Assembly (NCBI GenBank): GCA_937921995.1
Contig: CAKZVF010000106.1
Span: 1-44,020 of the forward strand
Direction of reading: 5' to 3'
Source of the DNA: an uncultured Pirellulaceae bacterium
Lineage (GTDB): Bacteria; Planctomycetota; Planctomycetia; Pirellulales; Pirellulaceae
DNA: 44,020 nucleotides
This document shows, piece by piece, positions 1 through 44,020 of this stretch. Numbering within the stretch: position 1 is the stretch's first letter; the number at the start of each line of letters is the position of its first letter. Under the pieces are notes generated by a model. The model saw nothing but the letters and a program-made list of their open reading frames with translations. It had not been told where the DNA came from and did no database searches. The translations under genes and the position numbers were made by a program.

Positions 1-80
1 GCCTGCCCTAAAGTGAGGACCATTCGGCTAACGCACGATCAGATCGCTTGGACAGCCGTGATGCAAAAAGCAAAACCACC

Positions 81-122
81 AGCCCGGCGGGCGGCACAAG
101 AGTTTGTGTCGCCCGCTGGGCT
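81..122. repeat. Long GC-rich palindrome (19-bp stem, 4-nt loop)
   Basis: Bases 81-99 pair with 104-122 along their whole length: 17 Watson-Crick pairs and two G-U pairs, closing on the loop GAGT at 100-103. The near-perfect pairing, high GC and lack of a T-tract directly after it look more like a dispersed palindromic intergenic repeat than a simple terminator, although it could stop transcription entering from the left. It is not part of any coding frame I trust. Confidence 0.75.
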
Positions 123-143
123 TATATATTTGTTCAAGCTATT

Positions 144-163
144 CCGGTGGCTCACGCCACCGG
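144..163. repeat. Perfect 8-bp hairpin CCGGTGGC/GCCACCGG
   Basis: CCGGTGGC at 144-151 and GCCACCGG at 156-163 are exact reverse complements around the loop TCAC. It lies 21 bp after the larger palindrome at 81-122, so the two probably belong to one composite repeat. I recall similar elements between genes in Pirellulaceae genomes; copy number cannot be assessed from this window. Confidence 0.65.
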
Positions 164-478
164 CAGGAATTGTAACGCCCTCCGGGCTGAAGCGAGGCTC
201 AAGTCCGTAACGCACAATCTGATAGGACAGATAACCGTCCAAGCGAAGAGTCTGGCGGCTTCGCGACTCTGATGCTTTCACCACCAAATTAGTAAAACAC
301 GGTATTCACCGAGTCAAACTGGCAGTTTTTGATCGTTTTTTTCTTCCGGCTCAATCCGTATTGCCTCGCCCCACCAATATCGCAAAGATTGGCTGTCATA
401 TCTCTCGCGCCCGGCACTACCGAGCGCATCGAATATGACTAGATTTTCAAACTACTTGCTGCGGAGAGATCTTCAAAG

Positions 479-1246
479 ATGTTCACCCTATTCAATATTT
501 CAGTGTTAAGTTCGCCGATCGCAATGATGGGCATGCACTTTGACCCAATGTACTTTCTACTTGTTATTGTGCCTGGCATGGCACTATCGGGAGGCGCAGC
601 ATGGCTGTTAAAGTCTCGATTTGCGAAGTACTCCCAAGTCCCCAGCCAAAAAGGTTACACCGGCCAGCAAGCAGCTCAGATGTTACTGGACCGAGCCGGC
701 ATTACCGACGTGAAAGTCGTGCGTGTCGACGGATCATTGACTGACCACTACAACCCAACGACAAAATCTTTGGCCTTATCAACGCCCGTTTTTGATCAAA
801 CGTCGATCGCTGCGATCGGTGTCGCAACTCACGAGGCCGGCCATGCGATCCAACACGCGACCGGTTACTTTCCGCTGAAGTGGCGAAGCCTGTTGGTGCC
901 TGCCACGGGCATCGGTTCCAAATTTGGCACCTACACCATGATGGGTGGACTGATGCTGATGGCGATAGCGGGTCCTATCGGCAAAATCGTTTTCATCATC
1001 GGCGCTTGTTTGTATGGATTACTGTTGCTGTTTCAACTGGTAACGCTGCCTGTTGAATTCAACGCCAGCAACCGCGCGAAACAATTGGTCGTAGAAGCCG
1101 GAATCGTTTCCGAACAAGAGCGCGACGGGATTGATAAAGTACTGGGTGCTGCGGCGATGACTTACGTCGCGGCATTCTTCACGACCCTGTTAACGTTGCT
1201 CTACTTCCTTCACCGCGCCGGCCTATTGGGCGGCAACCGTCGCTAA
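479..1246 (+). CDS. Membrane zinc metallopeptidase, YugP family
   Basis: A 255-residue integral membrane protein of the neutral zinc metallopeptidase family (COG2738, YugP-like). The zinc-binding HEAGH motif is at residues 118-122, inside the family's typical THEAGHAIQHA stretch. There is a hydrophobic N-terminal segment (about residues 26-44), a second hydrophobic region after the motif (about 150-190), and a C-terminal membrane helix at about 233-248. Length is normal for the family, whose members are presumed membrane-bound proteases of unknown substrate. GGAGAG lies about 11 nt before this ATG; a later in-frame ATG (524) would begin closer to the conserved HFDPMYFLL region and cannot be excluded. 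It stands alone between two repeat-containing gaps, so context gives no hint of its substrate. Confidence 0.88.
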   Translation: MFTLFNISVLSSPIAMMGMHFDPMYFLLVIVPGMALSGGAAWLLKSRFAKYSQVPSQKGYTGQQAAQMLLDRAGITDVKVVRVDGSLTDHYNPTTKSLALSTPVFDQTSIAAIGVATHEAGHAIQHATGYFPLKWRSLLVPATGIGSKFGTYTMMGGLMLMAIAGPIGKIVFIIGACLYGLLLLFQLVTLPVEFNASNRAKQLVVEAGIVSEQERDGIDKVLGAAAMTYVAAFFTTLLTLLYFLHRAGLLGGNRR

Positions 1247-1265
1247 TTGGATCTCGATCCTATTC

Positions 1266-1346
1266 AAACCGTAGGTTGAGAACTCTTGCCGGACGATTTG
1301 GATAATCAAAAATGAAAAATTCCGGACGGGCAGGAGCGCCCGTCCG
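1266..1346. repeat. Degenerate repeat plus perfect 9-bp hairpin
   Basis: AAACCGTAG at 1266-1274 followed by ACTCTTGCC at 1282-1290 matches the element near 22888-22913 (AAACCGTAG, then CTCTTGCC). Further on, CGGACGGGC at 1323-1331 and GCCCGTCCG at 1338-1346 form a perfect 9-bp hairpin with loop AGGAGC. The GGGCAGGAGCGCCC core resembles the inverse of the 22900-22913 hairpin, so these are probably copies of one dispersed family. Placed between convergent genes (peptidase + and methyltransferase -), the hairpin could also act as a bidirectional terminator. Confidence 0.55.
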
Positions 1347-1370
1347 ACGATTGAATACTTCCAATTTTTC

Positions 1371-2189
1371 TTACGCAGACTTTGGCAAGAACAGTCCGTT
1401 CCATTCAAACTCATCGACCAATTCGTATCCAAGACTATCAAGGAACGAGATCACGGCCGATCGTGATGAAACAAACCCTAAGAGATTACCATCATAGAGT
1501 TCCATTACGATGGCAGGACGATGCTCTTTGAGTACGCCAACCATGCCACGTAGCGCCATTTCTTCGGCTCCTTCGATATCCATTTTGATAAGCCCAACAC
1601 GCTTTCCTAGTGTTGTCAGATGCTCTTGGAATTCGGTTAGGTTATCCAGTTTAGAAACAGGAACTTCCGTTTCTCCACCTTCGCGAAAATTCGGATTAGG
1701 GCCTTTTAAAGCCGACTTGCCAGCGTGTGTCAGCGGTTGTACCAAAGTCGCCGTTCCATCTTCATTGGATAATGCAACTCTCATGACTTTGACCTGCTGA
1801 TCAAGTCCGTTCAGTTCAATTGACTTGTCAAGACAATCTGCTGTCTCTCCATGCGGCTCAAAAGAAACGACATTACATCCAACATTTTTGGCAACTTGAA
1901 GGCTGTGGAGGCCGAGGTTTGCCCCAACATCTACAAACACTTCGTCTGCTTTAACATGCTTTCGAAGAACTTTGGTCGTCTTTGGTTCATAAGTCCCGAA
2001 ACAACGAAACCAGCGAGACAGATGGTCTTCCGACCGAACATACAATTGGACTCCTGATTTCATTTGGACCGGCTGAGGAAGATCGTCGAATCCGGCTTTT
2101 GCTTTATCGGAAATCAAATTGTAAATCTTCAAATGACCACGATCTAATGGAAACTGATGAAGGATTGTAGGAAGTAGGTTAGACATCAT
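1371..2189 (-). CDS. FkbM family SAM-dependent methyltransferase
   Basis: A 272-residue class I methyltransferase of the FkbM type (Methyltransf_21), a family that often O-methylates sugars or polyketides. The SAM-binding motif VFVDVGANLG is at about residues 84-93, followed by an acidic second strand (VVSFEPHGE) and the family hallmark LIKMDIEGAEEMALRG. The frame extends upstream to 2222, but the ATG at 2189 is preferred because GGAG sits about 9 nt before it, while the upstream codons have no ribosome site. It is the last gene of a leftward run with the FAD oxidoreductase and a GNAT acyltransferase, which points to modification of a surface glycan or lipid. The acceptor cannot be told from sequence. 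Confidence 0.85.
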   Translation of the reverse strand: MMSNLLPTILHQFPLDRGHLKIYNLISDKAKAGFDDLPQPVQMKSGVQLYVRSEDHLSRWFRCFGTYEPKTTKVLRKHVKADEVFVDVGANLGLHSLQVAKNVGCNVVSFEPHGETADCLDKSIELNGLDQQVKVMRVALSNEDGTATLVQPLTHAGKSALKGPNPNFREGGETEVPVSKLDNLTEFQEHLTTLGKRVGLIKMDIEGAEEMALRGMVGVLKEHRPAIVMELYDGNLLGFVSSRSAVISFLDSLGYELVDEFEWNGLFLPKSA

Positions 2190-2281
2190 GATGTTGGTTC
2201 TCCAGGAAAAGGAATTATTCAATGACAGGACGATTTGTTGGGCAAGCCTCCTGCCAGGACTGCCTTTTTATTTGTTGTTGG

Positions 2282-3481
2282 TTAGTGCCGAATTTGGGCT
2301 GTTTGTTGTGGCTTCAAGCTCTTCAACGTTCCGACCAGCCCTCTGACGCAACGGCGAAGTACCAGTGGTAACCGGTCGTAGTAAAAACGACGAAGTTGCC
2401 ATCCCAATTGGTTGTTGATCAAGCGATCCCTAATGAATAGCGAGTATTTAAAGAGATGATCTTCCAGTGCTTGTCTTGAGGGATCTTGGTAGTACTCCGA
2501 GATGGTTTTCCACTCTAACGTAGCTTTTGTTTCAAGCCATTGAGGCAGATATTTTCGAAGGGAAAGCACATCCTCTAGCGCTTTTTGAATTCCGTTTCCA
2601 AGGCAAGGGCAGATTCGGCCATACGCATCGCCGATCAGAACGAAACCGGGTCCATGAGCGCCCTTTGATTTGACGACGCTCATCGAACCGCATTGCACTT
2701 TGCCGACGGCTCTCCAGTCTCCTGTAACTTCTTTCATTCGCGGGGCCAACTCAGTTAGGATTTCGTTTACATCTCCTTTCGCGAATTGCCGAACCTGTTC
2801 ACCGCCTGTTGGCCAGTAGGTAAACAAGTTGCCACGGTAGTTGCCTTCTGGAGTTGGAAAAATGTTGAGGTAGTCTGCCCCGTCTTTGTAAATGCGAACG
2901 GAAACCGAATCAGTCGGTAGTTTGAAGTCCTCTCCGCACTCGATGTCGAAACCGAAAGTCGTGGAGTGTTTTTCGCTGATAACGTCCCGCTGGATCCCAA
3001 GGCTCTTTAGAAGCGGCTTAGCATTGCCAGTCGCAACGACCAACAATCGGCACTGTACGCTTTTGCCAGAATGCAGTTGTACCGTTTGCACTTTGGGAGA
3101 AGTTTCCGCTGAGTCTGCTCGGTCGACAAGTACAGTGATCCCGGCTGAAGACAAGTTCTTACGTAACTCGGCAACCAACTGCCACAGCGGAGTTGAATAA
3201 TCCGTGTTTGAGGAAACGTCTTCGATTCTGGAACCCTTAATTGTCGCAGTTGTTTTGAGTGGTTTTGCAATACGCTCGAGCCTGTCGAACAGGCCCAACT
3301 CTTTAAGAGTTTGCGCGGCTTGTTGAGAAATTCTTTCAGCCCGGAAGACGGGCGACGTTGTTGGCTGGGGGTCGACCAAGGCCACTCTTCGCCCTTTGGC
3401 ATTCAAAGCCCAAGCAGCGACGACGCCAGCAATACCAGCCCCAACAATCAACACATCAAAAATGTCTTCTTGGTTTTTCAT
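2282..3481 (-). CDS. FAD-dependent oxidoreductase (geranylgeranyl reductase/halogenase-like)
   Basis: A 399-residue flavoprotein. The N-terminal Rossmann motif GAGIAG is at residues 14-19, an acidic residue ends the second strand (ALVDP), and the second FAD motif FVLIGDAYG lies in the C-terminal half, followed by a CPCLGNGI segment. This is the layout of the geranylgeranyl reductase / PHBH-like monooxygenase superfamily. I do not see the WxWxIP motif of flavin halogenases. The frame reaches back to 3589 and would then overlap the upstream gene by 28 bp; the start at 3481 places the FAD motif at the usual distance from the N-terminus. It probably oxidises or reduces a lipid-like or polyketide-like intermediate in the surrounding cluster; the substrate is unknown. 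Confidence 0.78.
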   Translation of the reverse strand: MKNQEDIFDVLIVGAGIAGVVAAWALNAKGRRVALVDPQPTTSPVFRAERISQQAAQTLKELGLFDRLERIAKPLKTTATIKGSRIEDVSSNTDYSTPLWQLVAELRKNLSSAGITVLVDRADSAETSPKVQTVQLHSGKSVQCRLLVVATGNAKPLLKSLGIQRDVISEKHSTTFGFDIECGEDFKLPTDSVSVRIYKDGADYLNIFPTPEGNYRGNLFTYWPTGGEQVRQFAKGDVNEILTELAPRMKEVTGDWRAVGKVQCGSMSVVKSKGAHGPGFVLIGDAYGRICPCLGNGIQKALEDVLSLRKYLPQWLETKATLEWKTISEYYQDPSRQALEDHLFKYSLFIRDRLINNQLGWQLRRFYYDRLPLVLRRCVRGLVGTLKSLKPQQTAQIRH

Positions 3482-3561
3482 AGTAATATCCACATCGCAA
3501 GGAATTTTTCGCCGTCCAATAAGAAAAGAACCGTCTATCAAGGTTCGTCGTTCTAGCGGGC

Positions 3562-4668
3562 TCAACTCGCCATCGTTTGTTTCACCCAAGTCTTCATATG
3601 CTGCGAGGCTGACCAGATTTGGTGTTTAACTCCGGCTGAAATTCTGTTTGAAATCACTCGAATTTCATCGCAGTGGACCGGATCAGCTCGCCACATTGCT
3701 TTGTATGGTTCGTTTCCTCGGCAAAAATCAAAGTACTTCTTGTTGCCAGCGATGGCAGACTGGATTGTTGCGTAATTCGCCAGTTTTCCCGGAGAGATTT
3801 CTAATCGATCGGGATCGAGCCCGGACTGATATGCAAAAACAGTAGACGAGCCAAGCAGTTGATGTTCGGCTGCAACGGGTTGCCCATCTTCTTTCAACAC
3901 GATGATTGTTGCGTTCCCCGTTTCGCCAAGCTTCAACGTCGCATCGTGCAGAAATTTCTTAAACTTCACATTCGCGAAACAACCGGGCTCTCCAAGAAAT
4001 TCACGACGTTTCTGATGTAGATCTACCAGTTTCGGCCATTGCATTTCCAGTTGTTGAGGAGAAGTCGCGATCTCTACAGTGACGTTGCCAGTTTCGAACT
4101 GCTTTCGAGACAAGCGGCCAATCTGATAACGTTGATTTCGAGACAGTCTCTTTAGATACTCGTCCATATCATTGGGCAACTCAATTCTCCAGCATGAGTC
4201 TTTTTGTGTCTTGCAAATGCCCATGCCCTGGTCGCCAAGATTTTCAATTAGCTGATCCAGCGATGTATGGCCAACCTTAGGGACGCTTTCGAAACGCAAT
4301 TGATCCCAGTTGACCTCTGAGGACAGTGTCAGCCATTTAGCAAGATGCTCGGCGACGACCTTTTCATCGCCCGGATTGCTCAAAACGGTTAAATAATCAG
4401 AACAGACTTCGCCCGACCCAAGAAATTTGATGACTTGTCCGCCCAGAGCATTCCGCTCGCGGTACCAAGGAGCCATACCAATCGGGCTTCCCTGATCGTC
4501 TAAGACGCAGATAAAGAAGAGTTTTCGTGAGGGGATTTGGCCATAAACATCCCACCAAGGCATCATCCATCCTGGATGGCAAAAGGGTAGGTCGTTCGCC
4601 ATACGCGCCCAATCTGTTTCCAAATCGGCGAGCGTCTGAAGTTGGTCGACGACAATTACTGATCCCAT
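3562..4668 (-). CDS. GNAT acyltransferase, CelD/BcsL-like (Acetyltransf_6)
   Basis: A 368-residue protein with the two-lobe layout of CelD/BcsL-type acyltransferases: an N-terminal lobe beginning VIVVDQLQTLADLETDW and a C-terminal GNAT lobe with the family-like segments SRNQRYQIGRLSRK and KYFDFCRGNEPYKAMW. Such proteins are tied to exopolysaccharide or cell-surface acylation and are related in fold to FemAB aminoacyl transferases. The frame is open to 4782, but the ATG at 4668 has a good TTGGAG 8 nt upstream and is chosen. It is the first gene of the leftward run and faces the methyltransferase at 4931 across a 262-bp divergent spacer. A second, rightward member of the same family lies at 5838. 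Confidence 0.82.
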   Translation of the reverse strand: MGSVIVVDQLQTLADLETDWARMANDLPFCHPGWMMPWWDVYGQIPSRKLFFICVLDDQGSPIGMAPWYRERNALGGQVIKFLGSGEVCSDYLTVLSNPGDEKVVAEHLAKWLTLSSEVNWDQLRFESVPKVGHTSLDQLIENLGDQGMGICKTQKDSCWRIELPNDMDEYLKRLSRNQRYQIGRLSRKQFETGNVTVEIATSPQQLEMQWPKLVDLHQKRREFLGEPGCFANVKFKKFLHDATLKLGETGNATIIVLKEDGQPVAAEHQLLGSSTVFAYQSGLDPDRLEISPGKLANYATIQSAIAGNKKYFDFCRGNEPYKAMWRADPVHCDEIRVISNRISAGVKHQIWSASQHMKTWVKQTMAS

Positions 4669-4930
4669 GTGTAGCTCCAAGATATTCTTTGGGTGAGTTT
4701 GAGAAGCAGACGCAATCACCATGCCAAACGAAAACTCCGCAATATCGGCCAAGATGTTGGATTTCCACAACACTTGATGCAAATAGATTGTTGCGAATTC
4801 ACCACGCGTCTGAGCGATTGATCCGCAAACCGCTTTCTTACTTCGATTGGCATATCGCGTGCTACGTTTTTAGATCTAGCGCTTCCCGCAAAACCAAATA
4901 GTCCTTTTCAATTTTCACAAAGGGTAACTC

Positions 4931-5815
4931 GTGACACCAACCACTCGACCGTTCTCAATTCGCTGCCTTGATATAAGTCAGTCCATTCGCCACAAAGTTA
5001 TTCGTACGTGGGAGATGCTCGAATCTGCTTTAGCAATGGGGTTGATCAAAGATGAGACTTTCACCTCGTTCGATGCTTACCCCTACGACGAAACAAAGTC
5101 TATTGAGCTTGCCCCCGAAAGTTACGAGCTTGAAGGCTGGATAAGAGGATGCACCGAAGCCAACTTCGAAGCCGATAGTTCAGTTCTTGTCGTCGCTGCT
5201 GGCGGGCTGCAGGAATTGGTCGCGCTAAATCAACAAGGATACTCCGTCGACGGTGTTGAGTTCGGCCAACGGCTGTTTGAAGTTTCCAAGCAATGGCTTG
5301 ATCAGAATCTTCCAAACCAAACCTTGCAGCATGCCCAACGATACGAGATTCCATCGGCCAACACGAAGTTCGAAGCAGCTTTTGTGGCTCGCCACTATTA
5401 CTCTCACATTCGTAAGAGCGAAGAACGAATTGATTTTCTGCGTTCAATTCGAAATCAGCTCAAGCCCGGAGCACCACTGATTTTGTCTTACTACATCTGC
5501 GAAGAACGGGCGTGTGATCAGCAGCCGACATTTACGCTTCAACAAAAGATGGCCAACCTAATCCGTAGGATCCTCGGTCGCGGCAAATCACTGGTCGCAG
5601 TTGGCGACCACATGGATCCAGAATCAGCGCTTTACCATCACCACTTTACCGATGAAGAAGTCGCTAGCGAACTCAAGGAAGCAGGCTTCGAGACAAACAC
5701 CCAGGACTCGACTTGGTTCGGCTGGACGGCCGCGCGTGCAATCGACACTTCGCCCGTAAACTTTCCAGCACTCTCAATTCCTGTCGCCAGTAGCGCAATC
5801 TCCACTGCCAACTAA
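4931..5815 (+). CDS. Class I SAM-dependent methyltransferase
   Basis: A 294-residue methyltransferase, GTG start, with AGGG about 7 nt upstream. The SAM motif I region SSVLVVAAGGLQELVAL is at about residues 83-99, followed by an acidic residue at the end of strand 2 (VDGVEFG) and a later motif with RNQLKPGAPLILSYY, typical of the Methyltransf_11/25 fold. The glycine motif is AAGGLQE rather than the more common GxGxG, but the fold is clear. It opens the rightward run that continues with two GNAT proteins and a flippase, and together with the FkbM protein supplies two methylation steps for the presumed surface product. Target atom and acceptor are not deducible. Confidence 0.8.
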   Translation: MTPTTRPFSIRCLDISQSIRHKVIRTWEMLESALAMGLIKDETFTSFDAYPYDETKSIELAPESYELEGWIRGCTEANFEADSSVLVVAAGGLQELVALNQQGYSVDGVEFGQRLFEVSKQWLDQNLPNQTLQHAQRYEIPSANTKFEAAFVARHYYSHIRKSEERIDFLRSIRNQLKPGAPLILSYYICEERACDQQPTFTLQQKMANLIRRILGRGKSLVAVGDHMDPESALYHHHFTDEEVASELKEAGFETNTQDSTWFGWTAARAIDTSPVNFPALSIPVASSAISTAN

Positions 5816-5837
5816 GTCTGGGTGAAAGAATCCACAA

Positions 5838-7013
5838 ATGTTTAATTGCTTCGAAATCAACAACGCTGAACAACTCTCACAGTATCGCTGTGACTGGATG
5901 GAAATGCTGTCGTTGACTCCACACGCTTCGTTTATGCAGTCAATCGACTGGTTAAACGTGCGTTGGGATCATGGCACAGAGAAAGAAGATCACTTCGTTA
6001 TCGGGGTAAAAGATGGCGAGAAGATCGTTGGATTCGTCCCGTTGGTGATCGCTCGAGTAAAGACGTCCCTTGGCGAAATGAAGGTTGCTAAATTCCCTCT
6101 CGATGGTTGGGGAAGTTTCTTCGGGCCTGTTTCGTCCCACCCCAACGAGACGCTCAGTTTGGCGATCGACTACCTGTTCGCATCCAAACGCAAATTTGAT
6201 TTCCTGGAATTGACTGCTATTCCAGATCTCAAAACCACACTTCCCAGTGTTGAGGTGGATCAGGAAGTAACAAGCATCCAACTGATAAACAAACAGTGCC
6301 AAGAAGACTCTCGTGTCGGCCAGATTGATCTCACCGATGATTGGGACACGTACTGGGAGTCACGGAGAAAGCAAAAAAATCGGCGGCGGAACGTTGAGCG
6401 GTGTGCAAGGCGGTTGAATGAACTTGGCGATGTGCGATGGGAACGATTCCGACCAGAGGTTTCTGATCCTTCAACCCAATGTGATCTACGCTGGGAGGTT
6501 TTTGAGGCTTGCGAACGAATCTCAAGCATCAGCTGGCAAAAAGATCTGACCAATGGAAACACACTACATCACGAAGATGTGAATCCGCTCTTACGAGATG
6601 CCTACCAAGCCGGCGTTCGCGCAGGCTCAATCGACGTGAGTCTACTTTATCTGGACGATCAAGCCATCGCCTATGCGTTTGGTTATCACTACAAAGGATA
6701 CGTGGATCTGTATCGCATTGGTTTCGATCCTCAATACGCCAAATTTGCCCCCGGCAACGCGCTGTGGTCTCGTCTGATTCGCGATAGTTTTGAACGCGGT
6801 GATCGGGTTCTGGATTTAGGGCCGACGTGTTTGGACTACAAACGATTCTGGGTCACACGTTTGGAGCCTAGCTACACTTACTGCCGCTACTCAAGCATAA
6901 AATCAAAGGCTTTGCGTGCAGCTCGACAGGTCAAGGGACTCCGCAACCCGGGCGTTCCGATCGTCGATACGAATTTGGGCAACCGACAATCTGCAATGGA
7001 GGGCCAACTCTAA
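5838..7013 (+). CDS. GNAT acyltransferase, CelD/BcsL-like (second copy)
   Basis: A 391-residue Acetyltransf_6 protein with the same general plan as the leftward gene at 3562-4668: N-terminal lobe with FMQSIDWLNVRWDHG, a basic helix (ESRRKQKNRRRNVERCARR, about residues 173-191) equivalent to the SRNQRYQIGRLSRK segment, and a C-terminal GNAT lobe with FAPGNALWSRLI and DLGPTCLDYKRFW. It begins 22 bp after the methyltransferase and its stop directly abuts the start codon of the next gene, so the three are surely co-transcribed. A role in acylating a glycan or lipid head group before export is likely from context. Compared with the first copy it is longer and only distantly similar, so this is not a recent duplication. 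Confidence 0.82.
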   Translation: MFNCFEINNAEQLSQYRCDWMEMLSLTPHASFMQSIDWLNVRWDHGTEKEDHFVIGVKDGEKIVGFVPLVIARVKTSLGEMKVAKFPLDGWGSFFGPVSSHPNETLSLAIDYLFASKRKFDFLELTAIPDLKTTLPSVEVDQEVTSIQLINKQCQEDSRVGQIDLTDDWDTYWESRRKQKNRRRNVERCARRLNELGDVRWERFRPEVSDPSTQCDLRWEVFEACERISSISWQKDLTNGNTLHHEDVNPLLRDAYQAGVRAGSIDVSLLYLDDQAIAYAFGYHYKGYVDLYRIGFDPQYAKFAPGNALWSRLIRDSFERGDRVLDLGPTCLDYKRFWVTRLEPSYTYCRYSSIKSKALRAARQVKGLRNPGVPIVDTNLGNRQSAMEGQL

Positions 7014-7862
7014 ATGATGAATTTACTTGCAAAAATCCGGCGAAGGGGAATTGTCTACACCATCGCCATTGCGTTCAACCGGCTAATGCCAGTCTGGCTA
7101 TTTCGATACACGGTCATCGATGTGCTAGAAATTGATGGCGACCTTGTTGACCTATCAACTTTCGGAGATCGCGGCTCGCTGCGCCAGATGTCGAGTCTTG
7201 AGCAGCGCCAGAGTCTAAGGGAGTTGACGATGGTTGGAGACGTCGATTGCTCCAATGAGTTTCCATTGGGTTTCGGCTTGAGCAAAGCCAATTCGGGATC
7301 AGGGTCGGAGCCCGAATCTGAAAAGCTGGTCGGGGGCCTTTGGATCGGTGAACAAGAACATTATGAGCCTTCGTTCGGATTCAAGTATGTTTTGCCTGAA
7401 GACGCAGGTTGGCTGTTTGCGGCGATGCTGCTTAAGGAGCACCGGGGAAAGGGTGACTACAACGACCTTCTTGTTTACTCGATTCGCCAAGCGAAAAGGC
7501 ATGGGAAGAATCCAATCTTTCTCGCGGTCAGTCCATGCCACAAAGCCGCAGTTAACGCGCACGGAAAATTCAGCAGCCGCAAAGTCGGTCGAGTGTTCGG
7601 ATTCAAGTTCTTCAATTGGGCTTGGCTGAGTTCCAACGGCGACTTGCAAACAAAGCGCAGTTGGACTTTCGATTGCAAGTCAAAACCCAACTTTCTGGAA
7701 ATCATATCCAGTGTTCCCACCGATAACGACGGCTGCGCAAGCATCAACCAATCGAACAAGCGTCTCGTTAACACGGACAACACAACAATTGCCGTCATCG
7801 CAAACAGCACGAATCCGCCTGCTTTGGAAGCTCCAGATACCGCTCTGGTCAGTGTGGATTAA
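7014..7862 (+). CDS. GNAT-like N-acetyltransferase of unknown substrate
   Basis: A 282-residue protein I do not recognise as a named family. Its middle third reads like a GNAT core: LLKEHRGKGDYNDLLVYSI (about residues 141-159) resembles the acetyl-CoA pyrophosphate-binding R/Q-x-x-G-x-G/A motif, and VSPCHKAAVNAHGKFSSRK resembles the motif-B stretch in which an Asn precedes a helix. The N-terminal 60 residues are basic and amphipathic, and the C-terminal 50 are polar and low in predicted structure. ATGATG follows immediately on the upstream TAA, so translation is probably coupled. With the two larger acyltransferases it makes a third possible acyl transfer step in the cluster. An alternative is a non-catalytic GNAT-fold partner. 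Confidence 0.6.
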   Translation: MMNLLAKIRRRGIVYTIAIAFNRLMPVWLFRYTVIDVLEIDGDLVDLSTFGDRGSLRQMSSLEQRQSLRELTMVGDVDCSNEFPLGFGLSKANSGSGSEPESEKLVGGLWIGEQEHYEPSFGFKYVLPEDAGWLFAAMLLKEHRGKGDYNDLLVYSIRQAKRHGKNPIFLAVSPCHKAAVNAHGKFSSRKVGRVFGFKFFNWAWLSSNGDLQTKRSWTFDCKSKPNFLEIISSVPTDNDGCASINQSNKRLVNTDNTTIAVIANSTNPPALEAPDTALVSVD

Positions 7863-7874
7863 CCGAAAGCAGCC

Positions 7875-9425
7875 ATGTCGGACTCGAAGAAAATTAAATG
7901 GGGCCAGTCGTTCGCCGTTGGAGTTGCGGCAATAACGGTCGTTGCGATCCTACAGCGTTTCGTTGGATTGGGGCGTTCGCTTGTTGTTTGCCGATGGCTC
8001 GAAAGCGATGACCTAGGTCGTTGGGACCTTTCTTTTGGGTTTCTGGTGGCCTTGGGGCCACTGGTGGTAATGGGCATCCCGGGAGCGTTTGGGCGATTTG
8101 CAGAGCGTTACCGAATCCAGGGAAAGACCGATCGCTTCATTATCGTGACAGCGATCGCTTGTCTGATGCCACTGGTGTTAGCCATCGGCTTGATGATGCT
8201 GTTTCCCAAGCAGGTCAGCCAGTTCTGGTTTCATTCGAATTCTGATACATCTTGGCTGTGGCAGTTGCTACCGGCGCTTTGCTTGGTCGTTGTCTTTAAT
8301 TACCTTTGCTCGTTAACTAGCGCTTTGAGATTGCACACAAGCTTTGCTTGGGTTCAGGCAATCCATGGCATCGGATTCGCCACTTTATGTTTGCTGCTGA
8401 TTCCGTTGATGGCGTATGGATCGGAAGCGGTAGTAATCGCATATTCAATTGCTTGCATTATTGGTTCAATTTTTCTGATTCACCGTTTACGATCAGCTTT
8501 GGCTCAATCAGCAGAAGCCAATGGATTGATCGTTGGGGAGAGCCAAGAAAATGCTATGCCGCTTTTCCAAAACTTGGGTGGCCTTTTTGGGGACGCTTGG
8601 GAAATGATGAGAGTCATCCTCCCTTTCGCATTGGCGGTGTGGGTTGCAACTTTTATCGGCAACGCGTTTAGCATGAGTGGAAGATTGCTGCTTTTGCATG
8701 CCAGCGAAGACGAATGCGTCGGACTGTTTTTGGTAGGACAGTATCACACCGCGACGATTGTGCCTCGTTTGATATCGCAATTTGCGGCTACCATTTCCGC
8801 GATGGCGACGCCACATCTTGCCAGCGATTGGGAACAGGGCAACCGTAGCTCAGCCATTCAAAAACTGGAAACTCTGCTTAAACTATTTTCTGTGGGAACT
8901 ACGATTGTCGCGATCGCCGTGATGATCGCTGCACCGACCGTGTTTACTCGATTCTTAGGTGAGCGCTTCGATCTCGCGCTAGAAATGCTGCCATGGGTGT
9001 TGGCAATGACTGTCATCTACGGACTTACGTTTATCATCCAAAACGCGTTTTGGTGTGCAAACAGAAGCTGGTGGGGAGCAATCGCGTTTCTTGTAGCATT
9101 GGTAATCAATATCGCGCTTACGTTCCTGCTTCTTCCTTTAATGGGCCCGATGTCGATCGTGGTGAGTATGTTTTTTGCCACAATCGCTTCGATGTTCACC
9201 ATGCTGCTTCTGGCTGGCAAAGTCGAGTTTCGATTCTCGGGTTCGACTTGGGCTACCCTTATGCTTCCAATTGTTCTGGTGGCAGGGCCATTAGTCTCAA
9301 CATTGATGATCCTCGCTGTCGCGGCAAGTACAATTTGGAGCGATGGTTTTTTCTCGTTGAGAGAACGGCAACGCGTAAGGGGTGTTCTTGAGCAGAGATT
9401 CCCCAGCTACTTCGCTACAACCTGA
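7875..9425 (+). CDS. Lipid-linked oligosaccharide flippase (Wzx/MurJ-like, MOP superfamily)
   Basis: A 516-residue protein with about 12-14 hydrophobic helices across its length and the look of the polysaccharide-transport branch of the MOP exporter superfamily (Wzx/RfbX, MATE/MurJ relatives). The N-terminal helix pair (SFAVGVAAITVVAILQRFVG and the segment ending GIPGAFGRFAERY) resembles the first repeat of these flippases. It ends the rightward operon, 12 bp after the GNAT-like gene. Family knowledge says these proteins move undecaprenyl- or lipid-linked glycans to the periplasmic face, so the cluster's product is likely membrane-assembled and exported. There is no glycosyltransferase or polymerase next to it, which is unusual for a Wzx locus. 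Confidence 0.75.
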   Translation: MSDSKKIKWGQSFAVGVAAITVVAILQRFVGLGRSLVVCRWLESDDLGRWDLSFGFLVALGPLVVMGIPGAFGRFAERYRIQGKTDRFIIVTAIACLMPLVLAIGLMMLFPKQVSQFWFHSNSDTSWLWQLLPALCLVVVFNYLCSLTSALRLHTSFAWVQAIHGIGFATLCLLLIPLMAYGSEAVVIAYSIACIIGSIFLIHRLRSALAQSAEANGLIVGESQENAMPLFQNLGGLFGDAWEMMRVILPFALAVWVATFIGNAFSMSGRLLLLHASEDECVGLFLVGQYHTATIVPRLISQFAATISAMATPHLASDWEQGNRSSAIQKLETLLKLFSVGTTIVAIAVMIAAPTVFTRFLGERFDLALEMLPWVLAMTVIYGLTFIIQNAFWCANRSWWGAIAFLVALVINIALTFLLLPLMGPMSIVVSMFFATIASMFTMLLLAGKVEFRFSGSTWATLMLPIVLVAGPLVSTLMILAVAASTIWSDGFFSLRERQRVRGVLEQRFPSYFATT

Positions 9426-9740
9426 ATTTCTTCGGTCGCTTTGGCTGAGTTAGTAGCGCGAGGCAAAAACTGGCAAGCCTTGCCATATTTGCGGGTTGTG
9501 AGGCGCAGAGAGATACCTGTGCAAGCAGTTCAGTTGAGCGATCCCATAAAGCCCTCTGCTTCTCAATTACCTGCCGCAACGCCTTCAAACATGAGAAGGT
9601 GGAAATATGGCGATCGTTTATCGGGTTGAAAATCAGTTAGTTCTAACAACCAAATTGAGTATGGCTGGCTTGAACTGGTTGTGAAGACGAAAAAGAGTAA
9701 TATGAGTAAGAGGCTATTTTTGTTAGCTTAGGTTGAATTG
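9426..9740. other. Intergenic region before the electron-transfer cluster
   Basis: This 315-bp gap separates the flippase from the reductase at 9741 and probably carries the promoter of the electron-transfer operon. ACAACCA at 9646-9652 and TGGTTGT at 9676-9682 form a perfect 7-bp inverted repeat with a 23-nt spacer about 60-95 bp before the start, a possible operator. A 62-codon open frame at 9441-9629 has no ribosome site and no recognisable features, so I do not call it. No clear terminator was seen after the flippase. Confidence 0.4.
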
Positions 9741-11006
9741 ATGAATTATCTGGTACTTGCAATCGGTATCTTACTGATCACGATGGTGTTGCTATGGCTG
9801 ATTGGGCTGCTGCGAAATGAATGGCGCCGTGCTCAGTTCCATGAGACTACGCGTATCGCAACGCAGCAGTTGTTCGACCAAAAAATCGCCGTCGCCAAAC
9901 GCGAGTTTGAAAGGAACGGAGCTGGTTGGAACGGCTATCGCAAGTTCGAAGTGCTTTTTAAAAAGCGTGAGGCGAAAGACTTATATTCCTTTTATCTCAG
10001 CCCGCACGATGGCAAAGCGCTCCCAAACTACCGGCCTGGGCAATTTCTGACATTCCGCTTAGACATTCATGGCAAGAAAAAACCCGTGGTGAGGTGTTAT
10101 TCGATTTCTGATTCCTACAATCAGGATGGATTTTATCGAGTAACGGTGAAGAAGATAATGCCGTCGGCGGACCCGACAATTAAGTCGGCCGGTTTGGTGT
10201 CGGGCTACCTGCACGAGCAGTTGGAGGAAGGCGACATAATTGATGTGCAATCGCCGCAGGGAAATTTTGTGCTTGATCCGTATATTTCTCGACCGGCAGT
10301 TCTAATTGGCGCCGGAGTTGGAATCACGCCTCTTCTAAGTATGGCCAAAAGTATTATCGCAGCCGACACAAAACGGAGATTCTATTTGTTTTATGGCGTA
10401 CGGAACAGTGAAGAGCATGCTTTTAAAGAAGAGCTGGAAGCGCTGGAGGATTACCCACATTGCAGTTTGATTATTTGCTACAGCGATCCGAGCAAAAAGG
10501 ACCTAAAGGTCGAAGGCCAAGAGTTTCAACATCGTGGGCGGATTGAAATTGAGCTGATCAAAAAGTACTTAAACGTAACGAATATGGAATTTTTCGTCTG
10601 CGGCCCCCAAGGCATGATGAGCTCGTTGTCTGCCGAATTGCAAAAATGGGGAGTTGCTGAGTCACAAATCAAGACTGAAGCCTTCGGCCCTGCCGCGATC
10701 AAGAAAAAAATCAAGCAGCAAAACAAGAGCGGAAACCAGCAACCGGACCCTCCGTGCACAGTGACATTTTCAAAGTCTGGAGTGGCAGCGAACTGGAATC
10801 CCGAGAATGACAATCTTCTTGAATTGGCTGAAGATCACGGAGTCGAATTGCCCTCGGGCTGCCGAACTGGTAATTGTGGTTCTTGCAATATTGCTATCAA
10901 GTCGGGTAAAGTTTTCTACTCTGTCGCGCCTGGGATTACTCCCGAAGATAAGTCCTGCCTGACATGTATTGCCAAACCTCAATCCGACTTGATTTTGGAT
11001 GGTTAA
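9741..11006 (+). CDS. Membrane-anchored FAD/NAD(P)H 2Fe-2S reductase (NqrF/Hcr-like)
   Basis: A 421-residue electron-transfer flavoprotein. Order of parts: an N-terminal membrane helix (about residues 3-24), a ferredoxin-reductase FAD domain with RCYSIS, an NAD(P)H domain with GAGVGITPLLSM and CGPQGMM, and a C-terminal plant-type [2Fe-2S] domain with Cys374, Cys379, Cys382 and Cys409. This is the architecture of phenol/benzoate reductases and Hcr with an added anchor; NqrF has the anchor but carries its 2Fe-2S domain at the other end. The ATG at 9741 is preferred to the TTG one codon earlier. It heads a same-strand run of multiheme cytochromes and would feed electrons from NAD(P)H to them or to the quinone pool, or run in reverse. 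The true partner is inferred only from position. Confidence 0.85.
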   Translation: MNYLVLAIGILLITMVLLWLIGLLRNEWRRAQFHETTRIATQQLFDQKIAVAKREFERNGAGWNGYRKFEVLFKKREAKDLYSFYLSPHDGKALPNYRPGQFLTFRLDIHGKKKPVVRCYSISDSYNQDGFYRVTVKKIMPSADPTIKSAGLVSGYLHEQLEEGDIIDVQSPQGNFVLDPYISRPAVLIGAGVGITPLLSMAKSIIAADTKRRFYLFYGVRNSEEHAFKEELEALEDYPHCSLIICYSDPSKKDLKVEGQEFQHRGRIEIELIKKYLNVTNMEFFVCGPQGMMSSLSAELQKWGVAESQIKTEAFGPAAIKKKIKQQNKSGNQQPDPPCTVTFSKSGVAANWNPENDNLLELAEDHGVELPSGCRTGNCGSCNIAIKSGKVFYSVAPGITPEDKSCLTCIAKPQSDLILDG

Positions 11007-11088
11007 ATCTAGACAATGGGTGTTCCGCTCCCCTAGGTGCAGCGTTTGAGCATGCCCGAAATATTTCTCTTTCTATCTATCTCTGAAG

Positions 11089-12189
11089 ATGCGCAAACAA
11101 CCACATTTGAAATCCGCTTTGACAACCATTTTCTTTCTAGGGTTATGCCCGCTGGTCTACAGCCAACAAACAACGCCTCCAGAAAAGGTGGTTGGCCGTG
11201 ATCAATGCGCTCAGTGCCACGTAAGCGAAACCAAGGCTTGGGAAAAGTCATCCCACAACTTGCAGGCATGGAGTCTGCTCGAACATACCAAAGCTGCAGA
11301 ATTCGCTAAAGCGATTGGAGTAACCAACATTATGGGCGATTCAGCCTGTACAAAATGTCATGGCACCCATCAATCGGTCGATGGTCAGCTGGCTGTGTTG
11401 AAAGGAAATTCGTGCGAGTCTTGTCATGGTGGTGCTGGCGGGACCAACGGCTGGTTGAAGACTCACTACGATTTCGGAGTTGGCGGGGAGGTGGCAAGCT
11501 CAAAGACAATGGTGGCTTTGTTGGAAGATCGACTTAAGGAAACGCCCGAACATCGCTCGCAACGCGATGCCAGTTGCGAGCAGTCAGGAATGATTCGTTC
11601 GAATGATCCTGTTGGAATCGCGCGCAACTGCCTGAACTGTCACTTGGTACCCAACGAGGCTCTGATTAAGGCTGGGCATCCAATCAGTTCAAAATTCGAC
11701 TTGGTGGAGTGGCTTGGCGGAGAGGTTCGCCACAATTTTTTACTCACCCCTGACAAGAATTCCGAAGCGCCCACGAATTGGACTGATGCGTTTCGAAATG
11801 GCGAGGAGCGTACAGCGACGGCGCGAAAACGTTTGCTGCACGTTGCGGGGAAGCTGGCCGATTTAGAAATCAGCTTGCGGCTCCGAGCCACCGTTACCTC
11901 GGTGAAGCGTGGAACTTTAGGAGATGAATTAAACGATCGAATTGATGATCTACAAGATGACTTGGGTGATTTAGAGATCGCGAGTTTAGAGCCTGTACTT
12001 GAAGCAGCCAAAGTAGCAAGCAAACGAACTTTAAAGAAGATTCAGGATAACGACAAAGCAACATACACCACAATCGCAGACAACGTTGCCGCTGCGACAG
12101 CAACATTTATTAGAGCAGATCCATCTGGAAGCAAGCTTCCCGATATAAAGATACGCGACAAGGTGATCGGCGAAGTATACGGCAATTAG
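11089..12189 (+). CDS. Periplasmic tetraheme cytochrome c554-like protein (copy 1)
   Basis: A 366-residue exported protein with a signal peptide ending near VYSQQ (residues 1-25). Four CxxCH heme sites begin at Cys40, Cys87, Cys109 and Cys181, and the first is followed by the ETKAWEKSSH pattern characteristic of the cytochrome c554/c-prime family. The second half is helical, charged and heme-free, about residues 230-366. In ammonia oxidisers c554 takes electrons from hydroxylamine oxidoreductase; no such enzyme is here, so only a general electron-relay role is supported. It begins 82 bp after the reductase and is followed by a paralogue with the same heme order. Confidence 0.85.
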   Translation: MRKQPHLKSALTTIFFLGLCPLVYSQQTTPPEKVVGRDQCAQCHVSETKAWEKSSHNLQAWSLLEHTKAAEFAKAIGVTNIMGDSACTKCHGTHQSVDGQLAVLKGNSCESCHGGAGGTNGWLKTHYDFGVGGEVASSKTMVALLEDRLKETPEHRSQRDASCEQSGMIRSNDPVGIARNCLNCHLVPNEALIKAGHPISSKFDLVEWLGGEVRHNFLLTPDKNSEAPTNWTDAFRNGEERTATARKRLLHVAGKLADLEISLRLRATVTSVKRGTLGDELNDRIDDLQDDLGDLEIASLEPVLEAAKVASKRTLKKIQDNDKATYTTIADNVAAATATFIRADPSGSKLPDIKIRDKVIGEVYGN

Positions 12190-12272
12190 GACGTTGTCGT
12201 TCTGGCCATTTTTTTCTGGGTTGGTTCGGGATTGCTGTTGAAATGGAACGGTCGAGCATGGAAGGAACGATT

Positions 12273-13691
12273 ATGCAGCTCAATGAATCAAACAAGCACC
12301 GGTGGGTGATCAGCGCATCAACGCTCAATGCTGTGTTTTGTCTGATTGTAATTTTCATTGCGGCGATCATTGGAGGCTTGCCTGCCAAGGCTTACGCTTG
12401 GATTGTTCCTGCTTTTCACATTCTCCAGGAGGAAGATGAAGACGAAGCTGACAAGAAAACGGCTGAGCAAAAGCTCGAAGAGCAAGAGGAACAACGTCAC
12501 AAAGAAATCAAGAAGGCCGAGGCTAAAGCTGAGTTGCTTATCCAACGCGATCAAACCCAACTACGTACCAAGTGGCACAATGCGGGTTGCATGGCCGGCA
12601 ACCGGCAGTGCATAGATTGCCACGAACAAGAAGTTAGAGCATGGAAGAAATCTAAGCACGCGACTCGAGCGTTTGATCTCTTGCGAACATCCGAAAGTGC
12701 TTTGGAGTACGCCAAAAAGCTGGACATTCGTCCCATCGACATCACCCGTTCGGCACTTTGCATCAACTGCCATGGGACACAAGAAACCAAGCATAATGGG
12801 CGAGTAACGGTGTTTGCTGGTGTCTCATGTGAATCTTGCCACGGGCAGTCGCTAGGAGAACAAGGCTGGCTAAACGCACACGGTGTCTATGGAGCGGCTC
12901 ATACGTTAAGAGAGCATGAAACATACGAACATTATTCTCAACGACAGCTGCGTATTGAAAACGCGGGTTTGCGGCGGTCGAGCAATTTGTATGCGATGAC
13001 CAAACGTTGCTACGATTGCCATGTGCTGGGTGACGAAGCACTATCTAAAGCCGGCCATGCACATGGTGAAGGATTCGAAATGGTGGCCAAGTCGTTAGGG
13101 GAAGTCCGCCACAACTTTGCCCTGAACGAACACGTAAACGAGAAAGCGGCTTCTTTATGGTTGGATCCGTTTCGGCATGGCCAAGGGCGGAGCGTGACCG
13201 GCCGGTTAAGAGTCATGTTTTTGCTTGGACAGATGGTCGACTTAGAAGTCTCGCTGCGAAATTTGGCACGCGCATCTGAAGAGAACGATTTCTCGGACGC
13301 AATGTGCAGTCGAATCGAAGATGCTTATGAATTGTTGGCTGAGGATGTGGTTGAAGAAATTGATGAGATGGACGAAGAAAAGGCTGAGGAAGCAGGTAAT
13401 TCATCGATTCTTGATCGTCCTGAATTTACCGAGATCAAAGCTGTTATTGCGGTTGTGGAACCGATCTGGGAAAAGCTTGACGACGACGGATTCAACAAAG
13501 AGGAAGCTTCGTTGTACATTCAAGCGGCTGACGCAATTGCGATTGAAGCAATTCGGTTTGGGAAACGCAACGGAAATCAATTAGGCGCGATTGACGAGCT
13601 GGAGTTGTTGCCTGAAGACTACTTTGACGGGGCTTATGATCCCAGATTTCCCGATGGCAAGCCACAGGGTTTGGAATCGGAAACCGAGTAA
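12273..13691 (+). CDS. Membrane-anchored tetraheme cytochrome c554-like protein (copy 2)
   Basis: A 472-residue paralogue of the preceding cytochrome. An N-terminal hydrophobic helix (about residues 12-40) anchors or exports it, then a highly charged Glu/Lys/Arg segment of about 45 residues, probably a coiled-coil spacer, leads into four CxxCH sites at Cys113, Cys163, Cys186 and Cys246. The first is again followed by a c554-like REVRAWKKSKH-type pattern (here EVRAWKKSKH). Like copy 1 it has a heme-free helical tail, with the similar segments FRHGQGRSVTGRLR here and FRNGEERTATARKR there. Three in-frame ATGs exist (12243, 12258, 12273); the last has AAGGA 7 nt upstream and is chosen. The long charged spacer could hold the hemes away from the inner membrane. 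Confidence 0.84.
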   Translation: MQLNESNKHRWVISASTLNAVFCLIVIFIAAIIGGLPAKAYAWIVPAFHILQEEDEDEADKKTAEQKLEEQEEQRHKEIKKAEAKAELLIQRDQTQLRTKWHNAGCMAGNRQCIDCHEQEVRAWKKSKHATRAFDLLRTSESALEYAKKLDIRPIDITRSALCINCHGTQETKHNGRVTVFAGVSCESCHGQSLGEQGWLNAHGVYGAAHTLREHETYEHYSQRQLRIENAGLRRSSNLYAMTKRCYDCHVLGDEALSKAGHAHGEGFEMVAKSLGEVRHNFALNEHVNEKAASLWLDPFRHGQGRSVTGRLRVMFLLGQMVDLEVSLRNLARASEENDFSDAMCSRIEDAYELLAEDVVEEIDEMDEEKAEEAGNSSILDRPEFTEIKAVIAVVEPIWEKLDDDGFNKEEASLYIQAADAIAIEAIRFGKRNGNQLGAIDELELLPEDYFDGAYDPRFPDGKPQGLESETE

Positions 13692-13748
13692 GTCCCGGAG
13701 GCTTACGCAATTCCACTACATTCAATTAGCGCCACCTGGTTTACTGTA

Positions 13749-15446
13749 ATGCGGAAAAACCTAATTCGACGTCCAGAACGCTGGGCCATTCCCTTTTCGG
13801 ATAAGATGGGGGATTCGGAAGTTAATGAACTGATGGCCGCTGCCCCGTTCAAAGATCTCGATTTGAAGAACTTTTCCGGCCGCGTAAACCCGCGCGGAAT
13901 TCTGCGAAATGATGCTAGGTTAACATCGTACGAGCGCGGCGAGATTGTGGTTCGCCAAGGCGACTGGGGGAATTCGGCTTTCTTCGTTCTCTCGGGTAGC
14001 CTTCGCGCGGACTTGGAATCGACCGGTGATTCATCGACGGCGCTGCGGGGTCAACAGAAACCGAAAAGAAAAAATCTCTTTCAATTGATGGCACAGGTGT
14101 TCAATGGACAGCTGGGACCGGAAGTCCGTGACGTGCGAACCTACGAAAACAATCAAGGCATCTCCGGGCAACAGAGTGGAAAACAAACACGAATATTCCT
14201 ACCCGATTTTGCTACTGTGTTGAAAGAAGAACGAACCGCAACGATTGAAGCCGGGCAGTTTTTTGGCGAACTTTCGGCCCTTGGGCGAACACCTCGCCAA
14301 GCCACAGTAGTTGCCGATCAGGCGACACGATTGCTAGAGATTCGCTGGCAAGGCTTGCGAGACTTAATGCGTGGTGATCCTGGTATTCGGGCTCACATCG
14401 ACACGGTTTTCAGGGAACGCGCGTTGAAATGGTTTTTGCTCAACACGCCTATTTTCAGCCATTTGAATGAAGCTCAGCTGGAACGTCTGGTCGAAGCAGC
14501 GGAATTCGAGACTTACGGGAAGTACGACTGGGCCGCATCGTTCAAACGGCTTGCTCGAAAAAACGATCCGCGAAAACAGGATTCCACGCTAGAACCGTTA
14601 ATCGCCAAAGAGGGCGATCACCCCAACGGCGTCCTAATCGTGCGCAGTGGCCTGGCTCGGGTGACCAAAAAATTTGAAAATGGGCATCGGACCGTCGGGT
14701 ATTTGGGACCGGGCCATGTGTTTGGTATGGAAGAGATCGAAGCAAGCTGGCAAAAACGAAACCCAGGCCAACTAAAGCATTCAATGCGCGCAATAGGAAT
14801 TGCTACGGTAGTGGTAATACCAACACGCGTCGTTGAAGAATTACTACTGGACAAGAAACCGCTGAAGCGCCGACCCGACCCGCGATCGACCGAGCCGTTT
14901 GAGAAAATCAACGAGGACTTCATTGAATTTCTCGTTGAGAAGCGATACGTCAATGGAACCGCAACCATGTTGATCGACATGGATCGTTGTACGCGTTGCG
15001 ACGATTGTGTGAAGGCATGTGCGAGCACTCACGACAACAATCCAAGATTTTCGCGTACTGGCCCAATTCAGAACAACGTCATGGTTACCGGAGCTTGCAT
15101 GCACTGCGAGGATCCGGTTTGCATGATCGAATGTCCAACCGGTGCGATCCATCGGGATATTTCTCAAGGAACGGTCGTCATCAATGACCAAACTTGTATT
15201 GGTTGCAGTGCGTGTTCTAATAACTGTCCCTTTGGTGCGATCCGAATGGTCGAAATCCGTCATCCAGACGGAAGTTATATTCGGGACTCAGAATCCCAAC
15301 TTCCGATCGTAAAAGCAACGAAGTGTGATTTGTGTTTTGATCAACTGGGCGGACCGGCGTGTCAAAGGGCATGCCCTCATGGAGCGATGGTGCGCATGGA
15401 CATGGGCGATACCCATCAGCTTGCTCAATGGCTTAAGACAGACTGA
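13749..15446 (+). CDS. Cyclic-nucleotide-binding / four-cluster [4Fe-4S] fusion protein
   Basis: A 565-residue soluble, cytoplasmic-looking protein. Residues about 40-215 form a cyclic-nucleotide-binding domain split by a roughly 60-residue insertion; its phosphate-binding cassette FGELSALGRTPRQATVV keeps the Glu and Arg that contact cAMP/cGMP in this family. A second, degenerate domain follows (about 230-370, FGMEEIEASW). From Cys414 on come four Cys4 sets (CTRCDDC...C, CMHCEDPVC...C, CIGCSAC...C, CDLC...C...C), the four-cubane pattern of HybA/NrfC/DmsB-type electron-transfer subunits. The stop is 8 bp before the membrane cytochrome b gene, so the two are probably partners: a cubane subunit with a quinone-reacting membrane subunit. 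The sensory domains suggest ligand control of electron flow. A transcriptional role is unlikely, since no helix-turn-helix is seen. Confidence 0.87.
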   Translation: MRKNLIRRPERWAIPFSDKMGDSEVNELMAAAPFKDLDLKNFSGRVNPRGILRNDARLTSYERGEIVVRQGDWGNSAFFVLSGSLRADLESTGDSSTALRGQQKPKRKNLFQLMAQVFNGQLGPEVRDVRTYENNQGISGQQSGKQTRIFLPDFATVLKEERTATIEAGQFFGELSALGRTPRQATVVADQATRLLEIRWQGLRDLMRGDPGIRAHIDTVFRERALKWFLLNTPIFSHLNEAQLERLVEAAEFETYGKYDWAASFKRLARKNDPRKQDSTLEPLIAKEGDHPNGVLIVRSGLARVTKKFENGHRTVGYLGPGHVFGMEEIEASWQKRNPGQLKHSMRAIGIATVVVIPTRVVEELLLDKKPLKRRPDPRSTEPFEKINEDFIEFLVEKRYVNGTATMLIDMDRCTRCDDCVKACASTHDNNPRFSRTGPIQNNVMVTGACMHCEDPVCMIECPTGAIHRDISQGTVVINDQTCIGCSACSNNCPFGAIRMVEIRHPDGSYIRDSESQLPIVKATKCDLCFDQLGGPACQRACPHGAMVRMDMGDTHQLAQWLKTD

Positions 15447-15454
15447 CAGGTGAG

Positions 15455-16279
15455 ATGAACTGGCGAAGCAGGAAGCGAATGTTAGGCGGGCTATTGCTGG
15501 CTATCCTAAGCGTAGGAACGTGGTTCTTTTTTCGCTTGCTGGATATTGCCCTGCTGCCGATTGCTACGTACTCAGGGCTGCTTCTGTATGCTGTGCTTTT
15601 CTTCCTGACCGGATACAGCTTACGCAAGAAGATACGTTTCTTGCCGCTGGGGTCGTCTGAGCTGTGGTTGCAGATTCATATTTTTTCGGGCCTGTTTTCA
15701 GGTGTACTATTTGGGATTCATTTGTGTTGGCATTTACCAAGGGGGGGTTTTGAAATTGCTTTGGCCTCAATCTATTTGTTAACGTTTCTAAGCGGCGTTG
15801 TTGGCTGGGTTCTGTCACGTGAATTGGCAAAACGCCTGACCACACGCGGCGGCGAAGTCTTATTCGAAAAGATTCCCAGAGAATTGTATTTGATTCGCGA
15901 AGACGTAAAAGAATTGGTCCAACAGTGTGCCAACCAGACCAACTCATCGGCGATTTCTGATTTCTACCGAAATCGTTTGCGGAGCTTTTTCACGCGACCC
16001 AGACATGTCCTTTCTCACTTGATTCAATCCACTCGGCCGCGATCAAGCCTGCTGCGTGAACTCAACGACTTTCAACGCTATGTAAATGATTTTGAGCGCG
16101 AAACGTTGGAAGGAATTGCGGTCGCGATCCGCCGCAAAGACAGTTTGGATTACCAGTACGCGTTGCAGTTGGCGTTGAAGTCTTGGCTATTTGTGCACGT
16201 TCCCGTTTCATGTGCTCTTCTTATCTTCTCTACCGTTCACATGTTGTTAGTCTTTGCTTTCTCGCGAGGGATCGGATGA
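15455..16279 (+). CDS. Predicted di-heme membrane cytochrome b subunit
   Basis: A 274-residue integral membrane protein with about five hydrophobic segments: roughly 12-36, 40-56, 70-93, 100-120 and 240-268. Two of these carry paired histidines spaced by 14 residues, His75/His89 (plus His93) and His248/His262, the spacing by which two helices of b-type cytochromes hold two stacked hemes. Between the membrane halves is a basic 115-residue loop with no Cys. I do not recognise a precise family; cytochrome b561/NrfD-like quinone-reacting subunits are the nearest idea. Its stop overlaps the ATG of the decaheme gene (ATGA, 16276-16279), and the iron-sulfur fusion gene ends 8 bp upstream, so the three products are probably made together as one membrane complex. 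Confidence 0.7.
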   Translation: MNWRSRKRMLGGLLLAILSVGTWFFFRLLDIALLPIATYSGLLLYAVLFFLTGYSLRKKIRFLPLGSSELWLQIHIFSGLFSGVLFGIHLCWHLPRGGFEIALASIYLLTFLSGVVGWVLSRELAKRLTTRGGEVLFEKIPRELYLIREDVKELVQQCANQTNSSAISDFYRNRLRSFFTRPRHVLSHLIQSTRPRSSLLRELNDFQRYVNDFERETLEGIAVAIRRKDSLDYQYALQLALKSWLFVHVPVSCALLIFSTVHMLLVFAFSRGIG

Positions 16280-18420
16280 ATGAGGTTCAACCAGGTGACC
16301 AGGTTTTCCCAGACCGCGACTATGAGCGGCCTAATCAAGTCTGGCGTTGTGGGAATTCAGGAGATGGTGGATGCCCATGTACGCTTGGTCCAACCCGAAC
16401 AGGGCAATGCCAAGCAAGTTTTCAATGTCAACCAGGCAAATCCGGTGACAGTTGGATTTGCACACGGGCTGCTTCTATTGGGGGGCGATGTGCTGAGGGA
16501 CCGCTGCCCGATGGAAAGTGCTGCCGAGAGTTCACGCCCTGCATTCCTGTTCGAAACGTGGTCAGCTGGCGGCGTCAAGTAACGATATTCACGGCCGCCG
16601 CATCGGTTGGCATGGTTTGTTTGTTGATGGCATTTCCTGCTCGCACCGGACTTATTTCGCCGGGGCCACTGACGCATCAACATGCAGCGACTCCCAATGG
16701 ATGTATCGACTGTCATAGTGCGGCGGAGCAAGACGTTGGCGGCTGGACTTTGGTAGCGGCAAGCCCTCATGCCAACCACCTGGAGACGCAAAAATGCTTG
16801 GTTTGCCACCACGATTTCGGAGAAAACCCCAACAAGCCGCACTCTTCAAGCGCTCAGCAGATCGCCCAGCTAACAAAGACTGCTCATAACCGAGCAGTAC
16901 AAACTAAGGAAGAAAACGGTCCGGCGGTGCGAGACTGGATGACTTCGCTGTCCAAATCAATGGTCGGGACGGCGCACCTCCATGGTGACTTGGATTGTGC
17001 GGCATGCCATAAAGAACATCAGGGGGAAGAAGCCGACCTAAAATTGTTGACCAATCAACAGTGCCAAGTTTGCCATGTAAGTTCGTTTGCAAGTTTCTCC
17101 CAAGGACATCCGGAATTTGATCAATATCCATTTCAGCGCCGAACAAGAATCTATTTTGATCACTCAACACACTTCAATAAGCACTTTCATGAACATGCAT
17201 CAGCGGACAAGGATTCGGCTCGAGGTTTTAATACCCAAGCCGCGTGTGTCCAATGCCACGTTGTCGACGCGAAAGGCGTGACGATGGAGTTACGCCCGTT
17301 TGAACAGACTTGTGCACAATGCCATGAGAAACAAATCACCGACGACTCAACAATCGGTTGGGCAGCAATTGGGGTTCCCGCGATTGATCGAGCAGGAATG
17401 GGCGCCGATGAAGTCGGAGTTGGATTGTGGCCTGAATCAACGCCGCTACACCCACAAGCTTCTGGTGCGTTGCCACCATTGATGAAACTATTACTATCTG
17501 CTGACTCAAAATTTGAACAGATACGTCCTCAAGTAGAGAATTTGAATCTTGCTGATTTGAAGAATGCATCGGCGGATGTCTTGACCGCTGTTGAGGACCT
17601 GGCCTGGGTGCTAAAACACAACATTCTTGCCTGGAGCCAAGGCAAGTATCTGCCACCTACCACTGGCAAGTCGACGGCGGGGCAGTTGGCGCATAATGAA
17701 ATAAAAACAATATTGGATTTGATACCGACTGCTCAGTTCAAACAGATCCAAGATCGTTGGTTTCCTGTTTTAAAAAAAGAGATTCGCTCTAGGAAAACGG
17801 GCCAAGGTTTTGAGTTTGCGAGCCGAGTCGATGATCGTGATCTCAATCAAATCTCTCAAGACCAGCGACGTGATGTAGAGACAATCAAAAGTGGGTGGTA
17901 TTTGCAAGATACAGATCTAACCTTGCGATACCGTCCCGTTGGACACGCAGATCCAGTTTTAAAGAAACTGCTCGATTCCGTTGCTCATCTCGCCAGCAAT
18001 TCAAATGACAAACGTCGTACTGCGTTGATTAATGAGGTGCTAAGTGATGTTTCATCGCCTCATGCACCAGGCCGATGCGTAAAGTGCCACACGATTGATC
18101 GTAGTGATAAAGAGGTCGTCATAAATTGGCGCGGAGTGGTAGCGAATCAAAATCATGCGTTCACCAAATTTTCACACAAATCTCATATGGTAACACAGGC
18201 CAACAACGAGTGCTTAGAATGTCATCGCTTGAAAGAAAGGCATGACAGCGAAAGCTTCTTTCGGGCCGAGTACGTAAACCAATGGGGATGTCTGGCCTTA
18301 GACTCGGCCAAATTCAAATGTGACTTTTCTCCATTGCAGAAATCCAATTGCAGCCAGTGTCACCAGCAAAACTCTGCGGGTGACAGTTGCCTTAAATGCC
18401 ACAACTATCATGTCCGATGA
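16276..18420 (+). CDS. Decaheme cytochrome c with cytoplasmic Cys-rich domain
   Basis: A 714-residue protein starting at the ATG that overlaps the previous stop; a longer frame back to 16183 lies within the upstream gene. Residues 1-95 have no signal peptide but contain ten cysteines (25, 33, 35, 45, 51, 62, 72, 82, 83, 89) with the patterns CPCTLGPTRTGQC, WICTR, GGRC and DGKCC, suggesting a metal or Fe-S site. A membrane helix at about 102-121 follows, and then ten CxxCH sites from Cys143 to Cys705, in groups of two, four, and four more after a heme-free stretch of about 250 residues. Topology predicts the Cys-rich domain in the cytoplasm and the hemes in the periplasm, so one chain could carry electrons across the inner membrane region. 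Relation to cytochrome c3/c7 families is likely for the heme modules. Confidence 0.85.
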   Translation: MNEVQPGDQVFPDRDYERPNQVWRCGNSGDGGCPCTLGPTRTGQCQASFQCQPGKSGDSWICTRAASIGGRCAEGPLPDGKCCREFTPCIPVRNVVSWRRQVTIFTAAASVGMVCLLMAFPARTGLISPGPLTHQHAATPNGCIDCHSAAEQDVGGWTLVAASPHANHLETQKCLVCHHDFGENPNKPHSSSAQQIAQLTKTAHNRAVQTKEENGPAVRDWMTSLSKSMVGTAHLHGDLDCAACHKEHQGEEADLKLLTNQQCQVCHVSSFASFSQGHPEFDQYPFQRRTRIYFDHSTHFNKHFHEHASADKDSARGFNTQAACVQCHVVDAKGVTMELRPFEQTCAQCHEKQITDDSTIGWAAIGVPAIDRAGMGADEVGVGLWPESTPLHPQASGALPPLMKLLLSADSKFEQIRPQVENLNLADLKNASADVLTAVEDLAWVLKHNILAWSQGKYLPPTTGKSTAGQLAHNEIKTILDLIPTAQFKQIQDRWFPVLKKEIRSRKTGQGFEFASRVDDRDLNQISQDQRRDVETIKSGWYLQDTDLTLRYRPVGHADPVLKKLLDSVAHLASNSNDKRRTALINEVLSDVSSPHAPGRCVKCHTIDRSDKEVVINWRGVVANQNHAFTKFSHKSHMVTQANNECLECHRLKERHDSESFFRAEYVNQWGCLALDSAKFKCDFSPLQKSNCSQCHQQNSAGDSCLKCHNYHVR

Positions 18421-18637
18421 GCAAACTAAAGAAGATTTGCCGTTGGAATATCAAGCTTTAATCAACAGGAAATTCGATATTGTTGATGCTTGACCCGTTA
18501 GACTGGGGAGGCATGGCGAACTTTGAGGACGGCCCGGAACTGTTCGCGATCGGCATAAGCAGATCAAGTGGATTTTTCACTAAAACCCGACGATACGTAA
18601 CAATCGTTGTATCTTTCGAGAGTTAGTGGAACAGATT
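18421..18637. other. Spacer inside the cytochrome cluster with a doubtful small frame
   Basis: This 217-bp spacer is the only sizeable gap between 11 and 23 kb and may hold a second promoter for the last two genes. A 46-codon open frame (ATG 18486, stop 18624-18626) fills much of it and ends just before the next gene. It lacks a ribosome site and has no cysteines, heme motif or membrane segment, so I do not call it a gene. No strong palindrome was found. Confidence 0.35.
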
Positions 18638-20974
18638 ATGCGTCTGTCGTCAAAATCTTTGTTGGGTAAGAAGTGGCTTTACGCCATCGTTGTAGCGGGA
18701 TTTCTACATGGATTCTGCGTATCTAGCGTTTTCGCGCAATTACGGTCTGTTGGTGACGGCTCTCTTATAAATGCCGACCTAGACACCGGACAGGAACCAG
18801 ATTTCTGGGCAAACGTGTTTGGCAAGCATGATGCAATTGCTATCGCCAACTTGGCCCATCAAGACGCTGAAGTGGTTTCCGATATCGGTACCCGTGAGCT
18901 GCGAGTTGACAGAGTTTGTCAGGCAGCGCAAGACGAGATTGCCAAGCGAGGCATGACTCAAGCGGTCAATCAAGCCGTTTATAAAGTTGATCCAACTCAA
19001 CGGAAAGAGGTTGGTCTAATTGACCATCAAAGTCAATCGGCTAACGTATCGTCTTCGCGTGCACCTGCACACTTAAAACAGGTTGGCTTCAGCCCGCCAT
19101 CACCTACCGCCACTGCCAAAAGCAATTCTCAGGTTACCGATCTGAAAGAGATAGAGGTGGCCGATTTGAGGCTTGATGCCAAACAGTTCGGCCTCCAAGA
19201 AAGCCACAGTGCAAGTGTCCCCGGTCATCAAACTAATGACTATAGAGAGGTGAAACAGCTGGCAGTGGATAATATCCACGCCAACTGCTTCAACGATGTG
19301 ACCTTTCCCTCGGCCGCAAAATGCAAATCGTGCCATCCAGACCATTATAGAGAATGGTCTGTCTCTCCACATGCTTATGCTCAGCTGAGTCCAGTATTCA
19401 ACGCGATGTCTAATAAGTTGAATAAGCTAACAAACGGGACGCTGAGCGATTTCTGTATTCGCTGTCATGCTCCAATCGGGATGGCTCGCGGAACTGAGAT
19501 TTCCAAAAGCAACTTGGATCGTCCTCCCGAAGAACGTGAAGGAGTTTCTTGCGTTGTTTGTCATCGCGTTAACCAGAACTGGGGCAAAGTATCAGGTCGC
19601 CAAGCTTTGGTGGGCGGCGGCTTAGACAAACCTGTTTACGGACCGTTTGGAAACGAAATTCTGCAACAAGCGTTATCTGATCCGGATAAGTACGGCGTAA
19701 TGACATCAGGCCCTAAGGATTCAAGAATCAAGAGTAGAGAAGTACACTCGGATTCCGTCCCATTTTTCGCTTTGACGACTTCTGCTACATGTGGCAGTTG
19801 TCATGATGTATTTGGCCCCGATGGATTCCGGTTGGAAGACGCATTCAGCGAGTTCAAGTCTTCTCCAGCAGCCAAAGTAAAAGGTCAAAACTGCCAAGAC
19901 TGTCACATGGGCAAGACGCCGGGCGTAGCTTCGGGCTACGCGCATGCTCCTGCGGCCATCGTAGGAAACCAATGTACTCCTGTGCGAAAACATACCAATC
20001 ATATGATGATTGGACCTGACTATTCAGTTATTCATCCCGGCTTGTTTCCGCACAACCCAGAAGCCATTCGTGAGGAACATACTCCGCCAGATGATTTGAA
20101 AGCAGGTCTGGCAACGATGCGCCAATGGCTGCAGTTTGACCATCAATCCGGTTGGGGAACGGACGATTTCGAACGCAAGCTCAGCAAGGGGTTTCGTTTC
20201 CCTCCTGCCTGGGAAAACCAGCAGAAGCGATTTGACGCACGGGAAATCCTAGTAGATCAGTTTGAGTTACTTAAAGAGGCGGATGTCGCAAGGCATCAAT
20301 TGTTGAGCGCTGGCTATAAGTTGGGAGACGTTCAGTTCCTGGGGCGCAACTACAAGGGACTGAATTTCCGAATCAAAGTATCCAATGGGACCGATGGACA
20401 CGGAGTTCCAACTGGGTTTGATGCCGAACGCCTCGTCTTTTTGCGGATAGTCGTGCGGGACTCACAAGGGAAGATCGTAATGGTATCAGGGGGGCTCGAC
20501 CCAAATGGCGACGTGCTTGACAGGCATTCAGTCTATGTCCACAACGGAGAACTGCCGCTTGATCGGCAACTGTTTTCTTTGCAAACAAAGTTTATGACTC
20601 GAAATGTACGGGGCGGTGAACGTGAGCAGGTTCTCGCTGTCCCGTTTTCACTTGATCCGCTGCCCTTTGCACGTCCAGCAACTCGGCCATTCACCGTTCT
20701 AGGACGCCCTGTTGGTGCACGAAAGCACAAGCAAAACATCGAAGTCGGTGGGCATCGCTGGGCCAACTATACGATTGGAAGGAAGCAACTGACCGGAAAT
20801 GGTCCTTATCACGCGGATGTCCAATTGATCGCAGCGATGGTTCCGGTCAATTTGATTCACGCCGTTTCCTCCGCGGGTTTTGACTATGGGATGTCAGCCA
20901 AACAAATTGCGGACGAAGTGGTCAAAGGGCACGTGGTCGTTCACACCAGACACGCGGTGATCGATGCCAAATAA
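18638..20974 (+). CDS. Exported pentaheme cytochrome with large C-terminal domain
   Basis: A 778-residue exported protein. The signal peptide covers about residues 1-34 (ends VFAQ). Five CxxCH sites begin at Cys229, Cys273, Cys305, Cys385 and Cys419; the first is followed by HYREWSVSPHA, the c554-type pattern. About 190 residues of polar N-terminal linker precede the hemes. The last 250 residues are heme-free and include NGTDGHGVPTGFDAERL, a motif I have seen in the C-terminal beta-domain of large c554-like proteins. The ATG at 18638 (GGA 9 nt upstream) is preferred to the GTG at 18626. The gene overlaps the beta-barrel gene by 11 bp, so the pair is co-translated and may form a porin-cytochrome unit. 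Catalytic activity on a small oxyanion is another possibility. Confidence 0.83.
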   Translation: MRLSSKSLLGKKWLYAIVVAGFLHGFCVSSVFAQLRSVGDGSLINADLDTGQEPDFWANVFGKHDAIAIANLAHQDAEVVSDIGTRELRVDRVCQAAQDEIAKRGMTQAVNQAVYKVDPTQRKEVGLIDHQSQSANVSSSRAPAHLKQVGFSPPSPTATAKSNSQVTDLKEIEVADLRLDAKQFGLQESHSASVPGHQTNDYREVKQLAVDNIHANCFNDVTFPSAAKCKSCHPDHYREWSVSPHAYAQLSPVFNAMSNKLNKLTNGTLSDFCIRCHAPIGMARGTEISKSNLDRPPEEREGVSCVVCHRVNQNWGKVSGRQALVGGGLDKPVYGPFGNEILQQALSDPDKYGVMTSGPKDSRIKSREVHSDSVPFFALTTSATCGSCHDVFGPDGFRLEDAFSEFKSSPAAKVKGQNCQDCHMGKTPGVASGYAHAPAAIVGNQCTPVRKHTNHMMIGPDYSVIHPGLFPHNPEAIREEHTPPDDLKAGLATMRQWLQFDHQSGWGTDDFERKLSKGFRFPPAWENQQKRFDAREILVDQFELLKEADVARHQLLSAGYKLGDVQFLGRNYKGLNFRIKVSNGTDGHGVPTGFDAERLVFLRIVVRDSQGKIVMVSGGLDPNGDVLDRHSVYVHNGELPLDRQLFSLQTKFMTRNVRGGEREQVLAVPFSLDPLPFARPATRPFTVLGRPVGARKHKQNIEVGGHRWANYTIGRKQLTGNGPYHADVQLIAAMVPVNLIHAVSSAGFDYGMSAKQIADEVVKGHVVVHTRHAVIDAK

Positions 20975-22832
20975 TACAAAAACAAACAGCATTGCCGTGA
21001 TGAAACTGTTTGTTGTGACTTGCCTCATGGTCACATTTGGCAATACAAGTACGTTATCCTCGCGCTTGGCCATCGCACAAACGAACAGCTATTTTGATAG
21101 CTCAGTGACGAACAACAACGTGTTTGGGGAAAGCTTGTTGAAGCCAGTTTGGCAAGACAGGCTGGATACGGTTGCACTCGTTTCTTGGGATTCATCGAAG
21201 CAAGTCAATGATTTCATTGCTGTCTTGCAACAGCCGACATCCGAGACGCTGTCAATCGCCGACACTACTGTCAGCAATGTCGCTCCTCCCACCCAAACGT
21301 CTACGCTCGCGCCTACGGGCGATCGCGAGGACGAAACGGCGGGTGCGACGACCAAAGGTCTTTACGTCTCCCCTGCGGAACTAGCCGGTCTCGAAACAAA
21401 CGCTCCTCAATGGGCCCGACGAATTGAGTTCCTACCAACATTGCTGTCCGGGAGTCAGGAGAGATTGGGGTGTGTACTGGGCAACATTTTCAGAATGGAA
21501 CACGACCACGTCACCCTGGGTTTGGATGATTATTCGATTGGAATTCAACCGGTTCCGCCACGTCCGAAACTATTGTACGAATTCAACGAGAAGTTTCTGG
21601 AGCCCGGATACTTGAATCAAGGGATTGAAACAAGAACGGGTGCCGTCTGGCGTCCATCTATTTGGGTGTTTGGCGAGTATCGTGCATCGTTCTCTTATTT
21701 CGATCGAGATCGCTCGAACGACACGGTTGCAGAACAAGTAAACCGTTTGGATTTGTTCGCCCAACTAAATCTCACTGCGACTGAACGTGTCTTGCTTGGC
21801 TTGCGGCCTCTGGACAAAGAATCTAGCGGAAGCCGTCAGTTTACGGGGTACAATTTCAACAACGGAAGAATCCTCGACGGTCTCAACGCGAGGGTCCAGA
21901 CGCTGTTTTTCGAAGGCGACTTTGGCGAAATTTTTCCATGGCTGGATCCTTATGATTCACGTGGCTTGGATTTTGGATTCTCCATTGGACGTATGCCCCT
22001 GCTGGCTCAACAGGGCCTATTGATCAATGAAGACGCGATCGATGCGTTAACCATCACACGCAATACACTGAACGGAAATGGAAACCTGAATTTGAGAATA
22101 ACTGGCGTGTTTTCATGGCGTGGCATCAACCGCAACAGCGCAACGGGGAGAGCGAATGACTTTGATCCGGGTTCGAAAATGTTTGCCTTCTTGACCGAAA
22201 GCGACTTCGCAAAACGAACGGTTAATATGGACGTCGTGTACGTCGATGGGGACGAAGCGTTCGGAGATATGTTTGCGATGGGCGTCAGCTCAATTCGTCG
22301 ACATCACCTTTACGAAAACACTTACAACACTTCTTTACACTTTCTGACTTCCATTGCTGCTGGTGAAAAGACGGACTACTCCAACCAAGGCGAGTTGTTC
22401 TTCGCGCAGACTTCTTGGACGCCTCACAGCACCGAAGATTTGATTTACTTCAATTCATTCTGGGCCGTGGATCAGTTTACCTCTCCCGCACGCGGGCCCA
22501 ACAATGGATCGGCATTGGGCCAAACAGGAATCTTGATGGCCGGCCCCGATCTGGGAAACTACGGAGCACCTTTGGCTGTACGAACGGACGACCTCGTGGG
22601 GGCAAGTCTTGGCCGGCAGTTCTTCTTTGATCACACTCGCTCTCAAATCATCTTAGAGATGGGTGCAGCGCAGGAAACCAAAGGGGCATCCCGAGGGACG
22701 ATCGCGTCTGGTTTGCGGGTTCAAAAAGCGATGGGGCAACACTTGATCGGAGTGCTAGACGGTTTCGTCGGAAAGCAAGCGGGCGCACGAGTTTCCCAAG
22801 GGGTTCGTCTTGAGCTAAGGACCAAGTTTTGA
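20964..22832 (+). CDS. Predicted outer-membrane beta-barrel protein
   Basis: A 622-residue exported protein that I cannot assign to a named family. A hydrophobic stretch at about residues 14-38 (signal peptide ending near AIAQ) is followed by a low-complexity Ser/Thr-rich region to about 130. The remainder alternates polar and aromatic residues in short strands typical of outer-membrane barrels, with repeated Y/F at strand ends and a C-terminal Phe (LELRTKF). It has no CxxCH. The start overlaps the pentaheme gene by 11 bp; an ATG at 21000 would give a tighter signal peptide and is equally possible. By position it could be the sheath of a porin-cytochrome conduit. Against this, planctomycetes also have many unrelated barrel-like surface proteins. 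Confidence 0.65.
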   Translation: MPNNTKTNSIAVMKLFVVTCLMVTFGNTSTLSSRLAIAQTNSYFDSSVTNNNVFGESLLKPVWQDRLDTVALVSWDSSKQVNDFIAVLQQPTSETLSIADTTVSNVAPPTQTSTLAPTGDREDETAGATTKGLYVSPAELAGLETNAPQWARRIEFLPTLLSGSQERLGCVLGNIFRMEHDHVTLGLDDYSIGIQPVPPRPKLLYEFNEKFLEPGYLNQGIETRTGAVWRPSIWVFGEYRASFSYFDRDRSNDTVAEQVNRLDLFAQLNLTATERVLLGLRPLDKESSGSRQFTGYNFNNGRILDGLNARVQTLFFEGDFGEIFPWLDPYDSRGLDFGFSIGRMPLLAQQGLLINEDAIDALTITRNTLNGNGNLNLRITGVFSWRGINRNSATGRANDFDPGSKMFAFLTESDFAKRTVNMDVVYVDGDEAFGDMFAMGVSSIRRHHLYENTYNTSLHFLTSIAAGEKTDYSNQGELFFAQTSWTPHSTEDLIYFNSFWAVDQFTSPARGPNNGSALGQTGILMAGPDLGNYGAPLAVRTDDLVGASLGRQFFFDHTRSQIILEMGAAQETKGASRGTIASGLRVQKAMGQHLIGVLDGFVGKQAGARVSQGVRLELRTKF

Positions 22833-22887
22833 TTACTTTCCAAGTAGCGTATTTGGCCGCCTTGCGCACGACGAAAACTCCTATCTA

Positions 22888-22926
22888 AAACCGTAGACTG
22901 GGCGCTCTTGCCCTTCCTGCGATTGA
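22888..22926. repeat. Dispersed hairpin repeat between convergent genes
   Basis: AAACCGTAG at 22888-22896 followed by the hairpin GGGC/GCCC (22900-22903 with 22910-22913, loop GCTCTT) matches the degenerate copy at 1266-1290. It lies between the ends of the beta-barrel gene (+) and fabI (-), where it could also end transcription from both sides, though the stem is short and lacks a long T-tract. Confidence 0.5.
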
Positions 22927-22930
22927 ATTC

Positions 22931-23752
22931 CTAAGCCAGCATATTAGTCAGACGGCCTGGTGATCCCATCGCGTTGTAGCCGCCGTCGATGTGGAGGATT
23001 TCGCCGGTGATGCCTTCGGATAGATCCGACAACAAAAACGCGCCGGACTTTCCAACGTCTTCGTGTGAGATGTTCTTTCCGGTCATCGCCATGTGTTCGT
23101 ACATCTTCAACATGTCACCGACGCCGGCGGCGCTGCCGGCGAGTGTCTTCAGAGGTCCGGCGCTGAGCGCGTTGACGCGTACGCCGGCAGGACCAAGATC
23201 GTAAGCCAAGTATCGCATTGTGGCATCTAACGCCGCTTTACAGATTCCCATGACGTTGTAGCCCGGCACACATTTCTCACCACCGAAGTAAGTCATGCAC
23301 GCGATCGCTGAGCGGTCGGACATGATCGGACGGGCGGCGTTGGCAACCGCGATCAGACTGTAACAGCTGATCTCCATCGCCATGTTGAAACCTGCGCGGC
23401 TGGTTTCAACCGTATCGCGCTGCAAATCAGCACGATCGGCGAACGCAATTGAGTGCAGCAAGAAGTCGATTTTGCCGAACTCTTTCTTCGTCGTTTCCAT
23501 CACGCTGGCGATTTGCGCGTCGTCCTGAACATTTAACGGGACAAGGAATTTGGCTTCGTGATCTGATTTCTCTAAACACTTCGCAACGCGCCGGTGATTT
23601 TTCTTCTTCTCGTCGTCTTCACGGTCCGGCAGATGCGTAAAACCACACTCGCCGCCTTCGGACATGATCTTGTCCGCAATCGCCCATGCGATCGAACGAT
23701 CATTGGCGACACCAAGAATCAGACCTTTTTTACCTTCAAACATACCCGCCAT
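22931..23752 (-). CDS. fabI: Enoyl-[acyl-carrier-protein] reductase (NADH), FabI
   Basis: A 273-residue short-chain dehydrogenase-fold enzyme that performs the last reductive step of each fatty-acid elongation round in the cytoplasm. The cofactor motif GVANDRSIAWAIA is at about residues 14-26 and the catalytic pair Tyr165/Lys172 is in YNVMGICK, the Y-x6-K spacing specific to FabI rather than the Y-x3-K of ordinary SDR enzymes. The segments LLHSIAFAD and LSAGPLKTLA are also FabI hallmarks. Length is normal. GAGGAA sits 5-10 nt before the ATG. It faces the sigma-54 activator gene across a 228-bp divergent spacer. Confidence 0.96.
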   Translation of the reverse strand: MAGMFEGKKGLILGVANDRSIAWAIADKIMSEGGECGFTHLPDREDDEKKKNHRRVAKCLEKSDHEAKFLVPLNVQDDAQIASVMETTKKEFGKIDFLLHSIAFADRADLQRDTVETSRAGFNMAMEISCYSLIAVANAARPIMSDRSAIACMTYFGGEKCVPGYNVMGICKAALDATMRYLAYDLGPAGVRVNALSAGPLKTLAGSAAGVGDMLKMYEHMAMTGKNISHEDVGKSGAFLLSDLSEGITGEILHIDGGYNAMGSPGRLTNMLA

Positions 23753-23890
23753 AACGTTCCTCTAATTTTCGTTTGGAATCCCTGAACCGTTTGATCTACA
23801 TTAATAAGGGTTCAAAATGGGCAGCTCCGAAATTCGAGCAACCCAATTGTTGATACTTTACCACAACCACATGCCTTGTTCATTGCCCCT

Positions 23891-23912
23891 GAGTGTCAAA
23901 ATGAAGACACTC
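23891..23912. promoter_or_regulatory. Inverted repeat GAGTGTC-N8-GACACTC in divergent spacer
   Basis: GAGTGTC (23891-23897) and GACACTC (23906-23912) are exact reverse complements 8 nt apart, in the spacer between fabI and the sigma-54 activator. A candidate -35/-10 pair for the rightward gene (TTGACC near 23934, TACCTT 16 nt on) lies just downstream, so the repeat is placed like an operator. No regulator can be named. Confidence 0.35.
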
Positions 23913-23980
23913 TGGTAAATTTGATTGGTAAACTTGACCTGTCGCCATAACGGCCTACCTTATTCTAAGTCAGTTGCAGT

Positions 23981-25909
23981 ATGAGCTATCAAGCCCAAAC
24001 CGATCGCATTACCCAGGGAGACCACGGGCCACAACTTCTGCCGGGGCTGGTCGTTAAATCTCTGGAGACAGACGATCCCGCAGAATTTACTGAATCGGCA
24101 ATCGCCCATATCAACGCGGCCACCGGTGCTGCAACAACCGTAGCGCTACAAGGCGTCAAAGGACAGTGGCGGACACTGGGGAAAACTGGACACGACCAAC
24201 CGCCCCAAGACCTCCTAACGGATGTTCTGGATGCAGAACGTTGCCAATCTGATGGCGACTGGATTGCTACGCCGGTCGCGCCTTCGACGTCGGATCAAGC
24301 GTATCAGGGCATCTTGCTGGTTCAAAAGAATTCCAAACTACCTTCGCTACAGGAATTCGATTCGCTTGCCGCTGCACTGCATCTGGCGCTGATCAGCCAC
24401 CAAAGCCAAATCGTCAACCAGCGGCGCGGCGATCGACTGCAGACGATTCTGGAGATGACCGCTAACTGGAATCAATCGCGCGAAACGGATCAGCTGCTGA
24501 TCAAGATCGCCGAAGCGTCCACGCGGCTACTAGGAACTGAACGAGCCACGATCTTTCTACCCGATAATTCCGGCGAGACGTTGATCGGAAAACCCGCGCT
24601 GGGCGTCGAAGACGGGATGCTCAGAATCCCTGCGACCGCCGGTGTCGTAGGCCAAGTCATGAAGACGGGTCAACCCGTGCGCGTCGACGAAGACATTTCC
24701 ACTGAACAGCAACAAATCAATCGTGACGTTGACCAGCAACTGGGCTTTAAAACGAAGACGATCCTGTGCGTCCCCATGTTGGACGCCACTGAGAAAGTGA
24801 TCGGCGCGTTCGAGGTAATCAACCGCAACAGCGGAAACTTTACGCTTGAGGACGAGATCGCCCTCACCGAACTGGCGTCTCACGCCGCGGTGGCGATCGA
24901 AAACACGCAGCACGTCGAAAAATTGGTCTCGACCAAATCCCACATCGCCGATGAAGCCGCGGGTGCTGTGGAACTGATTGGGCAATGCGAATCGATTGAA
25001 AAACTCAAAGAAACAGTCGCCAGAATCGCGGACACCGACCTATCGATTCTGATCACCGGCGAAAACGGCACCGGCAAAGAAGTCGTCGCTCAGATGGTGC
25101 ACTATTTAAGCCAGCGCCGTGACGAGGTTTTGGTCGCGGTGAACTGCGCGGCGATCAGCGAAACTCTGCTCGAAAGCGAACTGTTTGGGCACGAGAAAGG
25201 TGCATTCACCGACGCCCATCAGGCGCGCGAAGGCAAATTCGAACTGGCCAATGGCGGCACGTTGTTCTTGGATGAGATCGGCGACATGAGCCTAGGCGGA
25301 CAAGCCAAACTGCTCCGCGTGCTGGAAGAAAAGGTCCTCGTGCGGGTCGGCGGTAGCGTGCCGATCCCTACTTCGGCGCGCGTTGTCGCGGCGACGAATC
25401 AGAATCTTGGCGAATTGGTACGCGACAAAAAATTTCGCGAAGATCTATTCTTCCGATTGAACGTGGTCACGATCGAACTGCCAGCGCTGCGCGAACGGGG
25501 CGACGATGTGCTGCTGTTGGCGACTCATTTTCTGGATGGATTCTGTAAGAAGGCGCGACGATCGACGCCCATCATTTCCGCCGCCGCCAAAAAATTGCTG
25601 ACCGGCCATCGCTGGCCGGGTAACGTGCGCGAGTTGCGGAACATGATGGAACGACTGGCTTACCTATCCGACGGAGACAAAGTGCTGCCGGAGGATCTGG
25701 CCTTCATCAGCGCTCCTGCCGCAGAAGAATCCGCGATGCCACTTTCGTTGTCGCTGAACGATGCGACACAGAATTTCCAGATGGACTACATCCAGCGGCA
25801 CATCGATAACGCCAAAGGTAACATCACCGACGCGGCGGCCAACATGGGACTGCACCGATCGAATCTCTATCGAAAGATGAAGCAATTGGGCATGAAGGCC
25901 GACGAGTAA
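23981..25909 (+). CDS. Sigma-54-dependent activator with GAF sensor
   Basis: A 642-residue bacterial enhancer-binding protein. A poorly defined N-terminal region (1-150) is followed by a GAF domain (about 155-310, with TAGVVGQVMKTGQPVRV and AVAIENT), an AAA+ domain (about 325-560) with Walker A GENGTGKE near 360 and Walker B FLDEIGD near 433, and a C-terminal Fis-type helix-turn-helix (AAANMGLHRSNLYRKMKQLG). The sigma-54 contact loop, usually GAFTGA, reads GAFTDA at residues 407-412. There is no receiver domain, so it probably senses a small ligand through the GAF region. Target genes are not evident; it is divergent from fabI. Confidence 0.92.
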   Translation: MSYQAQTDRITQGDHGPQLLPGLVVKSLETDDPAEFTESAIAHINAATGAATTVALQGVKGQWRTLGKTGHDQPPQDLLTDVLDAERCQSDGDWIATPVAPSTSDQAYQGILLVQKNSKLPSLQEFDSLAAALHLALISHQSQIVNQRRGDRLQTILEMTANWNQSRETDQLLIKIAEASTRLLGTERATIFLPDNSGETLIGKPALGVEDGMLRIPATAGVVGQVMKTGQPVRVDEDISTEQQQINRDVDQQLGFKTKTILCVPMLDATEKVIGAFEVINRNSGNFTLEDEIALTELASHAAVAIENTQHVEKLVSTKSHIADEAAGAVELIGQCESIEKLKETVARIADTDLSILITGENGTGKEVVAQMVHYLSQRRDEVLVAVNCAAISETLLESELFGHEKGAFTDAHQAREGKFELANGGTLFLDEIGDMSLGGQAKLLRVLEEKVLVRVGGSVPIPTSARVVAATNQNLGELVRDKKFREDLFFRLNVVTIELPALRERGDDVLLLATHFLDGFCKKARRSTPIISAAAKKLLTGHRWPGNVRELRNMMERLAYLSDGDKVLPEDLAFISAPAAEESAMPLSLSLNDATQNFQMDYIQRHIDNAKGNITDAAANMGLHRSNLYRKMKQLGMKADE

Positions 25910-26071
25910 TTCGTGCAGACATCTGTGAACTGTTGGGTGACGTACCAAACGTCTGACTTGGGTCAATTCTTTGAGTTTTTGGGTAAGCTTTAACCGAAGC
26001 CTCGTGTCCCAATTCGTAAGCGGTTTGACTTGGAGCGGTTCCTTTTGCGAGTTTTGATGAAGGGAGTATTG

Positions 26072-27517
26072 ATGAATTCTACTACGGCCCCTCGGAGCCT
26101 GATCCACCGGTATGGTTTTCACGTCGCGCTGATCGTTGTGTCGACGGCCATCATTTTATTGGGTATCGTTGCGGTAGAAAGTTTTAATACACCCAAACAT
26201 GCGCACCCGGGACCGATAATGTTCCAGTCTGGTTTGACCGCTACGGAAGAACCAGAATTAGACGCTTACTTTCGGTTGACTGCGCGTGATGTTGCGGTCG
26301 TAAATGATTCGCTGAATAGAATTTCAGATCAATGGCATCCGGGTTCGGCGACGATGATGATCGAGATCGCTCGATTCGCCAAAAACGCCCGCGCCGTTGC
26401 GGAAATGATCTCCTTGATCGAAACCAAAACGGGTCAGAATTTCGGGAATGATTTTGAAAAATGGCGTCAGTGGATTTGGAAGCAAGAGTACGATCCTCAT
26501 CCGCAGTACGCCAAATTCAAGAGCGCCCTTTATTCAAAAATCGACCCGCGCTTCAGCGACTATTTCCGGGTCACCAAGGATTCGAAGATCCGTTTGGACG
26601 AAATCCGATGGGGAGGCGTTATGCGCGACGGAATTCCTCCGCTAAAGGATCCAAAAATGCTCGCAGCGGCCGATGCGGACTATCTTGCCGACACCGACGT
26701 TGTGTTTGGGGTCGAACTGAACGGTGATGCACGGTGCTACCCCAAGCGCATTTTGGCTTGGCATGAGATGTTCAAAGACACGATCGGTGGCGAATCCGTT
26801 TGTGGCGTTTACTGAACACTTTGCGGAGCGCTGATCGTGTATCAGACTGAAATTAATGGCAAACACTACGAATTAGGCACCAGTGGATTCCTGTACCGAT
26901 CCAACAAACTGATGTACGACCATGAAACCCAATCCTTTTGGTCAACGCTCAAAGGCGAACCTGTCGTTGGAGAACTGGTCGGAAAGGCTATTTCTCTTGA
27001 GCGCCGATACTGTGTCACCACGACTTGGGGCGATTGGAAACGTCAACATCCCAAGACGAAAGTCCTGTCTTTGGAAACAGGCCACAGAAGAAATTACGGG
27101 GAGGGTGTCGCCTACAACGCGTACTTTGGCACTGACAAACTGATGTTCACGGTGCCCGGCAAGGACAGCCGACTGTTGAACAAAGCGGAGGTTGTTGCAC
27201 TTCGAGATGACAAACAACAGCTCGCGATCTCAGCCGATTTTTTGCTCAAGCACCCGGTCTACAGCGACGTATTGGGCGACGACAAATTCGTTGTGTTGAC
27301 CAACTCGGCAGGGGCGAATCGAGTCTACCGAAGCGCTGGAATCACATTTAGGACTTGGGATGGCGTCAGCGTAGCGACCGACTCTGACGGGCAAAAATGG
27401 CGGGTTGCCGAAGACCAGCTGAGCTCCGGCTCGAAATCGCTGGATCGGATGCCATCCCACCGCGGGTTCTGGTTCGGCTGGCAAGCCCAGTATCCAGAAA
27501 CCCGGTTGGTAAAATAG
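26072..27517 (+). CDS. DUF3179 protein, probable selenoprotein (in-frame UGA)
   Basis: A DUF3179 protein of 481 residues if the TGA at 26813-26815 is read as an amino acid (position 248). The upstream part ends GGESVCGVY and the part after TGA, in the same frame, continues TLCGALIVYQ; family members normally have YCxLCG here, so UGA falls exactly on the first Cys of a conserved CxxC, giving UxxC. Conserved DUF3179 segments lie on both sides (NGDARCYPKRILAWHE before; GTSGFLYRSNKLMYD after), and codon quality does not change across it. The start at 26072 has GGGAG about 6 nt upstream; a membrane helix at about 13-35 suggests a periplasmic domain. The function of the family is unknown; UxxC suggests thiol redox chemistry. 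A nonsense mutation or sequencing error is the alternative. Confidence 0.82.
26813..26845 (+). promoter_or_regulatory. UGA codon with SECIS-like hairpin
   Basis: After the TGA (26813-26815) comes a 15-nt spacer and then a perfect 5-bp stem, CTGAT (26831-26835) with ATCAG (26841-26845), closed by the loop CGTGT (26836-26840). The apical loop starts 20 nt after the UGA and has G as its second base. These features fit the bacterial SECIS rules as I remember them: a hairpin in the coding frame, loop 16-37 nt from the UGA, and a G in the first two loop bases. The lower stem is weak, with only partial pairing around the spacer. Confidence 0.65.
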
Positions 27518-27554
27518 CGCTGATGTTTCGATTGACTTAGGCCATCGGCGCACC

Positions 27555-27608
27555 TTAAACCGCAGGCGACTTTTAAACCGCAGGCGACTTTTAGATCGCA
27601 GGCGACTT
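27555..27608. repeat. 18-bp tandem repeat (3 copies) overlapping a stop codon
   Basis: Three consecutive 18-bp units, 27555-27572, 27573-27590 and 27591-27608; the first two are identical and the third differs at three bases. Each unit read on the minus strand is KSPAV or KSPAI plus TAA. The unit at 27591-27608 is the real end of the CBS gene, so the last six codons with the stop appear to have been copied twice downstream. Confidence 0.85.
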
Positions 27609-28076
27609 TCGCAAATCCAGCGCCGAAAGATACAGCGTCGCGCTGCCTTTGACGCGCACCGGTTTATTCAATTCCGACATGTGCTTCATCGCGTCGCGGC
27701 GACTGATCTGCCCCAGCAATTTACCATCGCGCACCACCGGAAGACGACGTACCGGTTGACTGATGAACAGTTGGGCAATGCTTAGCAGCTGCATATTCTC
27801 TTCGATCGCCAGCGGAGCCTGGATCATAAACGCGCCCACTTCATTGGTTGGCAACGATTCGTAGGCGGTATCCACTAGCACTTCCAAACAACACTTTTCG
27901 GTGAAGACGCCAACGAGCATGTCATTCTCATCGACGACCGGTGCACCAGAAATCTTGTTCTTCACCAGCAAGTCGATCGCGTGAAAGACGTCTTGTTCAG
28001 GCCGAAGTTTGACCAATTTCTTCGTCATGATGTCCGACGCGCAAAGTACGTTGGATAGCTTAAGTCCGGTAGCCAT
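27591..28076 (-). CDS. CBS-domain pair protein
   Basis: A 161-residue cytoplasmic protein made almost wholly of two CBS domains (about residues 11-70 and 80-140), with the usual ASDIMTK and VVDENDMLVGVFTEK in the first and VRRLPVVRDGKLLGQISRRD in the second. CBS pairs bind adenosyl nucleotides such as AMP, ATP or SAM and regulate partners. It stands alone, divergent from the haloperoxidase gene. AGGAGAG precedes the ATG by about 5 nt (minus strand of 28080-28088). The C-terminus LRKSPAI lies in the tandem repeat, so length variants by slippage would change only the sequence after the stop. Confidence 0.88.
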   Translation of the reverse strand: MATGLKLSNVLCASDIMTKKLVKLRPEQDVFHAIDLLVKNKISGAPVVDENDMLVGVFTEKCCLEVLVDTAYESLPTNEVGAFMIQAPLAIEENMQLLSIAQLFISQPVRRLPVVRDGKLLGQISRRDAMKHMSELNKPVRVKGSATLYLSALDLRKSPAI

Positions 28077-28640
28077 AACTCTCTCCTATTTAGATTGAAA
28101 ACGATCCGATAGCGCAAGAGCCACCGAAATAGAATTAACAAGACACTGGAGTCAGTTCGTTGGAGTCAGTTCGCAAAGGAACATTTCAACTGTAAGCGCC
28201 AATCGTGCTCTCTCCAAAGGAAATCCGGGCAGTCAATCAATAAAAAGGGGCTTGTGAATTTTGTCACAAACTTCCTCCGTGTTTTTGCGTAATGACAGCA
28301 CATAGAATTTGCGAAGAGACACTGACCATTACGACCAAAGCGTCATGCTTTGTGCTGCGAGTTCTCCGGGAGGTCAAGGCTCCATCGGAGACCTAAGATT
28401 CACGTTTGACGATTGCGAGCGGCACACAATTTTTCGATTGCGTGTGCGTGAACAGTTCAACCAACGGTAATCTACGGAGCATTGCCCAAGCAGGCCCGCA
28501 TGAAATTGCTCCTTCTCAGCCACTTCACAGAAAACGGATTGTCGCTCCTTTTCCCCCGTAGATCTTCAATTGTCTGTGTCTATATTGAATGGCGGATATC
28601 CTCTAACGATTTCACCCATGAATTTACACCGAGTACAACC
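28077..28640. other. Divergent intergenic region, CBS gene to haloperoxidase
   Basis: A 564-bp gap between divergent genes. It contains a CRP-like palindrome at 28252-28269 and a bulged hairpin at 28371-28394 (AGGT...ACCT outside, CTCC-ATC-GGAG inside) that could lie in the leader of the haloperoxidase transcript. The haloperoxidase frame remains open back to 28482, but that stretch lacks a signal-peptide pattern and a ribosome site, so I treat it as untranslated. I saw no other gene or RNA. Confidence 0.5.
28252..28269. promoter_or_regulatory. CRP/FNR-type palindrome TTGTGA-N6-TCACAA
   Basis: TTGTGA (28252-28257) and TCACAA (28264-28269) form a perfect palindrome with a 6-nt spacer, matching the core TGTGA-N6-TCACA of CRP sites exactly. 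It lies 176 bp before the CBS start and 372 bp before the haloperoxidase start, so either or both could be controlled. No CRP/FNR regulator is encoded in the window. Confidence 0.45.
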
Positions 28641-31097
28641 ATGCGACGCCGTTCAACAAAAACAACTGAATTTGGTTACGGCCAATTGGAAACGCGATCT
28701 ATGTTGGCCGGTCTTGTGACCGTTATTTTGGAGGACCAGGTTCTGACGGTCATTGGCGATCGCGAAACCAATGTTTTCTCCGTCGATCTGACCGCCGAAA
28801 CAACCGACCAACTGGTCCAAGGCCAATCCGACACCAACGTTTGGTTCGCGCGCGGTTTTGAAGACGGGTTGGATCTTGCAAACCTGCAAGACATCCGCAT
28901 CTACGCCAACAACGGCGACGACGTCGTCACGCTTTACGCAGAAGGATACAGCCTGCGGGATGACTTGATCATTTCGTTGGCACATGGCAACGATTCACTT
29001 TACGTCGTCGGGGGTACTGTCGAAGACGATGTTTCGATTTACGCCGGTAGCAACCATGATTCGATCTTCATCTCCGACCTTTACGTCGGCGACGATTTGT
29101 ACTTGGTCGGTAACGCGGGAACCGATGTGATGGCGCTCAATGGTGTCACCGTTGAAGACAACACACTTGGTCTAGGTCAGTTTGGGCACGATTCGGTGCT
29201 GGTGAACGATTCAACTTTTGGTGACGGTGTCTATTTTGAAATGGGGCAAGGGGCCGACCGTTACGAATCGATTGGCTCGGTTTACAACGACGTTGTTTCG
29301 ATCCGGGGCCGAGATGGATTTGATTCGGTTTTGCTGGACGCCGAAGCAAATACCTTTTCTAGAAATCCGCATCTGATCGCGGTCGACCGAGAGGCACAGA
29401 CAACTAATGAATTCGGTTTGGATGCTGTTGCAATTGATCAGCTCAAAACTGACTTTTTTGAGTTCGGTAATGAGATTCCGCTCGTTACGGCCAACGCTGT
29501 TCAAGACGGTCTGTCTGAACTGGCATCCGTGTTCGACGTGGCCCTGTTCACACTGATACTGGACGAAGATGCTCAGACGGTATCCGTGGAAGATCCTACC
29601 CAGACCGTTTCAGCGGTTTGGGACGTCGCGGTACAGGCGGCCGTGATCGCAACCGGGCCCGGACCAACGATTGCTTCTCGCGCCTACGCGATGATGCACA
29701 CGGCGATGTACGATGCTTGGTCGGCCTATGACAGCGTTGCGATTTCAACCAACCTTGGCGATGACCTCCAGCGTCCGGATTCTGAGAACACCGAAGCCAA
29801 CAAAACCAAAGCGATGAGTTTTGCCGCGTATCGCGTCTTGGATGATCTGTTTTCGACGCAAACTGAAATTTTCGAAAACGTAATGGAGCAGTTTGGTTTT
29901 GATCCAACCGACACCAGCACCGATACGACGACCGCGACAGGCATTGGCAATCGGATGGCAAGTGAGTTACTGACTGTTCGCCACGCCGACGGTTCCAATC
30001 AATTGGGTGATGCTGCTACGGGAACCGCAGGCGTCGCTTATTCGGACACCACTGGATACACGCCGATCAACCCCACCGGAGATCCCATCGACATCCAAAG
30101 ATGGACGCCTGAGTTCGTTCCCGTAGATGCCGTCCCCGGGGAAGAAAATGCGATTCAACGATTCCTGACTCCACAATGGGGCACGGTTGCCGCATTTGGA
30201 TTTGAAGACGCAAACGATTTTCTCCCTGAGGCTCCTCAGCCATTTCTCTTGGTTGACGGCACGACCGATTTGGACGCGCAGACGATCACCTTAGCCGATG
30301 GCACTGTTTTGAACATCGATAAGAGCCTAATAGGAACTGTGATCAACCCCGAATTCATCAGCCAAGCCAAGGAGGTGGTTGAGTTTAGCGCGAACCTAAC
30401 CGACGAAGAAAAAATCATCGCCGAGTTCTGGGAAGACGGCGGCGGCACCTCGTTTCCACCGGGAACAACGATGACTTTTGGACAGTTTGTTTCCGCCCGC
30501 GATAACCATTCCACCGATGAAGACGCAAAATTATTCTTTGCCCTTGGTAACGCCGTGTTCGATGCGGGCGTGGCGACGTGGAATGCAAAAGTTGTTTACG
30601 ACTACGTGCGTCCGGTTCGCGCGATTCGCGAGCTGGGGGAACTGGGATTGATTGGCGAGTTCGACGCCGATTTGGGGGGTTTTGCGATTGACGCTTGGGT
30701 ACCCAACAACGGTACGCAAACGATTTTGGCGACTGACTTCTTGACGTATCAGCTACCTGGCGGCAACGTGTCGCCTCCATTTGCCGAATATACATCCGGT
30801 CACAGCGCTTTCAGTGCCTCAGGAGCAACCGTTCTTCAATTGTTCACCGGCAGCGACGAATTTGGAGGTTCGGTTACCTTCTCTGCCGGCAGTGCCGTGT
30901 TCGAAGACGCCACTCCCTTGGAAGATGTGACGCTGTCATGGGATACCTTCTCCGCGGCGGCTGACGAAGCCGGGTTGTCAAGGCTCTACGGCGGCATTCA
31001 CTTCACCGAGGGCGACGTAAACGGCCGGACGTTGGGCGAAGATGTCGGCGATGCCGCTTACGAACAGGCGCTGTTCTACATCAACGGTGGCGTCTAA
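28641..31097 (+). CDS. Secreted vanadium-dependent haloperoxidase
   Basis: An 818-residue protein. It begins with a planctomycete sorting-like segment (YGQLETRSMLAG), then about 230 residues of Asp/Gly-rich strand repeats (GNDSLYVVGG, GSNHDSIFISD, GTDVMALNGV) resembling a surface beta-helix, then a vanadium haloperoxidase/PAP2 domain from about residue 310 to the end. Every vanadate ligand of the fungal chloroperoxidase has a counterpart at the same spacing: Lys650 and Arg657 (7 apart), Ser719-Gly720-His721, and Arg781 with His787 (6 apart). The enzyme would oxidise halides with hydrogen peroxide outside the cell, a reaction known in marine organisms; a phosphatase activity is the alternative for this fold. 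The ATG at 28641 is chosen because it directly precedes the basic and LExR segments. Confidence 0.87.
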   Translation: MRRRSTKTTEFGYGQLETRSMLAGLVTVILEDQVLTVIGDRETNVFSVDLTAETTDQLVQGQSDTNVWFARGFEDGLDLANLQDIRIYANNGDDVVTLYAEGYSLRDDLIISLAHGNDSLYVVGGTVEDDVSIYAGSNHDSIFISDLYVGDDLYLVGNAGTDVMALNGVTVEDNTLGLGQFGHDSVLVNDSTFGDGVYFEMGQGADRYESIGSVYNDVVSIRGRDGFDSVLLDAEANTFSRNPHLIAVDREAQTTNEFGLDAVAIDQLKTDFFEFGNEIPLVTANAVQDGLSELASVFDVALFTLILDEDAQTVSVEDPTQTVSAVWDVAVQAAVIATGPGPTIASRAYAMMHTAMYDAWSAYDSVAISTNLGDDLQRPDSENTEANKTKAMSFAAYRVLDDLFSTQTEIFENVMEQFGFDPTDTSTDTTTATGIGNRMASELLTVRHADGSNQLGDAATGTAGVAYSDTTGYTPINPTGDPIDIQRWTPEFVPVDAVPGEENAIQRFLTPQWGTVAAFGFEDANDFLPEAPQPFLLVDGTTDLDAQTITLADGTVLNIDKSLIGTVINPEFISQAKEVVEFSANLTDEEKIIAEFWEDGGGTSFPPGTTMTFGQFVSARDNHSTDEDAKLFFALGNAVFDAGVATWNAKVVYDYVRPVRAIRELGELGLIGEFDADLGGFAIDAWVPNNGTQTILATDFLTYQLPGGNVSPPFAEYTSGHSAFSASGATVLQLFTGSDEFGGSVTFSAGSAVFEDATPLEDVTLSWDTFSAAADEAGLSRLYGGIHFTEGDVNGRTLGEDVGDAAYEQALFYINGGV

Positions 31098-31143
31098 TCG
31101 TTTTGCAAATATAAATCACCGGCGGCTGCTTTGCACATGGTGG

Positions 31144-31830
31144 CTACTGACCGTTCGCCACTTCACCGGTGAAAATTTGCTGCAGCGAATCCATGCTTCG
31201 ATAGTTCAAATCAGCGGCGATGTTCTTGAACTTGTCGCGGTTGGGGACATCGCCAAGGTAATGATAGGCGACGGACAAATTTGCCGCGATCACTGGGTCG
31301 GTGCTATTGAGTCGATACGATTGCTCGCCGTACTGGACGGCTTTAGCGTAGTCTTTTCGAATGATCGCAATCGCCACCATGCTCGAGTAAGCTTGAGCAT
31401 AATCAGGGTCAATCTCTAAGGCTCTTTGGTACATCGCCAACGATTCTTCGTGCCGTCCCTGCTGCCGCAATAAGATGCCTTGGCCGGTGATTGCTTCGAC
31501 GAGATTCGGATTAATCTTCAGCGCTGTATCAAAGGCATTGGCCGCCGCACCGATATCGCCCAGATCTGTTTGGCAGTTGCCCAGAATCGCCCAAGCCCGA
31601 TCGTCTTGCGGATAATTTTCGAGGTAGGCCTGCAGCTGCGCGACGATGGTCGGCGAAGGCCCCGCCAACTTGATTGCTCCAGCGATTCCGTTGAGCTTCG
31701 CCATATTCGTTTTCGATGTCGACTGATCGCACCCCACCGATAACGTCATGACAAACCAAAGGAGGAGAAGCATCGCGCGACCCGAATAGGCGGGGGCGGG
31801 TTGGGATTGGAATTGGGAAGGGCTCATCAT
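31144..31830 (-). CDS. TPR-repeat lipoprotein
   Basis: A 228-residue protein with a lipoprotein signal (LLLLWFVMTLSVGC, Cys at about residue 34) followed by four or more tetratricopeptide repeats: AWAILGNCQTDLGDIGAAANAFDTAL is the first clear one, then NLVEAITGQGILLRQQGR, AQAYSSMVAIAIIRKDYAKA and PVIAANLSVAYHYLGD. It is presumably anchored in a membrane facing the periplasm as a protein-interaction scaffold. The frame extends to 31929, but the double ATG at 31830/31827 fits the signal better. It faces the haloperoxidase gene end to end (46 bp apart) and is divergent from the sirtuin gene. Confidence 0.8.
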   Translation of the reverse strand: MMSPSQFQSQPAPAYSGRAMLLLLWFVMTLSVGCDQSTSKTNMAKLNGIAGAIKLAGPSPTIVAQLQAYLENYPQDDRAWAILGNCQTDLGDIGAAANAFDTALKINPNLVEAITGQGILLRQQGRHEESLAMYQRALEIDPDYAQAYSSMVAIAIIRKDYAKAVQYGEQSYRLNSTDPVIAANLSVAYHYLGDVPNRDKFKNIAADLNYRSMDSLQQIFTGEVANGQ

Positions 31831-31999
31831 TCGCTTTCTCGGAGGGATCTGAATAGCGGCTCGAAACCAGAATATAATAGATCTGATCTCGAATTTCACC
31901 AGCCATGGCAGCCGTCTTGAAGATCGCAACAGCGCGGAGAAGCTGATATTCTATTGGAAGCCCGACGCGTAGGGCGGCACTTAACCATAGAGCAACCGC

Positions 32000-32707
32000 A
32001 TGAATCAACTTCAACGAATCGTCGTTCTGACAGGTGCAGGCGTTAGCGCCGAGAGCGGAATACGCACTTTCCGTGACAGCAATGGATTGTGGGAAGACCA
32101 CGAAGTCATGGACGTCGCAAGTCCCGAAGGCTGGCGGCGGGACCAAGAATTGGTGCTGCGGTTTTACAATGCGCGTCGAGCACAACTTAAAGAAGTCAAA
32201 CCCAATGCGGCGCACGCGGCAATCAAAAAATTGCAAGACAACTTCTTGGTGAACGTGATCACTCAAAACGTCGATGACCTGCACGAGCGCGCTGGATCCG
32301 AAAACGTCCTGCACCTCCACGGGCAGTTAAAAAGGGTACGCTCGACAGGAAACGAAGACCTAATTTACGACTGGACCGATGATCTCAACACCGGTGACCT
32401 TTGCGAAGATGGCCATCAACTGCGTCCTCACATCGTTTGGTTCGGGGAATCGGTGCCGGCGCTCGATGAAGCGATTCGCATCACCTCCCAAGCCGATATC
32501 GTTTTGATCGTTGGCACCAGTCTGCAAGTGTATCCTGCTGCCAGTCTCTTCGCTTACGCTCCACCGGAAGCCAAGATCTTTTACATTGACCCCAACCCTG
32601 CCCAGAGCCACGAAGCATTGGCGCGAAGCCATTTTGAAACGATTGCCAAACCTGCCTCCGTGGGCGTTCCGGAGATTATCAAGAAACTGGAATCAATGCT
32701 TGGCTAA
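32000..32707 (+). CDS. NAD-dependent protein deacylase, sirtuin family
   Basis: A 235-residue cytoplasmic sirtuin that removes acyl groups from lysines using NAD. The NAD motif TGAGVSAESGIRTFR is at about residues 11-25, TQNVDDLHERAG and the catalytic histidine in LHLHGQ follow, and the late motifs HIVWFGES and VGTSLQVYPAASL are intact. The FYNARR segment gives the Tyr-x-x-Arg pair that marks class III enzymes preferring succinyl or malonyl groups. The usual four zinc cysteines between HGQ and RPHIVWFGE are missing; only one Cys (LCEDG) remains. Similar zinc-less sirtuins occur in other phyla such as Bacteroidota, so it is likely active. I give no symbol, since the orthology to cobB is uncertain. 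Confidence 0.9.
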   Translation: MNQLQRIVVLTGAGVSAESGIRTFRDSNGLWEDHEVMDVASPEGWRRDQELVLRFYNARRAQLKEVKPNAAHAAIKKLQDNFLVNVITQNVDDLHERAGSENVLHLHGQLKRVRSTGNEDLIYDWTDDLNTGDLCEDGHQLRPHIVWFGESVPALDEAIRITSQADIVLIVGTSLQVYPAASLFAYAPPEAKIFYIDPNPAQSHEALARSHFETIAKPASVGVPEIIKKLESMLG

Positions 32708-32786
32708 AACCACTCCCTAGCAAACAAAACAAAACGAGAACAAGCCCCCAACCCTGGGGAGAGCGGCAGGCTTGCAAACGCTAGAA

Positions 32787-32805
32787 CGAGCAATACGATC
32801 GCTCG
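32787..32805. terminator. Possible bidirectional terminator
   Basis: CGAGC (32787-32791) and GCTCG (32801-32805) pair around a 9-nt loop, and AGGC/GCCT further out may extend the structure. It sits immediately before the end of the leftward membrane-protein gene and after the sirtuin, where transcripts converge. No T-tract follows, so a Rho-independent stop is uncertain. Confidence 0.3.
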
Positions 32806-32807
32806 GC

Positions 32808-35396
32808 CTACCTCCACTTCAAAACTTGAAACACTCCATCACCATCACGCAGCCGCTGCGGAATCGCAATGATGCGATCACGATAAACGCTCAACAGAAT
32901 CGCAGTGGTGAAGAATATGCCACCACCAACCATCATGACCACCGAAATGCTCTGCAACTTTTCCGGCAGTGGAATCATCGTCAACAGCGACGCGATATAG
33001 ATCATCATCCCAGCCCCACCCACAATCGTGGTCGACCGAATGCGGCACATGATCCCAGCAGCCATCAATCCCGACAGGGACACCAAAGCGGCAATTTCGT
33101 GGCCGTATTGCTCGAAGCCATGATCACCTGGGAAATCCAAGTAGCGATAACAGAACAAGGCCACCGTCAAAGGAACGGCCGTCAGTAGGCTACCGAACCA
33201 CAGCGCGGCGGTGGTGGTTGAGTTGGCGGCATGATCTTCTTTTACCCAAGAGATATGGCCGATCGCCAACAGCACCAATCCCACCAAAACCGTGGCGTAC
33301 TCAACTTTCGCAGGGAGACTGAAAGGAATCGCTTCGTTCACAACACCAAGCAACGTCACCGTCAGCCCAATCGTCGCGGCAATAAAACCATTCTTCCAAC
33401 CTTCTGATGGACTCAGCGCGATCGCCGACGCGGCGACCACCCACTGCATGGCAATGCCGATCGCCAGCACGCCATTGGTACCGCCAGAAAGCAGCATGTT
33501 CAATCCCAGCAACATCGCCGCACCGTTGGCGAAAAGGACGAACATCCGGCCGTAGTCCGCCACCAATGCCCAACGTGCCGAACCGGCTTCTTCGTTTACG
33601 GTGGCCGCCGCCAGAATCCGCCCTACAACGATCAACAACAAACCAACCAGCGCTGGTGCGGTGATAAACGCCAGAGAAAAGTTCATCCCGAATTTGATCA
33701 ACAAAATCGCTACCGCTGCTGTCAGATAACCGTAGGTCAGCATTCGATTGAATCCGATCCGCACCGCTTTCTCATCGGTCTGAACAAAGCAGCACAGGTA
33801 ATGAATGGCAGCCGCGCCGAGGAAGACGCTTAGGTAAATCCAGAGACCAGTCGCCGTTGCCGGCCCAGACAATTGGACACAGCCCACCCACGACAGCATG
33901 TGAACGATCGCCATCGAAGAGGCGATCTCCTTCAGGCTTTGTTCCGTACCATTGGGTTGTCGGTTCTTACGAGACCACAAAAAAATACTCGCCACTGACA
34001 AAACCAGCGGAAGGCTAAGACCTGCAATCGCCAATGGCAAAGGTTGAGCAAAATCGAAAATCCAAGCACCCGTCCAAACACCGGCGATCGCGGTGGCCGA
34101 ACCCACCATCGCAAGCAAAGCGCGTGTCACATCGCTCGTTTTCCCAAGATCCTTTGGAAACATTAAGCAAGAAAGCGCTGCCAAAGCCGACAGCGCGATT
34201 TGTGCTAGAGCGACATTGCCCACCTGGCTGATACCAAACTCACCGGCCAAAGGCGTGAATTGAAAACAGAATTGAACCAAAGCGCCGGCACATAAAATCA
34301 AGGAAGACGTGACACACAGACGGGTCAAGTCGCCAAAATGCCGATCGTAAGTCGTCTTTGAAATGAGCAAACGCAAACCATTGGCCGCAATGACAACAAT
34401 GGCAATCCCAATCGCGCCGGTGCTGAGCGTGATCGAAATTTGCAACAACGACACCAAACTTACAGCGATCCATACGGCAACAAACAATAGACTGTTGAGT
34501 CTAAGCTGACGGGACTTTTTGCCGTCGTCGTTGCCGGTTCCGAAGTAAATTCCCGCGGCGCTGATGACTAAAATAGCAATCGACCAGCACTGCTGACCAA
34601 CCGAGGGTGCATATTGAACGAACTGGTAGCCACCCAAGAAAATCGAATCATAGAAAACACTCATAATCTGCGAAGCAAGCAGCAGAGACAATCCGGACAT
34701 CGCCGTAGCAATGCCCGCGCGATAAAATGCGCGGCCGAACTTCTCTTTTGAAAAATCGGATTCCGTTTCCACAAAAAACTTCTTGGCGAAAACACAAACC
34801 CAACCCAGCCCGACCAAGAAAGTGACTTGAGGCAGCAGGTTCCAAAATTGGTTCACCGCCTGATCGGCCATCAGCAACATTCCGGTCAACACAACACCGC
34901 CAACCAGTGTGTAGACAAATGCGGAATTGCGGAGAACGCGCGCGATCCCGGCGTAGATTAAACAAAAACCGGCCGCCGGAATCCACAAGTGACCGCCGTC
35001 ATTTAGGTTGATTAAGTCCTGGGCGTGATAGAACCAAAGCTGCAGCGGCATCGCCATCGCGCCCAGCAGCGCGATGCCGTTACCGGCCAACTGGTATCGG
35101 GTGAATTTGACCAACGCCACGCCACCTGCGATCAGTCCACCAATCGCACCGCCCATCGCCAGCGCGACCACGACTGGATTCTCAAACAGACCAATCGACC
35201 AAAGCCACACGACAAAACCGATCACCAACATGCCGCCACCAACGAGCATCATCCACTGGAGTGATTGCGGGCTTAGTAGTCGTTCAATCAGCGAAGGCTG
35301 GACAATGTACTTTCCTGAGCTGTCGCATTGATAGATTGGCGGTACCTGCGTGGGCGTGTCGTTGAGTTCTTCGATCGGTAGTTCGTTTGGATCCAT
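32808..35396 (-). CDS. Very large polytopic membrane protein of unknown function
   Basis: An 862-residue protein that I do not recognise. After about 50 polar residues it is a near-continuous series of some 24 hydrophobic helices with very short loops and few charged residues within the membrane parts. There is no catalytic motif, no Cys cluster and no extended soluble domain; the helices from about 60 to 860 are often paired with Gly/Ala-rich packing faces. In general look it resembles the many-helix DUF2157/DUF2339-type proteins, but I cannot assign it. The ATG at 35396 (GGGGAC about 9 nt upstream) is preferred to the longer frame at 35462. Its start is 196-238 bp from the divergent sigma-54 activator gene, which might control it. 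Confidence 0.72.
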   Translation of the reverse strand: MDPNELPIEELNDTPTQVPPIYQCDSSGKYIVQPSLIERLLSPQSLQWMMLVGGGMLVIGFVVWLWSIGLFENPVVVALAMGGAIGGLIAGGVALVKFTRYQLAGNGIALLGAMAMPLQLWFYHAQDLINLNDGGHLWIPAAGFCLIYAGIARVLRNSAFVYTLVGGVVLTGMLLMADQAVNQFWNLLPQVTFLVGLGWVCVFAKKFFVETESDFSKEKFGRAFYRAGIATAMSGLSLLLASQIMSVFYDSIFLGGYQFVQYAPSVGQQCWSIAILVISAAGIYFGTGNDDGKKSRQLRLNSLLFVAVWIAVSLVSLLQISITLSTGAIGIAIVVIAANGLRLLISKTTYDRHFGDLTRLCVTSSLILCAGALVQFCFQFTPLAGEFGISQVGNVALAQIALSALAALSCLMFPKDLGKTSDVTRALLAMVGSATAIAGVWTGAWIFDFAQPLPLAIAGLSLPLVLSVASIFLWSRKNRQPNGTEQSLKEIASSMAIVHMLSWVGCVQLSGPATATGLWIYLSVFLGAAAIHYLCCFVQTDEKAVRIGFNRMLTYGYLTAAVAILLIKFGMNFSLAFITAPALVGLLLIVVGRILAAATVNEEAGSARWALVADYGRMFVLFANGAAMLLGLNMLLSGGTNGVLAIGIAMQWVVAASAIALSPSEGWKNGFIAATIGLTVTLLGVVNEAIPFSLPAKVEYATVLVGLVLLAIGHISWVKEDHAANSTTTAALWFGSLLTAVPLTVALFCYRYLDFPGDHGFEQYGHEIAALVSLSGLMAAGIMCRIRSTTIVGGAGMMIYIASLLTMIPLPEKLQSISVVMMVGGGIFFTTAILLSVYRDRIIAIPQRLRDGDGVFQVLKWR

Positions 35397-35634
35397 GTCC
35401 CTGTCCCCAGTTTTGAAAGTGAAGTGAATATCACCAGCATCTAAAAGCACAGGGGATGCCAATCCAAAGATTGAGATAGCAAAAAGCGCGGGCCGACGCG
35501 GAAAACGTGGTGTTTCTCCGTGATTTATCGCAGAAAACTGAAGTTACACGGCGAAAAATCGCGATGAAACCGCCCGCCAAGACCTACATTGAATGTACAG
35601 TGATTCTGGCACCCGTACATTTTGCGAACAACCA

Positions 35635-37185
35635 ATGAAGAAAATCAAAAAGGCCGATTTAGCGCGTCTGAAGACGCTTTCTGACCTCGCCTACACCAAT
35701 CCCTTCTCCACAGATCGAATTGAACTTGAAAAGATTGCCCTGGGACCAGCATTCGTCGCTGACGATGGGATCGCTTGGAGTCGCAACCTGCGCGACGAAG
35801 AAACCGATCGGGCAAACGTCAAACAGATCGCTGCACTGGCTTCGGACTTAGTGCAATCAATAGCTCAAGCTGCTCGTAACGGTCAGACTTTCGATCGCCA
35901 TGCGTGGGAGAGCTATTGCGACGTCGTCACCTATGTTTTGATTTACCGACACATTGTTCATCTTCACCCTGACGAATTTCCCAAAGCGCCCCTCACCCGC
36001 AAAGCGTATGAAGCATTTCAAAACGACTATCGGGGTTTGATGGATGTGCCAGGAATTGAACAAGTCGCGATCCAGCCTCCGGACCATCTTTTTGCTTGTT
36101 TGTGTCAGGTCCACCGCGCGTTTTATAATATCTTCTACTTCATCTTGGGCGATTCGTTACCCTCGGTGCAGCTACGGCGAGCGGTTTGGGAATCTGTTTT
36201 CACCAACGATATGCGCCGATACCAGCGGACGCTGTTTGACCGCATGAGCACACTTCCCACGTTGATTACTGGGCCCTCAGGAACCGGTAAAGAATTGGTT
36301 GCTCGGGCAATTGGGTTATCACAATACACGCCCTTTGACGCCACAAAAAAATGCTTTGCCGGCACCGACGGCCAGAGATTCTTTCCACTGAATCTTTCAG
36401 CGATGTCGGAGACTCTGATCGAGTCCGAATTGTTTGGCCATCGCAAAGGCGCCTTCACCGGCGCGATCACCCATCGCGACGGTTGGCTGGCAAAATGTCA
36501 AAGCCACGGCGGCATCTTCCTAGACGAGATCGGTGAACTTGCCCCCGCGCTTCAAGTGAAACTGCTGCGCGTCGTCCAGCAGCGCACCTACAGTCCTTTA
36601 GGGTCGACCGAAGAATTCAAATTTGAAGGAAAAATCATCGGGGCGACCAATCGCGACATGGACGCCGAAATCGCCGGCGGTAACTTTCGCGCGGACCTCT
36701 ATTTCCGGCTTTGCGCCGACCGAATCCAGACGCCTTCTTTGAATGATCAACTACGGCACCACAGAGAAGACTTGCGATCTTTGGTCTACTTCGTTTCCCA
36801 ACGTTTGATCGGCGGAGACATCCAGAATAACGGAGACACCCAGAACAAGAACGATGCCGATGGTCTCACCCAGCAAGCCGTCGATTGGATCCAAAAGAAC
36901 CTTGGCGACGACTACCCTTGGCCGGGCAACATTCGCGAACTTGAGCAATGTGTTAGCGGAATTATGATTCGTGGGCATTATGTTCCCACCGGCACCGCGC
37001 AGCCCGAAACCGACAGCCCTCCCTGGATACAAAAAGCGGTTAGAGGCGATCTAAACGCGGACCAATTGCTGCAGAATTATTGCCGCTGGATTTACGAAAA
37101 AGTCGGCAGTTACGACGGTGCGGCCAGACGATTGGGAATCGACCGCCGAACAGTGAAAGCGAAAATTGAGGCGGGCGAAACCTAA
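35635..37185 (+). CDS. Sigma-54-dependent activator with unrecognised N-terminus
   Basis: A 516-residue enhancer-binding protein. Residues 1-190 are helical, without a receiver, GAF or PAS pattern I can see. The AAA+ domain follows with Walker A GPSGTGKE at 213-220, an intact GAFTGA loop at 272-277, Walker B IFLDEIGE near 295, and RADLYFRLC. A short Asn/Asp/Gln-rich insertion lies near residue 405. The C-terminus has a Fis-like helix-turn-helix (AARRLGIDRRTVKAKI). A start at 35593 would add 14 residues; neither has a ribosome site. With its own N-terminal sensor it is not a two-component regulator. The polytopic membrane protein gene is divergent from it and is a possible target. Confidence 0.88.
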   Translation: MKKIKKADLARLKTLSDLAYTNPFSTDRIELEKIALGPAFVADDGIAWSRNLRDEETDRANVKQIAALASDLVQSIAQAARNGQTFDRHAWESYCDVVTYVLIYRHIVHLHPDEFPKAPLTRKAYEAFQNDYRGLMDVPGIEQVAIQPPDHLFACLCQVHRAFYNIFYFILGDSLPSVQLRRAVWESVFTNDMRRYQRTLFDRMSTLPTLITGPSGTGKELVARAIGLSQYTPFDATKKCFAGTDGQRFFPLNLSAMSETLIESELFGHRKGAFTGAITHRDGWLAKCQSHGGIFLDEIGELAPALQVKLLRVVQQRTYSPLGSTEEFKFEGKIIGATNRDMDAEIAGGNFRADLYFRLCADRIQTPSLNDQLRHHREDLRSLVYFVSQRLIGGDIQNNGDTQNKNDADGLTQQAVDWIQKNLGDDYPWPGNIRELEQCVSGIMIRGHYVPTGTAQPETDSPPWIQKAVRGDLNADQLLQNYCRWIYEKVGSYDGAARRLGIDRRTVKAKIEAGET

Positions 37186-37431
37186 ATCCAGAAAAATCAC
37201 TGCAATCGTTCCGACCGGCATCGGCTTTGTTAACACAAAGCCTAAATGAACAAATCTCATATAAAAAGACCCAGTATTTCTAGCCAAAACGTAAGTATTG
37301 TCGGCCAATTTTATTCTCGATGCTTGGGGAGCACCCCCCCCCGAAGGCAGTAGCTTTTTCGATAAGCATCTTGAATAGCGGCTTCACTCAAACCCTTTTC
37401 ACCCGCCTGACAGGCAATTTGACTCTTCTTG
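37186..37431. other. Leader region with C9 tract inside a hairpin
   Basis: The spacer before the GGDEF-EAL gene contains GATGCTT (37319-37325) and AAGCATC (37364-37370), an exact 7-bp stem enclosing 38 nt. Inside is a run of nine C (37334-37342), which can pair with the GGGG at 37326-37329. This might be a structured leader or a slippery tract. It does not match the c-di-GMP riboswitch patterns I know. Confidence 0.4.
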
Positions 37432-39624
37432 ATGCTTGATGACGAAATGACAATCGCACCTCAATCTACAAACCGAACACCCATCGGCAACTTCTTCAAG
37501 GGGCGCGTATTGGTGGTCGATGACGAAGCAATAAATCGAAGCGTGATTTGCAGATGTCTTCAAAACCAAGGTTACGAAACGTTCGAAGCTCGAAGCGGCC
37601 CTGAAACGTTCGAGGCAATAGAATCAAATCAAATTGATTTGGTGATGCTGGACATCATGATGCCGGTGATGAACGGATTTGAAATCCTCGAAAAGATTCG
37701 CACGCGTCATCAAAAACTTGATCTTCCGGTGATCATGGTCACAGCCGAAACGGTCAGCCAAAAAATTGTGCAAGCGTTCAAACTGGGTGCCAACGACTTC
37801 ATTCCCAAACCCATCGATCCGGCGGTCACCGTTGCACGGGTGGAAATGCACATTCAGTTCAAGCAGTCCCGAGACGCCCTTCGGAAAAGTGAACAGCGGT
37901 ACTCGCTGGTCGCTGAAGGAACCAACGACGGACTTTGGGACTGGAAATTAAAAACGGGCGAAATGTACTATTCGCCACGCTGGTACTCACTGTTGGACAT
38001 ACGCCCTGTTCATAGTCCTGACGTTTCGATGTGGTTTGACAGAATTCACCCCGAAGACATTGCGCGATTTCAAAACGAGATCAAGTCCTTCAAGACGGGA
38101 CTGACGCCTCAACTGGAGACCGAATTACGCATGCGGCACTCCGATGGCAGTTACCTCTGGACGATGTGCCGCGGCACGGCGGTTCGCGATTCCGAAGGTG
38201 TCGCCACAAGAATGGCGGGGTCCTTGACCGATATCACCAACGGCAAGGTTGCCGATGCGTTGACAGGCCTGCCCAATCGCGTTCTTTTTCAAGAACGACT
38301 GGCCCGCTGTGAAGCGCGACGCGTAAAAGAGGATTTTGAGTACGCTCTGCTGTACATGGATCTCGACAACTTCAAACTGATCAACGACAGTCTTGGCCAT
38401 GACGCCGGCGACCGTCTTTTGGTCACGATCGCGCGTCGACTGGAACGTTGCCTGAGAGAGGCTGATTCGTTCCTATGCCGAATGGGCGGCGATGAATTCG
38501 TGGTTCTCTTGGAAGGCATTTCGTCGATTGAGGAACCCATCACCGTCGCAAATCGGATTATCTCCAGCATTGATTCTCCGATCACGATCGAAAACAGTCG
38601 CGAAGTTTTCACGTCTGTCAGCATTGGAATTGCATCCTCACAAGATAACTTTGAGGACACCACAGCGATCATGCAGGCGGCAGACACCGCGATGTATCAA
38701 GCCAAAGCTGAGGGTAAATCTTGCCTTCGCGTATTCGACCCTATCATGAAACGCGACGCAAATGAGCGTTTAAGTATCGAGAACGAACTGAGGCATTCGA
38801 TCGAGCGGAACGACTTTAGCGTTCACTACCAACCGATCGTTAGCTTGCAAACTTCAAAAGTAATTGGTTTCGAGGCGCTGGTGCGATGGCAGCATCCCAC
38901 CTTGGGAAATATTTCTCCTGCTCGCTTTATTCCCATCGCTGAAGAAACAGGAATGATCTGCGCGATTGGACGTCAGGTGCTATCGAAAGCATGCACTCAA
39001 ATGGCGATCTGGAGATCAACGGATGACCGATTCGCCGATCTCAAGTTAAGTGTGAACCTTTCGAGCTTGCAAATTCGTCAGCCGAATTTCGTTCAATCGG
39101 TGGTGGAGCTTATTCATGAGACGAACTTGGATCCGAGCGATCTTTGTTTAGAGGTAACCGAATCGGTCATCATTGAGAACCCTCAGCAGGGCGCCGAAAT
39201 TCTCGCGCAGCTGCGAGACGCGGGAGTCCATATCGCGATCGACGATTTTGGTACCGGTTATTCATCGCTATCGTATCTTTACGAAATTTCGCCCGACTGC
39301 ATCAAGATCGACAGAAGCTTCGTTGATGGAATCTCGGCCTCGGACGACAAAAAAGTCATCGTCACGGCGATCCTCGCACTGTGCCAAGGGATGAAACTGG
39401 ATGTCGTTGCCGAGGGAATCGAAACGCAGCAACAGATGACCATCCTCAAAGAAATGGGCTGCGCATTTGCTCAGGGGTACCTGTTCTCAAAGCCGGTTGC
39501 AAAAGCCGATGTACCAGCGATGCTAAAATCTCTTGATCAGGTTAGTGCAACGTTGCTGCCGACAATGCCCGTGGTGAATCCAATGGGTATGCCTGGTCTC
39601 AATCCGCCATCAGTGGGAAGCTAG
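37432..39624 (+). CDS. REC-PAS-GGDEF-EAL response regulator, c-di-GMP turnover
   Basis: A 730-residue cytoplasmic signalling protein. A receiver domain (about 24-140) has the acidic pair Asp30/Asp31, phospho-acceptor Asp74 and Lys in PKPID; a PAS domain (about 150-275) follows; then GGDEF (residues 352-356 intact) and EAL (481-483 intact, with DDFGTGYSSLSYL, KIDRSFV and EGIE later). Both cyclase and phosphodiesterase sites look complete, so it may make or break c-di-GMP depending on signals. The RxxD before GGDEF (READ) is six rather than five residues away, so product inhibition may be weak. No histidine kinase is adjacent. The start could be 37432 or 37447. Confidence 0.93.
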   Translation: MLDDEMTIAPQSTNRTPIGNFFKGRVLVVDDEAINRSVICRCLQNQGYETFEARSGPETFEAIESNQIDLVMLDIMMPVMNGFEILEKIRTRHQKLDLPVIMVTAETVSQKIVQAFKLGANDFIPKPIDPAVTVARVEMHIQFKQSRDALRKSEQRYSLVAEGTNDGLWDWKLKTGEMYYSPRWYSLLDIRPVHSPDVSMWFDRIHPEDIARFQNEIKSFKTGLTPQLETELRMRHSDGSYLWTMCRGTAVRDSEGVATRMAGSLTDITNGKVADALTGLPNRVLFQERLARCEARRVKEDFEYALLYMDLDNFKLINDSLGHDAGDRLLVTIARRLERCLREADSFLCRMGGDEFVVLLEGISSIEEPITVANRIISSIDSPITIENSREVFTSVSIGIASSQDNFEDTTAIMQAADTAMYQAKAEGKSCLRVFDPIMKRDANERLSIENELRHSIERNDFSVHYQPIVSLQTSKVIGFEALVRWQHPTLGNISPARFIPIAEETGMICAIGRQVLSKACTQMAIWRSTDDRFADLKLSVNLSSLQIRQPNFVQSVVELIHETNLDPSDLCLEVTESVIIENPQQGAEILAQLRDAGVHIAIDDFGTGYSSLSYLYEISPDCIKIDRSFVDGISASDDKKVIVTAILALCQGMKLDVVAEGIETQQQMTILKEMGCAFAQGYLFSKPVAKADVPAMLKSLDQVSATLLPTMPVVNPMGMPGLNPPSVGS

Positions 39625-40196
39625 ACTTGCAACGGTTTGAGTTGAGCTACTTCTAGTTCGGGGCGCGACTTTTGAAGTTGCACTAATACCAGCCCGACGC
39701 GCCAGCGAGTGGATATTTCCTCGGATTTCGGCATCCCTCGCTCGCGCGTCGGGCTTTTATTGACGAACGCACATTGCGGTTCCAATCTTCTTTTACTGAA
39801 AAATGCACGCGCCAACATTGGTACCACCGGTTAGAGAACTGGACATTTGCAACGACGAACACCAAAGAGTCAAAAAGATTTCGTCAGCTAGCCGAAGCGC
39901 TATCTACTGCAGCGACTTGGAACTGGTGGAACTGGTTTGTTAATTTTTGATTCAGAAATCCGGATCAAAGACGAACTCCGTCGCCAAATTACAGCATGAG
40001 GGAGCAATCGGTTCCCTAGGAACCGTGCAATCGACCTTGACGAATATTCAGCTACGGGCTTGATTTCTCTTTAAGATGGCTGAGCGAACATTAAAGGCGA
40101 AGAAAAACTCTTCCACTCATGCTTCCAACTGTTACAATTACACGGTTGTTCTTCAGCAACCCTTCCTTATTCATCTGTTTTTATCTTGGTACTGCT
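39625..40196. other. Intergenic region with one palindromic repeat
   Basis: A 572-bp gap. Its only clear structure is the long hairpin repeat at 39691-39755. The rest, to the DUF1559 start, presumably holds that gene's promoter but shows no strong motif. The DUF1559 frame remains open back to 40119; the extra 26 residues are hydrophobic and unlike the short pre-sequence normal for this family, so I leave them out. Confidence 0.5.
39691..39755. repeat. Palindromic intergenic repeat, CGCCAGCGAGTG family (copy 1)
   Basis: Bases 39691-39709 pair with 39737-39755 (19 positions, one mismatch) around a 27-nt loop. Its left arm contains CGCCAGCGAGTG followed by GATATTT, closely matching the left arm of the hairpin at 43346-43421. 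The T-run after the right arm could also let it act as a terminator for the GGDEF-EAL gene. Confidence 0.75.
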
Positions 40197-41213
40197 ATGT
40201 GTAAGAAACCCACCGGTTCTTTGAACCTATCGCTTCCGCGTCACCGGCAACGAAAAGCGTTTACGCTGGTAGAGCTTCTGGTTGTGATCGCGATCATCGG
40301 AATTCTCATTGGCATGTTGTTGCCTGCCGTCCAGCAAGTTCGTGAAGCGGCGCGGCGAATCCAGTGCGGGAACCAATTGCGCCAGTGGGCACTCGCGATG
40401 CACAATTACGAGAGTGCAAACATGGAATTTCCGCCCGGGCTTAATTGTCCCGTAGGTGGTGATAAGGATGGAGCATTTTGGACGTCTAACAAGTTCGCTG
40501 ACGGGTCGAGTATTAGCCCACCACCAATCAATAATAAGTTTTCAAATTGGATGATGGCAACATTTCCTTTCATTGAACAGAACGCTCTGTTTAGCATGCT
40601 GGATCTTTCATGTCGCGAAAGGGATGTAAATGCTGTAGGGGGAGATACTGCCATCTCAACCAACATTATTGAAACTCTCATCTGTCCATCGGACATCGGT
40701 GAACGCTTCGCCAGCTTCCAGGATTTCCGGTTTGCCGTGAATAGTTACTTCGGTGTTTCCGGGACTCAGTCGCATTTCATTTCTAGTATCACAAACGACG
40801 GAATCCTTTTCCATAACAGCAGTGTCGGTTTTGGCGAGATGCAAGATGGTTCTTCGAACACTTTGTTGGTCGGAGAAAGATTCTCGCAAGACGACGAGTG
40901 GGCTGGTTTTAAAGATCGTAGAGGTTGGGCTTGGTCTAGTTCTTTGTCAGCTCAAGACTGCATTATAGGTGCCCTTGAGCCGATCAACTACCAACTCCCT
41001 GATGGTGTTGGTGGCACGAACGCAGATCCTAGTAATGCCTACAAAGATCGAAAGTTGAACTCCTTCAGCAGTGGTCACCCAGGTGGCGCAAACTTCGCGG
41101 CAGCGGATGGTTCAACTCACTTTTTGTCCAATCAAAGCACCGCTTCTTTGGAAGCACTCCAAGCTCTATGCATTCGAAATGACGGTTTGGTTTCCAACGT
41201 TTTAGATTTTTAG
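40197..41213 (+). CDS. DUF1559 protein with prepilin-type N-terminus
   Basis: A 338-residue planctomycete-type DUF1559 (SBP_bac_10) protein. A short basic leader ends at the prepilin cleavage pattern KAFTLVELLVVIAIIGILIG (about residues 20-39), followed by PAVQQVREAARR and the family segment LAMHNYESANMEFPPG. The C-terminus carries the H-x9-DG signature (SGHPGGANFAAADGS). These proteins are abundant in planctomycetes, have pseudopilin-like anchors and are thought to be extracellular or envelope proteins of unknown function. The leader has Ala rather than Gly before the Phe, at the usual cleavage position. A lipoprotein gene typical of such pairs follows 109 bp downstream. Confidence 0.9.
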   Translation: MCKKPTGSLNLSLPRHRQRKAFTLVELLVVIAIIGILIGMLLPAVQQVREAARRIQCGNQLRQWALAMHNYESANMEFPPGLNCPVGGDKDGAFWTSNKFADGSSISPPPINNKFSNWMMATFPFIEQNALFSMLDLSCRERDVNAVGGDTAISTNIIETLICPSDIGERFASFQDFRFAVNSYFGVSGTQSHFISSITNDGILFHNSSVGFGEMQDGSSNTLLVGERFSQDDEWAGFKDRRGWAWSSSLSAQDCIIGALEPINYQLPDGVGGTNADPSNAYKDRKLNSFSSGHPGGANFAAADGSTHFLSNQSTASLEALQALCIRNDGLVSNVLDF

Positions 41214-41322
41214 ACAATCTCCTGATTCAAGGCATTTCCGGGTTGAGACCATCTTCTTTTTGGCTCACATCGCCCGGACCGGCCTTTGAATTTCAATTAG
41301 TTTCTTAACGAAGCAGATTTAG

Positions 41323-41802
41323 ATGAAACTTGGATCGACTGCGTCAATGGTGCAACTAGCGCTGGCTTTTTGCTCAGTATTCTTTGTGGGTTGTGGTGGC
41401 GGCCCAAATCCAGAGATTTTGCCGGTGTCAGGTGTCGTTACCATCGGTGGCAAACCTCTGCCTAGCGCCGAAGTTAGATTTGTTCCGATGGCCGAAGGTC
41501 TTGATGGTAACTTTATCGCTTCGGGCATCACGGATAAAAAGGGAGAGTTTTCTCTGCGATTGCAGGGCAAGGAAGAAGTTGGCTGCGTTGCCTGTCTCTG
41601 CAAAGTAACGATTGATGACCAACCTATGCCGGATAAAGTACGTTCCGCCTACGGAAGTGGAAATCAGGCACTCGTTAAACGATACGAGGACTCACTCAAA
41701 AATCGCCCTATTCCCACCGAGTATAAATTGCTGCGGAATACTCCTTTGAGTTATGAAGTCTCCGCCGAACAGGCTGAGTTCAACATCGAAATCGAACGAT
41801 GA
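41323..41802 (+). CDS. Transthyretin/carboxypeptidase-regulatory-like lipoprotein
   Basis: A 159-residue exported lipoprotein. The signal is ALAFCSVFFVGCGGG, with lipobox Cys at about residue 25. The mature part has the beta-sandwich pattern seen in planctomycete lipoproteins paired with DUF1559 genes: VSGVVTIGGKPLPSAEVRFVP, then GITDKKGEFSLRL, then a charged tail. Two extra Cys (VGCVACLC region) could form a disulfide. It sits downstream of the DUF1559 gene on the same strand, probably in one transcript, and may share a surface structure with it. Confidence 0.83.
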   Translation: MKLGSTASMVQLALAFCSVFFVGCGGGPNPEILPVSGVVTIGGKPLPSAEVRFVPMAEGLDGNFIASGITDKKGEFSLRLQGKEEVGCVACLCKVTIDDQPMPDKVRSAYGSGNQALVKRYEDSLKNRPIPTEYKLLRNTPLSYEVSAEQAEFNIEIER

Positions 41803-41918
41803 TCTCAAAGCATGGTTGTTAGCCCAATCTAGCCAAGGACAATCCGTCCCAATGGCTGTCTCACTTACGCTACAATGGACGTCGATATTCCCGGACCTCC
41901 ATACGCGACGCATTCCGC

Positions 41919-43247
41919 ATGAGTGATGAACTATATCCGTATCAAAGTAATTCGCCTGTCGCCGCCGGAATCCAGCCAAAAGGTTCCAAATCCACCACCG
42001 TTAAACTTTCGGTGATGATGTTCCTCCAGTATTTTGTCTGGGGTGTCTTCTTTGTGACGATGGGGACGTATCTTGGCAAAGTCTTCTCCGGCCAAGAAAA
42101 AATCAATTCGATCATCGGCGGTATCTATGCGACTCAGACGTGGGCCGCTTTGTGCGCGCCGCTGATCGTTGGTTTCCTTGGCGATCGCATCATGAACAAG
42201 GAACACCTCAACGGTATTCTGCAGTTGGCCGGAGCCGCGCTGCTGTGGTGGGTTAGTACGATCACCGATTCCAGTATGTTCTTTTGGGCGATGCTGGCTT
42301 TCTTCATCTGTTACATGCCGACGCTTGCCCTGGCCAATACGATTACGTTTCAAAACGTAGAGAACGTCGAACGCGACTTTCCCAAGATTCGCCTGTGGGG
42401 AACGATTGGCTGGATCGTCGGTGGTTTGGTGATTTCCCAATCCATGTTCGGGCTGTTCAGTCTGCCGCTGCTGCCAGGCATCGAAGACGGTGGCAGTTCC
42501 AACATTCAGTTTAAGATCGCCGCGATCGTCAGCGCCGTTTATGGAATTTTTAGCTTTACACTGCCGGCGTCGCCGCCAGAGGGCAAAGGTAAACCGGCCA
42601 ACATCATGAACATGCTGGGCTTTGACGCGCTGAGGCTTTTCAAAAACCCGTCCTATCTTGTGTTTGCCATTTGCTCGTTTCTGATCTGTATCCCGCTGGC
42701 ATTCTATTACGCCCGCACCGGTGAGTTTGTCGGCAAGATGGCCTTTGGAAGTCGAACCGGCGGAGTGATGGCGTTGGGTCAAGTCAGTGAAATTCTCTTC
42801 ATGGCTTTAGTACCTTTCTTTCTATCGAAGCTGGGTGTGAAGAAGATGCTGCTGGTGGGCATGTTTGCTTGGGCGATCAGATACGTTCTGTTTGGACTGT
42901 TTCCCTCTTCGGCTGTGATGCTGGTTTTGGGTATCGCTCTCCACGGAATCTGTTACGACTTCTTCTTCGTGACCGGGCAGTTGTATACCGACCGAGTTGC
43001 TCCGCCCGAAACCCGAACCAGCGCTCAAGCATTGGTAGGACTTCTGACCTACGGAGCCGGAATGTTGGTCGGTAATTACCTGCTCGGTTTTTGGGGCGAT
43101 CAAATCGGACTCGACCCATCCACAAAAGAAGGCTGGCTAGCTGACGGAAAAGCGTTTTGGCTGGCCCCCGCCATCTTTGCCGCAGTCGTCGCTGTCATTT
43201 TCTTGATTACCTTCCGCGACGATGCTCCTGAGACTGGCGATGTTTAG
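41919..43247 (+). CDS. MFS transporter, nucleoside:H+ symporter family
   Basis: A 442-residue membrane protein with about 12 helices. The N-terminal half carries SVMMFLQYFVWGVFFVTMGT and the loop ENVERDFPKIRLWGTIGWI, both close to the NupG/XapB nucleoside:proton symporter family; a later segment VAPPETRTSAQALVGLLTYG is also typical. It likely imports nucleosides or similar small molecules using the proton gradient. The last 20 residues are charged and cytoplasmic. It is followed after 239 bp by an oxidoreductase of the Gfo/Idh/MocA type, as in many planctomycete sugar-utilisation regions, so a sugar or related substrate is possible. Confidence 0.87.
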   Translation: MSDELYPYQSNSPVAAGIQPKGSKSTTVKLSVMMFLQYFVWGVFFVTMGTYLGKVFSGQEKINSIIGGIYATQTWAALCAPLIVGFLGDRIMNKEHLNGILQLAGAALLWWVSTITDSSMFFWAMLAFFICYMPTLALANTITFQNVENVERDFPKIRLWGTIGWIVGGLVISQSMFGLFSLPLLPGIEDGGSSNIQFKIAAIVSAVYGIFSFTLPASPPEGKGKPANIMNMLGFDALRLFKNPSYLVFAICSFLICIPLAFYYARTGEFVGKMAFGSRTGGVMALGQVSEILFMALVPFFLSKLGVKKMLLVGMFAWAIRYVLFGLFPSSAVMLVLGIALHGICYDFFFVTGQLYTDRVAPPETRTSAQALVGLLTYGAGMLVGNYLLGFWGDQIGLDPSTKEGWLADGKAFWLAPAIFAAVVAVIFLITFRDDAPETGDV

Positions 43248-43345
43248 GCGAAGCCGAAGCTAAGCAAGTGATTCGTCATTCGTTCTTGTGAAATTTTGCT
43301 AAGATAGTTATTTGCTTAAGGAAAAGTCAAGAAACAAGTTGCGCC

Positions 43346-43421
43346 AATACAAGCCCGAAGCGCCAGCGAGTGAATATTTGCAGCCTTACCGGTTCACTCA
43401 CTAGCGCTTCGGGCTTGTATT
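43346..43421. repeat. Palindromic intergenic repeat, CGCCAGCGAGTG family (copy 2)
   Basis: Bases 43346-43374 pair with 43393-43421: 27 of 29 positions match around an 18-nt loop. The left arm shares CGCCAGCGAGTG plus a following ATATTT with copy 1 at 39691, while the inner GCCCGA-to-GCGC part differs by compensating base changes on both arms. That covariation argues that the folded form is selected or copied as a unit. Confidence 0.8.
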
Positions 43422-43486
43422 TAAAACGCTTCGCGATTTCAAATTAGCAAGCTCACCAACACAACTCTTTCAGAAAAACCAACGTT

Positions 43487-44020
43487 ATGAGTTCACAACC
43501 CGTCAAAGTTCTATGCGTCGGCGCCGGTCACATGGGCAGGTCTCACGCGCTTTCCTATCACGAAATGGATGGTTTCGAAATCTGCGGGATCGTGACTCGG
43601 TCGCCCGAAAGCCGCCAATCGCTCAACGAAGAATTGGGAGGCGGATACTCATTGTTTGATGACTTCGAAACGGCGCTTAAAGAAACGCAACCGGACGCGG
43701 TCTCCATTTCGACCTACCCCGACACGCACGCTCCCTACGCGCTGGCGGCGCTGGATGCCGGAGCCCATGTGTTCATCGAAAAACCGTTGGCCGAGACGGT
43801 TGAGCTTGCCGAACAAGTCGTGGCCAAGGCGTTTGAAAAGAATCGAAAGCTGGTCGTGGGTTATATCCTCCGTCACCACCCTAGTTGGACGAAATTTATC
43901 GAGGTCGCTCAGACGTTGGGCAAGCCATTGGTAATGCGGATGAATCTGAACCAGCAGTCCAGCGGCGGGCAATGGGAAACACACAAAAATTTGATGTCTT
44001 CGATCTCTCCCATTGTCGAC
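43487..44020 (+). CDS. Gfo/Idh/MocA family oxidoreductase (partial, runs off the end)
   Basis: The first 178 residues of an NAD(P)-dependent dehydrogenase of the Gfo/Idh/MocA family; the frame is open to the window edge. The Rossmann motif VLCVGAGHMGRSHALSY is at about residues 8-24, followed by IVTRSPESR and DAVSISTYPDTHAPYALAAL; the catalytic-lysine motif VFIEKPLAE is at about 95-103. Members of the family oxidise or reduce sugars, inositols and their derivatives, and planctomycetes have many copies. The start ATG at 43487 lacks a strong ribosome site but gives the motif the normal spacing. Confidence 0.92.
   Translation, partial: MSSQPVKVLCVGAGHMGRSHALSYHEMDGFEICGIVTRSPESRQSLNEELGGGYSLFDDFETALKETQPDAVSISTYPDTHAPYALAALDAGAHVFIEKPLAETVELAEQVVAKAFEKNRKLVVGYILRHHPSWTKFIEVAQTLGKPLVMRMNLNQQSSGGQWETHKNLMSSISPIVD

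Follow-up and report, generated by a model that had tools for sequence, protein, structure and literature searches.

An uncultured Pirellulaceae bacterium carries, on the 44,020-nucleotide stretch analysed here (contig CAKZVF010000106.1, called the window below), a gene that adds a new, well-supported member to DUF3179, a family already known as predicted selenoproteins, and comparison with related sequences indicates that its in-frame UGA codon is almost certainly read as selenocysteine (Sec). The best overall explanation is a DUF3179 selenoprotein that is probably anchored to the membrane and likely uses Sec as its redox centre. The original prediction had also put DUF3179 forward as a selenoprotein family not described before. 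This claim of novelty fails, since the family already stands in published lists of predicted selenoproteins. The table of a 2022 review (PMC9312934) contains a "DUF3179 domain-containing protein" (pfam11376, motif UxxC/T) as a predicted selenoprotein, and its row cites reference 63 of that review, a 2007 paper on the symbionts of Olavius algarvensis. A 2026 review (PMC13188914) lists PF11376, again with UxxC/T, in a table row that stands after the heading "Predicted with high confidence" and gives one Sec per protein. In addition, a paper on Idiomarina has a DUF3179 gene as a mere table entry, and the candidate list of a paper on planctomycete selenoproteins (PMC4807772) may include the family. 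The motif of the window protein is UTLC, and in a comparison of table entries alone the published DUF3179 selenoproteins share with it both the Pfam family and a Sec in UxxC. They differ in that the relatives of the window protein also show UxxE, UxxG and UxxA, and the string "Planctomycet" is absent from the main text of both reviews. Our literature search found no experimental work on any DUF3179 protein.

The reading frame and its UGA codon

The TGA is in frame with the ATG and the TAG that bound the gene (Table 1), and the sequence AAGGGAG stands at 26060-26066, ahead of the ATG. When the TGA is read through, the product is one DUF3179 protein that matches PF11376 from end to end (profile positions 1-292 of 292; E 1.9e-75; 254.5 bits against a gathering score of 27), as had been expected from the two in-frame parts. 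No NCBIfam family matched the protein at E 0.001. Its nearest named relatives come from "uncultured Pirellulaceae" and Mariniblastus sp. bins, and the 77% complete genome bin of the host yielded a single DUF3179 match. A hydrophobic stretch near the N-terminus, recognized by eye, suggests a membrane anchor.

Table 1 Features of the DUF3179 gene and its predicted product in the window
Feature	Position	Strand	Details
Predicted DUF3179 selenoprotein gene	26072..27517	+	481 residues, Sec = residue 248; start ATG 26072, stop TAG 27515-27517
N-terminal segment with hydrophobic stretch, probable signal anchor	26072..26186	+	Translation read by eye
N-terminal all-helical domain (modelled)	26252..26566	+	AlphaFold2 helices between residues 25 and 129; model mean pLDDT 90.4
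Sec-bearing beta domain, modelled alone	26585..27097	+	pLDDT 87.1; Rieske-like by Foldseek, E not significant
Pfam DUF3179 match	26624..27502	+	Profile search
His of WHE motif, 17 residues before Sec	26762..26764	+	Opposite first-Rieske-loop His in a weak profile alignment
UGA codon, predicted to be read as Sec	26813..26815	+	Cys or TGA at the column in 80/80 best named relatives
Second Cys of UxxC, possible resolving Cys	26822..26824	+	Invariant in 48 alignment rows; absent from some family members
Apical hairpin CUGAU-CGUGU-AUCAG within the coding sequence, resembling a bacterial SECIS	26831..26845	+	Register and covariation tests

The TGA sits at the first Cys of a YCxLCG motif. Among the best 80 of 276 named relatives, this column holds Cys (TGC or TGT) in 71 and TGA in nine, with nothing else, which bears out the proposal that UGA replaces the first Cys of Y-C-x-L-C-G. 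Within the bacterial family of the window, TGA occurs at the Sec column at 59 places, distributed over 46 of 241 genomes, and 58 of the 60 loci flagged with an in-frame TGA (the window included) have it at exactly this column. The two exceptions are L099, which is unaligned at the column, and L062 (+ strand), which has Cys at the Sec column and, seven columns earlier, an in-frame TGA that may reflect a sequencing error or a decayed gene. A further DUF3179 frame, L092 (- strand), contains two in-frame TGA codons, of which the first lies 30 columns ahead of the usual column and the second occupies it.

Translation with the standard code (table 11) yields two open pieces, 26030-26815 and 26837-27517, the second of which has a GTG start, as would suit a real stop codon in a pseudogene, an error of sequencing or assembly, or a pair of separate polypeptides. 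However, the differences between the window and its relatives keep a coding pattern past the TGA (for example, 43, 29 and 124 differences at codon positions 1, 2 and 3 against L047), and those from eight relatives concentrate at third codon positions on both sides of the TGA, indicating that the downstream part behaves as translated sequence. Together with the recurrence of the same TGA across 46 genomes of the family and nine named records, and with the covarying hairpin described below, this makes a real stop extremely improbable.

The in-frame UGA alone does not discriminate between Sec and an ordinary amino acid inserted after a change of code or by suppression. The latter reading has next to no probability, given that table 11 leaves the long frames of the window open, that relatives have Cys at the column, and that the Sec machinery sought in the host genome is present throughout: selA (585 bits), selB (361 bits), selD (273 bits) and tRNA-Sec (selC; 63 bits, anticodon tca). 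The host bin is 77% complete with 5.35% contamination, so that sel genes on its other contigs could in principle be foreign, but the pattern across the 46 genomes argues against this. In these genomes, selA exceeded the cut-off in 42 of 46, versus 78 of the 195 others (Fisher p 6e-11). Three of the four TGA genomes without selA have tRNA-Sec above the gathering score of a model that is not fully specific, as 5 of 14 control genomes also pass it, and one of the three has selB above the cut-off as well. The fourth, G141 (71% complete), is the sole TGA genome in which selA, tRNA-Sec and selB all stayed below the cut-off.

The hairpin downstream of the UGA

A bacterial SECIS element is a hairpin just downstream of the UGA with a G in its apical loop. 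In the window, the hairpin CTGAT-cgtgt-ATCAG begins 15 nt after the UGA, and its loop, CGUGU, includes the G. The folding energy of this region is average (z -0.17 and 0.42 in two runs) and taken alone gives no support for a SECIS; the minimum-energy fold of the region differs from the proposed hairpin, which on its own amounts to -2.0 kcal/mol. The decisive evidence for the predicted hairpin is its covariation across relatives and not the thermodynamics of the single sequence. The 59 TGA rows comprise 56 distinct sequences, in which 239 of the 280 stem cells are Watson-Crick pairs, compared with 167.4 +/- 7.2 (maximum 193) after reshuffling of the 3' arms, and none of 2000 permutations reached 239. 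The two arms vary together, as in CTGAT/ATCAG, GGCAT/ATGCC, GGCGT/ACGTC, CTCGT/ACGAG, GCGAT/ATCGC and GCCGT/ACGGC, and the loop is CGTGT in 43 of the 56 sequences. The initial assignment of this hairpin as a bacterial SECIS is thus sustained by covariation, not by folding energy.

The pairing is also specific to the Sec forms. In the window's register, 86% of the cells pair in the 59 TGA forms versus 31% in the 50 Cys forms, and in the other registers tried at most 52% of the cells in the TGA forms are paired. Five TGA forms (L054, L055, L056, L101 and L102; three UIIC and two UAVC) are unpaired in the exact window register, and these have a 7-bp stem with the same start and a shorter loop. 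In an Akkermansiaceae locus outside the planctomycetes (L151, 20-1279, + strand; Verrucomicrobiota), which has TGA at the column, no stem was found in the planctomycete register; its genome has selA. An Rfam search of the window returned nothing at gathering scores.

Sec and Cys across the DUF3179 family

The genomes of the window's bacterial family provided 189 aligned segments, with Sec at the column in 59, Cys in 50, and another residue or a gap in 80. Almost all of the last group (73 of 80) are second repeats and tails of frames that carry Cys or Sec elsewhere, and the rest consist of one further frame of L100 together with L099, L117 and L127. The DUF3179 frames of L117 and L127 (both - strand) have Ser (L117) and Asp or Tyr (L127) at the column, so that a few family members lack the site; they are possible cases of a lost redox site. 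In many DUF3179 proteins, the C-terminal half can be aligned with the first, suggesting an internal duplication in the family. In L075 (about 2118-4271, - strand), a single frame contains two tandem Sec domains (UHLC), each followed by a second repeat that has neither Cys nor Sec.

We had started from the proposal of a thiol/selenol redox pair in UxxC. The window protein does have both residues, whose action as a redox pair has indirect support, but the family as a whole does not: the 59 Sec forms comprise 50 UxxC, six UxxE, and one each of UxxG, UxxA and UxxT, and CxxC accounts for 48 of the 50 Cys forms. Nine of the 59 Sec forms and two of the 50 Cys forms thus lack the second Cys, which excludes a UxxC pair as the mechanism of the family at large. 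Apart from the Sec column, where invariance is not evidence because the 28 domain rows were picked for Cys or Sec, the columns D112, W119, G129 and L138 (domain numbering) are invariant in these rows. In 65 of the 109 sequences, a His precedes Sec/Cys by 17 residues; of the remaining 44, 36 have a His one or four residues after it.

On the family tree, Sec forms alternate with Cys forms. The tree of 125 domain sequences needs eight changes between Cys and Sec, an approximate figure from a quick tree that leaves 46 of its 120 inner branches open and was built with the columns around Sec included, and its starred branches force at least three, indicating that Sec was not a single event. The group of the window consists of nine Sec sequences of one genus, placed among Cys relatives. 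The Cys proteins of the YCTLCG type are 51-63% identical to the window protein over the core, and those of the YCPLC type 35-43% identical over the Sec-bearing domain (six rows); they differ from it in having Cys instead of Sec and in lacking the hairpin register.

Fold, possible partners and proposed chemistry

The AlphaFold2 model of the window protein, built with 48 rows, reached pLDDT 90.4 and pTM 0.87, and consists of a helical N-terminal domain and a beta-rich DUF3179 part. It differs from thioredoxin-fold UxxC selenoproteins in being beta-rich around Sec, and no thioredoxin appeared among the best 50 of 532 fold matches of the full-length model or the best 50 of 188 of the Sec domain. 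The full-length model had no match among solved structures at E <= 0.001; ranks 1-16 of that search, which include seven Rieske oxygenases, were not relied on, at a probability of at most 0.28 and a query TM of at most 0.14. A profile search with E up to 1 found no solved structure related by sequence. The four best Foldseek matches of the Sec domain are all Rieske proteins, 1fqt (probability 0.89), 2e4p (0.92), 5cxm (0.87) and 3dqy (0.85), with E 0.11-0.33. When 8hn2 (0.85) is included, the E values span 0.11-0.44 and the TM-scores on the target 0.48-0.59, so the beta fold resembles that of Rieske-type ferredoxins and Rieske iron-sulfur proteins by Foldseek probability, but below the usual limits of significance.

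In Rieske proteins, the [2Fe-2S] cluster is bound by C-x-H and C-x-x-H in two loops, and both motifs are visible in the Rieske sequences that we used for profile alignment. The set C-x-H...C-x-x-H is absent from the DUF3179 domain alignment, which makes the Rieske likeness a lead rather than a membership. Aligned by hhalign with 31 Rieske sequences from the host and its relatives, DUF3179 gave a weak match (probability 2.7%, P-value 0.017), and shuffled Rieske profiles reached its score in 1, 3 and 3 of 100 cases at three block sizes. The default alignment stops at WHE, whose His faces that of the first Rieske ligand loop; Sec comes to stand opposite the second-loop His, three places past the Rieske Cys, in the permissive alignment alone. 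As a tentative view, less probable than not, DUF3179 may derive from a Rieske protein that lost its [2Fe-2S] cluster and in which a Cys/Sec redox site arose from the region of the second ligand loop, with Cys and Sec exchanged several times within one planctomycete family.

The main rival to a selenol redox centre is a metal site on the same Rieske-like scaffold, in which DUF3179 would likewise descend from a Rieske-type domain, the WHE and YUxxC loops would bind a metal or a modified cluster, and Sec or Cys, as a ligand, would tune an electron-transfer site. The Rieske proteins of several families that head the structural matches (probability 0.85-0.92) are in its favour, as are the His of WHE opposite that of the first ligand loop, with a score matched by so few shuffles, and a His at -17, or at +1 or +4, of Sec/Cys in 101 of 109 sequences. 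These His positions, however, track few subfamilies and are not independent, the E values, target TM-scores and hhalign probability are those given above, and the confident alignment ends at WHE, so that Sec faces the second-loop His in the permissive alignment only. With the Rieske ligand set absent as well, we regard a metal-ligand role as rather unlikely.

In the explanation that we favour, SelB with Sec-tRNA reads the UGA as Sec, helped by the in-frame hairpin, at a position where close relatives keep Cys. The protein is in all likelihood exported, and the N-terminal anchor would probably hold it at the membrane. In the Sec-bearing domain, where His, Asp and Arg are conserved in sequence, Sec would serve as a selenol(ate) redox centre that reacts with a substrate and then forms a selenenylsulfide, either with the second Cys or, in relatives without it, with the thiol of a partner. 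Thioredoxin-like proteins would re-reduce the Sec centre. The redox role is inferred from the exchange of Cys and Sec and from the DUF1223 fusion described next; we consider selenol redox catalysis somewhat probable, and a thioredoxin-like partner a plausible suggestion that falls short of this.

The fusion is found in genome G121 of the same genus, in which a 741-codon frame (L046, 169-2394, + strand) joins DUF1223, a thioredoxin-like domain (E 5.3e-61), to a DUF3179 selenoprotein. We also looked for a conserved operon in clusters from the 80 named loci and in the nearest genes of 55 of them, and no strong partner emerged. Among 47 adjacent co-directional genes, selected by hand on strand and distance out of the 205 genes nearest to these 55 loci, Thioredoxin_7 occurs in four and DUF547 in two. 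No thioredoxin family appears among the 25 families listed of 83 for 47 distal control genes, which were the first 47 of 60 drawn, from either strand and not strand-matched. The thioredoxin and DUF547 neighbours are too few to carry weight, and the neighbourhood signal is weak. The second largest neighbour cluster was set aside as antisense frames over the DUF3179 gene itself, produced by the simple gene caller, and several others as coming from closely related loci of the Gemmatimonadota type.

Elsewhere in the window, the region 9738-22832 (+ strand) encodes several multihaem c-type cytochromes (Cytochrome_C554, with weak MtrC/MtrF-like matches), a flavin/ferredoxin reductase-like gene and a cyclic-nucleotide-binding/FeS-like gene (both recognized by eye), and a 622-residue protein without a Pfam match that may be an outer-membrane barrel. 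This cluster looks like an electron conduit. At 28482-31097 (+ strand), a gene combines a vanadium-chloroperoxidase-like second domain (VCPO_2nd, E 7e-16) with DUF6851.

The standard code splits genes such as this one into two fragments, so the family is easily missed. In the bacterial family of the window, Sec use in DUF3179 is common (46 of 241 genomes) and has changed more than once, and some members do without the second Cys, which restricts the chemistry that can be considered. Should the Rieske-like fold prove real, structural work on the family would have a starting point, and the fold of a metal-cluster protein would have been turned into a selenol site.
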